48,162 nucleotides of DNA, from positions 1-48,162 of the IMG/VR virus record IMGVR_UViG_3300018416_000027, one strand, 5' to 3'. Shown here one piece after another: positions 1-48,162 of the stretch; the stretch's first letter is position 1, and each line of letters starts with the position of its first letter. Source of the DNA: a virus. The notes beneath the pieces were generated by a model that searched no databases, was not told where the DNA came from, and saw only the letters and a list, made by a program, of their open reading frames with translations. The position numbers and the translations under genes were made by a program.

Positions 1-145
1 CCTCATCCTTTAGGAATTCTTTGATAAAGCGCATCACTTGAAAGTATTTTTGAAATACCATCTCCTGATCGCCATCGGATGGGTGTTGAGTTTCAACAAC
101 AAACCCATTTGATACTGCACGTACCACAATTGTTTTAGTTTCCAT
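1..145 (-). CDS. Hypothetical protein, 3' end outside the window
   Basis: An open frame starts with ATG at 145 and runs off the left edge, giving about 48 residues beginning METKTIVVRAV. Its start overlaps the stop of the upstream gene as TAATG, the tight coupling used throughout this phage. The visible part is a short beta-rich segment followed by a helical stretch (FQKYFQVMRFIKEFL). I do not recognise the family. The overlap and the match to neighbouring codon use make it a real gene, but its product is unknown. Confidence 0.6.
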   Translation of the reverse strand, partial: METKTIVVRAVSNGFVVETQHPSDGDQEMVFQKYFQVMRFIKEFLKDE

Positions 146-456
146 TACATTTCCTTTTTTACATTATTACCATCTTTATCAAGATCATAAACGTTTTGGA
201 GTTTTAATTCATTGCTCCATGGTCGAAGATAATCATTATCTTCATCAAACTGCGCAAGCAGTTCTTCTTCACTCAGGATACGCATAGATGAAATTTGTTC
301 ACCGATGTGTTCTTGAGAAAATTCTTCAACATCTTCACAGGTAACACTGTCACCTGCCCATTCTTTTGCTTTTGCATCATCAAAGTCTGCAGGAACTGAT
401 ACCGCATACCGAATACGAAAAGATGAAATAGCATCAACCAGTATGTACTTTTTCAT
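145..456 (-). CDS. Hypothetical protein (103 aa)
   Basis: The ATG at 456 is preferred over an upstream TTG because a GGAG ribosome-binding site lies just upstream. The product begins MKKYILVDAISSFRIRYAVSV and is acidic in its second half, with an EELLAQFDEDNDY stretch. It has no signal peptide or membrane segment. The pattern of an N-terminal strand carrying R-Y-A-V followed by an acidic helix is common in small phage proteins, but I cannot name a family. It is translationally coupled to the gene downstream (TAATG at 143-147) and partly overlaps the end of the gene upstream. Confidence 0.7.
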   Translation of the reverse strand: MKKYILVDAISSFRIRYAVSVPADFDDAKAKEWAGDSVTCEDVEEFSQEHIGEQISSMRILSEEELLAQFDEDNDYLRPWSNELKLQNVYDLDKDGNNVKKEM

Positions 457-655
457 TAACAAACTCCAGATTTGTTTTGATAGTTTTGAAGGTACGTCTA
501 CGTTTATCGAATGTCATCGGCTTCGAGAAGATCGTCATCTTAGGAGAACCATTCTTGATATAACCGACCATTTTATACATACTATCATCTACAAGGTAAA
601 CATGATTCTTTTGATTTGGAGAATCCCATTTGGTAGTTTCTAGTATAAGTTTCAT
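434..655 (-). CDS. Hypothetical basic protein (73 aa)
   Basis: Starts at ATG 655, which overlaps the TGA of the upstream gene as ATGA, with GGTGG about eight bases before it. The 73-residue product begins MKLILETTKWDSPNQKNHVY and has a basic patch (DKRRRTF) near residue 50. The frame is open further upstream, but that part only shadows the preceding gene. The function is unknown. The small size and beta-strand-like pattern would suit a small regulatory or host-takeover protein, which is inference only. Confidence 0.65.
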   Translation of the reverse strand: MKLILETTKWDSPNQKNHVYLVDDSMYKMVGYIKNGSPKMTIFSKPMTFDKRRRTFKTIKTNLEFVNEKVHTG

Positions 656-1095
656 GCAGCCACCTGCATAGTCTTGAAGTAAGAATATGGCAACCCATGC
701 AGGTAAGAGAAGTATTCCCAATCTCCACCAGCTTCGCTACCATCCATGATCCAGCGCAGTGCTGTCTCACGATCACCTGCACCCATAAAGATAGTATTGA
801 CAACATGCTTTTCGAACGCAGTGATCGATTCAGCTTGCGCAGCTTTTTCACGTGCAATAACTTCTGTCAACTGCTTATCGAGCGAATCAATTTCAGCTTC
901 CAATTCTTTGATAGACATAGAACTCATGTCCATAAAACGAGGACGGATGCCATGCACTTCTTTGTACATGTCCCAGATGGTTGTCTCCAAAAGATACCTC
1001 TCGAGATCTTCTGCAGTGTAGACTTCATATGATGCCCAATGCTCCAGATCTTGAGTAAGTCCAGGAATAGTAGCGAGTTTTTCTGTAAGAGTCAT
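652..1095 (-). CDS. Hypothetical protein (147 aa)
   Basis: ATG 1095 is chosen because GAGGTGA sits seven bases upstream. An in-frame ATG at 1113 lacks such a site. The protein begins MTLTEKLATIPGLTQDLEHWASYEV. It has a predicted helical centre (residues about 60-95, KELEAEIDSLDKQLTEVIAREK, coiled-coil-like) and a C-terminal part with conserved-looking aromatic and glycine residues (GDRETALRWIMDGSEAGGDWEYFSYLHGLPYSYF). That C-terminal pattern is reminiscent of proteins found in several T4-like phages, but I know no function. A strong sigma70 promoter (1120-1148) stands directly upstream, so it is probably expressed early. Confidence 0.75.
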   Translation of the reverse strand: MTLTEKLATIPGLTQDLEHWASYEVYTAEDLERYLLETTIWDMYKEVHGIRPRFMDMSSMSIKELEAEIDSLDKQLTEVIAREKAAQAESITAFEKHVVNTIFMGAGDRETALRWIMDGSEAGGDWEYFSYLHGLPYSYFKTMQVAA

Positions 1096-1119
1096 ATCAA
1101 TCACCTCATTCATACATAC

Positions 1120-1148
1120 ATTATACAACAACTATTGAAAAAAGTCAA
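1120..1148 (-). promoter_or_regulatory. Sigma70-type early promoter
   Basis: On the minus strand TTGACT (1148-1143), 17 bp, then a perfect TATAAT (1125-1120). It lies 25 bp upstream of the 147-aa gene. The -35 box overlaps the TGA stop of the preceding gene (1145-1147). Confidence 0.85.
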
Positions 1149-1315
1149 GCACTAATTTCATTGTTAGCGTAGTGCTCATCCATCTCCAGAATCTCTAGTT
1201 CTCTGGAGAGGACAGCCGAATGGCTAGAGTTATTTTTGTACAGGGTTTCAGCGAATGCCCCTAGATCCTGTAGGGTCATTTTTGAGACAGCTTTTGCGAG
1301 GGTTTCATAGTCCAT
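1145..1315 (-). CDS. Hypothetical small protein (56 aa)
   Basis: ATG 1315 begins MDYETLAKAVSKMTLQDLGAF, with AAGAGA about eight bases upstream. A TTG at 1333 could add six residues. The product is mostly helical and acidic toward its end (LSRELEILEMDEHYANNEISA). A consensus sigma70 promoter at 1345-1373 precedes it. Its stop codon lies inside the -35 box of the next promoter. No family is recognised. Confidence 0.65.
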   Translation of the reverse strand: MDYETLAKAVSKMTLQDLGAFAETLYKNNSSHSAVLSRELEILEMDEHYANNEISA

Positions 1316-1344
1316 AATCAATCTCTTTTTCAAGTTTGTAAGTT

Positions 1345-1373
1345 ATTATACAACACTTTTCTGAAAAAGTCAA
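1345..1373 (-). promoter_or_regulatory. Sigma70-type early promoter
   Basis: TTGACT (1373-1368), 17-bp spacer, TATAAT (1350-1345) on the minus strand. It lies between the terminator hairpin at 1394-1421 and the 56-aa gene, the terminator-then-promoter arrangement known from T4-type phages as a PeSL cassette. Confidence 0.88.
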
Positions 1374-1385
1374 CAACTTTATGCA

Positions 1386-1421
1386 ATAAAAATCCCCTGT
1401 AAATTCAACAACTTACAGGGG
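1386..1421 (-). terminator. Intrinsic terminator after the Sm-like gene
   Basis: The minus-strand stem CCCCTGTAA pairs with TTACAGGGG (1413-1421 with 1394-1402), then ATTTTTATTG gives a U-rich tail. It lies about 26 bp after the stop at 1448. Confidence 0.85.
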
Positions 1422-1447
1422 AGATTCGTGGGGCTAGAAACTGGGGG

Positions 1448-1750
1448 TTAACCCTTCAGGATCCCCTTTGGAGGGACGATGAGACCGCTCCCAAAGATAC
1501 GATTGTATTCATTGAGCATCTCACTAGCTGGAGTAGCCGATGCAGCTACAGCTAGGCGATTGATATCAACCTTTTCTCCTTCAGCATAGGGCATAAATGG
1601 TGCGATTCCAACACCAACTTTACCGTTACCCTGATCTGTCATCATAATTGATGCAGGTTTATCTACAGTGTAATGTGTGTCGGTTTCAGTAATCTGATTA
1701 CCAATAACCTCTTCTCCACTGATCATTTTATATACTTTTACTTCACTCAT
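1448..1750 (-). CDS. Small Sm/LSm-like fold phage protein (100 aa)
   Basis: ATG 1750 has GGAG six bases upstream. It overlaps the stop of the upstream gene by eight bases. The product begins MSEVKVYKMISGEEVIGNQITE. The opening pattern, a strand followed by SGEEVIG and then a run of alternating hydrophobic residues, resembles the short Sm-like proteins found in marine T4-like phages. The protein at 16617-17015 has the same layout (STGEQVMALKI). The C-terminal part is helical and proline-rich (LNEYNRIFGSGLIVPPKGI). RNA binding would be the natural guess from the fold but is not shown. A terminator follows. Confidence 0.7.
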   Translation of the reverse strand: MSEVKVYKMISGEEVIGNQITETDTHYTVDKPASIMMTDQGNGKVGVGIAPFMPYAEGEKVDINRLAVAASATPASEMLNEYNRIFGSGLIVPPKGILKG

Positions 1751-1949
1751 TATAATCTCCAATTAGTTCGATAAATTCAGCAGCATCAGTTGGGTTATAG
1801 AAAACTCTTGTTATCAATGTCCCACTGTATCTGTTTTGTGCCATGATGAGAATTTGTATGTTCTCGTAAATAGAAACGTTCACTAACCACTGACCATGCA
1901 GCGTTTGCGGAAAAACAATCATGTCTGGGGTTATTTGTACGTCATCCAT
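1743..1949 (-). CDS. Hypothetical small protein (68 aa)
   Basis: The likely start is ATG 1949 (MDDVQITPDMIVFPQ). No good ribosome-binding site is visible. Instead a CATAAATA late-promoter-like box lies at 1956-1963, so a late mRNA from it would have an extremely short leader. The product is beta-rich (WLVNVSIYENIQILIMAQ) and ends FIELIGDYNE. The function is unknown. It overlaps the Sm-like gene downstream by eight bases. Confidence 0.6.
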   Translation of the reverse strand: MDDVQITPDMIVFPQTLHGQWLVNVSIYENIQILIMAQNRYSGTLITRVFYNPTDAAEFIELIGDYNE

Positions 1950-1955
1950 AATCAA

Positions 1956-1963
1956 TATTTATG
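1956..1963 (-). promoter_or_regulatory. Possible late promoter
   Basis: The minus strand reads CATAAATA, matching the gp55-type late motif seen before the structural genes. It lies between tRNA-Pro and the 68-aa gene, only about seven bases from the start codon. Confidence 0.4.
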
Positions 1964-1964
1964 T

Positions 1965-2041
1965 TGGTCGGAGATGTAGGATTCGAACCTACGACCCTCT
2001 GCTCCCAAAGCAGATGCGCTACCAGACTGCGCTAATCTCCG
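1965..2041 (-). tRNA. tRNA-Pro (anticodon TGG), CCA encoded
   Basis: The seven-bp acceptor stem is CGGAGAT with ATCTCCG. The anticodon stem TCTGC/GCAGA encloses loop TTTGGGA, giving anticodon TGG. The T-arm carries GGTTCGAATCC. Discriminator A and an encoded CCA follow. It is the last gene of a four-tRNA cluster read from the promoter at 2752-2780. Confidence 0.95.
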
Positions 2042-2049
2042 ATATAAAC

Positions 2050-2134
2050 TGGTGGAGAAGGTGTGACTCGAACACACAATGCCAGAGGCGGTGGATTTAC
2101 AGTCCACTGGGGTTACCAATTTTCCTACTTCTCC
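2050..2134 (-). tRNA. tRNA-Tyr (anticodon GTA), CCA encoded
   Basis: The acceptor stem is GGAGAAG with CTTCTCC. The anticodon arm GTGGA-CTGTAAA-TCCAC gives anticodon GTA. A long variable arm is present, as expected for bacterial tRNA-Tyr, and CCA is encoded. Its 5' end overlaps the last ten bases of the SGNH hydrolase gene, whose TAG stop lies in the acceptor stem. Confidence 0.95.
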
Positions 2135-2547
2135 AAAGTACCATTAGTTTGTGCTGCCAATTTCTTGTAACCCTTATAAGTCGGATGGACGCCATCAGGA
2201 CTTATATCAGTTTCTGGTCTGGAGATAACCACATCTCCAAATTCTTCAGCAACACGTTTCACTGCTTCTACCTGTGCGGGTTTTAGTTTACCGCTGGGCA
2301 GTAACCAAAACACTTGATCTGCTTTGGCTACTGTCCGTAGCATACGAATGTTCTCTTCTGTCTTGATGCCTTTGTAGTCGTTAGCACCTAAACTGATAAC
2401 CAACGTGCGAGCAGGTTTTAGGCTATTGAGATGACGTTCGTTCCATACTTTGGAATTGATTCCGCTCTTAACGATTGCCGCACATTCTTTTCGTACTTGA
2501 CTAACTCCTACTGCGATGCTATCTCCTACGATCAAACATTCTAACAT
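2125..2547 (-). CDS. Minimal SGNH/GDSL-type hydrolase
   Basis: A 140-residue SGNH-fold esterase/lipase-like protein. The block I motif GDSI places the nucleophile at Ser10. LGANDY (about residues 53-58) supplies the Gly/Asn oxyanion residues. DGVHP supplies the catalytic Asp118 and His121. There is no signal peptide, so it should act in the cytoplasm or be carried by the particle or lysis. It is near the minimum size for the fold. Family members remove acyl groups from lipids, glycans or peptidoglycan; the substrate here is unknown. The start ATG 2547 has GGAGG close upstream. The gene lies between tRNA-Thr and tRNA-Tyr, and its stop lies inside the tRNA-Tyr gene, so processing of that tRNA would clip the mRNA end. 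Confidence 0.85.
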   Translation of the reverse strand: MLECLIVGDSIAVGVSQVRKECAAIVKSGINSKVWNERHLNSLKPARTLVISLGANDYKGIKTEENIRMLRTVAKADQVFWLLPSGKLKPAQVEAVKRVAEEFGDVVISRPETDISPDGVHPTYKGYKKLAAQTNGTLEK

Positions 2548-2563
2548 ACCGCCTCCTATAAAA

Positions 2564-2638
2564 TGGTGCCGATGAAAGGATTCGAACCTCCAACCTACTG
2601 ATTACAAATCAGTTGCTCTACCGTTGAGCCACATCGGC
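2564..2638 (-). tRNA. tRNA-Thr (anticodon TGT), CCA encoded
   Basis: The acceptor stem is GCCGATG with CATCGGC. The anticodon arm ACTGA-TTTGTAA-TCAGT gives anticodon TGT. The T-loop GGTTCGAATCC is canonical. Discriminator A and an encoded CCA follow. Confidence 0.95.
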
Positions 2639-2643
2639 AATTT

Positions 2644-2719
2644 TGGCTCCCTCTGGTGGGCTCGAACCACCGACCCACAGATTAACAGTCTGTTGCTCTA
2701 CCAACTGAGCTAAGAGGGA
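2644..2719 (-). tRNA. tRNA-Asn (anticodon GTT), CCA encoded
   Basis: The acceptor stem is TCCCTCT with AGAGGGA. The anticodon arm ACAGA-CTGTTAA-TCTGT gives anticodon GTT. Discriminator G and an encoded CCA follow. It is the first gene after the promoter at 2752-2780. Confidence 0.95.
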
Positions 2720-2751
2720 ATGCACACTTGCATGGGTATTTACTAAGTTCT

Positions 2752-2780
2752 ATTATACATGAATATTTGTTACATGTCAA
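2752..2780 (-). promoter_or_regulatory. Consensus sigma70 promoter of the tRNA/SGNH cluster
   Basis: A perfect TTGACA (2780-2775), 17-bp spacer and a perfect TATAAT (2757-2752) on the minus strand, 33 bp before tRNA-Asn and just after the terminator at 2807-2828. Confidence 0.93.
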
Positions 2781-2797
2781 GCAAAAAGGTATTTATT

Positions 2798-2828
2798 ACA
2801 AAAGAAAAGGGAGACCGAAGTCTCCCTT
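2798..2828 (-). terminator. UUCG tetraloop terminator
   Basis: The nine-bp stem AAGGGAGAC/GTCTCCCTT is closed by a TTCG loop (2807-2828), followed by TTCTTTTG on the minus strand. It ends the secreted-protein gene at 2850-3128. Confidence 0.92.
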
Positions 2829-2849
2829 GTTTCTCTCTCTCCAGTGAGA

Positions 2850-3128
2850 TTAGTTTACTGGACGATAGTAGTAGTCACGATTCTCGCCAGAGAACATGTT
2901 CTGCATGTCAGCGTTGCCATCAGCATCGAAGTTTGCTTCAGTATTAGCAGAAGCAGAGAAGTTCATATTAAAGGTTGCAACACCACGACCCTTTGCATCA
3001 CTGTTCATCTTAGTAGTAGCACCACCTGCGTGGTTGCCGTTACCATCATCGAAGAATGCGTGTGCTGGACCAAAAGTAAAAAGGGTAATACCCAATGCAA
3101 TTGTTGAATAAGCGAATAAATTTTTCAT
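2850..3128 (-). CDS. Small secreted Asn/Asp/Gly-rich protein
   Basis: ATG 3128 is chosen because GGAGGG lies five bases upstream. The 92-residue protein opens with a clear Sec signal peptide (MKNLFAYSTIALGITLFTF), with likely cleavage after the A-H-A near residue 25. The mature part is small, hydrophilic and rich in N, D, G, A and F (FFDDGNGNHAGG; FNMNFSASANTEANFDADG), with alternating aromatic and Asn residues ending YYYRPVN. The composition is loosely like small exported proteins of sulfur-oxidising and other aquatic proteobacteria, but I cannot assign a family. An exported, cysteine-free protein in the early region could act at the host envelope. Its own promoter and terminator make it a stand-alone unit. 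Confidence 0.8.
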   Translation of the reverse strand: MKNLFAYSTIALGITLFTFGPAHAFFDDGNGNHAGGATTKMNSDAKGRGVATFNMNFSASANTEANFDADGNADMQNMFSGENRDYYYRPVN

Positions 3129-3204
3129 AAATCCCTCCAAGGGAAAGTGTCCTCATCACGAGGAGTTAAAAGATATACTAAAAGAGCCTCAACTCTTGTG
3201 TATT

Positions 3205-3233
3205 AGTATACGCTTATTTAGTAATATTTTCAA
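3205..3233 (-). promoter_or_regulatory. Sigma70-type promoter of the secreted-protein gene
   Basis: TTGAAA (3233-3228), 17 bp, TATACT (3210-3205). The spacer also contains CTAAATAA (3214-3221), the form of late motif seen elsewhere in this genome, so the gene could also be transcribed late. Confidence 0.7.
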
Positions 3234-3275
3234 GTTTTTCAACAACTTTTTACACTGAAATTTTTTATGGGGGTA

Positions 3276-3473
3276 TTACTTATTTTTATGGTTCAACATA
3301 AGTGCTTTCGCTTCTTTATGATATCCCATGTTTGCCAACTGAGCAGCAGCACGAGCACGACCCATAGTCTCAAATACTGAGATAATTTTTTCAAAAACTC
3401 TTGCCATTACATTGCGGACTTTGATACAGAAGTTACACGTAACTTCCCAATACATTTGTGCGAGCGATTCCAT
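3276..3473 (-). CDS. DUF1127-like small protein (65 aa)
   Basis: The start at 3473 overlaps the upstream stop as TAATG. The C-terminal half (VFETMGRARAAAQLANMGYH, then KEAKALML) matches the kind of short arginine/alanine-rich segment found in many small alphaproteobacterial DUF1127-type proteins. The N-terminal half has two cysteines (CNFC). It is coupled to a second DUF1127 protein just upstream. In bacteria such small proteins are linked to RNA turnover and to phosphate or carbon physiology. That role is not demonstrated for phage copies. Confidence 0.65.
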   Translation of the reverse strand: MESLAQMYWEVTCNFCIKVRNVMARVFEKIISVFETMGRARAAAQLANMGYHKEAKALMLNHKNK

Positions 3474-3658
3474 TACACTACTCTCCTATAAACTGCTGTG
3501 TTTCCTTTTGCGATTTCGTAAATATCATTACGACCAATACCAATATCTCGCAGTTCCTTATCAGTCAGCTTTGATAGTTGTTCAACAGTCTTTTGAATGT
3601 TACGGTAATCAGCTATTTGTTCTTTCACTCTCTCCATCATTTCAATTAATCGGTTCAT
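3473..3658 (-). CDS. DUF1127 (YjiS-like) protein (61 aa)
   Basis: The product carries the family hallmark near its middle: LSKLTDKELRDIGIGRNDIY, matching the L-xx-Lsd-rEL-xDIGisR-xDI pattern of DUF1127. The upstream residues form a helix (MMERVKEQIADYRNIQKTVEQ). The full length is typical for the family. The start ATG 3658 has AGAGAAG upstream. The bacterial family includes short proteins that bind RNA or regulatory RNAs in alphaproteobacteria. Phage carriage suggests manipulation of host regulation, which is inference. The tandem with the 65-aa gene looks like an imported host pair. Confidence 0.85.
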   Translation of the reverse strand: MNRLIEMMERVKEQIADYRNIQKTVEQLSKLTDKELRDIGIGRNDIYEIAKGNTAVYRRVV

Positions 3659-3698
3659 TTTACTTCTCTTTCTTTAGTCTTTTAGACACACGTAATTG

Positions 3699-3727
3699 AA
3701 CCCTACCTTCTTGTGAAAGGTAGGGTT
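3699..3727 (-). terminator. Stem-loop between hsp20 and the DUF1127 pair
   Basis: An eleven-bp perfect stem AACCCTACCTT/AAGGTAGGGTT has a seven-base loop. On the minus strand no clean U-tract follows (CAATTACG), so it may act as an RNA stabiliser or processing site as much as a terminator. Confidence 0.65.
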
Positions 3728-3756
3728 TTCTCTTAGTTTATTAAATCGTTGTCACA

Positions 3757-4194
3757 TTAAGCGATTTCGATTTTTTTAGGCTTTTTGTCCTCTGGAATGA
3801 TACGTTCTAGAGAGACTTTTAATAGTCCATTGATCATCTCAGCATTCTTTACCTCAACTTGATCATTGAGTGTAAACATGCGAGTGAATGGACGGAACGC
3901 CAATCCTTGGAATAGAATATTAGTTTCTTCTTCTTTGGCATCGGTGTTACCTTTGATGACAAGTTTGTCACCTTCAGTTTCGATTGTGATATCTGTTTTA
4001 CCGAATCCAGCAACAGCCATCTCGATGACGTAGGTATTCTCGTCAGTTTTCTTGATGTTGTATGGAGGGTAATTTGGGATGTTCTTTGCAACTTCGTCAT
4101 GAATTTTAGTCATGCGATTTAAGACGTCATCAAAGCCAACATAGAACTTATCAAAGTCTTTGAAAGAATCCTGAAATGGTTTTAGATATGTCAT
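3757..4194 (-). CDS. Small heat shock protein, Hsp20/alpha-crystallin family
   Basis: A 145-aa protein starting at ATG 4194, with AAGGAG upstream. The alpha-crystallin domain spans about residues 35-130: YNIKKTDENTYVIEMAVAGF begins the first strands, GDKLVIKG follows, and NGLLKVSLERIIPE carries the G-x-L motif at the end of the domain. The C-terminal KKPKKIEIA holds the I-x-I anchor. IbpA-like sHsps bind unfolded proteins as oligomers. They are frequent in marine T4-like phages, where they are thought to help fold or assemble capsid proteins or protect under host stress. The gene lies just downstream of the phasin-like gene with one base between them. Confidence 0.95.
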   Translation of the reverse strand: MTYLKPFQDSFKDFDKFYVGFDDVLNRMTKIHDEVAKNIPNYPPYNIKKTDENTYVIEMAVAGFGKTDITIETEGDKLVIKGNTDAKEEETNILFQGLAFRPFTRMFTLNDQVEVKNAEMINGLLKVSLERIIPEDKKPKKIEIA

Positions 4195-4195
4195 A

Positions 4196-4417
4196 TTACT
4201 CTCCTTTACTCTTTGTGAACATTTTATCCACAGTAGCTTCCGCTGCTGCACCAGTTACTTCCCAAGCAGTCTTAGCGACTTGCTTAGTGAAAGCAGTTTG
4301 TGCGTCTACGAAATTTTGTAGGGGAGTTTTGACAGTTTCGTCTTTGACGAATGTCGAGAGCCAAGATGATTTGGCATTTTGAATGGCATCAATAGCCATG
4401 TTTGCGTACATTAGCAT
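4196..4417 (-). CDS. Phasin-like helical protein (73 aa)
   Basis: The start ATG 4417 has AGGAG eight bases upstream. The product is almost entirely amphipathic helix without Pro or Gly breaks in the centre (residues 10-60: NAKSSWLSTFVKDETVKTPL, then QNFVDAQTAFTKQVAKTAWE). This pattern of regularly spaced Ala, Phe, Thr, Lys and Trp is typical of short phasin-type proteins that coat polyhydroxyalkanoate granules. The family assignment is a sequence impression, not a proven homology. It lies between the PqqA-like locus and hsp20, in a block that looks acquired from a proteobacterial host. Confidence 0.6.
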   Translation of the reverse strand: MLMYANMAIDAIQNAKSSWLSTFVKDETVKTPLQNFVDAQTAFTKQVAKTAWEVTGAAAEATVDKMFTKSKGE

Positions 4418-4451
4418 TTAGTTTCTCCTATTAAGCGAGTTTTAGTTATAC

Positions 4452-4567
4452 ACCACCCCGAAGGCATGGGAATCCTTGGTTTGTTTAGCCAGAGCCAAGG
4501 CTGCTGGTTTAACGCCTTATACCGTAGCGTCAAACGGTTCCCAAGGTAGTGGGAAAATTGGGGTGGT
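4452..4567 (-). ncRNA. Candidate multi-branched structured RNA
   Basis: The segment between the PqqA-like and phasin-like genes can fold as a closed multi-branch RNA. An eight-bp closing helix ACCACCCC/GGGGTGGT (4560-4567 with 4452-4459) encloses three hairpins: TTCCCA/TGGGAA (4538-4555), ACCGT/ACGGT (4521-4538) and CCTTGG/CCAAGG (4474-4500). The segment looks more GC-rich than its surroundings and has no convincing start codon. It is not a canonical tRNA and I do not recognise a known family. The same bases also show a weak protein-like pattern in one frame, so a decayed gene is the alternative. Confidence 0.35.
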
Positions 4568-4636
4568 AGTTTTGACTGGACTACCAACCAGATTTGATGT
4601 CGTTACGAACTTGGGTTAAAAACACGAAACAAGAAC

Positions 4637-4651
4637 TGGATCACCTCCTTA
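4637..4651 (-). promoter_or_regulatory. Fifteen-base complement of the 16S rRNA 3' end
   Basis: The minus strand reads TAAGGAGGTGATCCA, an exact complement of the last 15 bases of bacterial 16S rRNA, much longer than a usual Shine-Dalgarno site. It lies 35 bases after the PqqA-like stop. Possible starts downstream are TTG 4632 (9-codon ORF) and GTG 4625 (14-codon ORF). Neither is convincing, so it may be a ribosome-standby or trapping element. Confidence 0.55.
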
Positions 4652-4675
4652 CGTACGATGAAAGTAATCACACAT
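4649..4675 (-). CDS. Possible 8-codon micro-ORF after the PqqA-like gene
   Basis: ATG 4675 is preceded at five bases by AAGGA and encodes MCDYFHRT. Its TAA stop forms the first bases of the 16S-complementary element. An ORF this short is within chance. It is listed because its initiation signal is good and its stop coincides with the unusual element, as in a translationally coupled leader. Confidence 0.25.
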   Translation of the reverse strand: MCDYFHRT

Positions 4676-4686
4676 CAAATTCCTTA

Positions 4687-4758
4687 CTACTTATTCATTA
4701 CGTACATCGTAACTTCAAAGCCAAAACGCATTTCTGTTGCTACAGGTTTTGTCCACAT
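4687..4758 (-). CDS. pqqA: PqqA-like precursor peptide (23 aa)
   Basis: A 23-codon ORF, ATG 4758 to TAG 4687, with AAGGAG seven bases upstream. The peptide starts MWTKPVATEMRFGFE and continues VTMYVMNK. This matches the PqqA family end to end: the N-terminal M-W-x-K-P, the R-x-G-F-E-V-T-M-Y core and the short C-terminal tail ending N-K. Glu15 and Tyr19 have the E-x3-Y spacing of the two side chains that PqqE, with PqqD, crosslinks to start pyrroloquinoline quinone synthesis. Family members are 22-29 aa. No pqqB, C, D or E is in the window, so the peptide would need host maturation enzymes, or it has another role. The gene lies in a 466-bp stretch between the 57-aa gene and hsp20/phasin. Confidence 0.85.
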   Translation of the reverse strand: MWTKPVATEMRFGFEVTMYVMNK

Positions 4759-4881
4759 ATGCTTCTCCTTTCTTCGAAATCTCGCAGATCGGAGGGGAGC
4801 CAGAGGCAAGTCCACCTTGAGCGGTATTGGAACGAGCTAACCGTTGACTCGCACGGATGTGTTAAGGCATCACCCTCAGTA
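4759..4881. other. Non-coding segment upstream of the PqqA-like gene
   Basis: A 123-bp segment that looks more GC-rich than its surroundings, between the 57-aa gene and the PqqA-like gene. One minus-strand frame is open throughout but has no start. A weak CGAG/CTCG hairpin is possible. No promoter of the window's sigma70 type is visible, so the PqqA-like gene is probably read from upstream clamp-operon transcripts. Confidence 0.4.
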
Positions 4882-5055
4882 TTACTTAGTCTCCGCAGGA
4901 GCCTCTTTTGCCTCAGCTTCTGCAATCGCAGCAACCTGTGGCTCGCCCTGCTGTTTAATTTTGTTAATGAGTAACACAACATCCTCAAATGGGTGCTTAC
5001 CTAGCACACGAAGAATAGTATTTGCTTCCTCTACGGTCAATTCAAGTTTAATCAT
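4882..5055 (-). CDS. Conserved small phage protein (57 aa)
   Basis: ATG 5055 overlaps the RegA stop as ATGA. The product begins MIKLELTVEEANTILRVLGK and continues HPFEDVVLLINKIKQQGEPQ, then an Ala/Glu-rich tail (AAIAEAEAKEAPAETK). The two-helix pattern with L-G-K-x-P-F is one I associate with small proteins of marine T4-like phages near the replication genes. The function is unknown. Translational coupling to RegA suggests co-expression with the replisome operon. Confidence 0.75.
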   Translation of the reverse strand: MIKLELTVEEANTILRVLGKHPFEDVVLLINKIKQQGEPQVAAIAEAEAKEAPAETK

Positions 5056-5468
5056 TTTTTCTTTCCTATGTTATATTTTGGAACAAGTTCCCACTGGTCT
5101 TTTTCTTTGTAAGAGACCACCTTAATTTGAGACAAAGATGCCTTCTGTTCAGCTTGGGTAGGAGTAACAATACTTAGTAGTTCCCAATCGCCAAGCAATC
5201 CAGCGATAGCATTTCTGCGCTCAATATCACCAGAAGTGATATTCGATTCTTTACCGTCAAGAGCAAACAACTCTTTAAAGTGGACGATAAAGTACCTACC
5301 TTGCTTATGTAAAATATGGCAAGATTGATAAAGTTTTTGTTCTTTTCTGGAAGCGATGCCAATACGTGTTAACGTTTCTCGTACTTTAAGAAAGTTATCT
5401 GGCTCAGGCAGCGTAATCTCTAACATGGACTCTGGTGTCCAGTCATAGTAAATCATTTCAACGCTCAT
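5052..5468 (-). CDS. regA: RegA translational repressor
   Basis: Homologue of T4 RegA, which binds early phage mRNAs near their start codons and represses their translation. Conserved stretches are MLEITLPEPDNFLKVRETLT, RIGIASRKEQKLYQSCHIL, GRYFIVHFKELFALDG and the C-terminal WELVPKYNIGKK. The chosen ATG 5468 has AAGGTGG eight bases upstream and gives 138 aa, about 15 residues more at the N-terminus than T4 RegA (122 aa). The internal Met before LEITL would match the T4 start. It sits directly after gp62 as in T4, overlapping no more than a few bases. Confidence 0.95.
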   Translation of the reverse strand: MSVEMIYYDWTPESMLEITLPEPDNFLKVRETLTRIGIASRKEQKLYQSCHILHKQGRYFIVHFKELFALDGKESNITSGDIERRNAIAGLLGDWELLSIVTPTQAEQKASLSQIKVVSYKEKDQWELVPKYNIGKKK

Positions 5469-5469
5469 T

Positions 5470-5850
5470 TTATTTTCCACCTTTATATAATTTGTCTCTA
5501 ATTATTTGTATTTGCTCGGACGTCAAAACATCCAGTGCACGTTTCGCTTTCTCACTGGAGTATTTATAATATTCCATGATAAGTTTCAAATCATCAGTGA
5601 AGGCATCTTTCTTATGCCATTTGCTGAATCTTTTACGCTTTGTAGCACTATTTAGCAAAAAAGAAAATTGGAGACTAGAAGGTAGTTCATGCCTTACGTT
5701 CATCTCATTAGCCAGAAGAATTGTATCTGGAAAATAAGACAAGCCACGATTAACAATAAACGCATTATAATCTTTTTCAGCTTGAGGATCTTTGAACAGA
5801 TCCTCTTTCGTCATATTGATAGCATTTAAAAAATCAAAAGGTGTCATCAT
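5470..5850 (-). CDS. 62: Clamp loader small subunit gp62
   Basis: A 126-aa protein in the T4 order 45-44-62-regA, starting at ATG 5850, which overlaps the gp44 stop as ATGA. It begins MMTPFDFLNAINMTKEDLFK and contains VNRGLSYFPDTILLANEMN, the recognisable gp62 core, then basic and helical segments. gp62 joins a gp44 tetramer to form the clamp loader that opens the gp45 ring. It is shorter than T4 gp62 (187 aa), as in the cyanophage-like relatives. Confidence 0.93.
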   Translation of the reverse strand: MMTPFDFLNAINMTKEDLFKDPQAEKDYNAFIVNRGLSYFPDTILLANEMNVRHELPSSLQFSFLLNSATKRKRFSKWHKKDAFTDDLKLIMEYYKYSSEKAKRALDVLTSEQIQIIRDKLYKGGK

Positions 5851-6800
5851 TTAAACCTACATTGCGCCATAATCTCAGTCAGTGCTGCCATAGTATTTAG
5901 TTCTTGGTCAGCAACGAACGCAGATTTATATTGATAGTCAGCTAAGATGAGCACCATTTGTGGAATGCTAGCAGGTTCCATGGCACCTGAAGAAGTATCG
6001 TACAGGTGACGAAACAACTCCGTAGATTCCATGTCGCTGTTTTTGGCAACCCACTTACGAACCTCTCCGAAGTTTTTATCTTTCAAGTCACGCAGAAGAG
6101 ACTTGTATGATTCTTCAGAAAGGTTCACAAGGATCGCAGAGTCGATCTTACCAGTAACAGAGTATCGTTGAAGTTCATTTAACATACGACGATAATCTGG
6201 GAAGAACTTAGTGATAAGTTCTGCGACTACTTTAGGATCAAATTCAACACCCTCTTGTGTGAGGATTTGAGTAACTCTCTTGAAAAACTGTCCAGCAACC
6301 TTTTGTTTCTCAGCACCATCAATCTTGAATTCAATCACAGAACAACGACTGTGAAGTGGATCAATGATACGGTTCTTAAAGTTACAGGTAAAGATAAACC
6401 GACAGTTGTTTGAGTATTCCTCAATAAAGTTACGCAAAGCAGGTTGAACCGATTGTGGGTTCATGTAGTCAGCTTCATCAATGATAACTACTTTTTTGGC
6501 ATCAGTCAATGATACGCTAGTAGCAAATCCTTTGATGGTGGTACGAAGAACGTCAATCGAACGACCCTCTTCAGAACCATTCACTACGATATACTCAGCA
6601 CCAACTTCATTACACAGTGCCTTTGCTACAGTAGTTTTACCGACACCAGCAGTGCCAGACAACAACAAAGTCGGCAGTTCTCCTTGTTTAACATACTGAC
6701 GAAATGTTTCCTTCATGCTATCAGGAAGGATACAATCATCAATCTTTTGTGGACGATACTTTTCTACCCACAAAAACTGTTCATCACGTTTTTCAATCAT
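5847..6800 (-). CDS. 44: Clamp loader large subunit gp44 (AAA+ ATPase)
   Basis: A 317-aa AAA+ ATPase. It begins with the LWVEKYRPQKIDDCILP motif of clamp loaders. The Walker A GTAGVGKTT is at about 49-57, Walker B VVIIDEADYM follows, and SRC in the HSRCSVIEF sensor region supplies the arginine finger. The C-terminal collar is helical. Together with gp62 it loads the gp45 clamp on primer-template DNA using ATP. T4 gp44 is 319 aa, so the protein is full length. The start ATG 6800 has GGAG upstream. Confidence 0.97.
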   Translation of the reverse strand: MIEKRDEQFLWVEKYRPQKIDDCILPDSMKETFRQYVKQGELPTLLLSGTAGVGKTTVAKALCNEVGAEYIVVNGSEEGRSIDVLRTTIKGFATSVSLTDAKKVVIIDEADYMNPQSVQPALRNFIEEYSNNCRFIFTCNFKNRIIDPLHSRCSVIEFKIDGAEKQKVAGQFFKRVTQILTQEGVEFDPKVVAELITKFFPDYRRMLNELQRYSVTGKIDSAILVNLSEESYKSLLRDLKDKNFGEVRKWVAKNSDMESTELFRHLYDTSSGAMEPASIPQMVLILADYQYKSAFVADQELNTMAALTEIMAQCRFK

Positions 6801-6812
6801 AGCATTCTCCAG

Positions 6813-6899
6813 TCATAATATAAAATAAGAGAGCAGTTTTCGGTCATGCTCAGGACTCTTGGCTGCGTAGTCTTCAGTGTACTCACCGAACCTTACCAC
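6813..6899 (-). CDS. Possible 28-aa protein between gp45 and gp44
   Basis: A GTG-initiated frame of 29 codons fills most of the 114-bp gap between the clamp and clamp-loader genes. The peptide begins MVRFGEYTEDYAAKSPEHDR and ends KLLSYFIL, a balanced, protein-like composition unlike random translation. The ribosome-binding site is weak (GGATGTAAGG just upstream). The start codon and reality of the gene are uncertain. Its position would couple it to gp45 and gp44. Confidence 0.5.
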   Translation of the reverse strand: MVRFGEYTEDYAAKSPEHDRKLLSYFIL

Positions 6900-6914
6900 G
6901 CCTTACATCCAAGA

Positions 6915-7568
6915 TTAAAAAGTGGAGTCTGCTTCCACGGCAACGTAGTAAACCAGATCGCTCGAAGCTGATTGAATGCGAGAGATTTTACGAGAGGACA
7001 AACTTACCTGATAGTCTCCAGGAAGCATCTTCAAGTTCTCTACTTTCAAGTTCACTTTGAACGTCTTATCGGTTGCGCCTACATCTGCGCTGTAAGAGTT
7101 ACCAGTGGCATTCTTTTTGTCACCGACAACAATACTCATAACGCTACCGTCGCCAACAACTGCTACATCTGATGCACGTAGGACAGAAGCAGTTTTATGA
7201 ATCATACCTAACATAGAAGCAGTCATCGTAAAGTCAATGTCAGACTCAGGGAATGTGATCGACTTTTGAGGAACGGTAAGGACAGAAGGATCTGCTGCAA
7301 AGTACTTGATGCTGTTTGAACCTTCTTGAATCGTAACATACTTCTCTTGGAAAGTTAGTTCAGGATCATCGAACAGCGACATCGCACCAAGGAATTCATT
7401 CAAGTCGTAGATACCAAAGTCAGGGAATGATTCACCGACAGTAGCATCAGCCATGATGTTCTTTTGTGCAGAGATGGTTGAAAGTTTATTACCTTCTTTG
7501 AGAAGAATGTTGGAGTTGATTCCAGCAAAGTTCTTAAAGAGAGCGAGTGTTTCTTTAGATAGTTTCAT
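6915..7568 (-). CDS. 45: Sliding clamp gp45
   Basis: A 217-aa homologue of the T4 processivity clamp, which forms a trimeric ring that tethers DNA polymerase and also activates late transcription with gp55. The N-terminus MKLSKETLALFKNFAGINSN and the beta-rich domains (residues 100-217: KSITFPESDIDFTMTASML, then VYYVAVEADSTF at the end) follow the gp45 pattern. T4 gp45 is 228 aa. It is the first gene after a near-consensus sigma70 promoter (7597-7625) and leads the 45-44-62-regA operon. Confidence 0.96.
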   Translation of the reverse strand: MKLSKETLALFKNFAGINSNILLKEGNKLSTISAQKNIMADATVGESFPDFGIYDLNEFLGAMSLFDDPELTFQEKYVTIQEGSNSIKYFAADPSVLTVPQKSITFPESDIDFTMTASMLGMIHKTASVLRASDVAVVGDGSVMSIVVGDKKNATGNSYSADVGATDKTFKVNLKVENLKMLPGDYQVSLSSRKISRIQSASSDLVYYVAVEADSTF

Positions 7569-7596
7569 AATTTACCCTTTTCAATTTTGTAGATGT

Positions 7597-7625
7597 ATTA
7601 TACACCATATTACATTGTATGTCAA
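7597..7625 (-). promoter_or_regulatory. Consensus sigma70 promoter of the clamp operon
   Basis: A perfect TTGACA (7625-7620), 17-bp spacer, perfect TATAAT (7602-7597). The -35 box spans the TGA stop of the peroxiredoxin gene. It is followed by the block TACATCTACAAA shared with the cobS, cobT-like and 159-aa gene promoters. Confidence 0.93.
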
Positions 7626-8182
7626 GCGTTCTCAAGATATTCAAGAACTTTTTCAGGGGTAGAGTTTACATATGGATCTGTCTCACAATTGTTCATGATT
7701 CCATCCTCTGCACCCATATATTCAATAATTCCATCGTTGACCACCATAGCATAACGCCATGATCGAACACCGAAACCCAAGTTATCTTTTGCTACCAAAG
7801 CACCCATTCCAGCAGTAAACTTACCAGAACCATCAGGGATAAACTTGATGTTCTTAACCTTTTGATGGATCATCCACTGGCGCATAACGAATGTATCGTT
7901 AACAGAAATAACGTATACCTCATCAACACCTAAGGATTTCATCTTGTCATAATTTTGTTCGAATCCAGGAACCTGAAAAGTCGAACATGTTGGTGTGAAT
8001 GCGCCTGGAAGTGAGAATACTACGACACGTTTACCAGAAAAGATATCTGCTGTCGAGAGTTCTTTCCACTCAAAGGGATTTTCTCCACCGTTTGTTTCGT
8101 CCACATAACAGATATCTTTACCATCTGTGCGAACACGGTACAGAAAATTTGTTTGTGGAACACCATCACCAACTCCAATCAT
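7622..8182 (-). CDS. Peroxiredoxin (thiol peroxidase)
   Basis: A 186-aa thioredoxin-fold peroxidase. The active-site block LPGAFTPTCSTFQVPGFEQN carries the peroxidatic Cys66 with the P-x3-T-x2-C signature of the Prx5-like group. The conserved Arg should be the one in SWRYAMVV. Another Cys near residue 168 (NNCETDPY) could act as resolving cysteine. The enzyme reduces peroxides using thioredoxin or glutaredoxin electrons in the host cytoplasm. Antioxidant genes of this type occur as auxiliary metabolic genes in aquatic T4-like phages. The stop codon overlaps the gp45 promoter, so it sits directly before the replisome operon. Confidence 0.93.
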   Translation of the reverse strand: MIGVGDGVPQTNFLYRVRTDGKDICYVDETNGGENPFEWKELSTADIFSGKRVVVFSLPGAFTPTCSTFQVPGFEQNYDKMKSLGVDEVYVISVNDTFVMRQWMIHQKVKNIKFIPDGSGKFTAGMGALVAKDNLGFGVRSWRYAMVVNDGIIEYMGAEDGIMNNCETDPYVNSTPEKVLEYLENA

Positions 8183-8191
8183 ATATTACTC

Positions 8192-8467
8192 CTACTTGTT
8201 ATGATCTTGATCATGTGTATGTAATGCGATCAAGGCATAATGTAAGACCTTCAATAGATCTTTACGATTAAACCCTTCTTTCTTACCATAACGTTGAGTA
8301 TACTTGATAACATTTCCTAGACAGAAACCCATGCCGTGACCACTATCGATAATAAACTCAGTTGTCTGAATATTATTTTGCGAATAATGTTCGCCATAAG
8401 TTGAATCAACATATTCTTGAAGTTCCTTAATCAAAGAATCTTCACTATATTTGTAGTCTATTGTCAT
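8192..8467 (-). CDS. DUF3310 family phage protein
   Basis: A 91-aa protein whose C-terminal half carries the DUF3310 signature: GMGFCLGNVIKYTQRYGKKE, then GFNRKDLLKVLHYALIALHT. The pattern F-x-x-G-N-x-I-K-Y-x-x-R-x-G-x-K followed by D-L-x-K-x-x-Y is shared by many phage proteins often annotated as putative nucleotide kinases, without biochemical proof. The N-terminal 30 residues are acidic and unrelated. It lies upstream of peroxiredoxin with a nine-base gap and probably shares its transcript. Confidence 0.87.
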   Translation of the reverse strand: MTIDYKYSEDSLIKELQEYVDSTYGEHYSQNNIQTTEFIIDSGHGMGFCLGNVIKYTQRYGKKEGFNRKDLLKVLHYALIALHTHDQDHNK

Positions 8468-8480
8468 ATACTCTCCTAAT

Positions 8481-8512
8481 GATAAAAGAGGAGGGGGAAA
8501 GAATTCCCCCTC
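8481..8512 (-). terminator. Intrinsic terminator after the HTH gene
   Basis: The nine-bp stem GAGGGGGAA/TTCCCCCTC has a TTCT loop (8491-8512) and is followed by CTCTTTTATC on the minus strand. Confidence 0.92.
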
Positions 8513-8530
8513 TCACCAATTTCTCTCTAA

Positions 8531-8800
8531 TTAACGAGAGAAGACGTCTGCACCAAAGAGGGCTGCAGCTGCTGCGACCATCTTACGTGATGGTTGACCC
8601 AAGCGATACTTGGTCACGACAGAACCGTCTGATAGTTTAGCGTCATTACCGTAGATCGCAAAGCCAGCGTTACGTAGTGTACGAACTGCTTCATGCGGAT
8701 TCTTTAGAGAATACGTGCTAGCAATTTGTTTAGCCGTAAGGATACGACCAGATTTAAATGCCGTCAGTAGCTTGTCAGTTTTCGATTCAGTTTTACTCAT
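8531..8800 (-). CDS. Helix-turn-helix/winged-helix-like small protein
   Basis: An 89-aa basic protein. Residues about 9-70 read as a compact helical DNA-binding fold (KLLTAFKSGRILTAKQIAST, then NPHEAVRTLRNAGFAI), followed by a beta wing (KLSDGSVVTKYRLG). T-A-K-Q-I-A marks the first helix of the HTH. Proteins with this pattern are common in marine T4-like phages. It ends with an Ala-rich tail. It is bounded by strong terminators on both sides, so it forms its own unit, although no consensus promoter is visible in the 78 bp upstream. It may regulate phage or host transcription, which is inference. Confidence 0.78.
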   Translation of the reverse strand: MSKTESKTDKLLTAFKSGRILTAKQIASTYSLKNPHEAVRTLRNAGFAIYGNDAKLSDGSVVTKYRLGQPSRKMVAAAAALFGADVFSR

Positions 8801-8828
8801 ATAATATCTCCATGATATGCCATCATAA

Positions 8829-8868
8829 CAAAAAAATCCAGAGGGTGGGATGGCTCAACACCCTCTGG
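8829..8868 (-). terminator. Strong intrinsic terminator
   Basis: The ten-bp perfect stem CCAGAGGGTG/CACCCTCTGG (8838-8868) is followed by ATTTTTTTG on the minus strand. It ends the gene at 8879-9358. Confidence 0.95.
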
Positions 8869-8878
8869 TTAAACAGAA

Positions 8879-9358
8879 TTAATAGTAGTTGGAAGTATCC
8901 ACGCCTACATCAATTCCAGCTTCACGACAGATGTCGCTGAAGTCATTGTTGAAGTCGTAATCTTCGACTTCCAAAGACTCATCAATGATTTTCTGAAGAC
9001 GATTTTCTTCAGGATCTACAGTCACGATGGTCTTTGCAGCAAGGGAAGCAACCTTAGCCTTTGCTGCTTTAACAGGGTTAGAACGAATTGTCTCGTCTCG
9101 AGCGAACGATGAGAGTTCAGCTTCTGAGGGAATTGGCAACTGGTACTGACCTCGAGCGATCTTGTTCTTAGCGAACAACCAGTTAGGGTAACCAATCTTT
9201 TCACCCTTCTTACCTTCTCGCTGGTCACGCAATTCGTAATAAATCGCAGCGCATTCTTTCAGCGTGATGGTAGGATCAGTTTTGTATTGTGGGCTATGCT
9301 CAATGACAGCAATCACAAAACGCTTCTGGGCACGAGACAGGGTATCAAATTTCAACAT
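8879..9358 (-). CDS. Hypothetical protein sharing an N-terminal domain with CobS
   Basis: A 159-aa protein starting at ATG 9358 with GGAG upstream. Residues about 55-80 contain IGYPNWLFAKNKIARGQYQL, closely parallel to KYPLWLMANKVGRGLYAI at residues 45-62 of the neighbouring CobS-like ATPase. The preceding residues also align as a helical small domain (KRFVIAVIEHSPQYKTDPTI against QFVTDFETKMYEMFPDLKSS). So the two adjacent genes appear to share a domain, perhaps a common docking module. The C-terminus is acidic (EVEDYDFNNDFSDI). Own promoter (9390-9418) and terminator flank it. The function is unknown. Confidence 0.75.
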   Translation of the reverse strand: MLKFDTLSRAQKRFVIAVIEHSPQYKTDPTITLKECAAIYYELRDQREGKKGEKIGYPNWLFAKNKIARGQYQLPIPSEAELSSFARDETIRSNPVKAAKAKVASLAAKTIVTVDPEENRLQKIIDESLEVEDYDFNNDFSDICREAGIDVGVDTSNYY

Positions 9359-9389
9359 AATGTATTCTCCATTTCAAGTTTGTAGATGT

Positions 9390-9418
9390 ATTATACACCA
9401 TAAAATCCAAAAAGTCAA
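9390..9418 (-). promoter_or_regulatory. Sigma70-type promoter
   Basis: TTGACT (9418-9413), 17 bp, TATAAT (9395-9390), followed by the shared downstream block TACATCTACAAACTTGAAAT. It drives the 159-aa gene. Confidence 0.9.
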
Positions 9419-9439
9419 CAACTATTTGCATCTTTTTTC

Positions 9440-9484
9440 AAGTATTTTCCTCTGTAAAATCAACAACTTACGACTCTACAGAGG
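9440..9484 (-). terminator. Stem-loop terminator after cobS
   Basis: CCTCTGTA/TACAGAGG (9477-9484 with 9449-9456) is followed by AAAATACTTGAAAAAAG. The loop contains GTAAGTTGTTGA, also found in the 1394-1421 terminator, marking both as copies of one cassette. Confidence 0.65.
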
Positions 9485-9492
9485 AATAACCC

Positions 9493-10662
9493 TTAATATG
9501 GTATGTTATTCTCCTCAACTTCAGGTTCTGTAGCAGGGATTTCGTTATACGACTCTTCAGGAGTCGCTGCAGGGTTTGCTACAGCATCGTACAGAGACAT
9601 AAATGCTTGCTTAGTCGATGTATCGAAACGATTGCAGCAGAGTTCAACAGCTTTAGTCTTTTCTCGGAAGATGGAGTATGCACGAACGATATGAGTCAGA
9701 CGCCGAGTAGTGATAGTTTCATCCACGCCACCATCATCGAACGTTTTGCGAATCGCTTCAGCCCACTTTACAAGTGTCTCTGAATACTCTACATCCAAAC
9801 AATCGTAGTGAGTCATAAGGTTCTGGACGATCTTGATCTCAGTACGAGATCCAGGATATTCCTGATCAAACGTAACAGCGAATCGTTCCAAGAATGCTTC
9901 GTTCAGTACGTTTGTACCGATGTAACGACCATCGTCAGAACCTTTACCTTTGGTGTTCGCTGTAGCGATGATGTTGAAACCAGCTGCAGGAACAATCATC
10001 TCGTTGTTGAGTTTGAAATAGTATGGCTTACCTTCAAGGATAGGCTGCAGACACAAGAGAGTGTTCGCAGAGCCAGCATCAATCTCGTCCAGAAGGAGGG
10101 TTGTACCAGTACGCATTGCGATAAGAACTGGACCTTCGACCACTTGAATGTTTCCATCCACCAAAGTCTTCGAGCCGATGAGTTGTTCTTCATCTGTCAT
10201 CATATTGAGGTTAACACGAATCAGAGGACGCTTCTGCTTTGCGCAGATTTGTTCGATCATGGTTGATTTACCATTACCAGTTGGACCACTGATGTAGGCA
10301 GGGTAGAAGATCTTAGACTTAATAATGTTCTCAAGATCTTTGTAGTTACCGAAAGGTACAAAGTTTTTATCCACAGCAGGGATCAATGCTTTAGTGTCTG
10401 AATAATCCACAATAAATGACTCACTAACAGGTTCTTGTTTTAGGGCAAGGTTGCCGACGACAGCAGCACCACCATCAATAGCATACAAGCCACGCCCAAC
10501 TTTGTTAGCCATCAGCCACAAAGGATATTTGGTGGTGTTCATCGCACCCATCACTTCCACAAGTTGTGGACGACTGACACGACCAGAAGATTTCAGATCA
10601 GGAAACATCTCATACATCTTAGTTTCAAAATCTGTAACGAATTGAGTATCACGCTTTGCCAT
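9493..10662 (-). CDS. cobS: CobS-like AAA+ ATPase (MoxR-type)
   Basis: A 389-aa protein annotated as CobS (cobaltochelatase subunit) in T4-like cyanophages. The N-terminal 65 residues form a small domain shared with the 159-aa neighbour. The AAA+ core has Walker A GPTGNGKST (126-134), Walker B LLLDEID (189-195) and the sensor IATANTKGKG. The C-terminal lid is helical, with an acidic tail. In bacteria CobS works with the VWA protein CobT to insert cobalt into hydrogenobyrinate. Phage homologues accompany a large VWA protein, as here, so they may act as a remodelling pair on an unknown target. Own promoter at 10694-10722. Confidence 0.9.
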   Translation of the reverse strand: MAKRDTQFVTDFETKMYEMFPDLKSSGRVSRPQLVEVMGAMNTTKYPLWLMANKVGRGLYAIDGGAAVVGNLALKQEPVSESFIVDYSDTKALIPAVDKNFVPFGNYKDLENIIKSKIFYPAYISGPTGNGKSTMIEQICAKQKRPLIRVNLNMMTDEEQLIGSKTLVDGNIQVVEGPVLIAMRTGTTLLLDEIDAGSANTLLCLQPILEGKPYYFKLNNEMIVPAAGFNIIATANTKGKGSDDGRYIGTNVLNEAFLERFAVTFDQEYPGSRTEIKIVQNLMTHYDCLDVEYSETLVKWAEAIRKTFDDGGVDETITTRRLTHIVRAYSIFREKTKAVELCCNRFDTSTKQAFMSLYDAVANPAATPEESYNEIPATEPEVEENNIPY

Positions 10663-10693
10663 AATATAGACTCCATTTCAAGTTTGTAGATGT

Positions 10694-10722
10694 ATTATAC
10701 ATCAGTTTTTACAAAAAGTCAA
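10694..10722 (-). promoter_or_regulatory. Sigma70-type promoter of cobS
   Basis: TTGACT (10722-10717), 17 bp, TATAAT (10699-10694), followed by TACATCTACAAACTTGAAATGG, the same leader as at 9390. It lies 32 bp before the cobS start. Confidence 0.92.
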
Positions 10723-10737
10723 CAACTTTTTTCACTT

Positions 10738-12993
10738 TTACGCAATTAAATCAACGAATCGTGTCAGAAGAACACGAGAGGTTTTCTTCGTATTCAGAAA
10801 CTTGGAGAAGTTTCTTGCAAGTCTAGTAGAGGTCATATCAGAAGTTGCATTCAATTCTTCGATAGTGATCTTCTGTTTGTTTCGTGGAACCAGAAAGAAT
10901 TCGTCTCGTCCAGTACCTGTGAGCGAATAGTACCCTTTGTCCTTGAATGAAGCACGAACATTGGTCAGTTCTTTATCTGCCTTCCAAGTATCAGCCCAAC
11001 TCAGGTTTTTATTGACCATAAAACCATCTCGAATAGAACTACGATTTGATTCAACGATGTAATAACCCATAGTGGTAACACCCCAACGATCCTTGATCAT
11101 CTTGTTCAACATGATTGTCTGAGCATATGAATCGTTAGTCATTTCATATGTTTTTTGGGTAGTACGATCAGTGATGAAGTGGCGACATTTGTATGCCACA
11201 CCATCAACATAATTTCTGTTATGCAAACTACCATTTTCAGTATGCAGGTTCGAACCTGCACCATCAGAAAGGGTAATCAATGAAACTTTCTCTGCAGATG
11301 TTTCTTTGATAAAGTCACCCATGTATGTATAAACCCAAGCCAGTGCTTCATTCAGAGGTGTTTGTGCAAGACCATATCCACGGCTCATGAAAAATCTCCA
11401 GTCTTTCAATCTGCGTGTCATAGTATTGAATTCGCTGCTAGTCATCTTACTTGACAGCAGTTCCAACATATTGAAGTCGAAAGAGGACACATTAATATAG
11501 GGAGCAGTGCCAGCGTCTTTATTATAATCTTTCTCACGCTGTGCAGAATACTTTTCGTACGCAGCTTTGTATTTCTCTAAACCAATGTTCTCAGCATGGG
11601 ACATATTACGGTATCCATTGGTAAATGCTAAGACTTTGTATGGAATCTTGGCACGGTTGCAGAACATAGCAAGGTTAATGACCTGCGATAGTGTGTCCCT
11701 AATAATGCGATCCATAGAACCTGACCAGTCCACAAGAATCATCATAGCGTGGTTCTTACCTTCAGGAAGGATAGTGATTCGTTTGAACAGATCGTCTTTG
11801 ATTTTATAACCATAGATTTTACCCATGTTCAAAGATCCTGACTTTGAAGTCTGTGCACGTTTGAATAGCTGTGCAGACTTCTTCATCTCAAACTCTTTAA
11901 CCATGTAGTTGACTACATTTTGAGAATCACGAATGAATTGATCATACTCAGCATCAACTTTCTCATTCATCTCGTCATATCCAGAGCGGAATTTCTCAAG
12001 ATCAGTTTCGTTAATAACATTTTTATAAGAAACGACAGGAGAGATATAATACTCACCGAATTCCCAGTTGATGTATTGGGTATTCATATCAGCTGCTTCT
12101 TCAAGACGTGCGTCCATCGCTTTCTGAGTTTTTGCTTCTAAAGAATCTTTGGTGTAATCAGATTCTTCATCTAACTCATTATATGAATCCAAAGGTGCAA
12201 ATGTTTCAGGAGTGGAATCTCTGTCGATAGTACCTTCATCTAAATGGTTTTTGTTATCAGGGGCTGGGGTAGTCCCAGATCCAAAATCATCTTCAGTCTG
12301 GTCGTATGAGTCATCATATTCTGTGTCGTCTTCATACATTTCAGAATCCGCATCATCATAATCTTCTTCTTGAGCATCCTCTTCCATTTCACCATTCTCG
12401 ATAGCGATACGCAATAGTTCTTCTTGTTCTTCACGCTCTGCATCACGCTTTGCTTTAGCCCAAGCAAAAATATCGTTAGCAAGTTTGACAACTTCTGGAA
12501 TAGTCTCAAGACGTTCAGCACGTTGGATAAAGTTACGCTCATCAGAGTCGAAAGTAACTTTGCTGGACAATCCTACTTTGAACCACAAATTGATTCTGTC
12601 AATAAGAATTTGTTCGTTGACATTACCGTCCACGTCAAAGAAATTCTTTTCGTTGATTTGGCGATAGCCTTCAGCCATACGGCGACGAAGTCCAGGATAT
12701 TTGCGCTTGATTAACTTTTCAATACGAACATCTTCGAGGACGTTCATGTAGCCACGCAAAGAAGGGTTTTGTTTGATTGGTGCGCTGTACTGATCATTGT
12801 CAGTATAAAGCGCATGCCCTACCTCGTGTGCGATCAACATGTCTTCAATCTCTGGAGACATATCTTTCCACATAGGAAGGGTAAGAACACGGGATTTTAC
12901 ATCAAAGGATGCTGTCGAAACGTTAGACCGAACTACAGTAACGTTTTCTGTAGCCAGTAGTTTCGCAGAAAGATCAGAAGCAATAACAGTCAT
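10738..12993 (-). CDS. HExxH and VWA domain protein, CobT-like partner of CobS
   Basis: A 751-aa protein. Residues 56-60 are HEVGH inside AHEVGHALYTD, a zinc-metalloprotease-like motif. A very acidic linker spans about 202-290. A VWA domain near 415-620 contains the metal site D422-x-S424-x-S426 in LVDWSGSMD. The layout of a CobT-type VWA module next to an AAA+ CobS/MoxR ATPase recalls MoxR-VWA pairs (CobS/CobT, NorQ/NorD, RavA/ViaA). The added HExxH motif suggests metal binding or peptidase activity. In cyanophages the same gene is annotated as a peptidase or hypothetical. The target is unknown. Own sigma70 promoter at 13020-13048. Confidence 0.85.
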   Translation of the reverse strand: MTVIASDLSAKLLATENVTVVRSNVSTASFDVKSRVLTLPMWKDMSPEIEDMLIAHEVGHALYTDNDQYSAPIKQNPSLRGYMNVLEDVRIEKLIKRKYPGLRRRMAEGYRQINEKNFFDVDGNVNEQILIDRINLWFKVGLSSKVTFDSDERNFIQRAERLETIPEVVKLANDIFAWAKAKRDAEREEQEELLRIAIENGEMEEDAQEEDYDDADSEMYEDDTEYDDSYDQTEDDFGSGTTPAPDNKNHLDEGTIDRDSTPETFAPLDSYNELDEESDYTKDSLEAKTQKAMDARLEEAADMNTQYINWEFGEYYISPVVSYKNVINETDLEKFRSGYDEMNEKVDAEYDQFIRDSQNVVNYMVKEFEMKKSAQLFKRAQTSKSGSLNMGKIYGYKIKDDLFKRITILPEGKNHAMMILVDWSGSMDRIIRDTLSQVINLAMFCNRAKIPYKVLAFTNGYRNMSHAENIGLEKYKAAYEKYSAQREKDYNKDAGTAPYINVSSFDFNMLELLSSKMTSSEFNTMTRRLKDWRFFMSRGYGLAQTPLNEALAWVYTYMGDFIKETSAEKVSLITLSDGAGSNLHTENGSLHNRNYVDGVAYKCRHFITDRTTQKTYEMTNDSYAQTIMLNKMIKDRWGVTTMGYYIVESNRSSIRDGFMVNKNLSWADTWKADKELTNVRASFKDKGYYSLTGTGRDEFFLVPRNKQKITIEELNATSDMTSTRLARNFSKFLNTKKTSRVLLTRFVDLIA

Positions 12994-13019
12994 AATATAT
13001 CTCCAACGTTTGTAGATGT

Positions 13020-13048
13020 ATTATACAACACTTCTTAGAAAAAGTCAA
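13020..13048 (-). promoter_or_regulatory. Sigma70-type promoter of the CobT-like gene
   Basis: TTGACT (13048-13043), 17 bp, TATAAT (13025-13020), with the TACATCTACAAACG leader downstream and an A/T-rich UP-element-like tract (13050-13080) upstream. Confidence 0.92.
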
Positions 13049-13087
13049 CAACTTTTTTCAAAAAATTTTATTTTTTATTGCAAAGGG

Positions 13088-14806
13088 TTAGCCAGACGCT
13101 ATCGTGGAGAAATCATGCTGCTTCTCAAACTTAATCACAGATCGGAATTTATCAAATAGCTGATCACCCTTGTGACTTATTACAAAGATATTTGTATTCT
13201 CTCCAAGAGATCCCATTAGATTTAAGAAGTAATCTGTTCCAGCGGAATCCAGAGAAGAATCAAAGATCTCATCAAGAATTAGTAAGTTAGTGTTAACAGA
13301 GTTTTTCATCTTAGCGATCTGTCGCCAAGTGAAAAGAATGGACAAATCAATACGCATCTTTTCTCCTTCTGAGAAACTAGCGTAGGTAAACTCATCACGG
13401 AATCGTGACTTAACAATCTCATTAAACGATTCGTCTAATTCAAAATGGATATAAGCATCCATAGATTGTAGATATTTATTAATTAACTTATTCATTACAG
13501 GAAGGTATTCCCGAATGATAGCCGTTTTAATTCCTGTATCTTTTAACAATTGAGAACTAATTTCTTCCATATTTCGTTCTGCAATTAATGTCTTTTTAGA
13601 GGCAATTTTCTGTAATGCCAATTCTGCCAATTCTTTCAGTTTATTCTTTTCAATGTCAATATCAGTTGTTTCTGATTTAGTTTTATTAATCTCGTTTTCA
13701 AGTTCTTTAATTTGTTTATTGACAATTGTTACAGTCTGATTCTTGGTAGATAACTCAATGTTTTTATCAGTGATCTGCTTTTGAATTGCAGCTAGTGCAG
13801 CCAAGTCTTCACGAAGGGTAGTAAGTTTATTCTGTAGATTACCTGATTTGGTATTGAATTCTTTGATCTCGTTTTCAAGTTCATTAACCTTGTTCTGTTT
13901 GAATGACAGATCAAGTTCTTGACTACATGTTGGACAAGAATCGTTCTTTTGATAAAATTCGATATGCTCAGCACACCGATTTTGTTTCTCTTCTAAGATG
14001 TTTTGTGCACCTGAAGCAATGCGCAACTCATCTTCGATAGCACCCTTACCAGACACACTCTCTGTTAGAGTTTTAATATCCTCTAATAACACATCAATCT
14101 CTGTTTGCGTTTCTTCAATAAGTGCTGTGTTCTGTTTGATCTTACTTTCAACAACTTTAATTGAATCAGTCTTTGCTTTGGAGATAGTCTGAATAAGTGT
14201 TTGTTGAGAATCAACTTTGGTTTTTGCGTTAGAGATTTCAGACTCTACACGAATGATAGCATCTTTGGTAGCACTACCACGCTCTTTCAATAACTGATTC
14301 ATCGTGCTGAAGATACGAATGTCTAGGATGTCTTCAATAACATCACGTCTCTGCAGCGGAGAAAGTTGCATGAATGGAACAAATGAAGCAGAACCAAGGA
14401 TAACAACCTGTGTGAATGTTTTGTAGTTCAGCTTTAAGATCTGTTGTTCCAGCACCTTCTGGTAGTCTTTAACAGCAGCGTCTTGATTGATCAATTCACC
14501 GTTCTGCATTATGTTAAAAACGTTTGGTTTGATACCACGTTCGATAACATATTTGTTTCTGCCGATGGTAAACTCAACAGTAACCATACAGTTCTTTTGA
14601 TTGATAGAGTTGATTAGCTGATTCTTCTTAACGTTTCGGAATGGCTTACCGAACAGAGCAAAACAAAGCGCATCTAGAATGGTGGATTTACCCTCACCGT
14701 TCTTACCAACAATAAGAGTGGTTGTGGAACGATCTAGTTTTACAGTTGTCTGTGCGTTGCCTGTGGAAAGAAAATTCTTCCACGATACCGAATTAAAAAT
14801 TATCAT
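13088..14806 (-). CDS. 46: Recombination endonuclease subunit gp46 (Rad50-like)
   Basis: A 572-aa SMC/Rad50-type ATPase. Walker A GKNGEGKST is at 34-42. A long coiled coil spans about 180-430, with the zinc hook CPTC at 291-294. The signature motif SFSEGEKMRIDLS and Walker B LLILDEIFDSSLD lie near the C-terminus. With gp47 it resects DNA ends for recombination-dependent replication and helps degrade host DNA. T4 gp46 is 560 aa, so this is complete. The start ATG overlaps the gp47 stop as TAATG. Confidence 0.97.
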   Translation of the reverse strand: MIIFNSVSWKNFLSTGNAQTTVKLDRSTTTLIVGKNGEGKSTILDALCFALFGKPFRNVKKNQLINSINQKNCMVTVEFTIGRNKYVIERGIKPNVFNIMQNGELINQDAAVKDYQKVLEQQILKLNYKTFTQVVILGSASFVPFMQLSPLQRRDVIEDILDIRIFSTMNQLLKERGSATKDAIIRVESEISNAKTKVDSQQTLIQTISKAKTDSIKVVESKIKQNTALIEETQTEIDVLLEDIKTLTESVSGKGAIEDELRIASGAQNILEEKQNRCAEHIEFYQKNDSCPTCSQELDLSFKQNKVNELENEIKEFNTKSGNLQNKLTTLREDLAALAAIQKQITDKNIELSTKNQTVTIVNKQIKELENEINKTKSETTDIDIEKNKLKELAELALQKIASKKTLIAERNMEEISSQLLKDTGIKTAIIREYLPVMNKLINKYLQSMDAYIHFELDESFNEIVKSRFRDEFTYASFSEGEKMRIDLSILFTWRQIAKMKNSVNTNLLILDEIFDSSLDSAGTDYFLNLMGSLGENTNIFVISHKGDQLFDKFRSVIKFEKQHDFSTIASG

Positions 14807-15864
14807 TAAACAACCTCAAGATTGATGGCTTCTGTGTAGAGTCCACGCATATATGTTTTCACAGCTTCCTTATCAACATCAGTTTCTACTGAGTCAATGT
14901 AATTAGAAAGAACGCTTAACGTATCTTCAAGATTGATAGATTCGTCCTGCAGTTCACCATTATCAAATTCTGATAAGTCTTCAACAATTTTAATGTCGTG
15001 ACAACCTAGAGTATACAACTTATGAACGAATTTGTCAAATTTATAGTAGTCAGTTTTATTGAGAACTACAACCTTAACGATAGAATCTTCCAAACTAAGT
15101 GTGTCTAGATCTACAGGTTCTTGCTCTTTGTCGTCATAGACAACACGCTTAAACATCTTGTAGGGATTTTCAACAAACTCTAATTTTCGTGTTTCTAGAT
15201 CAAAGAAGTGAAAACCTCGTGGATCATCATAGTCATTCCACGTCATCTCGTATGGGTTTCCGAGATAGTAAATCTGCCCATCGTCAGACTTGTGGTGATA
15301 GTGACCACTGAATACCATATCAAATTTCTTGAAGATATTTTTCGAGATACCTTCTGCTGATACTTGTCCACGATGCATAACAAAACCTTCAATCTCGAAG
15401 TGTCCCATACAGATAGTGGATGTAGAATTTTCCATCACTTCCAATGTTCGTGTATAGTTGTCAGCGCAGATCCATGGAACGAAACAAATTTCATAACCAT
15501 TGATGTCAAGGGTTGATGCTTCAGATAGGATCTCGATGTTACCGTATTCACGCAGTAGTAATTCTGGAGAGTTTACTTCATTGGTGTTTTTAAAGTAGGT
15601 ATCATGATTGCCTGCGATCATGTAGATCTTAATACCACGCTCTTCCAACTTATCAAACCACATTTTCTTTGCACGATCCAGCGCATAAAAGTTCATATAC
15701 TTTCTGCGATCAAAAGTGTCTCCTAACACAAGCAGCGTATCAACACCACTTGCATCAAGAGCAGGAAAGAATGTGTTTTCGTAAAATTTCTCGTAGAAGT
15801 CAAGAAACGCAACGCTGTCGTTACGTGCACCAAAATGCTGGTCGGTGATAATGGCAACTTTCAA
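14806..15864 (-). CDS. 47: Recombination endonuclease subunit gp47 (Mre11-like)
   Basis: A 352-aa calcineurin-like phosphoesterase with the nuclease motifs in order: ITDQHFG, VLGDTFDRR, MIAGNHDTY, GHFEIEG and FSGHYHHK. These bind two metal ions. It partners gp46. The start appears to be TTG at 15864, since the preceding GGAG in the end of gp55 is correctly spaced and no ATG is available before the first motif. T4 gp47 is 339 aa. It overlaps gp46 and lies one base from gp55. Confidence 0.96.
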   Translation of the reverse strand: MKVAIITDQHFGARNDSVAFLDFYEKFYENTFFPALDASGVDTLLVLGDTFDRRKYMNFYALDRAKKMWFDKLEERGIKIYMIAGNHDTYFKNTNEVNSPELLLREYGNIEILSEASTLDINGYEICFVPWICADNYTRTLEVMENSTSTICMGHFEIEGFVMHRGQVSAEGISKNIFKKFDMVFSGHYHHKSDDGQIYYLGNPYEMTWNDYDDPRGFHFFDLETRKLEFVENPYKMFKRVVYDDKEQEPVDLDTLSLEDSIVKVVVLNKTDYYKFDKFVHKLYTLGCHDIKIVEDLSEFDNGELQDESINLEDTLSVLSNYIDSVETDVDKEAVKTYMRGLYTEAINLEVV

Positions 15865-15865
15865 T

Positions 15866-16456
15866 TTAGTTCTCCGAATCGTCTAAGTTCTCCATATCAT
15901 CCGAAGGATCATCATCGGTGTCAATAAAGTCTTCAAGAGATACATGGTTAGATTTTGCTTTTTTCGCTGCAGCACGTTGTTCACGTTTACGTTCAAAGAA
16001 ATCGTCAACTTGGTGATTGGACTGCATATGTTCCATGTATGTGTTGTGGAACAGGTTAGAATCTTCACCATCCTGTACGTCAAACAACTCCATAGGAAGT
16101 TCTTGAATCATCTTACCTTTGATGTAAGTTTGTTTCTTTTCTTTTTGGATTCTACGCAAGAACGCATAGTAGATAATCTGAGTGAAATAGGCGAATGGAT
16201 TATTAGATTTAGCTGGGTCAAAGTTATCAATATACTGGAGACAGTTTTCAATACCGTCCGAGATCATTTCTTCACGATAACTGTAGTTAATAAAATTTGG
16301 TTTGTACGACAGGTGTGTAGCAATCTTTAGGATACACTCTCCGATATAGTTACTCACTATCGGTTTGGGTTTGTCTTTCAGTTTAGCTTCTGTGACTTTC
16401 GATCGGTACTCAACAATCGCTTCCAAAAACTTTTTATTATCTACATAGTGCGCCAT
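15866..16456 (-). CDS. 55: Late-transcription sigma factor gp55
   Basis: A 196-aa minimal sigma factor. Residues 50-125 hold the conserved region 2-like part (FINYSYREEMISDGIENCLQ, then NPFAYFTQIIYYAFLRRIQK), which recognises the TATAAATA-type late promoters found in the virion gene block. The basic/acidic C-terminus would contact the gp45 clamp and polymerase. T4 gp55 is 185 aa. A sigma70-like promoter (16491-16519) drives it, so it is made before late genes switch on. gp33 is not visible in the window. Confidence 0.95.
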   Translation of the reverse strand: MAHYVDNKKFLEAIVEYRSKVTEAKLKDKPKPIVSNYIGECILKIATHLSYKPNFINYSYREEMISDGIENCLQYIDNFDPAKSNNPFAYFTQIIYYAFLRRIQKEKKQTYIKGKMIQELPMELFDVQDGEDSNLFHNTYMEHMQSNHQVDDFFERKREQRAAAKKAKSNHVSLEDFIDTDDDPSDDMENLDDSEN

Positions 16457-16490
16457 TAAATTAAATCTTCCTATTTCAATTCATACATGT

Positions 16491-16519
16491 ATTATACAAC
16501 ACTTCATTCAAAAAGACAA
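16491..16519 (-). promoter_or_regulatory. Sigma70-type promoter of the gp55-47-46 operon
   Basis: TTGTCT (16519-16514), 17 bp, TATAAT (16496-16491). Just upstream lies TTGCAATGTTGCAA (16529-16542), a near-palindromic operator-like element. Confidence 0.8.
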
Positions 16520-16540
16520 CCAACTAAATTGCAACATTGC

Positions 16541-16595
16541 AACCCTAGCTGTTGACAAATGCTTGACGATGGGGCATAATAGCGGAGTTAGGGTT
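16541..16595. promoter_or_regulatory. Stem-loop enclosing a plus-strand sigma70-like promoter
   Basis: AACCCTA (16541-16547) and TAGGGTT (16589-16595) can pair. Between them the plus strand carries a perfect TTGACA (16552-16557), 17 bp and CATAAT (16575-16580), pointing opposite to all genes. It could terminate the upstream gene on the minus strand or start an antisense RNA. Confidence 0.45.
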
Positions 16596-16616
16596 GATGA
16601 TGAGATAGATTGTTAC

Positions 16617-17015
16617 TTAGTGATATTTCTTTCTAACCTCTTCAGATACAGCGACATACTCTTCTTCGTCTTCTTCATAGGATTCATCCTCCCAATCACC
16701 CAGAGATGCATCACCTTCTTCAGCAGAACGCACGACAAGTTTTCTAAAATGAGTAATCATATCATTACTTAGCGGAAGTTCATATACAATAAATTTATTC
16801 TTTAATTCATATTCAGCATGGTCAGAGAATTGACACAATGGCATCGCTGTGAATCTTGACGTCACTGTATCCTCTGATGCTTTTTGCATTAACATGTTTA
16901 TAAGCATAGGGTACAAAACAGTTGTAACTTCTTCAGTCTCGGCTATCTTCAATGCCATGACCTGTTCTCCAGTTGACAACTTTAATACAACGTACTCTGA
17001 GTTTTCATTTTTCAA
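16617..17015 (-). CDS. Sm-like fold hypothetical protein (132 aa)
   Basis: Starts at TTG 17015, which overlaps the UvsW stop as TTGA. The N-terminus (VVLKLSTGEQVMALKIAETE) has the strand, S-x-G-E-x-V and strand pattern of small Sm-like phage proteins. It resembles the 100-aa product at 1448-1750 in overall layout, including a central P and a C-terminal helix. The C-terminus is strongly acidic (EDESYEEDEEEY). It may bind RNA or other proteins, but no function is known. It lies in the uvsY-uvsW cluster, before the gp55 operon. Confidence 0.72.
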   Translation of the reverse strand: MKNENSEYVVLKLSTGEQVMALKIAETEEVTTVLYPMLINMLMQKASEDTVTSRFTAMPLCQFSDHAEYELKNKFIVYELPLSNDMITHFRKLVVRSAEEGDASLGDWEDESYEEDEEEYVAVSEEVRKKYH

Positions 17016-18496
17016 GATAAATCCACTTCTACAATTTTTAATCTAAATTGTTCTTCAGCGTAAGTTTTGTAACGTTCAGCTGCATGATTTAGAGTGTGGT
17101 TCTTCCACGACTTCCAATGCAAATCATCAGCAAGATCATATAGATTACAAGACGTCTTACCATTCTTCAGTCTCAATCCACGCCCAATACTCTGCAAATT
17201 GCGTATCTTACTTTTAGAAGGGGACGCAAAAATAACGTTCTCAATTGACGGTATATTAATCCCAGTCGAGAAAGTCCCGAACGATGCAATAATGATAGCA
17301 TCTTCCTCCCCCTCGCAGATATGCCTAATTGCCTCTCGATCAGATGTTTGGGTGCCACCATAAACGAAAAATACTTTGCGATTCTCATGGACTTTTTCTT
17401 TAATCAAATCGTGTAAAATTTTACCATGTTTTTCAACAAACTGGAACAACACTAGCGTATTACCCTCACTCTTGACTGCAAGGTTGCGAATAAAATTATT
17501 TCTTTTATCGTTACCAACGATCCAAGCCATTTCATCTTGATATTGGGTATTCTTCATTTCCTTTCGGATTTGTTCAGGATACTTTAAGATGACGCAAGTT
17601 ATTTTTAACTGTGCAAGTCTACCACTGTCCATTAGTTCTTTTGTGGTAGTAACACGATGTACTGGACCAAAAATTCCTTCAAGTGTTAACCGATGAACCT
17701 TCTTGTTATCTATTGTTCCAGTAGTTCCTATTCTATAATCAATGTGGTCAAGTTTAGCCATAACATCAGTCAAGGACTTTGCTTTGAATTGATGCGCCTC
17801 ATCGCCCACAATAGCATTAAACTGTTTGAACCAAGACTTTGGTTGCTTATATACTGACTGCCATGTTGTGATTAAAACATTCTTGGTAAAATCTCTTGTG
17901 AAACCACTGTATAGTTTCTGGCAGTTCTTTCCAACATCCCATCCATTTGCAGTTGAGTAGTCTTGGAAGTCAGCGTATAGTTGTTCAACTAGAGATGTTG
18001 TTGGAACAACAATGATACATTTCTTATCTTGCTCAAGCAACCACCTTATAGATGAGTAGATGATTAGGGATTTCCCCGACGCAGTCGGCGATAGTAAGAG
18101 AGTTCTTTTTTTGTTAATTGCAGTAGAGATTGCATCGAACTGGTAGTCTCGTACGGTGATTGGCTCATTTCTCGACTGTGGATTGAGATCGTCAACCCAT
18201 TGTCGTAAGTCATCGTCATTGATTGCACTTTGTACGGCGAGTTGATTAGATACTGATAATTCATAATCGTTCCTTTTAGCAAATTCTTTGACATAGTCTA
18301 CAAGACCGACATACAAGGTTTTGCGCAATGGATCGTATAATCTTACCTTACCATCCCATAACCTCGCTTTATACTGTGGAGTAAATCTAGCTCCAGGATA
18401 TTCATAGGTGAAGAAGTCACAAAGTTCCTGTTCAATGCTGGCATCACCAAATACTCGAACATAAACCTCATCTAGTTTTTCAATACGAATCTTCAC
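17012..18496 (-). CDS. uvsW: UvsW recombination helicase
   Basis: A 494-aa superfamily 2 helicase. The N-terminal domain (EYPGARFTPQYKARLWDGKV) is typical of UvsW. Helicase motif I SPTASGKS is at 136-143, motif II DEAH lies in GDEAHQF, and motif VI is in QSIGRGLRLKNGK. It unwinds R-loops and branched DNA and switches the phage from origin- to recombination-dependent replication. T4 UvsW is about 500 aa. The start is GTG 18496, two bases after the UvsY stop, with AGGA upstream. Confidence 0.97.
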   Translation of the reverse strand: MKIRIEKLDEVYVRVFGDASIEQELCDFFTYEYPGARFTPQYKARLWDGKVRLYDPLRKTLYVGLVDYVKEFAKRNDYELSVSNQLAVQSAINDDDLRQWVDDLNPQSRNEPITVRDYQFDAISTAINKKRTLLLSPTASGKSLIIYSSIRWLLEQDKKCIIVVPTTSLVEQLYADFQDYSTANGWDVGKNCQKLYSGFTRDFTKNVLITTWQSVYKQPKSWFKQFNAIVGDEAHQFKAKSLTDVMAKLDHIDYRIGTTGTIDNKKVHRLTLEGIFGPVHRVTTTKELMDSGRLAQLKITCVILKYPEQIRKEMKNTQYQDEMAWIVGNDKRNNFIRNLAVKSEGNTLVLFQFVEKHGKILHDLIKEKVHENRKVFFVYGGTQTSDREAIRHICEGEEDAIIIASFGTFSTGINIPSIENVIFASPSKSKIRNLQSIGRGLRLKNGKTSCNLYDLADDLHWKSWKNHTLNHAAERYKTYAEEQFRLKIVEVDLS

Positions 18497-18499
18497 TTA

Positions 18500-18937
18500 T
18501 TACATTCCTGCTAGAAATTTCTTCCATTCAACAGCTGTTTTGATTTGCCAGTCTCTTGCTTTCAGCTGTGTCATGATAGACTCCAAACAATATATCATTG
18601 CCTCGAGATATTCTATTCTGACTTTAATGGTATTTAGTTCAGTATCCCCATGTAAGAACTCATCCATTTCGTTCTTCAAAGGTTTTACTCCTTGCCACTG
18701 CTCCCATCCTAGATTCTGTAATTCATCACGTGACATTTCACCACGGTAGTAACGAAACTTATTCTTACGCAGAATGTTATGATCCGACTGAAGTTTTGTG
18801 TGCTTCAGCTTTACGTTCATCAATAGACGAAGATATTTTGCGTGGAGTTTGGGTGTTGTGGTAGAATGCTCACCGAGATAATTGTCGTCAATTTCACAAT
18901 CGGTTGCCCACATATCTTGAATTTCATTAATGTCCAT
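18500..18937 (-). CDS. uvsY: UvsY recombination mediator
   Basis: A 145-aa helical protein in the place of UvsY, directly before UvsW. The helical C-terminal region (EYLEAMIYCLESIMTQLKAR, then DWQIKTAVEWKKFLAGM) corresponds to the T4 UvsY C-terminus. LRKNKFRYYRGEMSRDELQ corresponds to its central segment. UvsY loads UvsX recombinase onto gp32-coated single-stranded DNA. T4 UvsY is 137 aa. A late-type promoter with a stem-loop (18952-18985) stands upstream. Confidence 0.9.
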   Translation of the reverse strand: MDINEIQDMWATDCEIDDNYLGEHSTTTPKLHAKYLRLLMNVKLKHTKLQSDHNILRKNKFRYYRGEMSRDELQNLGWEQWQGVKPLKNEMDEFLHGDTELNTIKVRIEYLEAMIYCLESIMTQLKARDWQIKTAVEWKKFLAGM

Positions 18938-18949
18938 AATTTACCTCAC

Positions 18950-18985
18950 GTTGTGGTGTCTAGTGACACCGTATCATCTATTTAG
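18950..18985 (-). promoter_or_regulatory. Late-type promoter followed by a stem-loop before uvsY
   Basis: CTAAATAG (18985-18978) overlaps the stop of the upstream gene. It is followed by the hairpin GGTGTC-ACTA-GACACC (18955-18970), which would form the 5' end of the late transcript for uvsY and uvsW. Confidence 0.6.
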
Positions 18986-19518
18986 TCTAAGAATTTATAG
19001 TACCCATAGCGGAATGTTGCATTACCGACCATGTAGTTAACATCTGTATTTGAAGAAGCAAGAACCAATGACTCTAGCGAGATTGGAAACAAGTCTTGAA
19101 ATTGAATTGTAGCAACAGGACTATTTAAATTATCTAGGATCTGTAGCGTTGCTTGAGAATAGTTCTTTGAAAGTTCTAGGTAAGATGATGTTTGATCATT
19201 GCCAACTAGATCTTTATATTGTTCATAGTCTTGTGGGAAACCTAAAGCGATCATCCAGTTGTAGATTGCTCGATAGTTTGCCATAGAGGTATCAATAAGA
19301 AACTGTACTGATAGCTGATCATATGTGATAGATTCTCCAGGAACTGGCTCTAATCTAAAGGGGTTAGCTAACTCAGGTGCACCCAACATAATTCCAGGAA
19401 GATTTACCTGCTGGCAAAAATAGGTTACTTCTGGCAGTTTTGTTATTTCAAACCTAAACCCATTCGGTGAGAGTGGATTGATGTCTGATGGTATTGGGCA
19501 TGAGATTGTCGTTGCCAT
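18982..19518 (-). CDS. Virion structural protein, tail-tube-like
   Basis: A 178-aa protein. Its pattern FRFEITKLPEVTYFCQQVNL, then PGITLG-like and PVPGESITYDQLSVQFLID, and NYRAIYNWMIALGFP is that of the gp19 tail-tube superfamily, which also includes tube initiator and baseplate proteins. It is clearly distinct from gp19 at 25659-26252. Candidates are a tube terminator (gp3 position) or a baseplate-tube protein. The position just after gp23 is the position I associate with a tail completion protein in cyanophage-type genomes. A CTAAATAG late motif precedes it (19548-19555). Confidence 0.7.
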   Translation of the reverse strand: MATTISCPIPSDINPLSPNGFRFEITKLPEVTYFCQQVNLPGIMLGAPELANPFRLEPVPGESITYDQLSVQFLIDTSMANYRAIYNWMIALGFPQDYEQYKDLVGNDQTSSYLELSKNYSQATLQILDNLNSPVATIQFQDLFPISLESLVLASSNTDVNYMVGNATFRYGYYKFLD

Positions 19519-19547
19519 ATTCAGATTCCATTAACGTTTGTTACATA

Positions 19548-19555
19548 CTATTTAG
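19548..19555 (-). promoter_or_regulatory. Late-type promoter
   Basis: CTAAATAG on the minus strand, 30 bp before the tail-tube-like gene and just after the gp23 terminator. Confidence 0.55.
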
Positions 19556-19640
19556 GAATAAAAAAAGAGGGATCCGAAGACCCCTCTAAAAGTAGACCTG
19601 ACTATTGTCAGTCTAAGCGGTGGGGATACTTAGTCCCCAC
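19556..19640 (-). terminator. gp23 terminator with three tandem stem-loops
   Basis: In transcript order: GTGGGGA/TCCCCAC (19620-19640), AGACTGAC/GTCAGGTCT-type stem (19594-19614), then AGAGGGGTC-TTCG-GATCCCTCT (19566-19587) followed by TTTTTTATT. On the minus strand the last stem is perfect with one G-U pair; the plus strand has an A-C mismatch, so it is directional. Confidence 0.9.
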
Positions 19641-19650
19641 TTCTTATGAC

Positions 19651-20952
19651 TTACATCAAGTTCGTAACTTTAACTCTACGGTAGTAGTAGTTTTCGTTTG
19701 AAGTTAGACCGCCTGAACCGTCTAGTGAAACGAATGGGTTAGCAACTAGACCGTAACGAGTCTTAAAGCCAATTTTTGGCTGGAAGCTGTTAGGATCTAC
19801 AGCACGAACCAACTGGAGTGGTACGTATGGGCAGTAGAACAAGCCAGCGTCAAAAGCAGAAGTGCCTTTGTAACCAACTGTGAAGTACTGGTCAGCTGAG
19901 ACGTTAGCTGAATATGGATCAACATACACTTTGTACTTGCCGTTCAATACGCCAGCGAAAGTAGTAGAAGTGTCGTCAACATTCAAGCCAGTGCTCAATG
20001 CAGGAGCGTAGTCAAGAACACCAGCCATGGCTAGAGCGGAAGCAACATCAGCTGAACAGATGATGAAGTTACCACGACCACGACGTGTCAATTGACCGAT
20101 AGCGTTTGCTTCACGCTCGATTTGGAACAATAGACCTTTGAATTTCTCAACAGACCAACGACCGTTTGAGTCAACGTCCAAGTCGAAAGTACCAACAGTA
20201 GCTGTACCAACTTGTGCTCCAGGCTTAGCAGTGCGATAAACGGTACGAACAACTTCACGGTTGATCTCACCGAGGATCTCAGAAGAAAGAATGTTGCTCA
20301 ATTCGCCTTCAGCGTCAAGACCATGAACAGCTTTCATGTCCTGTGCCAATTCGATTGAGTACTCAGCTTTCAACGCACGAGTCTGAGCAGTTACGCTGGT
20401 CTTCTCGATTGAGAAAGCCATCGCACCGAAAGTACCGTCACCAGTACCGCCTTGACCTAGACGCTCAGCAGCAGCGGTAGTCATACCAGTGCCAGTAGTG
20501 TCTGTGCCAGCTGCTGGGTTAGAACCAGCGTGAGTGCCTGTACCAGAGAAATCGGTATCGGCTTCGTTGAACAATGCTTCAGCACCGTTCTGTGCACCGT
20601 AGCGTGACTTCATTGCGAAGATCAAGCCAGTAGGTTGGGTCATTGGCTGAACGCCAGCGATGTCATAAGCGATAAGCTGTGGCATTGCACGACGAACGAG
20701 GCTGATTAGGATTGGATCGTAACCAGCAACAGTACCTGTGTTAGCACCAGCTTCGCCACCGAGAGCGATACCAGTACCGCCAGCGTTGGTTGGAGCAGCT
20801 TCGTGCAAGATACCAGCTTGTTTAGCCATTTCACGCTCTTGGTTTTCCAAAAGAACGGCTGTTACTTCTCTGCGGTATTGATCCGCAATCTTTGGAGCAC
20901 CCTCATGTTCGAGGATCGGTGCCCACTTTTTTACTAGGTCATTACGTGACAT
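19651..20952 (-). CDS. 23: Major capsid protein gp23
   Basis: A 433-aa HK97-fold major capsid protein of the T4 type. The N-terminus holds LHE|AAPTN near residue 51, which fits the prohead protease consensus (L/I)-x-E, so residues before this are probably removed on maturation. Conserved stretches include YDPILISLVRRAMPQLIAYD (hinge to shell domain) and RGRGNFIICSADVASALAMA. It is shorter than T4 gp23 (521 aa), as in cyanophage-like relatives. A strong triple hairpin terminates it. Confidence 0.97.
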   Translation of the reverse strand: MSRNDLVKKWAPILEHEGAPKIADQYRREVTAVLLENQEREMAKQAGILHEAAPTNAGGTGIALGGEAGANTGTVAGYDPILISLVRRAMPQLIAYDIAGVQPMTQPTGLIFAMKSRYGAQNGAEALFNEADTDFSGTGTHAGSNPAAGTDTTGTGMTTAAAERLGQGGTGDGTFGAMAFSIEKTSVTAQTRALKAEYSIELAQDMKAVHGLDAEGELSNILSSEILGEINREVVRTVYRTAKPGAQVGTATVGTFDLDVDSNGRWSVEKFKGLLFQIEREANAIGQLTRRGRGNFIICSADVASALAMAGVLDYAPALSTGLNVDDTSTTFAGVLNGKYKVYVDPYSANVSADQYFTVGYKGTSAFDAGLFYCPYVPLQLVRAVDPNSFQPKIGFKTRYGLVANPFVSLDGSGGLTSNENYYYRRVKVTNLM

Positions 20953-20964
20953 TTTAGTTTTCCT

Positions 20965-22029
20965 TTATTGCTTGTGTGAAAGGACTGATAGATACGCTTT
21001 CATCTGAGGAGTGTGAACAACCTCTTCTGTCAACGATTCTACAGGCTCATCTGTTACTACTGATTCAACGATTGAGTCAGTTTTGCTCTTGTTCGTGAAG
21101 TAATTTTCACGGATTGTCTGTACTTTACTCTTGAAAGTTTCAGCACTGTCAAAAGAAATTTCTTCGACTAGACCTACGAATTTCTCACGCTCAGTGGCAG
21201 AGAGACCTTCTGATAGATCAGCAACGACTTCTTTACGAGTCGCTTCGTCAATTACTTTCTTCATCTTTACATTAACGGCAACTTGCTCATTAAATTTTTC
21301 TTCGAGTTCTTCGATCTTGGATTCCATTTCACCAAGAACATCGAAACGCTCTTCTGGAACATCAATATAATGCTCTTCGAAAAGACTCTTCAAGCCACCT
21401 ACGAAATTCTCAAGAATTTCAGACTTCATACCACGCTCAAGGGCTAATTCATTCTGTGCAATCCACTGCTCGGCAACATAACCGAGATATCCATCAACCT
21501 GTTCAACAAGACCCTCTACATTCTTCGCAACTTCCTCATTGAGGCGTGTTTCGAATTCTTCTTCGATGCGAGCAATTTCTTCGTTTACACGAGTCATTAC
21601 TGCTGCTTCAAAAATTGTTTCAGCTTTCGCTTTGAATTCTTCTGAAAGGTCTTCACCGTTAACCAATGCATCGATATCTTCTTTCATAGCCTTCTTGCTT
21701 TCAGCAGTGGCTTGATAGTTTTTACGAGCACCTTTAACAGCACCGTCCATAGCACCAGTAACTGTACCAACAGCACCAGTTGCTACGCCAGCAACCTTCT
21801 TAACGACATTGACGGCTTTTTGTGCTACATCGCCAATACCTTCTTCGAGTTCTTCAGCATCGTCAGCAACTACTTCATCAGTAGCTTCTACTTCTTCAGC
21901 TGCTTCTTCTTCGTTTGTATCTTCTGAAATTGTTTCGATTTCTTCTTCAGCCACAGCTTCGACATTTTCTGCCAGCCCCTGCTTTTTAGATTCTTCGAGC
22001 AACTCAGCAATTCTTTGTTCAATTGACAT
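20965..22029 (-). CDS. 22: Prohead core scaffold protein gp22
   Basis: A 354-aa, highly charged and helical protein with a very acidic N-terminus (ETISEDTNEEEAAEEVEATD) and a coiled coil at about 230-260 (GEMESKIEELEEKFNEQVA). It sits between gp21 and gp23 as in T4, where gp22 forms the internal scaffold and is degraded by gp21. Sites such as those ending in x-E in L/I contexts are frequent. A perfect TATAAATA late promoter (22069-22076) is directly upstream. Confidence 0.93.
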   Translation of the reverse strand: MSIEQRIAELLEESKKQGLAENVEAVAEEEIETISEDTNEEEAAEEVEATDEVVADDAEELEEGIGDVAQKAVNVVKKVAGVATGAVGTVTGAMDGAVKGARKNYQATAESKKAMKEDIDALVNGEDLSEEFKAKAETIFEAAVMTRVNEEIARIEEEFETRLNEEVAKNVEGLVEQVDGYLGYVAEQWIAQNELALERGMKSEILENFVGGLKSLFEEHYIDVPEERFDVLGEMESKIEELEEKFNEQVAVNVKMKKVIDEATRKEVVADLSEGLSATEREKFVGLVEEISFDSAETFKSKVQTIRENYFTNKSKTDSIVESVVTDEPVESLTEEVVHTPQMKAYLSVLSHKQ

Positions 22030-22068
22030 TGTTATCTCCTGTAAACTGGATAGTTCTTATGTAACTAT

Positions 22069-22076
22069 TATTTATA
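22069..22076 (-). promoter_or_regulatory. Perfect late promoter of gp22-gp23
   Basis: TATAAATA on the minus strand, about 40 bp before gp22 and just after the gp21 stop. This is the exact T4 late consensus. Confidence 0.85.
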
Positions 22077-22078
22077 AT

Positions 22079-22729
22079 TTATCTGATTTTACTCAGAAAA
22101 TTTTGGAAAGCGACGATTTTCGCCTCCTCTAATTGCCTAGAGGACGCCTTCTTGATAAAAGATCTCGTTTCCTCAATATGTTTTTCCACAAACTTTCCAT
22201 CAACAAAAATCCACTCCTTACCTTCCATAATACCCTCAACATAGGCATCAGGGGCAGATGGATCTGCTACAATATCTGCAGCGGTAGACAACATAAAGTC
22301 ATCTTGTACGATCTGAATCCCATTCTGACCAGTCTTCAGGGATCCCATCGCTCTACTAGAAACACCAAGGTTGGCACCGCCATCAAGTAAACCTTTAGCG
22401 ATATTACCCATTGGAGTATCTAGAATCTTTGCCTTGCCGATGTAGTTAGTTCCTTCTTTACGAAGGCTAACGATCATGTGGCTCACACGATCAAGATTGA
22501 TCGTTGGTGTGTCAGGATGACCCAACTCACCATATGCACGATTACGCTCGACATATTCTTTAATGTAACGGTTCACTTCTTTATCCATTGTTTGCTCTGG
22601 ATACATACGACCGTTACGGTTTTTTAATTCTGCTTGAAGAAACACACCTTCGATGAAGTGTTGTTTCTTACCGTTTTTTTCTTCGACAATAAGTGTATTG
22701 GCGTCAAAAACTTCTTTAATAAGTTTCAT
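22079..22729 (-). CDS. 21: Prohead core protease gp21
   Basis: A 216-aa serine protease of the T4 prohead protease family (herpesvirus assemblin-like fold). The conserved stretches are AELKNRNGRMYPEQTMDKEV near the N-terminus, GELGHPDTPTINLDRVSHMI with the catalytic His, and LGVSSRAMGS with the nucleophile Ser. It cleaves gp22, gp23 and other prohead proteins during maturation. T4 gp21 is 212 aa. Confidence 0.95.
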   Translation of the reverse strand: MKLIKEVFDANTLIVEEKNGKKQHFIEGVFLQAELKNRNGRMYPEQTMDKEVNRYIKEYVERNRAYGELGHPDTPTINLDRVSHMIVSLRKEGTNYIGKAKILDTPMGNIAKGLLDGGANLGVSSRAMGSLKTGQNGIQIVQDDFMLSTAADIVADPSAPDAYVEGIMEGKEWIFVDGKFVEKHIEETRSFIKKASSRQLEEAKIVAFQNFLSKIR

Positions 22730-22732
22730 TTG

Positions 22733-23149
22733 TTAGCTCCCAGCTACTGCAGGATTGTCGTATACGCTAAACTGTTCAATCTCAACAGTAGTTGAGAAGC
22801 CATCTACTTTACGTAATACGAGATAAAGTTGTGCATCACCAGTAATAACTACATCAATGTCTGAGTCATTTTCTACGTTATCCGTAAAACCCATATCATT
22901 GAATTGTGCAGCATCCACAATTGGACCAGCAAGGGTTAATACCTTTACGCTATTTCTGGAAACAACGATAGTAGCACCAGTAGAAGCGATAACATGAAAG
23001 CCAACGATATTTGCCTTTGGTGTACCAGAAGGTGTAAGTACCTGACCAGCTGCTGTAATATCAGCAGCAAGATCAATAGCATATGTGCCAGCATCTGACA
23101 GTTTAACCACTGCCTCTTGATGCGTTTTTTTCAATACCGTTTTAGCCAT
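22733..23149 (-). CDS. Virion-associated hypothetical protein (138 aa)
   Basis: A beta-rich 138-aa protein (residues 20-130: GTYAIDLAADITAAGQVLTP, then IVGFHVIASTGATIVVSRNS). It sits between the prohead core genes and gp21 with three-base gaps, so it belongs to the head morphogenesis operon. The beta-sandwich-like composition suggests a head decoration or prohead component, which is inference from context. I do not recognise the family. Confidence 0.75.
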   Translation of the reverse strand: MAKTVLKKTHQEAVVKLSDAGTYAIDLAADITAAGQVLTPSGTPKANIVGFHVIASTGATIVVSRNSVKVLTLAGPIVDAAQFNDMGFTDNVENDSDIDVVITGDAQLYLVLRKVDGFSTTVEIEQFSVYDNPAVAGS

Positions 23150-23150
23150 C

Positions 23151-23678
23151 TCAGTCCTCTAAAATTTCTATGACTTTTATAAAGTTGTCGACAGACTCTT
23201 TCATAAAAGCAACTAATACTTCTTTATCTTTCAGTTTATTTAGCTTATCTATAGAGTCCTCGCTAATAGCAATGACAGACGAATCGTCTAAACTGAAGTG
23301 CATCTTATTTTCTACAAGAGTGTCAATATTATTTAGTTTTCTAATTTCGATAACTACTGGATCAATTGTGAAGGCATTAGAAGAAGCAAGTGTCTTATAG
23401 TTTTCGATAAGTGTATTTGTTACTTTTATTTTATGCTTTTCTTTGATAATACTAGCTATTTTTGTATCAGATAGTTCTTCGTATATTTGTTTCGATATTT
23501 CTTCTTCAAGATTGTTCGAAATATTCTCTTGCTTAATGTATTTTCTTGCTTCTTCTAATTCTGTGAAGTCAGTTTTGGCACCATCAATATAGATAAAACC
23601 TTCAGACATAGTGACACGATGACCATAACAGTATGTATGGTCTCCGTATACTTGTTTTGAAAACTGACTAAAGTTCAT
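23151..23678 (-). CDS. Hypothetical protein in the prohead operon (175 aa)
   Basis: ATG 23678 is chosen because the longer open frame overlaps the upstream gene and lacks a signal; the ribosome-binding site is weak. The protein starts MNFSQFSKQVYGDHTYCYGH. It contains TMSEGFIYIDGAKTDFTELE and a long charged helical part rich in Ile, Lys and Glu. Genes with this opening occur at the same position in related phages. The function is unknown. Confidence 0.7.
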   Translation of the reverse strand: MNFSQFSKQVYGDHTYCYGHRVTMSEGFIYIDGAKTDFTELEEARKYIKQENISNNLEEEISKQIYEELSDTKIASIIKEKHKIKVTNTLIENYKTLASSNAFTIDPVVIEIRKLNNIDTLVENKMHFSLDDSSVIAISEDSIDKLNKLKDKEVLVAFMKESVDNFIKVIEILED

Positions 23679-23679
23679 T

Positions 23680-24045
23680 TTATTCTGCAGTTTCTTCTTG
23701 TTTCGGTTTTGGAAGTTTAACCAAATGTTTACCACTCGCATCTTGGTGAACGGTGCCATTATGAGTCTTAGCATGTTTGTCAGCAGTTGCTTTGTCAAAC
23801 ATTCCAGCATCATGGTATCCTTCTTTGGATCGACCAGTACCATCTTTGTTTAAGTAGTTTTCTTCAAGATCAGTTTCTTCATAGTCTTCTGCAATAGCAG
23901 GTTTAAACATATTTTGTGCTACTTCTTGGCGCATTGCGTCCAACTTAACACTCAACTTCTCTGCCATCGCTGCGGCAAATGCGGTTTCTGTGTTGACGGC
24001 ATCACCTGATACCATAGCGTCTACTAAATCATTTACTGTACTCAT
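23680..24045 (-). CDS. Prohead core protein (gp67/gp68-like)
   Basis: A 121-aa protein directly after the portal gene, with which it overlaps by four bases. The opening MSTVNDLVDAMVSGDAVNTE, then AMAEKLSVKLDAMRQEVAQN is the pattern I associate with small prohead core proteins of the cyanophage-type T4 group. The rest is Lys/Glu/His-rich and lacks structure (LNKDGTGRSKEGYHDAGMF). In T4 the small proteins at this place are scaffold components cleaved by gp21. The assignment to gp67 or gp68 is not certain. Confidence 0.7.
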   Translation of the reverse strand: MSTVNDLVDAMVSGDAVNTETAFAAAMAEKLSVKLDAMRQEVAQNMFKPAIAEDYEETDLEENYLNKDGTGRSKEGYHDAGMFDKATADKHAKTHNGTVHQDASGKHLVKLPKPKQEETAE

Positions 24046-25628
24046 TCTTTATTATCTCCTGTACTTGTTGGTGCTTCCTGCGTTTCCGCTGGAGCATTTT
24101 GCTGCAGATAGGTCTGTTGCGCTGTTTGCGTAACACCTGCCATTGTCCCATCAAACTCACGATTAGCAACGTGATCTTCTAGTTCGCCTTCGATCTGTTT
24201 CTCGATCTCGTCAATTAGCTCTTCTGGCATCTGTAAGATGTTCTTTCTTACCCAATCCATTGAATAGTATTTACCAATGTAAGGCTCGACTGATTGTAGT
24301 AACTGAAGTCTTTGTGTAAGAATCTCGCTGTCTTTTAGTTCAGCGTAGTGATTATCTTCTAAGAAGTCAAACCGCATGAACGTACTAAGATCATCCCATT
24401 CTTCTTCTTTGATAATATTCTTTGCTACTAGCTGTACACGCAATGCATGGGCAAACAATTTAGCAAACTTCTTACGTAGTCTAACAATAAACTTATTAAA
24501 CTTAACTTCATCACGACTAATTTCATTAGAACGACCGATTGAGAAACCTTGCTGTTGCTGGAGTCTACTAATAGGAACGTTCAATGAATGATACAATTTC
24601 TGTTGGAAGTATTCAATGTCTTGGATCTCACCAAGGTTTTGACCTCCAGGAAGTGTAGTAATTTCTGTACCTTTACCACCTTCACGTCTTGGCATCCAGA
24701 AGTCTTCCATCATTGATAGATGGCGACGATCGTCTCGGACTTCACCAGTAGTAGCATCATAAACAATCTTGTTACGGAACTTGTTCATGATGTCAGTTAC
24801 ATACTGCTCTGCCTTCAATTTAGGTAAGTTACCGACATCCACATAAAAGATTCTACGCTCTGGTGCACGACTAATTCGATAGATGACCAGTGAATCTTCA
24901 ATCATTTTTAACTGATTGACAGGCTTGATTGCCTTGTGTAGATATGATAACACCATACCTGTATTCTGATCAATCACACCAGAAGGGATGTGAATAACAG
25001 AATCGGTAGATAACTTGATGCCTTGGGTGGTATTTTCCGTAATACCTTTATCATTGTACAAGTAGTATTCTTCAACACTCTTTACAACTTCAACACCCTT
25101 TGCATTCTTTTCTTTTTTAACGTTTTTGATCTTACGAATTTTTCGTGGATCAATTTGTCTTAGCTCGACAATACCACCTTTTACATTATTCTGATCAATC
25201 AGAACATGGAAGTATAAACGACCATCAACATACCAGTTACGGAATAACTCATGTCCACGATCTTCGAACTTCAAGACTTTAAGAACGTGTTCGTATTCTT
25301 CTTGAATCTTTTTCTTAATATTGTCTGAAACTTTTACGTCATCTAAAACAATCTCAACAGATTTGTCTTTTTCATGAGCAATGATTGCTTCATTAACAAT
25401 ATCTTCAATAGCACCGTCACAGTCACTGTATTGAGCAACTTCACGATATCTCCTCAGAAGGTCATTTTCGTTTTTAACGATGCCTTCAAGATCCATGACT
25501 GCGCCATAATAGCCCCCAGCATTTACGCCAGAGGATACTACGGTCGAGCCATCGGAAGAATCAGGTGCTACAACTGAGGGTAGCACCTTTTCCTTTTTCC
25601 GAGATATTTCAAAACCAAATATTTCCAT
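24042..25628 (-). CDS. 20: Portal protein gp20
   Basis: A 528-aa portal vertex protein of the T4 family. Conserved stretches: YREVAQYSDCDGAIEDIVNE, IYRISRAPERRIFYVDVGNL, EDFWMPRREGGKGTEITTLP and RLQQQQGFSIGRSNEISRDE. The dodecameric portal starts prohead assembly and is the DNA entry channel and terminase dock. T4 gp20 is 524 aa. The start ATG 25628 is supported by the conserved N-terminus. The C-terminus overlaps the prohead core gene. Confidence 0.97.
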   Translation of the reverse strand: MEIFGFEISRKKEKVLPSVVAPDSSDGSTVVSSGVNAGGYYGAVMDLEGIVKNENDLLRRYREVAQYSDCDGAIEDIVNEAIIAHEKDKSVEIVLDDVKVSDNIKKKIQEEYEHVLKVLKFEDRGHELFRNWYVDGRLYFHVLIDQNNVKGGIVELRQIDPRKIRKIKNVKKEKNAKGVEVVKSVEEYYLYNDKGITENTTQGIKLSTDSVIHIPSGVIDQNTGMVLSYLHKAIKPVNQLKMIEDSLVIYRISRAPERRIFYVDVGNLPKLKAEQYVTDIMNKFRNKIVYDATTGEVRDDRRHLSMMEDFWMPRREGGKGTEITTLPGGQNLGEIQDIEYFQQKLYHSLNVPISRLQQQQGFSIGRSNEISRDEVKFNKFIVRLRKKFAKLFAHALRVQLVAKNIIKEEEWDDLSTFMRFDFLEDNHYAELKDSEILTQRLQLLQSVEPYIGKYYSMDWVRKNILQMPEELIDEIEKQIEGELEDHVANREFDGTMAGVTQTAQQTYLQQNAPAETQEAPTSTGDNKE

Positions 25629-25655
25629 TATGTATCCCTATAATATCTTATAATC

Positions 25656-25663
25656 TACTTATG
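25656..25663 (-). promoter_or_regulatory. Weak late-promoter-like box before gp20
   Basis: The minus strand has CATAAGTA inside GCATAAGTAGA, one base away from the GCATAAATAGA context used before gp18 and the 953-aa gene. It is overlapped by the gp19 stop. Confidence 0.35.
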
Positions 25664-26252
25664 CGCCTACTGGGAAAGTACCTACTGGAGTATCAATAGA
25701 AACATTGATACCGAAGCCAGCAGATGCGCCAGTATTAGACGTAAAGTAGTTAAAGGTAAATTCGACATCAAATTGTTCGATAGCATTTTGCTGCTCATAG
25801 TCAAGAGCAATTGCACCGATATTGGTAGGCATAGCATCGATAAAGGTATACTGTTTAATAGTAGCACCGTTACGATCAAGCTGCTCAACCAATAGATCTA
25901 CTTGATAATCTGAAGGGTTAACACGACCATCTGTTGTGTTGTAGTTTTGGATGCCTGACTGCCACTGCTCAAGAGCATTGCGGATGCCAAACGTTGTGTC
26001 GTTATAAACTGACACAGTCCACGGTTGGAAAGTACGTTCGCCAGCAAAGTTCACAGGACGACCACGATAAAGCACTGGAAGTACTTCGATCGTGGAAGCA
26101 GGTAGCTGAGCAGCTTTACAGAGGAATTGTCCTCTTGCGCCAGCAACCTGTCCTAGTGTAACATATGATGGAAACGCTAATGTAACACGGAACTGATTGG
26201 GACGTGCACCGCCACCAATCATCTGTGCTTTGAAATCACTAATATTAGCCAT
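25659..26252 (-). CDS. 19: Tail tube protein gp19
   Basis: A 197-aa tail tube subunit: MANISDFKAQMIGGGARPNQ, FRVTLAFPSYV, then LPASTIEVLPVLYRGRPVNF and GERTFQPWTVSVYNDTTFGI. It polymerises inside the sheath to form the DNA channel. T4 gp19 is 163 aa; the extra length is in the C-terminal half. It sits between gp18 and gp20 as in T4, with a GCATAAATAGA late promoter at 26279-26286. Confidence 0.95.
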   Translation of the reverse strand: MANISDFKAQMIGGGARPNQFRVTLAFPSYVTLGQVAGARGQFLCKAAQLPASTIEVLPVLYRGRPVNFAGERTFQPWTVSVYNDTTFGIRNALEQWQSGIQNYNTTDGRVNPSDYQVDLLVEQLDRNGATIKQYTFIDAMPTNIGAIALDYEQQNAIEQFDVEFTFNYFTSNTGASAGFGINVSIDTPVGTFPVGA

Positions 26253-26278
26253 TTAAGTCTCCTTGTCTGTTCTTATCT

Positions 26279-26286
26279 ATTTATGC
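26279..26286 (-). promoter_or_regulatory. Late promoter of gp19
   Basis: CATAAATA on the minus strand, 27 bp before gp19, immediately downstream of the gp18 stop. Confidence 0.75.
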
Positions 26287-26288
26287 TC

Positions 26289-28511
26289 TTAGCCACCGAT
26301 CTCGCTAAAGTTAATAGCAGAACGAGCAGCAATAAAGTTTAGAGTGATAAAGTTGATAGAACGGTTTGGTTTGACAAAGATGTCAGCCACGAATTCGTTA
26401 CGATCAATGATTTCACCTGTATTGTTTGTTTCATCACACTTAACACGGAAGTCAATGATACCACGACGACCCTGAACATCACGCAAGAATGGTTCTACTA
26501 AGTTGCGGAACTGAGCACGTGTGAAACTGTCGTTAAATTCAAACAACTGGAATTTAGCAGCAGTAGCCACAGCTTTTTCCATAACGATGAACAAACGACG
26601 AACGTTGATTCTGTCGAACGCAGAAGGTTTAGCCAACATTGTCTTATCACCAAAGAGAACTGTGCCCTCTCCAGGGAATGAAACAACAGGGTTAACACCA
26701 TTTTTGTACAACTCATCACGTTGTGTTTTGCTTGGGTTTACAGCTAGTTTAACGACACTCTTGATTTGACCACGATTCAAACCACTTGGTGAGAACCAAG
26801 GATCGTTAGTGTAGTCAGTACGAGCACATAGACCAGCAACGTCAGCATTCAATGGGATCCAACGATAGGTATCGTTGTAGCGATCGTATTGATACTTGTA
26901 ACCAGAATCGATAACACCGTATGAAGAACTTGGTAGTGCATCACGGTAAGTATTGATTGCTGTGATTTGAGTAGAAGTTGAACCTTGGATAACTTCACCA
27001 GTTGAATTGTCTTCTGGGGATACACAAGCGATACAATCAAGTCTTACTTCAGCGATGTTTTGGATAACGTGAGCAGCAACAGTAGCTGATGCTTTACCAG
27101 CCATGATCAAACTAACGTCATATTGTTCTGCATTAACAAACAAGTTAAAGGCAGCAATTTTTTCAGCATCAGAAGCACCGAAAGCGTTAACACCACCAGA
27201 TAGTGAGGAAGAGATAACAGCGTTCAAATCTAGGAACTTGCTTGAAGCATCAGCACCAAGAGCAGCACCAACAACACCAGCTGCAGGAGCAGCACCACCA
27301 ATTGTGGTAGCCATGTTTGTTGTATGATCCATCCACCAGATGTAATCTGAACGACCATTCACAACATCACGGTAGAAGTTGTTAGTTCCGTCAGAACGTT
27401 TGGCATCATTTGCCTTTGAGACAAAAGCGAATTTTTCGATAACTGTACCAGCAGCACCAGTGAAAGCACCATCTTCGTCAATAACGATAATGTGCATTTC
27501 ATCATTCATGCCACCAACAGAGGCAGCGTATGTAGAAGTTCCTGGAGCAGAATCAAATTCAGCTTTGTATGCCCATGTTGCGTAGTTTTTAGCATCAGCC
27601 ATTTCTACACGAAGTGAGTCACCCATTACACCAGCGTATTTTGCAGCCCACTCGCCAACAACACCAGCACCAGCACCGAAAGCAGTAATGTAATGTTCGC
27701 CATTGCGAATCAAAACACCGCCAACAGCGATTGAAACATCTAGTGAAGGAGCAGAACCACCTGCAGGAACAGTAACAGTTACTGTTGGAGCAGTGATGTA
27801 ACCAGTACCAGCAGTGTCAACTGTGATGCTAGAGATAGATGAACCACCAACAGTGATAGCACCGATTGCAGCACCGTTACCGTCTGGGTCAGAAATTGTA
27901 ACAGTTGGGGTAGCTTGATAACCAGAACCACCGTCTGTGATAGTGATACCAGTGATAACACCAGACACTTCAGTAACAGTAGCAGTAGCACCAGTACCTG
28001 AGTCGCCAGCTGCAGCAGTAATTGTAACTGTTGGAGAAGTGTAACCAGTACCACCTGATGTCAAGGCGATAGCAGTGATTTCACCACCAGAAATGTTTGC
28101 AGTACAGACTGCTTGAATACCACCAGCAACATCTGGAGCACTCACAGTAACTGCAGGAGCAGCACCAAGCGAGTCAAAACCAGAACCACCAGCGGTAACA
28201 GTAACAGCGGAAAGACCACCTGTTTTTGTTGCCACAGCATTTTTCATGCCAGCGGTTTCTACTCGAGTGAGTAGCAAGTTATTAGTGTATGACAGGAAAT
28301 TTGCAGCTGTAAAGAAAGAGACCGCTGTCGAGGCATTCGGCTTACCGAATCTTTGAACGAGCACATTCTCTGAAGATACCGTAGAAGGCTCCATTACTGG
28401 ACCCCAGTTAAACTCGCCCGCAAACGCACCCACAGATGTTGAAACTGCTGGAACGATTGACGAGAAATCTTTTTCTACGACTGCAACGCCTGGAGATAAT
28501 TGAAACGGCAT
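26289..28511 (-). CDS. 18: Tail sheath protein gp18 with an inserted repeat domain
   Basis: A 740-aa contractile sheath subunit. The N-terminus (MPFQLSPGVAVVEKDFSSIV) and C-terminal core (IVMEKAVATAAKFQLFEFND, then RGIIDFRVKCDETNNTGEII) are those of T4 gp18 (659 aa). Residues about 97-265 contain an insertion of four roughly 42-residue beta repeats with the motif GGSGY-x(3)-P-x-V-T-I, as in GGTGYTSPTVTITA and GGSGYQATPTVTISD. The same repeat occurs in gp14. Such insertions would decorate the outer sheath surface. A late promoter lies at 28564-28571. Confidence 0.95.
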   Translation of the reverse strand: MPFQLSPGVAVVEKDFSSIVPAVSTSVGAFAGEFNWGPVMEPSTVSSENVLVQRFGKPNASTAVSFFTAANFLSYTNNLLLTRVETAGMKNAVATKTGGLSAVTVTAGGSGFDSLGAAPAVTVSAPDVAGGIQAVCTANISGGEITAIALTSGGTGYTSPTVTITAAAGDSGTGATATVTEVSGVITGITITDGGSGYQATPTVTISDPDGNGAAIGAITVGGSSISSITVDTAGTGYITAPTVTVTVPAGGSAPSLDVSIAVGGVLIRNGEHYITAFGAGAGVVGEWAAKYAGVMGDSLRVEMADAKNYATWAYKAEFDSAPGTSTYAASVGGMNDEMHIIVIDEDGAFTGAAGTVIEKFAFVSKANDAKRSDGTNNFYRDVVNGRSDYIWWMDHTTNMATTIGGAAPAAGVVGAALGADASSKFLDLNAVISSSLSGGVNAFGASDAEKIAAFNLFVNAEQYDVSLIMAGKASATVAAHVIQNIAEVRLDCIACVSPEDNSTGEVIQGSTSTQITAINTYRDALPSSSYGVIDSGYKYQYDRYNDTYRWIPLNADVAGLCARTDYTNDPWFSPSGLNRGQIKSVVKLAVNPSKTQRDELYKNGVNPVVSFPGEGTVLFGDKTMLAKPSAFDRINVRRLFIVMEKAVATAAKFQLFEFNDSFTRAQFRNLVEPFLRDVQGRRGIIDFRVKCDETNNTGEIIDRNEFVADIFVKPNRSINFITLNFIAARSAINFSEIGG

Positions 28512-28544
28512 TGTTGTTCTCCTTGTTAATAAGTTTTACCTAGA

Positions 28545-28571
28545 CAACCTTATGTCTACATTTTATTTATG
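28545..28571 (-). promoter_or_regulatory. Late promoter plus leader hairpin of gp18
   Basis: CATAAATA (28571-28564) is followed on the minus strand by TAGACA-TAAGGT-TGTCTA, a six-bp hairpin in the late leader, and then GGAG before the start. Confidence 0.75.
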
Positions 28572-28583
28572 TTTTTTGGCTTT

Positions 28584-30161
28584 TTAGAAATTTAATGGCG
28601 CAGCTTCTTCGCCCCCATCGTCATAAAAGCCGAACGGTGTCAATTCATTTTCGATAGCTGTAATTTGTTTCTCGTACATCATTTCCCGTAGGTTAACATT
28701 ATTTAGTTCCTTAAAATAACTGTTGGTTGTTAGCCAACTAAACAGCACCAATGGCATAACCAAATCGTCATGATATCCATCATCTGCAGAGTAAGACCCC
28801 TTCATCTCAATAAATGTTGAGATTTCAGAGATAGTATCTGCGTCACTTATTAGTAGTTTATTTTCTTCGACTAAAGACTTAAAGTTATGACACCCAATTC
28901 TTTTAACTTTTTTGTCCGTAGTCACACCCAGTTGAGTTTTACCTCCTCCGAAACCACCAGAAACTACTTGTCCAGAAGTGCTTCTATTTACAAAAATGAT
29001 GTTTTCATATTCTAATTCAGTGTATAGAATATGCGCAACTTGTTCGCTAACGTTAGTTTCGACAAGAACAAATGCTTGGTTGTAGTCCATTGCCACTTTG
29101 TATATAATGTTCGGGTAAAGCAGGGGACTAATATTGTTGTTTCTATACTTAGCGACTAATTTATAAGGCACTTCGGTAATATCAATAACAACAAATGCGG
29201 AGTAGTCACCACCTACGCCATTAGCTACGTCAGCAACTATGGTATAAATGTGACCAGAATCTGGTTTATCGTATACGTCTAAACCATCTTTTTCGTAGAT
29301 TGGGACATCTACGCTCAATCTTGCGATAACATCAGAACGAATCAATGTTAGCGATGAACCAAGGAAATTACACAAAACCTCTTGGTTGAATTTCAATTCG
29401 CCGAGCATCGCTTTCTGTTCTTCTGCCCATGCTTCATCACGTCCAGGAATATCTGAATATGGAATGAATAGTGGTATAAAACCATTACGACCCTTTTCAG
29501 CATCGTTCCAAAACTTCCAGAAGTGGTTGTACCCAAGTGGGGTAGAACTCAAAAGAATCTTTGTTGTTTGACCAGCAGAAATGGTAGGATAAACAGACGT
29601 GAAGAATTCTTCGGCAACTGTGTTTGGAATAATCGCAGCTTCGTCAACATATAGCATGTTTACAGATTTACCACGAATGCCTGATGCTGAGGTAGCTGCA
29701 GTAAATACTTTGCTACCATTTTCTAATTCAATATCACCCTTGTTCCATGTAGTAACACCAGCTTGCATCCATAGTGGCAATAGTTCGTACATCTGTTGAT
29801 AACGAGACAGAACTTCTCTTGCTGCTGTTGCTTTGTTAGCTAGAATTGCTACAGTTTTATTTGCTTGGAATATTGTGTACCAAAGAATATATGCAGCAGA
29901 GGTAGTTGTCTTACCTTGCTGGCGTCCTTCCATAAGAATAACTCTACGGTTATTGTGGATGACGTTAATTTTATTAACCTGACATGGGTACAGATCAAAT
30001 TTCTGTAGACCATGATCAAGTGTTACGATATAACAATAATTACGTATAAAGTAAATAGGATCTTGAGAACACTTCAAATACTCTTGAACGTTCTCTTGGG
30101 TGAATTCAACTTGTACACCAGCAGCTTTTAGGTTGCTATTCGAATTATAAATTTCAGCCAT
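28584..30161 (-). CDS. 17: Terminase large subunit gp17
   Basis: A 525-aa packaging motor. The ATPase domain has Walker A GRQQGKTT (79-86) and Walker B MLYVDEAA. The nuclease domain has the first metal Asp in IVADVANGVGGDYSAFVVID, VLVETNVSEQ, and the final acidic HDDLVMPLVL. It cuts and packages concatemeric DNA through the gp20 portal. The length is shorter than T4 gp17 (610 aa). The start overlaps the gp15 stop as TAATG, so no small terminase gene gp16 lies between them. Confidence 0.97.
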   Translation of the reverse strand: MAEIYNSNSNLKAAGVQVEFTQENVQEYLKCSQDPIYFIRNYCYIVTLDHGLQKFDLYPCQVNKINVIHNNRRVILMEGRQQGKTTTSAAYILWYTIFQANKTVAILANKATAAREVLSRYQQMYELLPLWMQAGVTTWNKGDIELENGSKVFTAATSASGIRGKSVNMLYVDEAAIIPNTVAEEFFTSVYPTISAGQTTKILLSSTPLGYNHFWKFWNDAEKGRNGFIPLFIPYSDIPGRDEAWAEEQKAMLGELKFNQEVLCNFLGSSLTLIRSDVIARLSVDVPIYEKDGLDVYDKPDSGHIYTIVADVANGVGGDYSAFVVIDITEVPYKLVAKYRNNNISPLLYPNIIYKVAMDYNQAFVLVETNVSEQVAHILYTELEYENIIFVNRSTSGQVVSGGFGGGKTQLGVTTDKKVKRIGCHNFKSLVEENKLLISDADTISEISTFIEMKGSYSADDGYHDDLVMPLVLFSWLTTNSYFKELNNVNLREMMYEKQITAIENELTPFGFYDDGGEEAAPLNF

Positions 30162-30907
30162 TAAAACTCAGATTCCCAATTTTCACTCGCTACTGTTGCT
30201 GTGGTAGTATCACCAGTTGCGACATACGTTCTGTTTGGATTAGACAAGTCTTCATTCTCGCCAATTTTAGCAGTAACTTGATCAATAATACCCTGATTCG
30301 ATACTGGACCAAACATGTTAACCTTCATAGTGAAAGTTAGGGTATGCGTCACAAAACGTCTCATGTTAAAGTCACCATCGTATTCATCAGTAACTGCAAC
30401 ACTATTTAGAATAATTGGTGTGTCCAGTTTGATATTCATTTCTGGGATAGCATTAACAGTTAACGTATATTCAGGAGTGAACGTTGGTAAAATCTGTTCA
30501 ATAATCTGTAGACCATCTTCTTGGGTCTTTGTAATAACATAAAGAGAAATGTCTAGGTTGTACGGTACTGGTGAAAACATAGTTTTCTTATTCAGCGTAC
30601 CATCACCACACTCAATCTGAGACATTCTGTTGGTTTTTCTCATTGGATCATAACTGTATCCAATAATTTCGAACGACATTCTTGGTAAAGAAGTGTATGT
30701 GTGCTGATCAAGATTTGGATCTTGCTCTAAACGAACTAGCCATTTTTCTTTAGGTGCATACGCTAGTGGAACTTTTAGACGCTGTGCTGTAGTTCCTGTT
30801 ACAGAGTCACCTTCTTTTCTATCAATGTAGATGTTACTAAAAAGTTTACCGAATGCAACGATAGACTTTCTAATTATTCCATGATAGTGAACGTTACCAT
30901 TAAGCAT
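30161..30907 (-). CDS. 15: Tail terminator / sheath stabiliser gp15
   Basis: A 248-aa protein in the gp13-gp14-gp15 order. It has the T4 gp15-type opening (VHYHGIIRKSIVAFGKLFSN), the segment KVPLAYAPKEKWLVRLEQDP, LPRMSFEIIGYSYDPMRKTN and PVPYNLDISLYVITKTQEDG. It caps the contracted tube and sheath and joins the tail to the neck. T4 gp15 is 272 aa. Both ends overlap neighbours. Confidence 0.93.
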   Translation of the reverse strand: MLNGNVHYHGIIRKSIVAFGKLFSNIYIDRKEGDSVTGTTAQRLKVPLAYAPKEKWLVRLEQDPNLDQHTYTSLPRMSFEIIGYSYDPMRKTNRMSQIECGDGTLNKKTMFSPVPYNLDISLYVITKTQEDGLQIIEQILPTFTPEYTLTVNAIPEMNIKLDTPIILNSVAVTDEYDGDFNMRRFVTHTLTFTMKVNMFGPVSNQGIIDQVTAKIGENEDLSNPNRTYVATGDTTTATVASENWESEF

Positions 30908-31806
30908 TAAACTTCTCCGAAGGGATTAGACTCATTAAACAAAATGTCCTTGGCTTCTTCATCGAAAGACATGTTATCACCATAACTTTCGACTTTATCA
31001 ATATCAACTTCGATCGTACAAGTAGCTTGAGCACCTACCCCATCGCCTCCGACAAAGGTAACGACAGGTGGTGTGCTATATTGTTGCCCACCAGCAGTGA
31101 CATTTACTGCAGTAATGATTCCATCAGTAACAACTGCTGTCGCAGAAGCACCGTAGCCACTAGATGATAATAATTGTACTTCAGGCACAGATGTATATCC
31201 AGAACCACCATTAGTTACAGTGATTGTAGTAACTGCTCCATACTTGGAACGAGTTGTGTTTGTGGTGAATGATTTTAGTGACTCGAATTCATCAACATCT
31301 TTAATGCCTGTATCAATTCGTTCACTGCTGTACTGGAACAATTCAACCTGTAATTTGTAAACGTATAGTTTACCTAGTTGATAGAAAGGATCCTGATGTT
31401 GTACAAATTTGATCTCAAACAGTCCTCCTGTGAGAGGAAAGTACAATAAATCACCTTCATTTGGTCTATTTGGAAGCGTTGTTGCGCCATAGCGACCAAT
31501 TAGTTGTTCCCAACGTCTACGTGCCACTGTTAGTGTGGCAGACTGTTCCATAGCAAGACCAAACTTCTGAATGAACGCACCTTGTCCTTCGAAACCATCT
31601 ACGTTTTCTAGATACATTTCGATAGGAAAAGATGATGTGAATTTACTTAGACGATCTTCACCAAGAATATTGTCTTTAGAAATAAGAGTCCTTGGAATGT
31701 AACGAAACTCTTGTCCCCAGATTCTAATTGATTCAACAATTAGATCTTCAACAATAGATTGTTCATTTCTTGTTCCGTGACTAAAGTAGACATTTGTAGT
31801 TGACAT
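30907..31806 (-). CDS. 14: Neck protein gp14 with sheath-type repeats
   Basis: A 299-aa neck protein: MSTTNVYFSHGTRNEQSIVE, IRIWGQEFRYIPRTLISKDN, then the KFGLAMEQSATLTVARRRWE core. Residues about 200-275 contain two copies of a GGSGY/GGQQY-type beta repeat (NGGSGYTSVPEVQLLSSSG and AGGQQYSTPPVVTFVGGDG) that also occurs in gp18. The C-terminus ends FDEEAKDILFNESNPFGEV, as in relatives. With gp13 it completes the head-tail connector. Confidence 0.94.
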   Translation of the reverse strand: MSTTNVYFSHGTRNEQSIVEDLIVESIRIWGQEFRYIPRTLISKDNILGEDRLSKFTSSFPIEMYLENVDGFEGQGAFIQKFGLAMEQSATLTVARRRWEQLIGRYGATTLPNRPNEGDLLYFPLTGGLFEIKFVQHQDPFYQLGKLYVYKLQVELFQYSSERIDTGIKDVDEFESLKSFTTNTTRSKYGAVTTITVTNGGSGYTSVPEVQLLSSSGYGASATAVVTDGIITAVNVTAGGQQYSTPPVVTFVGGDGVGAQATCTIEVDIDKVESYGDNMSFDEEAKDILFNESNPFGEV

Positions 31807-31807
31807 G

Positions 31808-32764
31808 TTACCCCATTATAAATTCTAGAGGAGCAGATTTATTTTGGATAATTTCATCCAATTCTCTAATTTCTGTATTGGCTTCATCATACATTGACTG
31901 ACCATCCAACTGAACACCTCCAGGAAGAGCAATACCACCAAACTTTTTGAGGTTTGTACCCCACTGTCTTTTAATCAAAGCAGCAGCGTAATGTTTAAGC
32001 CATGGATCGTCCCATACTTTAGACCATGTATTTGGATCCAATGCAGCATAGGTTTCCAATACGATATAATCACCAAGAATTACATCAACGTCCCAATTGA
32101 TATCAAGAAAGATTCTTCCTTGACGTCTGTTAAATCTGAAATTATTGTGCCCATTTAATTCATGGTCTAGCAAGGCTAGATGATTCATTACTGTTTTATA
32201 GTAAATTAATGATGTGGCTGTTAGATCATATAAGTCATTCAACCTTAGTTGATACTGCAAGTCAAAGATATTTTTAGAACTAGATGCCTGACCAAATGAA
32301 ATAACTTGGGTGACACCAAAGATGTGATCTGGTAATTCAATATAGCGTAGATCGTATTCACGCAATGTGATACCTTGTAGAGTTCCAGATGTGGAACTAT
32401 CTGCACCAACAATTATTTCACCACTTGTGAAATTGCCAACAACCTTCTGGACATATAGATCATTATTGTTAGATGTTCGGTGATCTTTAGTAACTTTGGC
32501 TGTAGCACCAGAAGTTTGTCCAGTGATAATCTCACCAAGAGCAAAGTCCTGAGCATTGTTACTTGTCAAAAGTATTTCTGAAGCACGCATTTGATGCTTC
32601 AAATAAACCTTTTCGATACCATCGTAATGATAATTTTGGTAATGCTCAACTGCTTCATCAATGCGATCTTCTACTTGGTCGTCATCAACGTTGATCTCAA
32701 CGACTGGTGCGCCTAGTAGTCTGAAGCAGTATTCTTTGAACCCTTGTCTTGATGAGACTGCCAT
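31808..32764 (-). CDS. 13: Neck protein gp13
   Basis: A 318-aa neck protein: SRQGFKEYCFRLLGAPVVEI, NVDDDQVEDRIDEAVEHYQN and YHYDGIEKVYLKHQM are characteristic of gp13. Residues 65-130 contain an insertion with two F-x-x-GE-I-x-G repeats (DFALGEIITGQTSGATAKVT and NFTSGEIIVGADSSTSGTLQ). The C-terminal part, FRFNRRQGRIFLDINWDVDV, is conserved. gp13 is a connector protein between portal and tail. Confidence 0.93.
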   Translation of the reverse strand: MAVSSRQGFKEYCFRLLGAPVVEINVDDDQVEDRIDEAVEHYQNYHYDGIEKVYLKHQMRASEILLTSNNAQDFALGEIITGQTSGATAKVTKDHRTSNNNDLYVQKVVGNFTSGEIIVGADSSTSGTLQGITLREYDLRYIELPDHIFGVTQVISFGQASSSKNIFDLQYQLRLNDLYDLTATSLIYYKTVMNHLALLDHELNGHNNFRFNRRQGRIFLDINWDVDVILGDYIVLETYAALDPNTWSKVWDDPWLKHYAAALIKRQWGTNLKKFGGIALPGGVQLDGQSMYDEANTEIRELDEIIQNKSAPLEFIMG

Positions 32765-32765
32765 A

Positions 32766-35700
32766 TTATTTTCCTAACTCAGCAACTTTTGCTTTTAGTT
32801 CTTCGATCTGTTTCTGTTGCTCTTTAATCGCTTCAATTAAGAGAGCGTGAACCTGATCGTATTGAACAATCTTGTATTTCTCACCACTGTCATCAACAAG
32901 TGGGAGTTCTTTTTCCATCACTGCTGACGGTAATACAGCTTCCATTTCTGTAGCTAGTACACCAGCAGATTTCTTACCATCATGTTTATATTCAAATTCA
33001 TATCCACTTAGAGACAAAACCTTATCAAGAGCATTTTCTACTTTCCTGATATTTGTTTTTAGTCTTGGGTCAGATAGAGTTGTTGAATAACCAATAACTT
33101 CAGTTCTAGCATGGATCGTACCACCGCTATCGACACGCATTTGTTCAGTGCCGTTAACAACAGATCTCTGCCATGCATTATTAGACCACTGAATGTAATC
33201 ACCAGAATCATAACCGATATGCGTGATAGAATCACGAAGATCAGTTTCCAAATCAAGAGTGATTGTAGTGCTACCAGTTTGGTTAACAGTAAATGAACCA
33301 CCAGAGTCAAGTCCACGTCCTGGATTGATAGTGATAGTACCATCACCGATAACAGCAGTGGCAGAAACCAGCCCAGTGATGTGACCAAATCCATCCAGAG
33401 TAATATCTTGAATGAAAGTATTACCAGAGTTATTAATAGAACCTTGTGAAGAGGTATCTGCGTGGGATAGTGTGATTGTCCCAGCCGAAGATTGGTTTGC
33501 TGAGAACGTGCCACTACCAGTCAATCCAGAACCAGTGTTAACAGTGAGTGTTCCATCACCAATTACGACAGTTCCTGATGTAGTTCCTGTTACGTGTCCA
33601 TACGTGTCAAACGTTAGATCTTGTATAAAGGTATTACCAGAGTTATTAACGTTAGAAACGCTAGAAGTATCTGCGTGGTTAACAGTAACGGTATTGGTTT
33701 CACCACCGCTATTTGTTTCAGATAGAGTGATACCAGAACCCTGTACAATATCAGCGACATAAGCACCAGTAGTATTTGCACCCAATTCTACAGAGTTATT
33801 GATAACTGTAGCATTAAGTGTTACATTAGAAGAACCGTCAATGCTAACAGATCCACTCAAATCACCACCAAGAGTGATAGTTCTTGCAGTAGTCCAATTA
33901 GCAGCAGAACCAGTAATGCTAGTTACGTCTAGAGTACCTTTTGTTCCTGTTACTGTGCCATTAGTTAATGTAGCGTTTGGTACAAAAGTAAAGTAACCAG
34001 TGCTTCTATCGAAACCAAAGTAACCTTGTCTTGCTTGAGTATCATACCAGCGGAAAGCAATGCCACGATCTAAACCATCATTAACAGTTGGAGGAGTATC
34101 ACCACCTAACTGAATGATCAAGTTATCTAAGTTAACTTCTGTAGAATTAACAGTAGTAACTGTACCGTTTACTGTAAAGTTTCCAGTGACAGTCAAGCTG
34201 TTGTTAATTGTAGTAGAACCAGAGGTAGAAGCCAACTGCAAATCAGTAGCTGCTCCGAACGCATTTACTGTGGTAGCATTCGTGTCAAACACATTCATCG
34301 TTGTAGCTGTGGTAGTAATATCACCACCATTTACCGCAACATCACCACCAAACGTTCCATTGGTTCCAGAAATGTTAGAACTAGAAACAATATTTCCTTG
34401 AGCAGCAACATTACCAGAGAATGTTCCGTCTGTGGCAGTTAGAGCATCAATTCTCAACGAACCATAGCTGAAAGAAGCATGAGATGTATCAACGTTACCG
34501 TTAATTTCTGGCTCATATTGGTCAAACATAATAAACTGATTTGATGCGACATCAAACATTGCACCAACGTGAGTATAACCAATACCAGTGGCACCTGTGT
34601 TTCTATTAGATGCCCAGCCTGTGTCTATGTTAATTGGACCAGCTTGACCATCCCAAGCATCACCAGAGGTGTGTCCAGTAGTAGCGTTAAACTGAATGCT
34701 AATATTACCATCAAGAAGCTGATCTGCTCCAGTAATATCAACACCATTCGCAATAATAGTAGTGAAATTATCTTTCGACCATTCAAAAGTATCTACGCCA
34801 CCAGTACCAGTTCCAACACCATCGATTCGAACATAATAGTGAATAACTGTTGTGCCTTCAAAATGACCAGTGAAATAAGCATCGTCAAGACCACTACCTG
34901 TAAATGTAGTATTAGCCTCGCCAATCGTATCACCTGAATTCATGTAGATGAATGAAGAATCCAAAGCAAGGTTTGCTTGATTTGTGATTGTTTGCGTACC
35001 TTGAACATTAAAGTCACCAGTAACAGTAACATTACCTGAAAGGTGTGTATTACCAGTAACACGGAACTGTTCAAAAGTATGCTCTTGAATTTTTACTGCA
35101 ATATAACCGTCTGATGCGTCAGAAATTACGCAAGTTCCAATATCTGTTGGGAAATATGGATATGTAGGAGCATTTGTCTGCAAAGCACCACTTGGACCAA
35201 CGTGAACACGCTGTCCTGCTGTCAAAGCAGAAGTGTCGATACCACTAACTAAACCAAACGCAGTAACGATGCCCTGAGAGTTGGCAGCAATATCATGAGT
35301 CGTTAAACCGATGACTTCTGCCTTCATAGCAGTTGATGCATCTCCAGGCTCAACAGTAGGTGTTTCACCTGTAGCACCTGTTACATAAACAGGTGTGCCG
35401 TTAGGAATTGTGGAAGCAGTGTTGTTGAAAACACGAATCCAGTTTTCCATACCGATTTGGTTTGAAATGCCAGCAATATCATTATAGTATGTTAATGCTT
35501 TATATTCTGAATTGTAAAATAGTGCACCCTCAGAGTGAGTAGGCGCAGAGGCTGACGTTGTGTCAAATTGTACATAAACGTCATTCTTCAGCGTAACAGC
35601 ATTTACATCGATATCAACAGTATTTACATTGTTGTTAAAGAATTGGAATGTATCTTCATTATTTCCAGGAGCAGTCTCTGTTAAAAGGTATGTATCTTGG

Positions 35701-37055
35701 TTTACGTCTTTAACGCCACCAAGTGAACCCCAAGCATTTCCTGGACCATAACCTTCAAAAGAAGATAGTTGGTTGTTATAACGAATTTGTCCAGCAACTG
35801 GCGTTGCATCACGTTGTGCTGTATTACCAGAAGGGATCTGAATAGAGTCTGTTGAATTGAATACTGTTTGAGTATTATTGATTGTCAATGTACCTGTTGA
35901 TGCACCGATATCAATAGTAGTCGCAGCACCGAAAGCGTTTACAGTAGTGGCAGTTGTGTCTAGCAAATCAAAGGATGTGCTAGTAGTTGACAATTCTGTG
36001 GTGACGACTGGGCTAGCAAGAGTCTTATTTGATATTGTTTGGGTAGCATCTACCATAACAAGATCGTCAGCTGTGGTCATATCCATGACCATTGTGTGTC
36101 CATCAGCACTAAAGTGTACTTCACCAAGACCACTATCATAAGATAGTTGCATACCACCTAGATCAAGAGTGTTGCCAGAAAGGTATAGATCTTTAAATCT
36201 TTTAGTGGTAGAACCCAAGTCATAGGTAACATCAGTATCTGGGATAATGCTTCCAGCTGCAGTTACTGCACCAATGGTTGCAGCACCAAGAGTTGTTGCT
36301 CCAGTTACGGACAGCGTACCATCAATGTCAGCGTTTCCACCAATATTGACATTCTCAGCAATACCTACACCGCCACCAATAGTTAGTGCGCCAGTAGTAT
36401 TACTTGTTGAAGTAGTCGTTCCAGAAATAGCAATTGAAGTGACACCAGCAAAATCTGTTTCAGATCCACCAAGATCAACAGAGGTTGTACCGATAGTAAC
36501 AGTAGCAGTAGCCCAATCTGGAGGGGTAGAAGCACCAGTTGATCGTAGGAAAGTACCTGTTGCTCCAGGAGCGATATAAGAAGTAGTGTCTGAAGCAGCT
36601 TGGTATGGCAAATAACCAGCAGATCCACCAGCGAGGTTATTCGCAAGAGTGGCGACAGTAGAAGTACCAACAGTCAAAGAGGAAGCATTTACCCAAGCAG
36701 GTGGGTTTGCACCACCTGAAGTTAATACTTGACCAGAAGAGCCAACAGCAGAAAGTCCTAGACCACTAGCTGTAGAATAAGCAAGAGCACCAGCAACGGC
36801 TGTGAGGGAAGAGCCTGTGCCGCCATATGCCATATCTACAATATTACCTTCCCAATTAGAACCTGTTGATAAGGTTTTATTGAGAAGAGTCTGCGTGGCT
36901 TGTGTTGTGACCATATAAGCACCACCACCTTGTGTGGTGCCATCATGTAGCCTGAGTGTTAATACGTCCGTATCAACTGTTAATTCACCGATAGCACCAG
37001 TGAACGCATTGTTTTGCGTTGTCGTGCCTCGTCTAAACTGTACTTGTGTTGCCAT
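32766..37055 (-). CDS. Long tail fiber with S74 intramolecular chaperone
   Basis: A 1429-aa fiber. The N-terminal 50 residues (QFRRGTTTQNNAFTGAIGEL) form the small attachment domain found on many aquatic phage fibers. A repetitive shaft with QTLxNKTL and SGNTFIQD-x-T-x-D-x-x-GH-x-TG repeats follows; near residue 1210-1310 two about 63-residue units are in tandem. The last 100 residues (SDPRLKTNIRKVENALDKVL, then VLATEMEAVLPSAV) are a peptidase S74 domain that trimerises the fiber and cleaves itself off. It probably mediates host recognition. It directly precedes gp13. Confidence 0.92.
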   Translation of the reverse strand: MATQVQFRRGTTTQNNAFTGAIGELTVDTDVLTLRLHDGTTQGGGAYMVTTQATQTLLNKTLSTGSNWEGNIVDMAYGGTGSSLTAVAGALAYSTASGLGLSAVGSSGQVLTSGGANPPAWVNASSLTVGTSTVATLANNLAGGSAGYLPYQAASDTTSYIAPGATGTFLRSTGASTPPDWATATVTIGTTSVDLGGSETDFAGVTSIAISGTTTSTSNTTGALTIGGGVGIAENVNIGGNADIDGTLSVTGATTLGAATIGAVTAAGSIIPDTDVTYDLGSTTKRFKDLYLSGNTLDLGGMQLSYDSGLGEVHFSADGHTMVMDMTTADDLVMVDATQTISNKTLASPVVTTELSTTSTSFDLLDTTATTVNAFGAATTIDIGASTGTLTINNTQTVFNSTDSIQIPSGNTAQRDATPVAGQIRYNNQLSSFEGYGPGNAWGSLGGVKDVNQDTYLLTETAPGNNEDTFQFFNNNVNTVDIDVNAVTLKNDVYVQFDTTSASAPTHSEGALFYNSEYKALTYYNDIAGISNQIGMENWIRVFNNTASTIPNGTPVYVTGATGETPTVEPGDASTAMKAEVIGLTTHDIAANSQGIVTAFGLVSGIDTSALTAGQRVHVGPSGALQTNAPTYPYFPTDIGTCVISDASDGYIAVKIQEHTFEQFRVTGNTHLSGNVTVTGDFNVQGTQTITNQANLALDSSFIYMNSGDTIGEANTTFTGSGLDDAYFTGHFEGTTVIHYYVRIDGVGTGTGGVDTFEWSKDNFTTIIANGVDITGADQLLDGNISIQFNATTGHTSGDAWDGQAGPINIDTGWASNRNTGATGIGYTHVGAMFDVASNQFIMFDQYEPEINGNVDTSHASFSYGSLRIDALTATDGTFSGNVAAQGNIVSSSNISGTNGTFGGDVAVNGGDITTTATTMNVFDTNATTVNAFGAATDLQLASTSGSTTINNSLTVTGNFTVNGTVTTVNSTEVNLDNLIIQLGGDTPPTVNDGLDRGIAFRWYDTQARQGYFGFDRSTGYFTFVPNATLTNGTVTGTKGTLDVTSITGSAANWTTARTITLGGDLSGSVSIDGSSNVTLNATVINNSVELGANTTGAYVADIVQGSGITLSETNSGGETNTVTVNHADTSSVSNVNNSGNTFIQDLTFDTYGHVTGTTSGTVVIGDGTLTVNTGSGLTGSGTFSANQSSAGTITLSHADTSSQGSINNSGNTFIQDITLDGFGHITGLVSATAVIGDGTITINPGRGLDSGGSFTVNQTGSTTITLDLETDLRDSITHIGYDSGDYIQWSNNAWQRSVVNGTEQMRVDSGGTIHARTEVIGYSTTLSDPRLKTNIRKVENALDKVLSLSGYEFEYKHDGKKSAGVLATEMEAVLPSAVMEKELPLVDDSGEKYKIVQYDQVHALLIEAIKEQQKQIEELKAKVAELGK

Positions 37056-37080
37056 GGTTTCCCTCTACGATTTTCTCTTC

Positions 37081-37088
37081 TATTTATG
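37081..37088 (-). promoter_or_regulatory. Late promoter of the S74 fiber
   Basis: CATAAATA on the minus strand, about 25 bp before the fiber start, overlapping the stop of the 953-aa gene. GAGGG lies before the start. Confidence 0.75.
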
Positions 37089-39945
37089 CTTGCGCTTCAG
37101 ACCAGAAAAGGTTTAAGTTAATTTCGGTTGAATTCGATGAATCCAAGTTATTTACAACGACTGCCAAAACGTCTGGTCCATCAGGGAAGTTATTGTATCC
37201 ACCGATAGCAGAGTTTGTCAACTCTTTCAAGTTTGACAAATCAATTTCAGAGAAACCATTTGGCTGTCCAAGTGTTGAGAAAATTTGTTCCCCTGGAGTC
37301 GCTGTAGTAGTTGTACTTGTTGAAATCTGTGCAAACGATGGTTGTGAACCAAGTGATACAGTGTTAACACGATCCCATGTCAAGTTGCCAGCTTCAATAT
37401 TTCCTGGGTTCAAAATACCATATACTTGAACCGCAGTTGATGCTTGAACCTGAAGTTTCTGTAGCAACAATGACGATCTATTTAACAAATCTCTATCGCC
37501 AAGTGCGCCAGCAATTGAGTTAGAAACTGATGGTGCTAGACGAATAAAGAAAGCTGTTTTACTTTGACCAGAAGGAATTGTTAGTTTTAGCTCAGAGTAG
37601 TTAAAGTAGTAACCACGATCTGTATCAAAACCACCATCCATAATATAAGAAGAACCCCAGTGGTTTAGAGTAGGAGATGCTGTACATGAGATAAGAGTCA
37701 CAGCATTAAAACCGTTTCCAACCGCATGCGGTGCTGCAGCACCACCAGAGAATGTCTTATTAGATCCACCAATAAACATCTGGAAAGAAGCACCACGTGT
37801 ACACCCAGTCAATGTATTACCAACTTTAGAGGTATATGTGATACATTCATTTTCAATCATAACAGTTCCATTTGCAGGGAACCGAGATGCGTCATGTAAT
37901 GGGATAGTTGTTGCCGAAGCAGAAACTGTTGCGGAAAGTCTACCACTCGCAGATTCATTAATAGATTGATAACGAACAGCAGTGTTACCTGAACGCATAT
38001 ACGCTTCATCGTTAACGTTGTTCTGTTTCATTCTATGGACCAAGATCATATTACCATCTGGACCACGACACATAAAGTCAATGAAACCAGCACCATACCA
38101 TGAGAATGAGATACCAAGCATCTGCATTTTATTCAGGTTCATATTGTATCCAGAGATACCAGTGCCGTCTAATTTGTCAATATTAAAGTGATCTTGAGTT
38201 ACTCTGTCTTCAATAACAGCAGCAAGTTTAATACCAGTTGATACGTTAACACCACGATATTCTGGGTTAATAGTCAGATTATTATCATCAGTGATTGTTG
38301 AAACAATATAAGTCATACCACGAATAACAACTCTATCACCAACTTTTAATTGTTGTGTGAATCTACATGATGTTCCAGCAATTGCCTGAGATCCTGGGTT
38401 TGCAGTAATAAATCCTGATAATTGGAAAGTAGAAGCACGTTTAACTACTGCCAGCTGCTGTCCATCATACTCCCAGAACAAACCGTTTTGATCATCAAAT
38501 GGACCAACACGAACTGAAGCACCATGCCATCTCTTAACAGTGACACGTGGAATGTTAGTAATTACTGCAGTACTATCACCAAGAATTTCAGAAGCAACAA
38601 CTGTGAATGTGTTTTCATTCACAATAGAGTTAATGCCATATGTTCCATTATAACCTGCAGTAATAACACCATAAATTTCTACCTCACAACCAACTTGTAG
38701 ACCGTGATCTAGTTCTGTTTCTACTGTGATAATAGAGCCAACTGTGGTTCCATTAGCATAGATCTGATCCAAGTTAATAACAGGGTTCAATGATACACCA
38801 GATGTCCACAAAACACCTTTACCTGATTGGTAACGCATGTATTTTTTAGTTTGGCGAGAAATTGAAGCACCATGAGATGGAACAAAGTTACCTAATTGAA
38901 CACCACCATCGAATGGTCTGTGCAAAACGAACGCATCAGATCTAGTATACATACCAAGTTGGATGCCTATATTATCTACTGCGCCACCAACTCGTGCTGT
39001 GAATGTGAAAGACGTTGGAGTTGGGACTGTTTCTGCAAAGAAATTACCAGTCATTAGATTGTGATTAGTTCCATTGGAGTGTGCGATGCCAACAAGTGGT
39101 GCTCCAGGAACTAGACCATGATTCGCAGAACAAGTGATTGTGATTTTAGATGGATTTGCTTCATCAGAAACAATAGTGTTAATAGGTAGATCTGCGCCAA
39201 CATAAAAACCACCACGACGACCATAGGTAATACCAGTCGCAATTGATTGGTCATTAACTCCAACAATACCCTTAGCATAGTAAGTGAATGATCTTGCATC
39301 TGGTGTGCTATTAATAACGAAAGCACCTTCAGCCCTCGCATAATCAGTAGTATTACCTAGACCGTAAATAATAACTGGATTGTTTTCTTGTAAACCGTGA
39401 TCAGCTGTAGTTGTCACAGTAATGAGAGATGGCGAAGCACCATTCGTTGTAACATCATCCAAGAACAAATCAAGTCCAGGTTTTTCATAAATTCCAGGAA
39501 CACCACGAATATCAGAATAGTTCTGCCATTTAGTAGGCTGTAGACCATATTCAAAGTCAGCATCAATTAGTGATGTTGGATTTGATACACGCATACGCTC
39601 AATAGCGTCAACACCGAAAGCGTATGGACGAACAATGTTACCGATTTGTCTTGGTGCGTCAGTATAAATGGCAATCTTATGGTTTGCCTGCATCAATGAC
39701 GTATCACGTGAGAATGTTACAGTAGTAACACCACTTTGTTCAGAGTCAAATAGACTATTATTGTCTGGATCATAAGATAATGAACCAGTGCGTGTTGGAT
39801 CGCCAATAGCGTAAATGTTATCCTGAACAGTTTTGTTCGCAATAATCAATAGTTGCGTTTCATCACATTTTCCAGGAAATTTAACTGTTCCGAGACCAGC
39901 TACATTTGGTGAGAAAATATATTTTTCAATCAGTTGTCTTGCCAT
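37084..39945 (-). CDS. Large virion structural protein (953 aa)
   Basis: A beta-rich 953-aa protein between fiber genes. The N-terminus MARQLIEKYIFSPNVAGLGT and the segment AFGVDAIERMRVSNPTSLID are typical of virion proteins in aquatic T4-like phages. It holds three about 60-residue modules around A/D-H-GL motifs (TTTADHGLQENNPVIIYGLG, CSANHGLVPGAPLVG, ETELDHGLQVGCEVEIYGV) and a later RLSATVSASATTIPLHDASR module. It is likely baseplate- or fiber-associated, inferred from context. The exact T4 counterpart is unclear. Confidence 0.75.
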   Translation of the reverse strand: MARQLIEKYIFSPNVAGLGTVKFPGKCDETQLLIIANKTVQDNIYAIGDPTRTGSLSYDPDNNSLFDSEQSGVTTVTFSRDTSLMQANHKIAIYTDAPRQIGNIVRPYAFGVDAIERMRVSNPTSLIDADFEYGLQPTKWQNYSDIRGVPGIYEKPGLDLFLDDVTTNGASPSLITVTTTADHGLQENNPVIIYGLGNTTDYARAEGAFVINSTPDARSFTYYAKGIVGVNDQSIATGITYGRRGGFYVGADLPINTIVSDEANPSKITITCSANHGLVPGAPLVGIAHSNGTNHNLMTGNFFAETVPTPTSFTFTARVGGAVDNIGIQLGMYTRSDAFVLHRPFDGGVQLGNFVPSHGASISRQTKKYMRYQSGKGVLWTSGVSLNPVINLDQIYANGTTVGSIITVETELDHGLQVGCEVEIYGVITAGYNGTYGINSIVNENTFTVVASEILGDSTAVITNIPRVTVKRWHGASVRVGPFDDQNGLFWEYDGQQLAVVKRASTFQLSGFITANPGSQAIAGTSCRFTQQLKVGDRVVIRGMTYIVSTITDDNNLTINPEYRGVNVSTGIKLAAVIEDRVTQDHFNIDKLDGTGISGYNMNLNKMQMLGISFSWYGAGFIDFMCRGPDGNMILVHRMKQNNVNDEAYMRSGNTAVRYQSINESASGRLSATVSASATTIPLHDASRFPANGTVMIENECITYTSKVGNTLTGCTRGASFQMFIGGSNKTFSGGAAAPHAVGNGFNAVTLISCTASPTLNHWGSSYIMDGGFDTDRGYYFNYSELKLTIPSGQSKTAFFIRLAPSVSNSIAGALGDRDLLNRSSLLLQKLQVQASTAVQVYGILNPGNIEAGNLTWDRVNTVSLGSQPSFAQISTSTTTTATPGEQIFSTLGQPNGFSEIDLSNLKELTNSAIGGYNNFPDGPDVLAVVVNNLDSSNSTEINLNLFWSEAQA

Positions 39946-39956
39946 TGTTTCATCCT

Positions 39957-40691
39957 TTAGAATCCAAAAATAATTGCGTAGCCGATATAATCAGCCTTCA
40001 CGGATTGGTCAATATTACTTAATGACACAATACCATCTAGTTTAAGTTGCCCCAGATCGTATATTTGCACTGTCGTCTCATATACAAAACCAAGATTTTC
40101 AATCGAAGAAAGGTTAGTTGCTTCTGTTACTAGCCCCAAATCAGATGTTGCCTGTGGTGCGAAAATCGCAGAGGCAACAACAGAATCGTTATCACCAACA
40201 ACCCATGAGGATCCGTTGAAGATAAGGATTTGTTGGGATGTCGCTCCTGATGTTGAGACGTTTGTTAAGTCTCCGAGTTCAAGAGTTTCAAATTGGGTGT
40301 TACCAGATCCATCTGTCGATAGATATGATTTAGGCAAATTGCCAGCGGTGGTCGGTAAGAACCAATCGTTATTAACCTTTAGTTTACCATTTTCTAAGGT
40401 TAAAATATCTGAAGACCCTAATTTTTGAGTGCCGTTGACCAACACAAATTCTCCGCTTGCGCCGAGTGTGTCAACTGTAGGATCTGTTAGAGTTTTATTT
40501 GTGAGAGTCTGTGTACCATCTAATGTGGCAATAGAAACGATAGAGTCTATACCACCAGTACTTGTTTGATCTTTTTTGAAGAATAAGTCACCGTCATAGG
40601 TGTTAATTGCAAGTTCTCCGAGGTCTAGCGTTCCCGTAGAAGGAACACGACCTGAAACTGCAGATCTTCTTAATTTAATAGAGTTTGCCAT
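39957..40691 (-). CDS. Short fiber-like protein (244 aa)
   Basis: A 244-aa protein with the small N-terminal fiber module (MANSIKLRRSAVSGRVPSTG, then LDLGELAINTYDGDLFFKKD) and a TQTLTNKTLTDPTVDTLG motif used in phage fiber shafts. It has no S74 domain. It resembles a short fiber or an adaptor for one. It lies 11 bp upstream of the 953-aa gene and shares its transcript. Confidence 0.78.
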   Translation of the reverse strand: MANSIKLRRSAVSGRVPSTGTLDLGELAINTYDGDLFFKKDQTSTGGIDSIVSIATLDGTQTLTNKTLTDPTVDTLGASGEFVLVNGTQKLGSSDILTLENGKLKVNNDWFLPTTAGNLPKSYLSTDGSGNTQFETLELGDLTNVSTSGATSQQILIFNGSSWVVGDNDSVVASAIFAPQATSDLGLVTEATNLSSIENLGFVYETTVQIYDLGQLKLDGIVSLSNIDQSVKADYIGYAIIFGF

Positions 40692-40720
40692 TATAACCTA
40701 TTCTATGTAGAACAATTTAA

Positions 40721-40772
40721 CCAGTATATACTGGGTGGGTGAGGAAAACCTCACCCCCTCACTTTTATTTAG
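40721..40772 (-). promoter_or_regulatory. Late-type promoter with leader hairpin and palindrome
   Basis: CTAAATAA (40772-40765) is followed by GGGTGAGG-TTTT-CCTCACCC (40737-40756) and then a perfect 14-bp palindrome CCAGTATATACTGG (40721-40734), all before the 244-aa gene. No U-tract follows the hairpin, so a 5' leader structure is more likely than a terminator. Confidence 0.5.
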
Positions 40773-40781
40773 CCAACTTAT

Positions 40782-43574
40782 TTAATATGTGCCACCGTCT
40801 ATTTCAAAACCATCCAATAAAGACGCACCAGCACCAGCACCAGTTAAGTTAGCGTTAACAATAACATTACCATCAACACCTAGTGTACCAGCGATAGCAG
40901 TATTACCAGTCGTACCAGCAACGGTAAACTTATTAGTATTTACTGATAAGCTACCTGTAAAGGCTGCTGTGCTAGAAGTAGTTATAGTAGTAAACGAACC
41001 AGCTGCTGCAGTAGTTTGACCAATTGGAGTGGCATTGATAACACCACCAGTAATTGTCAAATCATCATTAATATTAGCATCGGCGATTGATGTGCCATTC
41101 CACACACCAGTAGTAATTGTGCCAAGTGTGGTAATAGAAGATTGACCAACATATGTTGATGCAATATCAATACTATTAGCCCCAGCTGTGATGCGATCAG
41201 CAGTACCGACAACATCTAGAACACCATCAGTATAAGTTAAACCGTCACCAGCCACAGAGGTTGCTAGAGATACCTCATCAGCAGTTACTGTGATACCATT
41301 ACCAGCACCAACGTTAAAGATCGTACCTGATTGTGTTAGACCAGAACCAGCAGTATAAGCACCAGCACCAGAGAACTGAACCCAAGTCTGTCCTGTGAAT
41401 GATGTTAAGTAATGGTTAGTTTGAACCCAACCAGTATTAGCGTATACAGTACCTTCTTGAACGAATACTGAAGAACCATCTAGTTCTTGGTAAGTATCAG
41501 CATCATCTGCACGAACAAGAGTATAAGATGTTCCATTGTCTGTATAGACATAGATACCGTTTTCAGAGGAGTCTGTCTGTCCAGTTAACAATAGACGATA
41601 AGTTCCATCGTCTGCCTGATCAAGCGCAGCGTGGCTATCAATTACTAGAGTAGAAGTAGAACCTGTTAGTGCTACATTACTATCTGCATGTAAGTTAACA
41701 GCATCTTTGTAGGACAAGCCAGTAACAGCATTATCAACATAGTATTTTGTCGCAGCATCAGCATCGTTAACTGGCTCTGCCAAGTTAGCGATAGTGTTGG
41801 AATTCATGTCAACAGTACCGTTGAACGAAGAAGTTCCAGTTACTGCAAGTGTTCCACCAACAGTAGCATTACCAGTAACACCTAGCGTGCCACCAAGAGT
41901 TGTAGCACCAGTGACACCCAATGTGCCAGCGATAGATGTGTTACCAGAAGCTGCTGTAACGTTAAACTTGTTAGTGTTAATAGCAAGATCGTTTGTTACT
42001 GCTAGTGTGCCACCAAGAGTTGTAGCACCAGTGACACCAAAGGAACCACCAACAGTAGTATTACCAGTGATACCCATTGTACCAGCAACTGTGGTATTAC
42101 CAGAGGTAGCAGAGACGGTAAACTTATTTGTAGCAACTGCAAAGTTACCAGCAACGTCTAATGTAGAACTTAGAGTAGCTGCGCCAGTAACACCTAATGT
42201 TCCACCAAGTGTAGTAACACCGAGAACACCAAGGTTTGTCAACCCTGTCAATGAGGCAGTAGTTGAACCTAGTTCTAGAGTAGATCCACCTAGCGTAATT
42301 GCTTTAGCAGCAACAGCACCACCAGTAACAGTAAAGTTTGTAGCTGCAAAAGATGCCACACCCTTATTGGTTGTAGTCGCATCTTCACCAGAAACTGTTA
42401 CAGTATTATCTGTTACAGCAATATCAATACCTTCACCACCAGTGAAAGTTAAAGTATCTGATAGAATTGATACGCCATCGGCACCTGTGTCGCCAGCGAT
42501 GTTTAGAGTTGTTGCGACTGATACAGAACCAGCAGCTGTCAAACGACCTTGTTGGTCAACAGTGAATGTTGGGATGTTAGTCGCATCACCGTATGACCCA
42601 GGAGTTACCGTAGTATCATCTAGATCAATGGTTAAACTATTTGCACCAACTGATGTGGTGATACCAGTATCACCAGTGATTGATAGTGTTTCACCAAGCG
42701 CAACAGCATCAGGTGAACCAGAATCTCCTGAGATATTGATACTAGAATTTGTTAGCTTAGAATTGGCGATAGAACCAGCGATAAGAACTAGGCTAGTAGT
42801 ACCAGCGTCATCATCGTAGGTTGAGTCAATTTCTGCAGAGTCAACAATACCACCACCAGCAACGTCTTGAATATACTCAGTAAGAGTTACAAGAGAGCCA
42901 GCTTGTTCGATATATGGATTGTATAGATTTACCGCACCAGTACCATTTGGTTGGAGAGTAATATTACCATTTGTATTAGTTGATGTGATGGAGTTACCAT
43001 CAACAGTAATGTTATCTACTACAACAGAGGTAAATGCGCCAGTGCTTGGTGTTACATTACCAATTGGCGTGTTGTTTAAACTGGTGAAAGACGCTGCTTG
43101 ACCAGAAAATGTACCACCAAGATATAGATCGCCAGCAATACCAACACCACCAGCAACAATCAATGCGCCAGTAGAAGTGCTTGTGGATGCTTTAGTGCCT
43201 GTTAATGATACCGTTCCTGTTCCATTTGGGGCAAGAATCAAGTCACCATTAGCATTTGTAGTGCTTAGTGTATTACCGTTTAGTGATAGATTATCAACAA
43301 GTAGTTGATCTAATTTTTTATCAGCATCGACAATGAGTGCAGAAGATGCTGTTAGCACCCCTGGAACATGGTCGAGTCTATCTGTAAATACTGTACCACC
43401 AATAACTAGGTGGTTAGCTGCATTTCCGTTTGTTTCTGTACCAATACCAATATAAAGGCGTTCGCCTCCATTGGAACCGTTATCGGCTAATGCTGAATAT
43501 GCGAGTTCACCAGCTGCTAGCGTACTTGGATTTCCGCTAGTGCTGGAACGTTTAATTCGGATGATTGATGCCAT
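40782..43574 (-). CDS. Repetitive tail fiber (930 aa)
   Basis: A 930-aa fiber. The N-terminal module MASIIRIKRSSTSGNPSTLA, then AGELAYSALADNGS matches those of the neighbouring fibers. The middle (about residues 440-600) is a run of short repeats of the form LGVTGATTLGGTLGVTG with NTNKFTVSA-type spacers. Next comes the AEPVNDADAATKYYVDNAVT motif common in tail fibers, and a final shaft. There is no S74 domain. Repeated DNA at 120-bp spacing (41887-41918 and 42007-42038) shows recent or recombining duplication. Confidence 0.88.
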   Translation of the reverse strand: MASIIRIKRSSTSGNPSTLAAGELAYSALADNGSNGGERLYIGIGTETNGNAANHLVIGGTVFTDRLDHVPGVLTASSALIVDADKKLDQLLVDNLSLNGNTLSTTNANGDLILAPNGTGTVSLTGTKASTSTSTGALIVAGGVGIAGDLYLGGTFSGQAASFTSLNNTPIGNVTPSTGAFTSVVVDNITVDGNSITSTNTNGNITLQPNGTGAVNLYNPYIEQAGSLVTLTEYIQDVAGGGIVDSAEIDSTYDDDAGTTSLVLIAGSIANSKLTNSSINISGDSGSPDAVALGETLSITGDTGITTSVGANSLTIDLDDTTVTPGSYGDATNIPTFTVDQQGRLTAAGSVSVATTLNIAGDTGADGVSILSDTLTFTGGEGIDIAVTDNTVTVSGEDATTTNKGVASFAATNFTVTGGAVAAKAITLGGSTLELGSTTASLTGLTNLGVLGVTTLGGTLGVTGAATLSSTLDVAGNFAVATNKFTVSATSGNTTVAGTMGITGNTTVGGSFGVTGATTLGGTLAVTNDLAINTNKFNVTAASGNTSIAGTLGVTGATTLGGTLGVTGNATVGGTLAVTGTSSFNGTVDMNSNTIANLAEPVNDADAATKYYVDNAVTGLSYKDAVNLHADSNVALTGSTSTLVIDSHAALDQADDGTYRLLLTGQTDSSENGIYVYTDNGTSYTLVRADDADTYQELDGSSVFVQEGTVYANTGWVQTNHYLTSFTGQTWVQFSGAGAYTAGSGLTQSGTIFNVGAGNGITVTADEVSLATSVAGDGLTYTDGVLDVVGTADRITAGANSIDIASTYVGQSSITTLGTITTGVWNGTSIADANINDDLTITGGVINATPIGQTTAAAGSFTTITTSSTAAFTGSLSVNTNKFTVAGTTGNTAIAGTLGVDGNVIVNANLTGAGAGASLLDGFEIDGGTY
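41887..41918. repeat. 32-bp exact direct repeat, copy 1
   Basis: Identical to 42007-42038, exactly 120 bp apart, within the TTLGGTLGVTG-type repeat array of the 930-aa fiber. The flanking DNA is also similar. Confidence 0.85.
42007..42038. repeat. 32-bp exact direct repeat, copy 2
   Basis: Second copy of the repeat at 41887-41918. Codon-level identity rather than only protein similarity implies recent duplication or gene conversion. Confidence 0.85.
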
Positions 43575-43589
43575 CTTTTATGTCTCCAA

Positions 43590-43835
43590 TTAGAATTCTC
43601 CACCTTCCATGTTCTGTGCATCGAGGGTGGTTGTGGCTGTCCACTTATTTGTTAACGTTTTATAAACCAGAACAGAGCCGTTTAGTTTGGTTGTGGTATC
43701 AACATCAGCGACGTTCGAGAGGGATTCTACGACGCTAGGATTCGTTGTGTTAGTTGATGCCAACGTAATTGAGTTTTCAGCAACTGCAACTTGCAGTGCC
43801 TCGTCCTCTGATATGACTGCGTATGTTTCTGCCAC
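43590..43835 (-). CDS. Small structural-type protein (81 aa)
   Basis: An 81-aa protein (MAETYAVISEDEALQVAVAE) with a TTKLNGSVLVYKTLTNKWTA motif, which resembles the DGSVLVYNxxTxxW segment often found in phage fiber proteins. It is small and Thr/Ser/Asn-rich. It lies two bases after the 111-aa gene and 15 bp before the 930-aa fiber, so it is part of the fiber operon. It may link or trim a fiber. Confidence 0.65.
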   Translation of the reverse strand: MAETYAVISEDEALQVAVAENSITLASTNTTNPSVVESLSNVADVDTTTKLNGSVLVYKTLTNKWTATTTLDAQNMEGGEF

Positions 43836-43836
43836 G

Positions 43837-44172
43837 TTAAACCTTAGTAATTTGCGGAGTTACAGTTACAATCCCTTCAACAACACGAGTACGTGTCCCA
43901 GAAGGTGACTCTATTTCTACATCATAAAGATATCTGCCTGCTGGGATTGCTTCCGACTGTTCATCAGTCAGTTGTAATCTCACTTTGCCTGCAGTGGCAT
44001 TGTAAATGCTAGCCGTGAATGCATATGCTGTGCTGGATTGGTACGACTTCCTCATCTGGGAAGCGACAGAATACCCTGTCAAATCTAATGCTGATCCATT
44101 AGATGCGCTTACAGTAATAATATTACTATATGTGCTTCCAGCGTCCACGTATATATTGCTAATTGTTGCCAT
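43837..44172 (-). CDS. Ig-like baseplate/fiber accessory protein (111 aa)
   Basis: A 111-aa beta-sandwich-like protein: VDAGSTYSNIITVSASNGSA, LDLTGYSVASQMRKSYQSST, then KVRLQLTDEQSEAIPAGRYL and YDVEIESPSGTRTRVVEGIV. The pattern 'LTGY-x-x-x-x-x-R-K ... G-x-x-x-L-x-L-x-x-x-Q-x-x-x-I-x-x-G-x-Y-x-Y-D-x-E' is shared with small phage baseplate/upper-tail proteins. A function as fiber attachment or spacer is inferred. It is the first gene after the late promoter at 44200-44207. Confidence 0.75.
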   Translation of the reverse strand: MATISNIYVDAGSTYSNIITVSASNGSALDLTGYSVASQMRKSYQSSTAYAFTASIYNATAGKVRLQLTDEQSEAIPAGRYLYDVEIESPSGTRTRVVEGIVTVTPQITKV

Positions 44173-44173
44173 T

Positions 44174-44220
44174 TGAAAAAATCCCTCAGTTTACTTCTTT
44201 ATTTATAAGCTGAGGGATTT
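44174..44220 (-). terminator. Terminator with a late promoter in its loop
   Basis: The eleven-bp perfect stem AAATCCCTCAG/CTGAGGGATTT (44210-44220 with 44179-44189) is followed by TTTTTC. It ends the RCC1 gene. The loop contains a perfect TATAAATA (44207-44200) pointing at the 111-aa gene. Confidence 0.93.
44200..44207 (-). promoter_or_regulatory. Perfect late promoter in the terminator loop
   Basis: TATAAATA on the minus strand within the loop of the 44179-44220 hairpin. A transcript starting from it would carry only one arm of the stem and so escape termination. Confidence 0.8.
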
Positions 44221-44246
44221 GAGGTTCCTAAGAATTTAAATGTTGA

Positions 44247-46364
44247 TTAAAAATTGAAACTTGTGTATCCACCCAAATATCCACCACTTCGTGCTGAGCT
44301 GAAAACAACGTCAAAGCCATAATACCAAGATTGGTTAGTTGTACCTACAATTCTATTATTATCAGCGATAAAGAAGAAACCATTAGACGTACCTTCTGTT
44401 TGAGGTTGTACCATAGTTACATTCTCTTGGAATCGTGGCATAACAGGCGTGTAGTCTGAGAAATAAACTTCGAACGGTAGAGTTTGGTTTTTGCGGAAAA
44501 AGTCATCAGGGTTTGAAGTCCAGTGACCAATACCACGACCAGCATAACCACCATCATAACCGTTAGTCCATGTTCTACCATCTCGGTTTAGATAAAGGAA
44601 TGTTGCGCCATCATCACTACCACCACAAGCAACATAACAAATATCTGTCATTGGTCCAGTAACAACTGGGACAGGGAATGCAACACCACCAGGATTGGTA
44701 CCAACTGGATTATCACCACTATGTTCATTCACCATTTTGTGTACGTCATATGATGCTACGACACCATTATAACGACCAACCGAATACATCAATCCTGTAT
44801 CTTTTTCCTTCATAACCAAGTGTCCCTGACCAGAAGTAATACGATAGTTAATCCAGAAATCTTCAACTTGACCAGCCATGTTGATCAATGAAGTTAGATG
44901 TTTATCTTTTCTTCCAATGCCAAGAGCATTAGCATTTGCTCTAAACGTATCAATTAATGGACGCATATGAGCGATCCATGTGGTTCTAGTAGCACCAGCA
45001 CCTGTCCATGAATACGAACCATTAGACATATAACCAGTATTATGTAAATTACCGTCATGCGTTAGTACGTTGATGGAGTTGTGAGAACCATCACCGAAAG
45101 CAATAACCTTCTTGATACCACCAAACTTCTGCCAGTCATATTTAATTATTTCTGGACGATAGTTGTAGCCTGTGTTACCTGTGCCTCCACCATAGCCAGC
45201 ATAACCACAGAAATACAAATCACCATCTTCAGTTTGGAATACAGTTGATTGATAGTCAACACCATACATCCAACCGTCAACAATTTTCTTATTATGGAAC
45301 CAGTGCTGTGGAATTTGAGTTGGTACAGAATAGTTGCTTGTATTACCGTGACCTAGCTGACCATAACCATTATAACCCCATGTCCAAACTTTACCAGTAT
45401 CAGAGATAACGAAACAGCTGTGTGTGTCAAGATCGGTACCATCACCACCTTTAGTTGATTGACCAACTTTGATAACATGGACGTCTCTTAAAACACCTGT
45501 ACCACGCCCACCAGTGCGACCAACACGTCTAGCGTAATGGTATGTACTTGTAGTACCATCACCTGATTGACCATGCCCACCATATCCAATATGATAAACT
45601 TCGCCATTATCAAACAAAACTAAGTTATGATTTAAGTTTGAAGTGTATTGGATGACACGAGGAGGTTCTCCTGTGATTGAAGGACGATAGTTATCTTTAT
45701 AATCCCAGAAGTCAAATGCAGCAGTCATACCATGAGTATACATAGAGCATGTGTAGTCAGGTGATCCACCAACGTTCCAGTTGCTAGTTTCGCCAATACC
45801 ACCACCTTGGTGACCACCATGTTTCATTCCAAGGAATGTCATCTGATACTTACCGTTGATAGTAGCAATTCTGTTTGAACCAGCATTACCATACATTTCA
45901 TTGGTTTCGCCACAGTTTCTAGTCCAACCCATTGGAGGGTAGTTACCGAACCAGATGTGGTTTTTATGTTTATTTTCTCTGGCAGATTTCGCAGTTAAAA
46001 TCCATTTGTTCGTTAAAGCACCGTTTTCATAGATTGGATGACCATCATAATGATCAACGAGACATTGATACATGTCACCATTATATTTTACGATATCACC
46101 TTGTTGCCAATACTGATGGATCGCCCACTGCCCACGCATTTTAGAACCTTGAGAGATAGCCAACCAGTTAGTTGAATTAATATCAGGCTTGGTGCTTGGT
46201 CCGAATCTTAAATTTTCTTTTAAGTCATCATTGATACAAACGTACATTCGTCCATTAATGCTAACAGTATCGTTCCGACGGTAAATTGTACCAACATCCC
46301 ACTCACCCTTCCAATTTTGTTTGAGTTGCGAAATATCAATATCACCGTGTAATGCGTTAATCAT
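44247..46364 (-). CDS. RCC1-repeat virion protein (705 aa)
   Basis: A 705-aa protein. The first 130 residues hold two WKGEWDVGTIYRRNDTVSIN / MRGQWAIHQYWQQGDIVKYN modules, the G-x-W-x-x-x-x-x-Y-x-x-x-D-x-V pattern of carbohydrate-binding chitinase-type modules. The rest is a beta-propeller made of RCC1-type repeats (KVWTWGYNGYGQLGHGNTSN, VYHIGYGGHGQSGDGTTSTY, DLYFCGYAGYGGGTGNT). Phage RCC1 proteins lie in fiber regions and may act as adhesins. The start overlaps the upstream stop as TAATG, and a terminator follows. Confidence 0.9.
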   Translation of the reverse strand: MINALHGDIDISQLKQNWKGEWDVGTIYRRNDTVSINGRMYVCINDDLKENLRFGPSTKPDINSTNWLAISQGSKMRGQWAIHQYWQQGDIVKYNGDMYQCLVDHYDGHPIYENGALTNKWILTAKSARENKHKNHIWFGNYPPMGWTRNCGETNEMYGNAGSNRIATINGKYQMTFLGMKHGGHQGGGIGETSNWNVGGSPDYTCSMYTHGMTAAFDFWDYKDNYRPSITGEPPRVIQYTSNLNHNLVLFDNGEVYHIGYGGHGQSGDGTTSTYHYARRVGRTGGRGTGVLRDVHVIKVGQSTKGGDGTDLDTHSCFVISDTGKVWTWGYNGYGQLGHGNTSNYSVPTQIPQHWFHNKKIVDGWMYGVDYQSTVFQTEDGDLYFCGYAGYGGGTGNTGYNYRPEIIKYDWQKFGGIKKVIAFGDGSHNSINVLTHDGNLHNTGYMSNGSYSWTGAGATRTTWIAHMRPLIDTFRANANALGIGRKDKHLTSLINMAGQVEDFWINYRITSGQGHLVMKEKDTGLMYSVGRYNGVVASYDVHKMVNEHSGDNPVGTNPGGVAFPVPVVTGPMTDICYVACGGSDDGATFLYLNRDGRTWTNGYDGGYAGRGIGHWTSNPDDFFRKNQTLPFEVYFSDYTPVMPRFQENVTMVQPQTEGTSNGFFFIADNNRIVGTTNQSWYYGFDVVFSSARSGGYLGGYTSFNF

Positions 46365-46975
46365 TATACACCTTCCTCTGTATTAAGTTCTTCTGAAATA
46401 TCTGGGGTGCCAAGGATTGTGTTTTCTACATCTGCTGGCGTTTCTGAATAAAATAATCTTAATTCTGGAAGATCAGGAGATTCAATTACAATTTCTTCAG
46501 GAATCATTGTATCAAGATCTGCTATGTAATCAAACCCAACTGGAACAATTGATTTTTTATATAAGTCTTCATAAGAATCAAATAATTCGGGGTCGTATTC
46601 TGTAGCACCCAACCAACTTGCGTATGTTGAATCAGCATCCATCTTTGATTTAATTTCAGCATTCGTTTCATATGCTGTTTTAATAATATCATTATATTTA
46701 GATGCGTCTTCTACGATGTAATCTTGACTTTCTTCTGCTGCTAGCAGTTCCTCTGTAATATCTTGGTGGACAGAGTGATACCATCTACCATCAAAACAAA
46801 CTAAAGGGACAGCTTCAACTTCAGGAACATAAGTAGGGTCAACCTGCCCTACTTTATATTCTCTATCTACACCATCTTCTTTAATAGTAATATCTTCTTC
46901 TAAAACTCGGCTCTTAGCAAAGATTTCAGGAAAGTATACGCTACTGTCATTGGATTGTGATATAATTCTTCTCAT
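46364..46975 (-). CDS. Acidic protein between two RCC1 genes (203 aa)
   Basis: A 203-aa very acidic protein (pI low by composition). It starts MRRIISQSNDSSVYFPEIFA and contains VCFDGRWYHSVHQDITEELL. Further on are several Glu/Asp-rich segments (ESPDLPELRLFYSETPAD). It lies between the two RCC1-type genes and overlaps the downstream one. It may be a fiber chaperone or linker, judging only from position. I do not recognise the family. Confidence 0.72.
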   Translation of the reverse strand: MRRIISQSNDSSVYFPEIFAKSRVLEEDITIKEDGVDREYKVGQVDPTYVPEVEAVPLVCFDGRWYHSVHQDITEELLAAEESQDYIVEDASKYNDIIKTAYETNAEIKSKMDADSTYASWLGATEYDPELFDSYEDLYKKSIVPVGFDYIADLDTMIPEEIVIESPDLPELRLFYSETPADVENTILGTPDISEELNTEEGV

Positions 46976-46986
46976 TTACGTTTCCT

Positions 46987-48162
46987 TTACGTTGCGTTAT
47001 GTACTGGCTGTGGGGCATAAGCATGTCCTTGCCATGGGAAATTATAGTTATAATCTCTGCCTGCTACACAAACATCTCCATCAGCACTCATGAAGAATGC
47101 GTGCACGATATGACTTGATGTTCCATCATAATCACCACATCCCCAGATAAGTTTTGTATTTTTAATAAATTCTCTTGCCATCATAACTCGCTGGAAACCA
47201 GTAGCAGTAGAATTGGATCCAACTTGCTGTTGACGATAGTGTTGATTGCCAGCATAATCTGTAGTACCAAAACCAGCAGCACCATAACCATTCCATCCAC
47301 CACCATAGGCAACACCTGAGGCGTCTAGAATTGTATAATGGTTACCACCTGATCTACCACCCTGTGTTACTTGAACAACGTCAGTGATAACACCGTTTGG
47401 TCCATATACTAGTGTTGGAGAAGTTCTATTTGATGTGGTTGTTCCGAAGATATAATGACCACCATGACCTGAACCCCACAATTGATTAGAGGAAGACAAG
47501 AAGAACGCATTGTTCTGACCACCGCCACCAACCCACAGATTTTCAACACCACCACCAATGCTCCATGAATATGTTGATGAAACTCTAATCATGGTAGAAG
47601 CATTAGTATCGCTAGTTTCGTTATTTCTGCCTAGTAGACCAGAACCATTATAACCACAGTTCCAAACATGTCCTTGCCCATCAAGAACCCAGAAGTTATC
47701 ATAGTTCTCACTACTATTCACAATAAACTTCTGGACACCGCCATAGCTAGAAAAGTTAATAGGAACCATTTTTGGCTCATAGCTACGGTCGGATGATTCA
47801 AAACCAGAATTTGTTGGGTATCCCAATTGTCCGTAGTTATTACGACCCCATGCCCAGAGACGCCCATCTTCTGTCATCACATAAGAACTTTCATAACCAG
47901 CAGCGATGTCAATAATTCTAAGACCACCAAAATACAAGTCTCTGTTTAAATTGTATGGGCTAGTAATGTAAGATGTGTTATTGATTCTGGCACCAGTATT
48001 GAGACTCTCATTTGCGCCAGTACCGTTCTTAGTACCGATTTGTCCGTAGTTATTGTTACCCCAAATCCAAACCTCACCATATTCGTCCAACGCTATCGTA
48101 TGGGTGTTATCAGCACGGCTACAATAAGTGCCAGTAACGAGTTTAACAATTCGACGACCACC
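46987..48162 (-). CDS. Second RCC1-repeat protein, 5' end outside the window
   Basis: An open frame of 391 residues runs from the right edge of the window to a stop at 46987. The frame continues upstream of the internal Met at 48090, with KLVTGTYCSRADNTHTIALD before EYGEVWIWGNNNYGQIG, so the gene is cut by the window. It consists of RCC1-type repeats (RLWAWGRNNYGQLGYPTNSG, HVWNCGYNGSGLLGRNNETS, GSGHGGHYIFGTTTSN). It likely forms a beta-propeller adhesin like its neighbour. The two differ enough to be old paralogues. Confidence 0.88.
   Translation of the reverse strand, partial: GGRRIVKLVTGTYCSRADNTHTIALDEYGEVWIWGNNNYGQIGTKNGTGANESLNTGARINNTSYITSPYNLNRDLYFGGLRIIDIAAGYESSYVMTEDGRLWAWGRNNYGQLGYPTNSGFESSDRSYEPKMVPINFSSYGGVQKFIVNSSENYDNFWVLDGQGHVWNCGYNGSGLLGRNNETSDTNASTMIRVSSTYSWSIGGGVENLWVGGGGQNNAFFLSSSNQLWGSGHGGHYIFGTTTSNRTSPTLVYGPNGVITDVVQVTQGGRSGGNHYTILDASGVAYGGGWNGYGAAGFGTTDYAGNQHYRQQQVGSNSTATGFQRVMMAREFIKNTKLIWGCGDYDGTSSHIVHAFFMSADGDVCVAGRDYNYNFPWQGHAYAPQPVHNAT

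Follow-up and report, generated by a model that had tools for sequence, protein, structure and literature searches.

A late promoter in the loop of a hairpin that probably conceals the ribosome-binding site of a tail gene in a Kyanoviridae-like phage

What does a late promoter do inside the loop of a hairpin that resembles a transcription terminator? This question is raised by a short element on the minus strand of the window, by which we mean the whole stretch of DNA analyzed, 48,162 bases long and corresponding to the entire virus record. The hairpin sits between an RCC1-like gene of 705 amino acids (aa) and a tail gene of 111 aa, both on the same strand, with 74 nucleotides (nt) from the end of the former to the ATG of the latter (Table 1). 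The first-pass annotation had placed a late promoter box in the 20-base loop of an eleven-bp stem, and this geometry is confirmed: the stem comprises 11 perfect base pairs, the loop is 20 nt long (10 nt if weak inner pairs are counted), and the minus-strand RNA reads 5' arm, box, 3' arm (CTGAGGGATTT), TTTCAA, and ATG, with the TATAAATA box beginning 35 nt upstream of the start codon. What that annotation did not contain, and what is the main point here, is that the 3' arm holds the Shine-Dalgarno sequence of the 111-aa gene.

Table 1. Coordinates of the element and of genes relevant to it in the window
Feature	Coordinates	Strand	Basis or remark
5' arm of hairpin, AAATCCCTCAG	44210..44220	-	Stop codon of 705-aa gene 26 nt upstream; expected to be missing from late transcripts
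T4-type late promoter box TATAAATA, in loop	44200..44207	-	Sequence match; contig encodes gp55; box kept in 65/68 homologous loci
Expected +1 of late transcript	44194	-	Inferred from T4 spacing
3' arm of hairpin, CTGAGGGATTT, with Shine-Dalgarno sequence inside	44179..44189	-	Sequence
Shine-Dalgarno sequence GAGG of 111-aa gene	44184..44187	-	11 nt 5' of ATG, a rather long spacing
T6 run at end of hairpin; candidate terminator tail and Shine-Dalgarno-to-ATG spacer	44176..44181	-	Sequence
111-aa tail gene	43837..44172	-	PHROG 1084; second, PHROG 3304, L-shaped tail fiber protein assembly
705-aa gene, RCC1 repeats and CBM 5/12 module	44247..46364	-	Upstream of element
Late sigma factor gp55 homologue	15866..16456	-	PHROG 234, E 2.3e-62, scan of window ORFs
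Sliding clamp gp45 homologue (in T4, late transcription activator)	6915..7568	-	PHROG 223, E 7e-73

The assignment of the box as a late promoter is well supported by sequence. Besides gp55 and the sliding clamp gp45, the window encodes further T4-like proteins, namely, a clamp loader, gp46/gp47-type nuclease subunits, and a RegA-type translation repressor, as well as the T4-like structural and packaging proteins portal, major capsid protein, tail sheath, tail tube, and terminase. When IMG/VR was scanned with the 111-aa protein, 68 loci were retrieved, 65 of which (66 rows with the window) carry a NATAAATA box at most 60 nt from the start codon. Two of the three loci without the box (L063 and L070) are cut by the end of the contig, and the third (L067) has CTAAATA instead. 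This sequence stands at the place expected for NATAAATA upstream of the 111-aa homologue and resembles a late promoter variant described for phage Aeh1 (PMC1524935). A sigma-70 promoter scan of positions 40000 to 48162 found no site at the element, where the promoter is the late box, and an Rfam search returned no family at the element, its only matches being four tRNAs. Four tRNA genes (Pro, Tyr, Thr, and Asn) lie at positions 1965 to 2719 of the window. The nearest named relatives of the 111-aa protein are found in the Methylophilales phages Melnitz (48 to 50% identity), followed by those in Pelagibacter, Synechococcus, and Prochlorococcus phages, mostly Kyanoviridae; the window virus is a Kyanoviridae-like phage of aquatic bacteria.

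Late promoter boxes of T4 occupy positions -13 to -6 relative to the transcript start (PMC1524935). Applying this spacing to the box puts the expected +1 inside the loop, five bases upstream of the 3' arm, with the 5' arm entirely upstream of the expected start; a late RNA is therefore expected to carry the 3' arm without the 5' arm. Thus, the earlier proposal that the new transcript begins after the first arm stands as an expectation from T4 spacing.

On its own, the box is unremarkable, since TATAAATA has three exact copies in the window and 2.7 are expected by chance. That box and hairpin were combined by chance is unlikely. With the box held fixed and the two 40-nt flanks shuffled, 11 bp of pairing was reached 2 times in 5000, and the same length was found at 3 of 20000 random window positions. 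These two figures argue against the view that the locus is an ordinary late promoter with its leader, in which the inverted repeat is a functionless by-product of base composition or history. Across the 252 NATAAATA sites of the window, T4, and nine relatives (partial in four cases), the longest inverted repeat over any site is that of the present element, none of the other 251 being as long. The minus-strand RNA folds with a predicted energy of -17.6 kcal/mol (z of -2.8), with 3 of 200 shuffles equally good.

Folding predictions indicate what the hairpin might do to the 111-aa gene. In the read-through RNA, the predicted helix covers the Shine-Dalgarno sequence, and opening the start region (-20 to +12) is predicted to cost 17.4 kcal/mol, compared to 4.2 kcal/mol in the late RNA. 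Shuffling of the 5' flank brings the mean cost to 8.7 kcal/mol, with the native value reached in 2 of 200 shuffles. The Shine-Dalgarno sequence remains weakly paired in the predicted late transcript of the window (unpaired 0.23). Judging from these folds, the 111-aa gene is probably translated only from messages begun at the late promoter. Our preferred reading, to which we assign a probability of about 0.7, is that the late promoter is nested within a hairpin concealing the ribosome-binding site (RBS), like those of T4 genes e and I-TevI. Polymerase coming from the 705-aa gene would produce an RNA with both arms, which would fold and block translation of the 111-aa gene, while some of this read-through RNA might be terminated at the U-run. 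Polymerase recruited by gp55 and gp45 would instead start at around 44194 and omit the 5' arm, yielding a leader of about 22 nt in which the Shine-Dalgarno sequence is open. Translation of the tail gene would then proceed solely from its own late transcripts, independently of the upstream context.

The first tests for such pairing in relatives were blunt: burial of the 6-nt Shine-Dalgarno sequence and then cross-promoter pairing, each compared with shuffled flanks. At single loci, burial gave a p value of <0.05 in 8 of 52 cases, and cross-promoter pairing was significant in 6 of 49, so that single-locus tests were mostly not significant, as the by-product view would have it. However, known T4 positives also fail the shuffled-flank test (gene e, p = 0.15; soc, p = 0.10), and for this reason we adopted a swap test with a shifted control, in which the own flank of a locus and the flanks of other loci are compared against its own start region. 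Over 24 leader clusters, the mean duplex energy was -9.64 kcal/mol for own flanks versus -7.96 kcal/mol for permuted partners (p = 0.0004), a p value that, like all those from this test, is not that of a blind test, the swap test having been picked after the leaders had been looked at. With just 16 nt of flank the p value was 0.0001, and with the flank taken from 42 nt further upstream as the shifted control it was 0.48. Split by clade, the near clade gave a p value of 0.0025 (12 clusters) and, with the window removed, of 0.003 (11 clusters), whereas the far clade (12 clusters) showed no co-adaptation (p = 0.21). A DNA-level search of named phages with the leader and the gene gave no match, after which named-phage relatives were sought by protein; with these added and the window excluded, the swap test gave a p value of 0.0025 over 32 clusters. 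According to these comparisons of predicted duplexes, the arms vary yet stay matched, and conservation of pairing between the promoter-proximal flank and the ribosome-binding region is seen in the nearer clade only.

Among the named phages (12 loci examined, from 193 records), 10 loci have the box, and three of these, Melnitz-1, Melnitz-3, and C48C1, have a strong hairpin with other arm sequences. The remaining seven boxed phages have no strong hairpin, and in most marine phages examined the late promoter of the 111-aa gene presumably works without one. This would suit the idea of a by-product, which we nevertheless consider distinctly improbable, given that the near-clade co-adaptation is also found without the window and that the shifted control is flat. 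The pattern in relatives bears on two further explanations as well. The symmetry of the repeat about the promoter might mark a DNA operator for a protein over the late promoter, and T4 has such operators, as described for I-TevI over its late promoter (PMC2988022); yet the arms differ widely among relatives while pairing is kept, and the partner is specifically the start region, which leaves this reading extremely improbable. Alternatively, the hairpin might mainly shield the 3' end of the upstream mRNA against exonucleases, for which its stable fold and its location 26 nt past the upstream stop codon would be suitable, but the pairing partner across relatives is the downstream start region, even though the upstream genes differ, and we hold such protection as the main role to be very unlikely.

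Other leader layouts were observed along the way. In a distant group (L053, L054-L057, L059, and L061), the late box is itself part of the 5' arm (CCCTTATAAAT... pairing with ...TTATAAGGG), and the Shine-Dalgarno sequence AAGGG lies in the 3' arm, followed by 4 to 7 T, an arrangement related to the one described here. Five relatives (G001, G002, G003, G005, and G007; L073, L082, L099, L123, and L126) share a similar leader, TAAATAA...NATAAATA...TTATTTA, with two near-tandem late-type boxes.

The genome-wide search that the first-pass annotation had called for showed that late promoters do not in general have this arrangement. An inverted repeat of 7 bp or longer was found at 20 of 252 NATAAATA sites, compared to 25 of 407, 19 of 413, and 16 of 363 control-word sites. 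Pairing was also surveyed in 97 late-box/ORF pairs from the window, T4, and nine relatives, in which the 111-aa gene accounts for the two most stable cross-promoter pairings (in relative G005 and in the window); the next strongest include the one at T4 I-TevII and one at two divergent late promoters of T4. Two of the seven copies of the 111-aa gene in this survey were significant, while the other genes in non-T4 pairs reached p ≤ 0.05 in 2 of 62 cases, which is chance level. The device is specific to the 111-aa gene and not general in these genomes. As a separate observation, two overlapping divergent TATAAATA boxes lie at positions 116450 to 116461 of T4 (NC_000866), and the flanks of each pair with the Shine-Dalgarno region of the other; repeats of this type can arise at divergent genes in the absence of a switch.

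Does the hairpin also terminate transcription? A reading compatible with an RBS-hiding hairpin is that the hairpin serves chiefly for intrinsic termination of the upstream gene, with transcription restarting from the loop promoter and the 47 bp acting as an insulator. The GC-rich core of the stem (CCCTCAG/CTGAGGG) is followed by A and T6, the 3' arm continuing into the T6 run and then C, and this holds for the minus strand only, there being no U-run after the stem on the plus strand. The position shortly past the upstream stop codon would be fitting, the arms resemble canonical terminators located just 5' of the box in the clusters of L007 and L009, and a search of viral contigs for the same arms found three contigs with other loops and a longer T-run. 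One of these three, L143, which has AATAAATA in the loop, was taken as a chance occurrence, with a tape-measure-like ORF and, as its translations read, no T4-like genes. The insulating terminator as originally proposed is weakly supported. The loop is long at 20 nt, and the terminator score is -2.7 at best; since five other window hairpins score +23.9, +5.4, -1.0, -37.3, and -55.2 by the same formula, this score does not settle the matter. (The minus-strand word GTAAGTTGTTGA is common to two window hairpins, at 1393 to 1422 and 9447 to 9486, whose stems are otherwise different.) Moreover, the U-run is not conserved with the hairpin: as read off the leaders, the automatic tail count being uninformative (3 T for the window itself), at least 5 T after the Shine-Dalgarno sequence are found only in the window, L053, L056, and L057. 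In L026 and L027, where the upstream gene is homologous (708 aa, 47% identity), the hairpin is retained with changed arms and the U-run is lost, so that none is present in L026 despite the same gene pair. Some relatives (L007, L009, L013, L022-L025, and L034-L038) have a separate canonical terminator of the AAATCCCTC-TTCG-GAGGGATTTTTT type just 5' of the late box, and because of this the roles of terminator and leader hairpin are separable. Finally, the combination of hairpin and U-run is not enriched, occurring at 3 of 252 NATAAATA sites compared to 1 of 407, 1 of 413, and 2 of 363 control-word sites. Taken together, we regard termination as the main function of the hairpin as unlikely, whereas partial termination as a secondary role is possible.

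What might be gained from an RBS-hiding hairpin at this place? Contig G011 has the same gene pair, and in the stretch upstream two late boxes precede five ORFs, after which comes the 708-aa gene. By analogy with this gene order, the upstream operon may be late too in this lineage, in which case the gain could lie in controlling two late units separately and not in an early/late delay; a block of early translation, which such switches ordinarily serve, would then not apply. If the window is like G011, the device would separate, for example, a variable adhesin operon from a tail gene. The upstream operon in L147 (G011, 20001-36000) includes three ORFs (705, 856, and 708 aa) whose starts look alike and which may be paralogues; the 708-aa one is homologous to the 705-aa RCC1/CBM protein of the window. 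It is tempting to speculate that, in Kyanoviridae-like phages, a single hairpin brings part of the upstream late transcription to an end, keeps the read-through RNA from being translated, and hosts the late promoter of the next unit. If this tentative suggestion were true, the element would, in compact form, insulate two late operons from each other in both transcription and translation, where a variable adhesin operon meets the tail genes, and upstream adhesin genes could be exchanged without disturbing the dose of the downstream protein. Such a use is not described for T4 e-type switches in those portions of the literature that we drew upon.

The closing question is how the element compares with known systems. 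In T4 gene e (lysozyme), and also in soc and gene 49, the late box lies 5' of the start, as here; the 5' strand of the helix is at or before the promoter and the 3' strand is over the Shine-Dalgarno sequence, and the late RNA is without the inhibitory helix, as would be expected here too (PMC3014915). In T4, the e-type device ensures that earlier read-through RNA does not give rise to late proteins (PMC3014915, PMC2988022). In contrast, the gene concerned here is a tail gene and not one of lysis or recombination, the phage is Kyanoviridae-like, the stem is longer (11 perfect bp) and is followed by a U-run, and the upstream operon seems late, so that an early/late delay is not evident. Cyanophages are listed as lacking gene e in PMC3014915. 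A further parallel is provided by T4 I-TevI, I-TevII, I-TevIII, and segB and by Aeh1 mobE, whose late transcripts lack the sequence for the RBS-hiding helix, as we would expect for the 111-aa gene (PMC2988022). These genes encode homing endonucleases and lie within early or middle units, and here the gene is a tail gene; in addition, I-TevI binds its own promoter, and there is no sign of such binding here. Promoter-early stem-loops (PeSLs) have an early promoter beside a stem-loop. Like the present element, they are composites of promoter and stem-loop at gene boundaries in a variable part of the genome of T4-like phages (PMC4503421). They differ from it in that here the promoter is late and inside the loop and the stem covers the Shine-Dalgarno sequence. 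A search of mostly open-access literature yielded no report of this element, nor of a switch in such a gene, phage group, or late/late setting.

With the RBS-hiding reading, a classic T4 control device known from lysis and homing genes also serves a tail gene in environmental T4-like phages, and since it is also found in cultured phages of marine methylotrophs (Melnitz), it can be tested there. Where a promoter lies in the loop of an apparent terminator, the hairpin may act chiefly to block translation, and terminator predictions in such phages therefore need to be checked for overlap with the RBS. If the late/late setting is true, decoupling adjacent late operons would be a second use of the device. 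The working principle is already known from T4; the gene, the phage group, and the late/late setting would be new relative to the literature searched, together with a possible extra role of the U-run.
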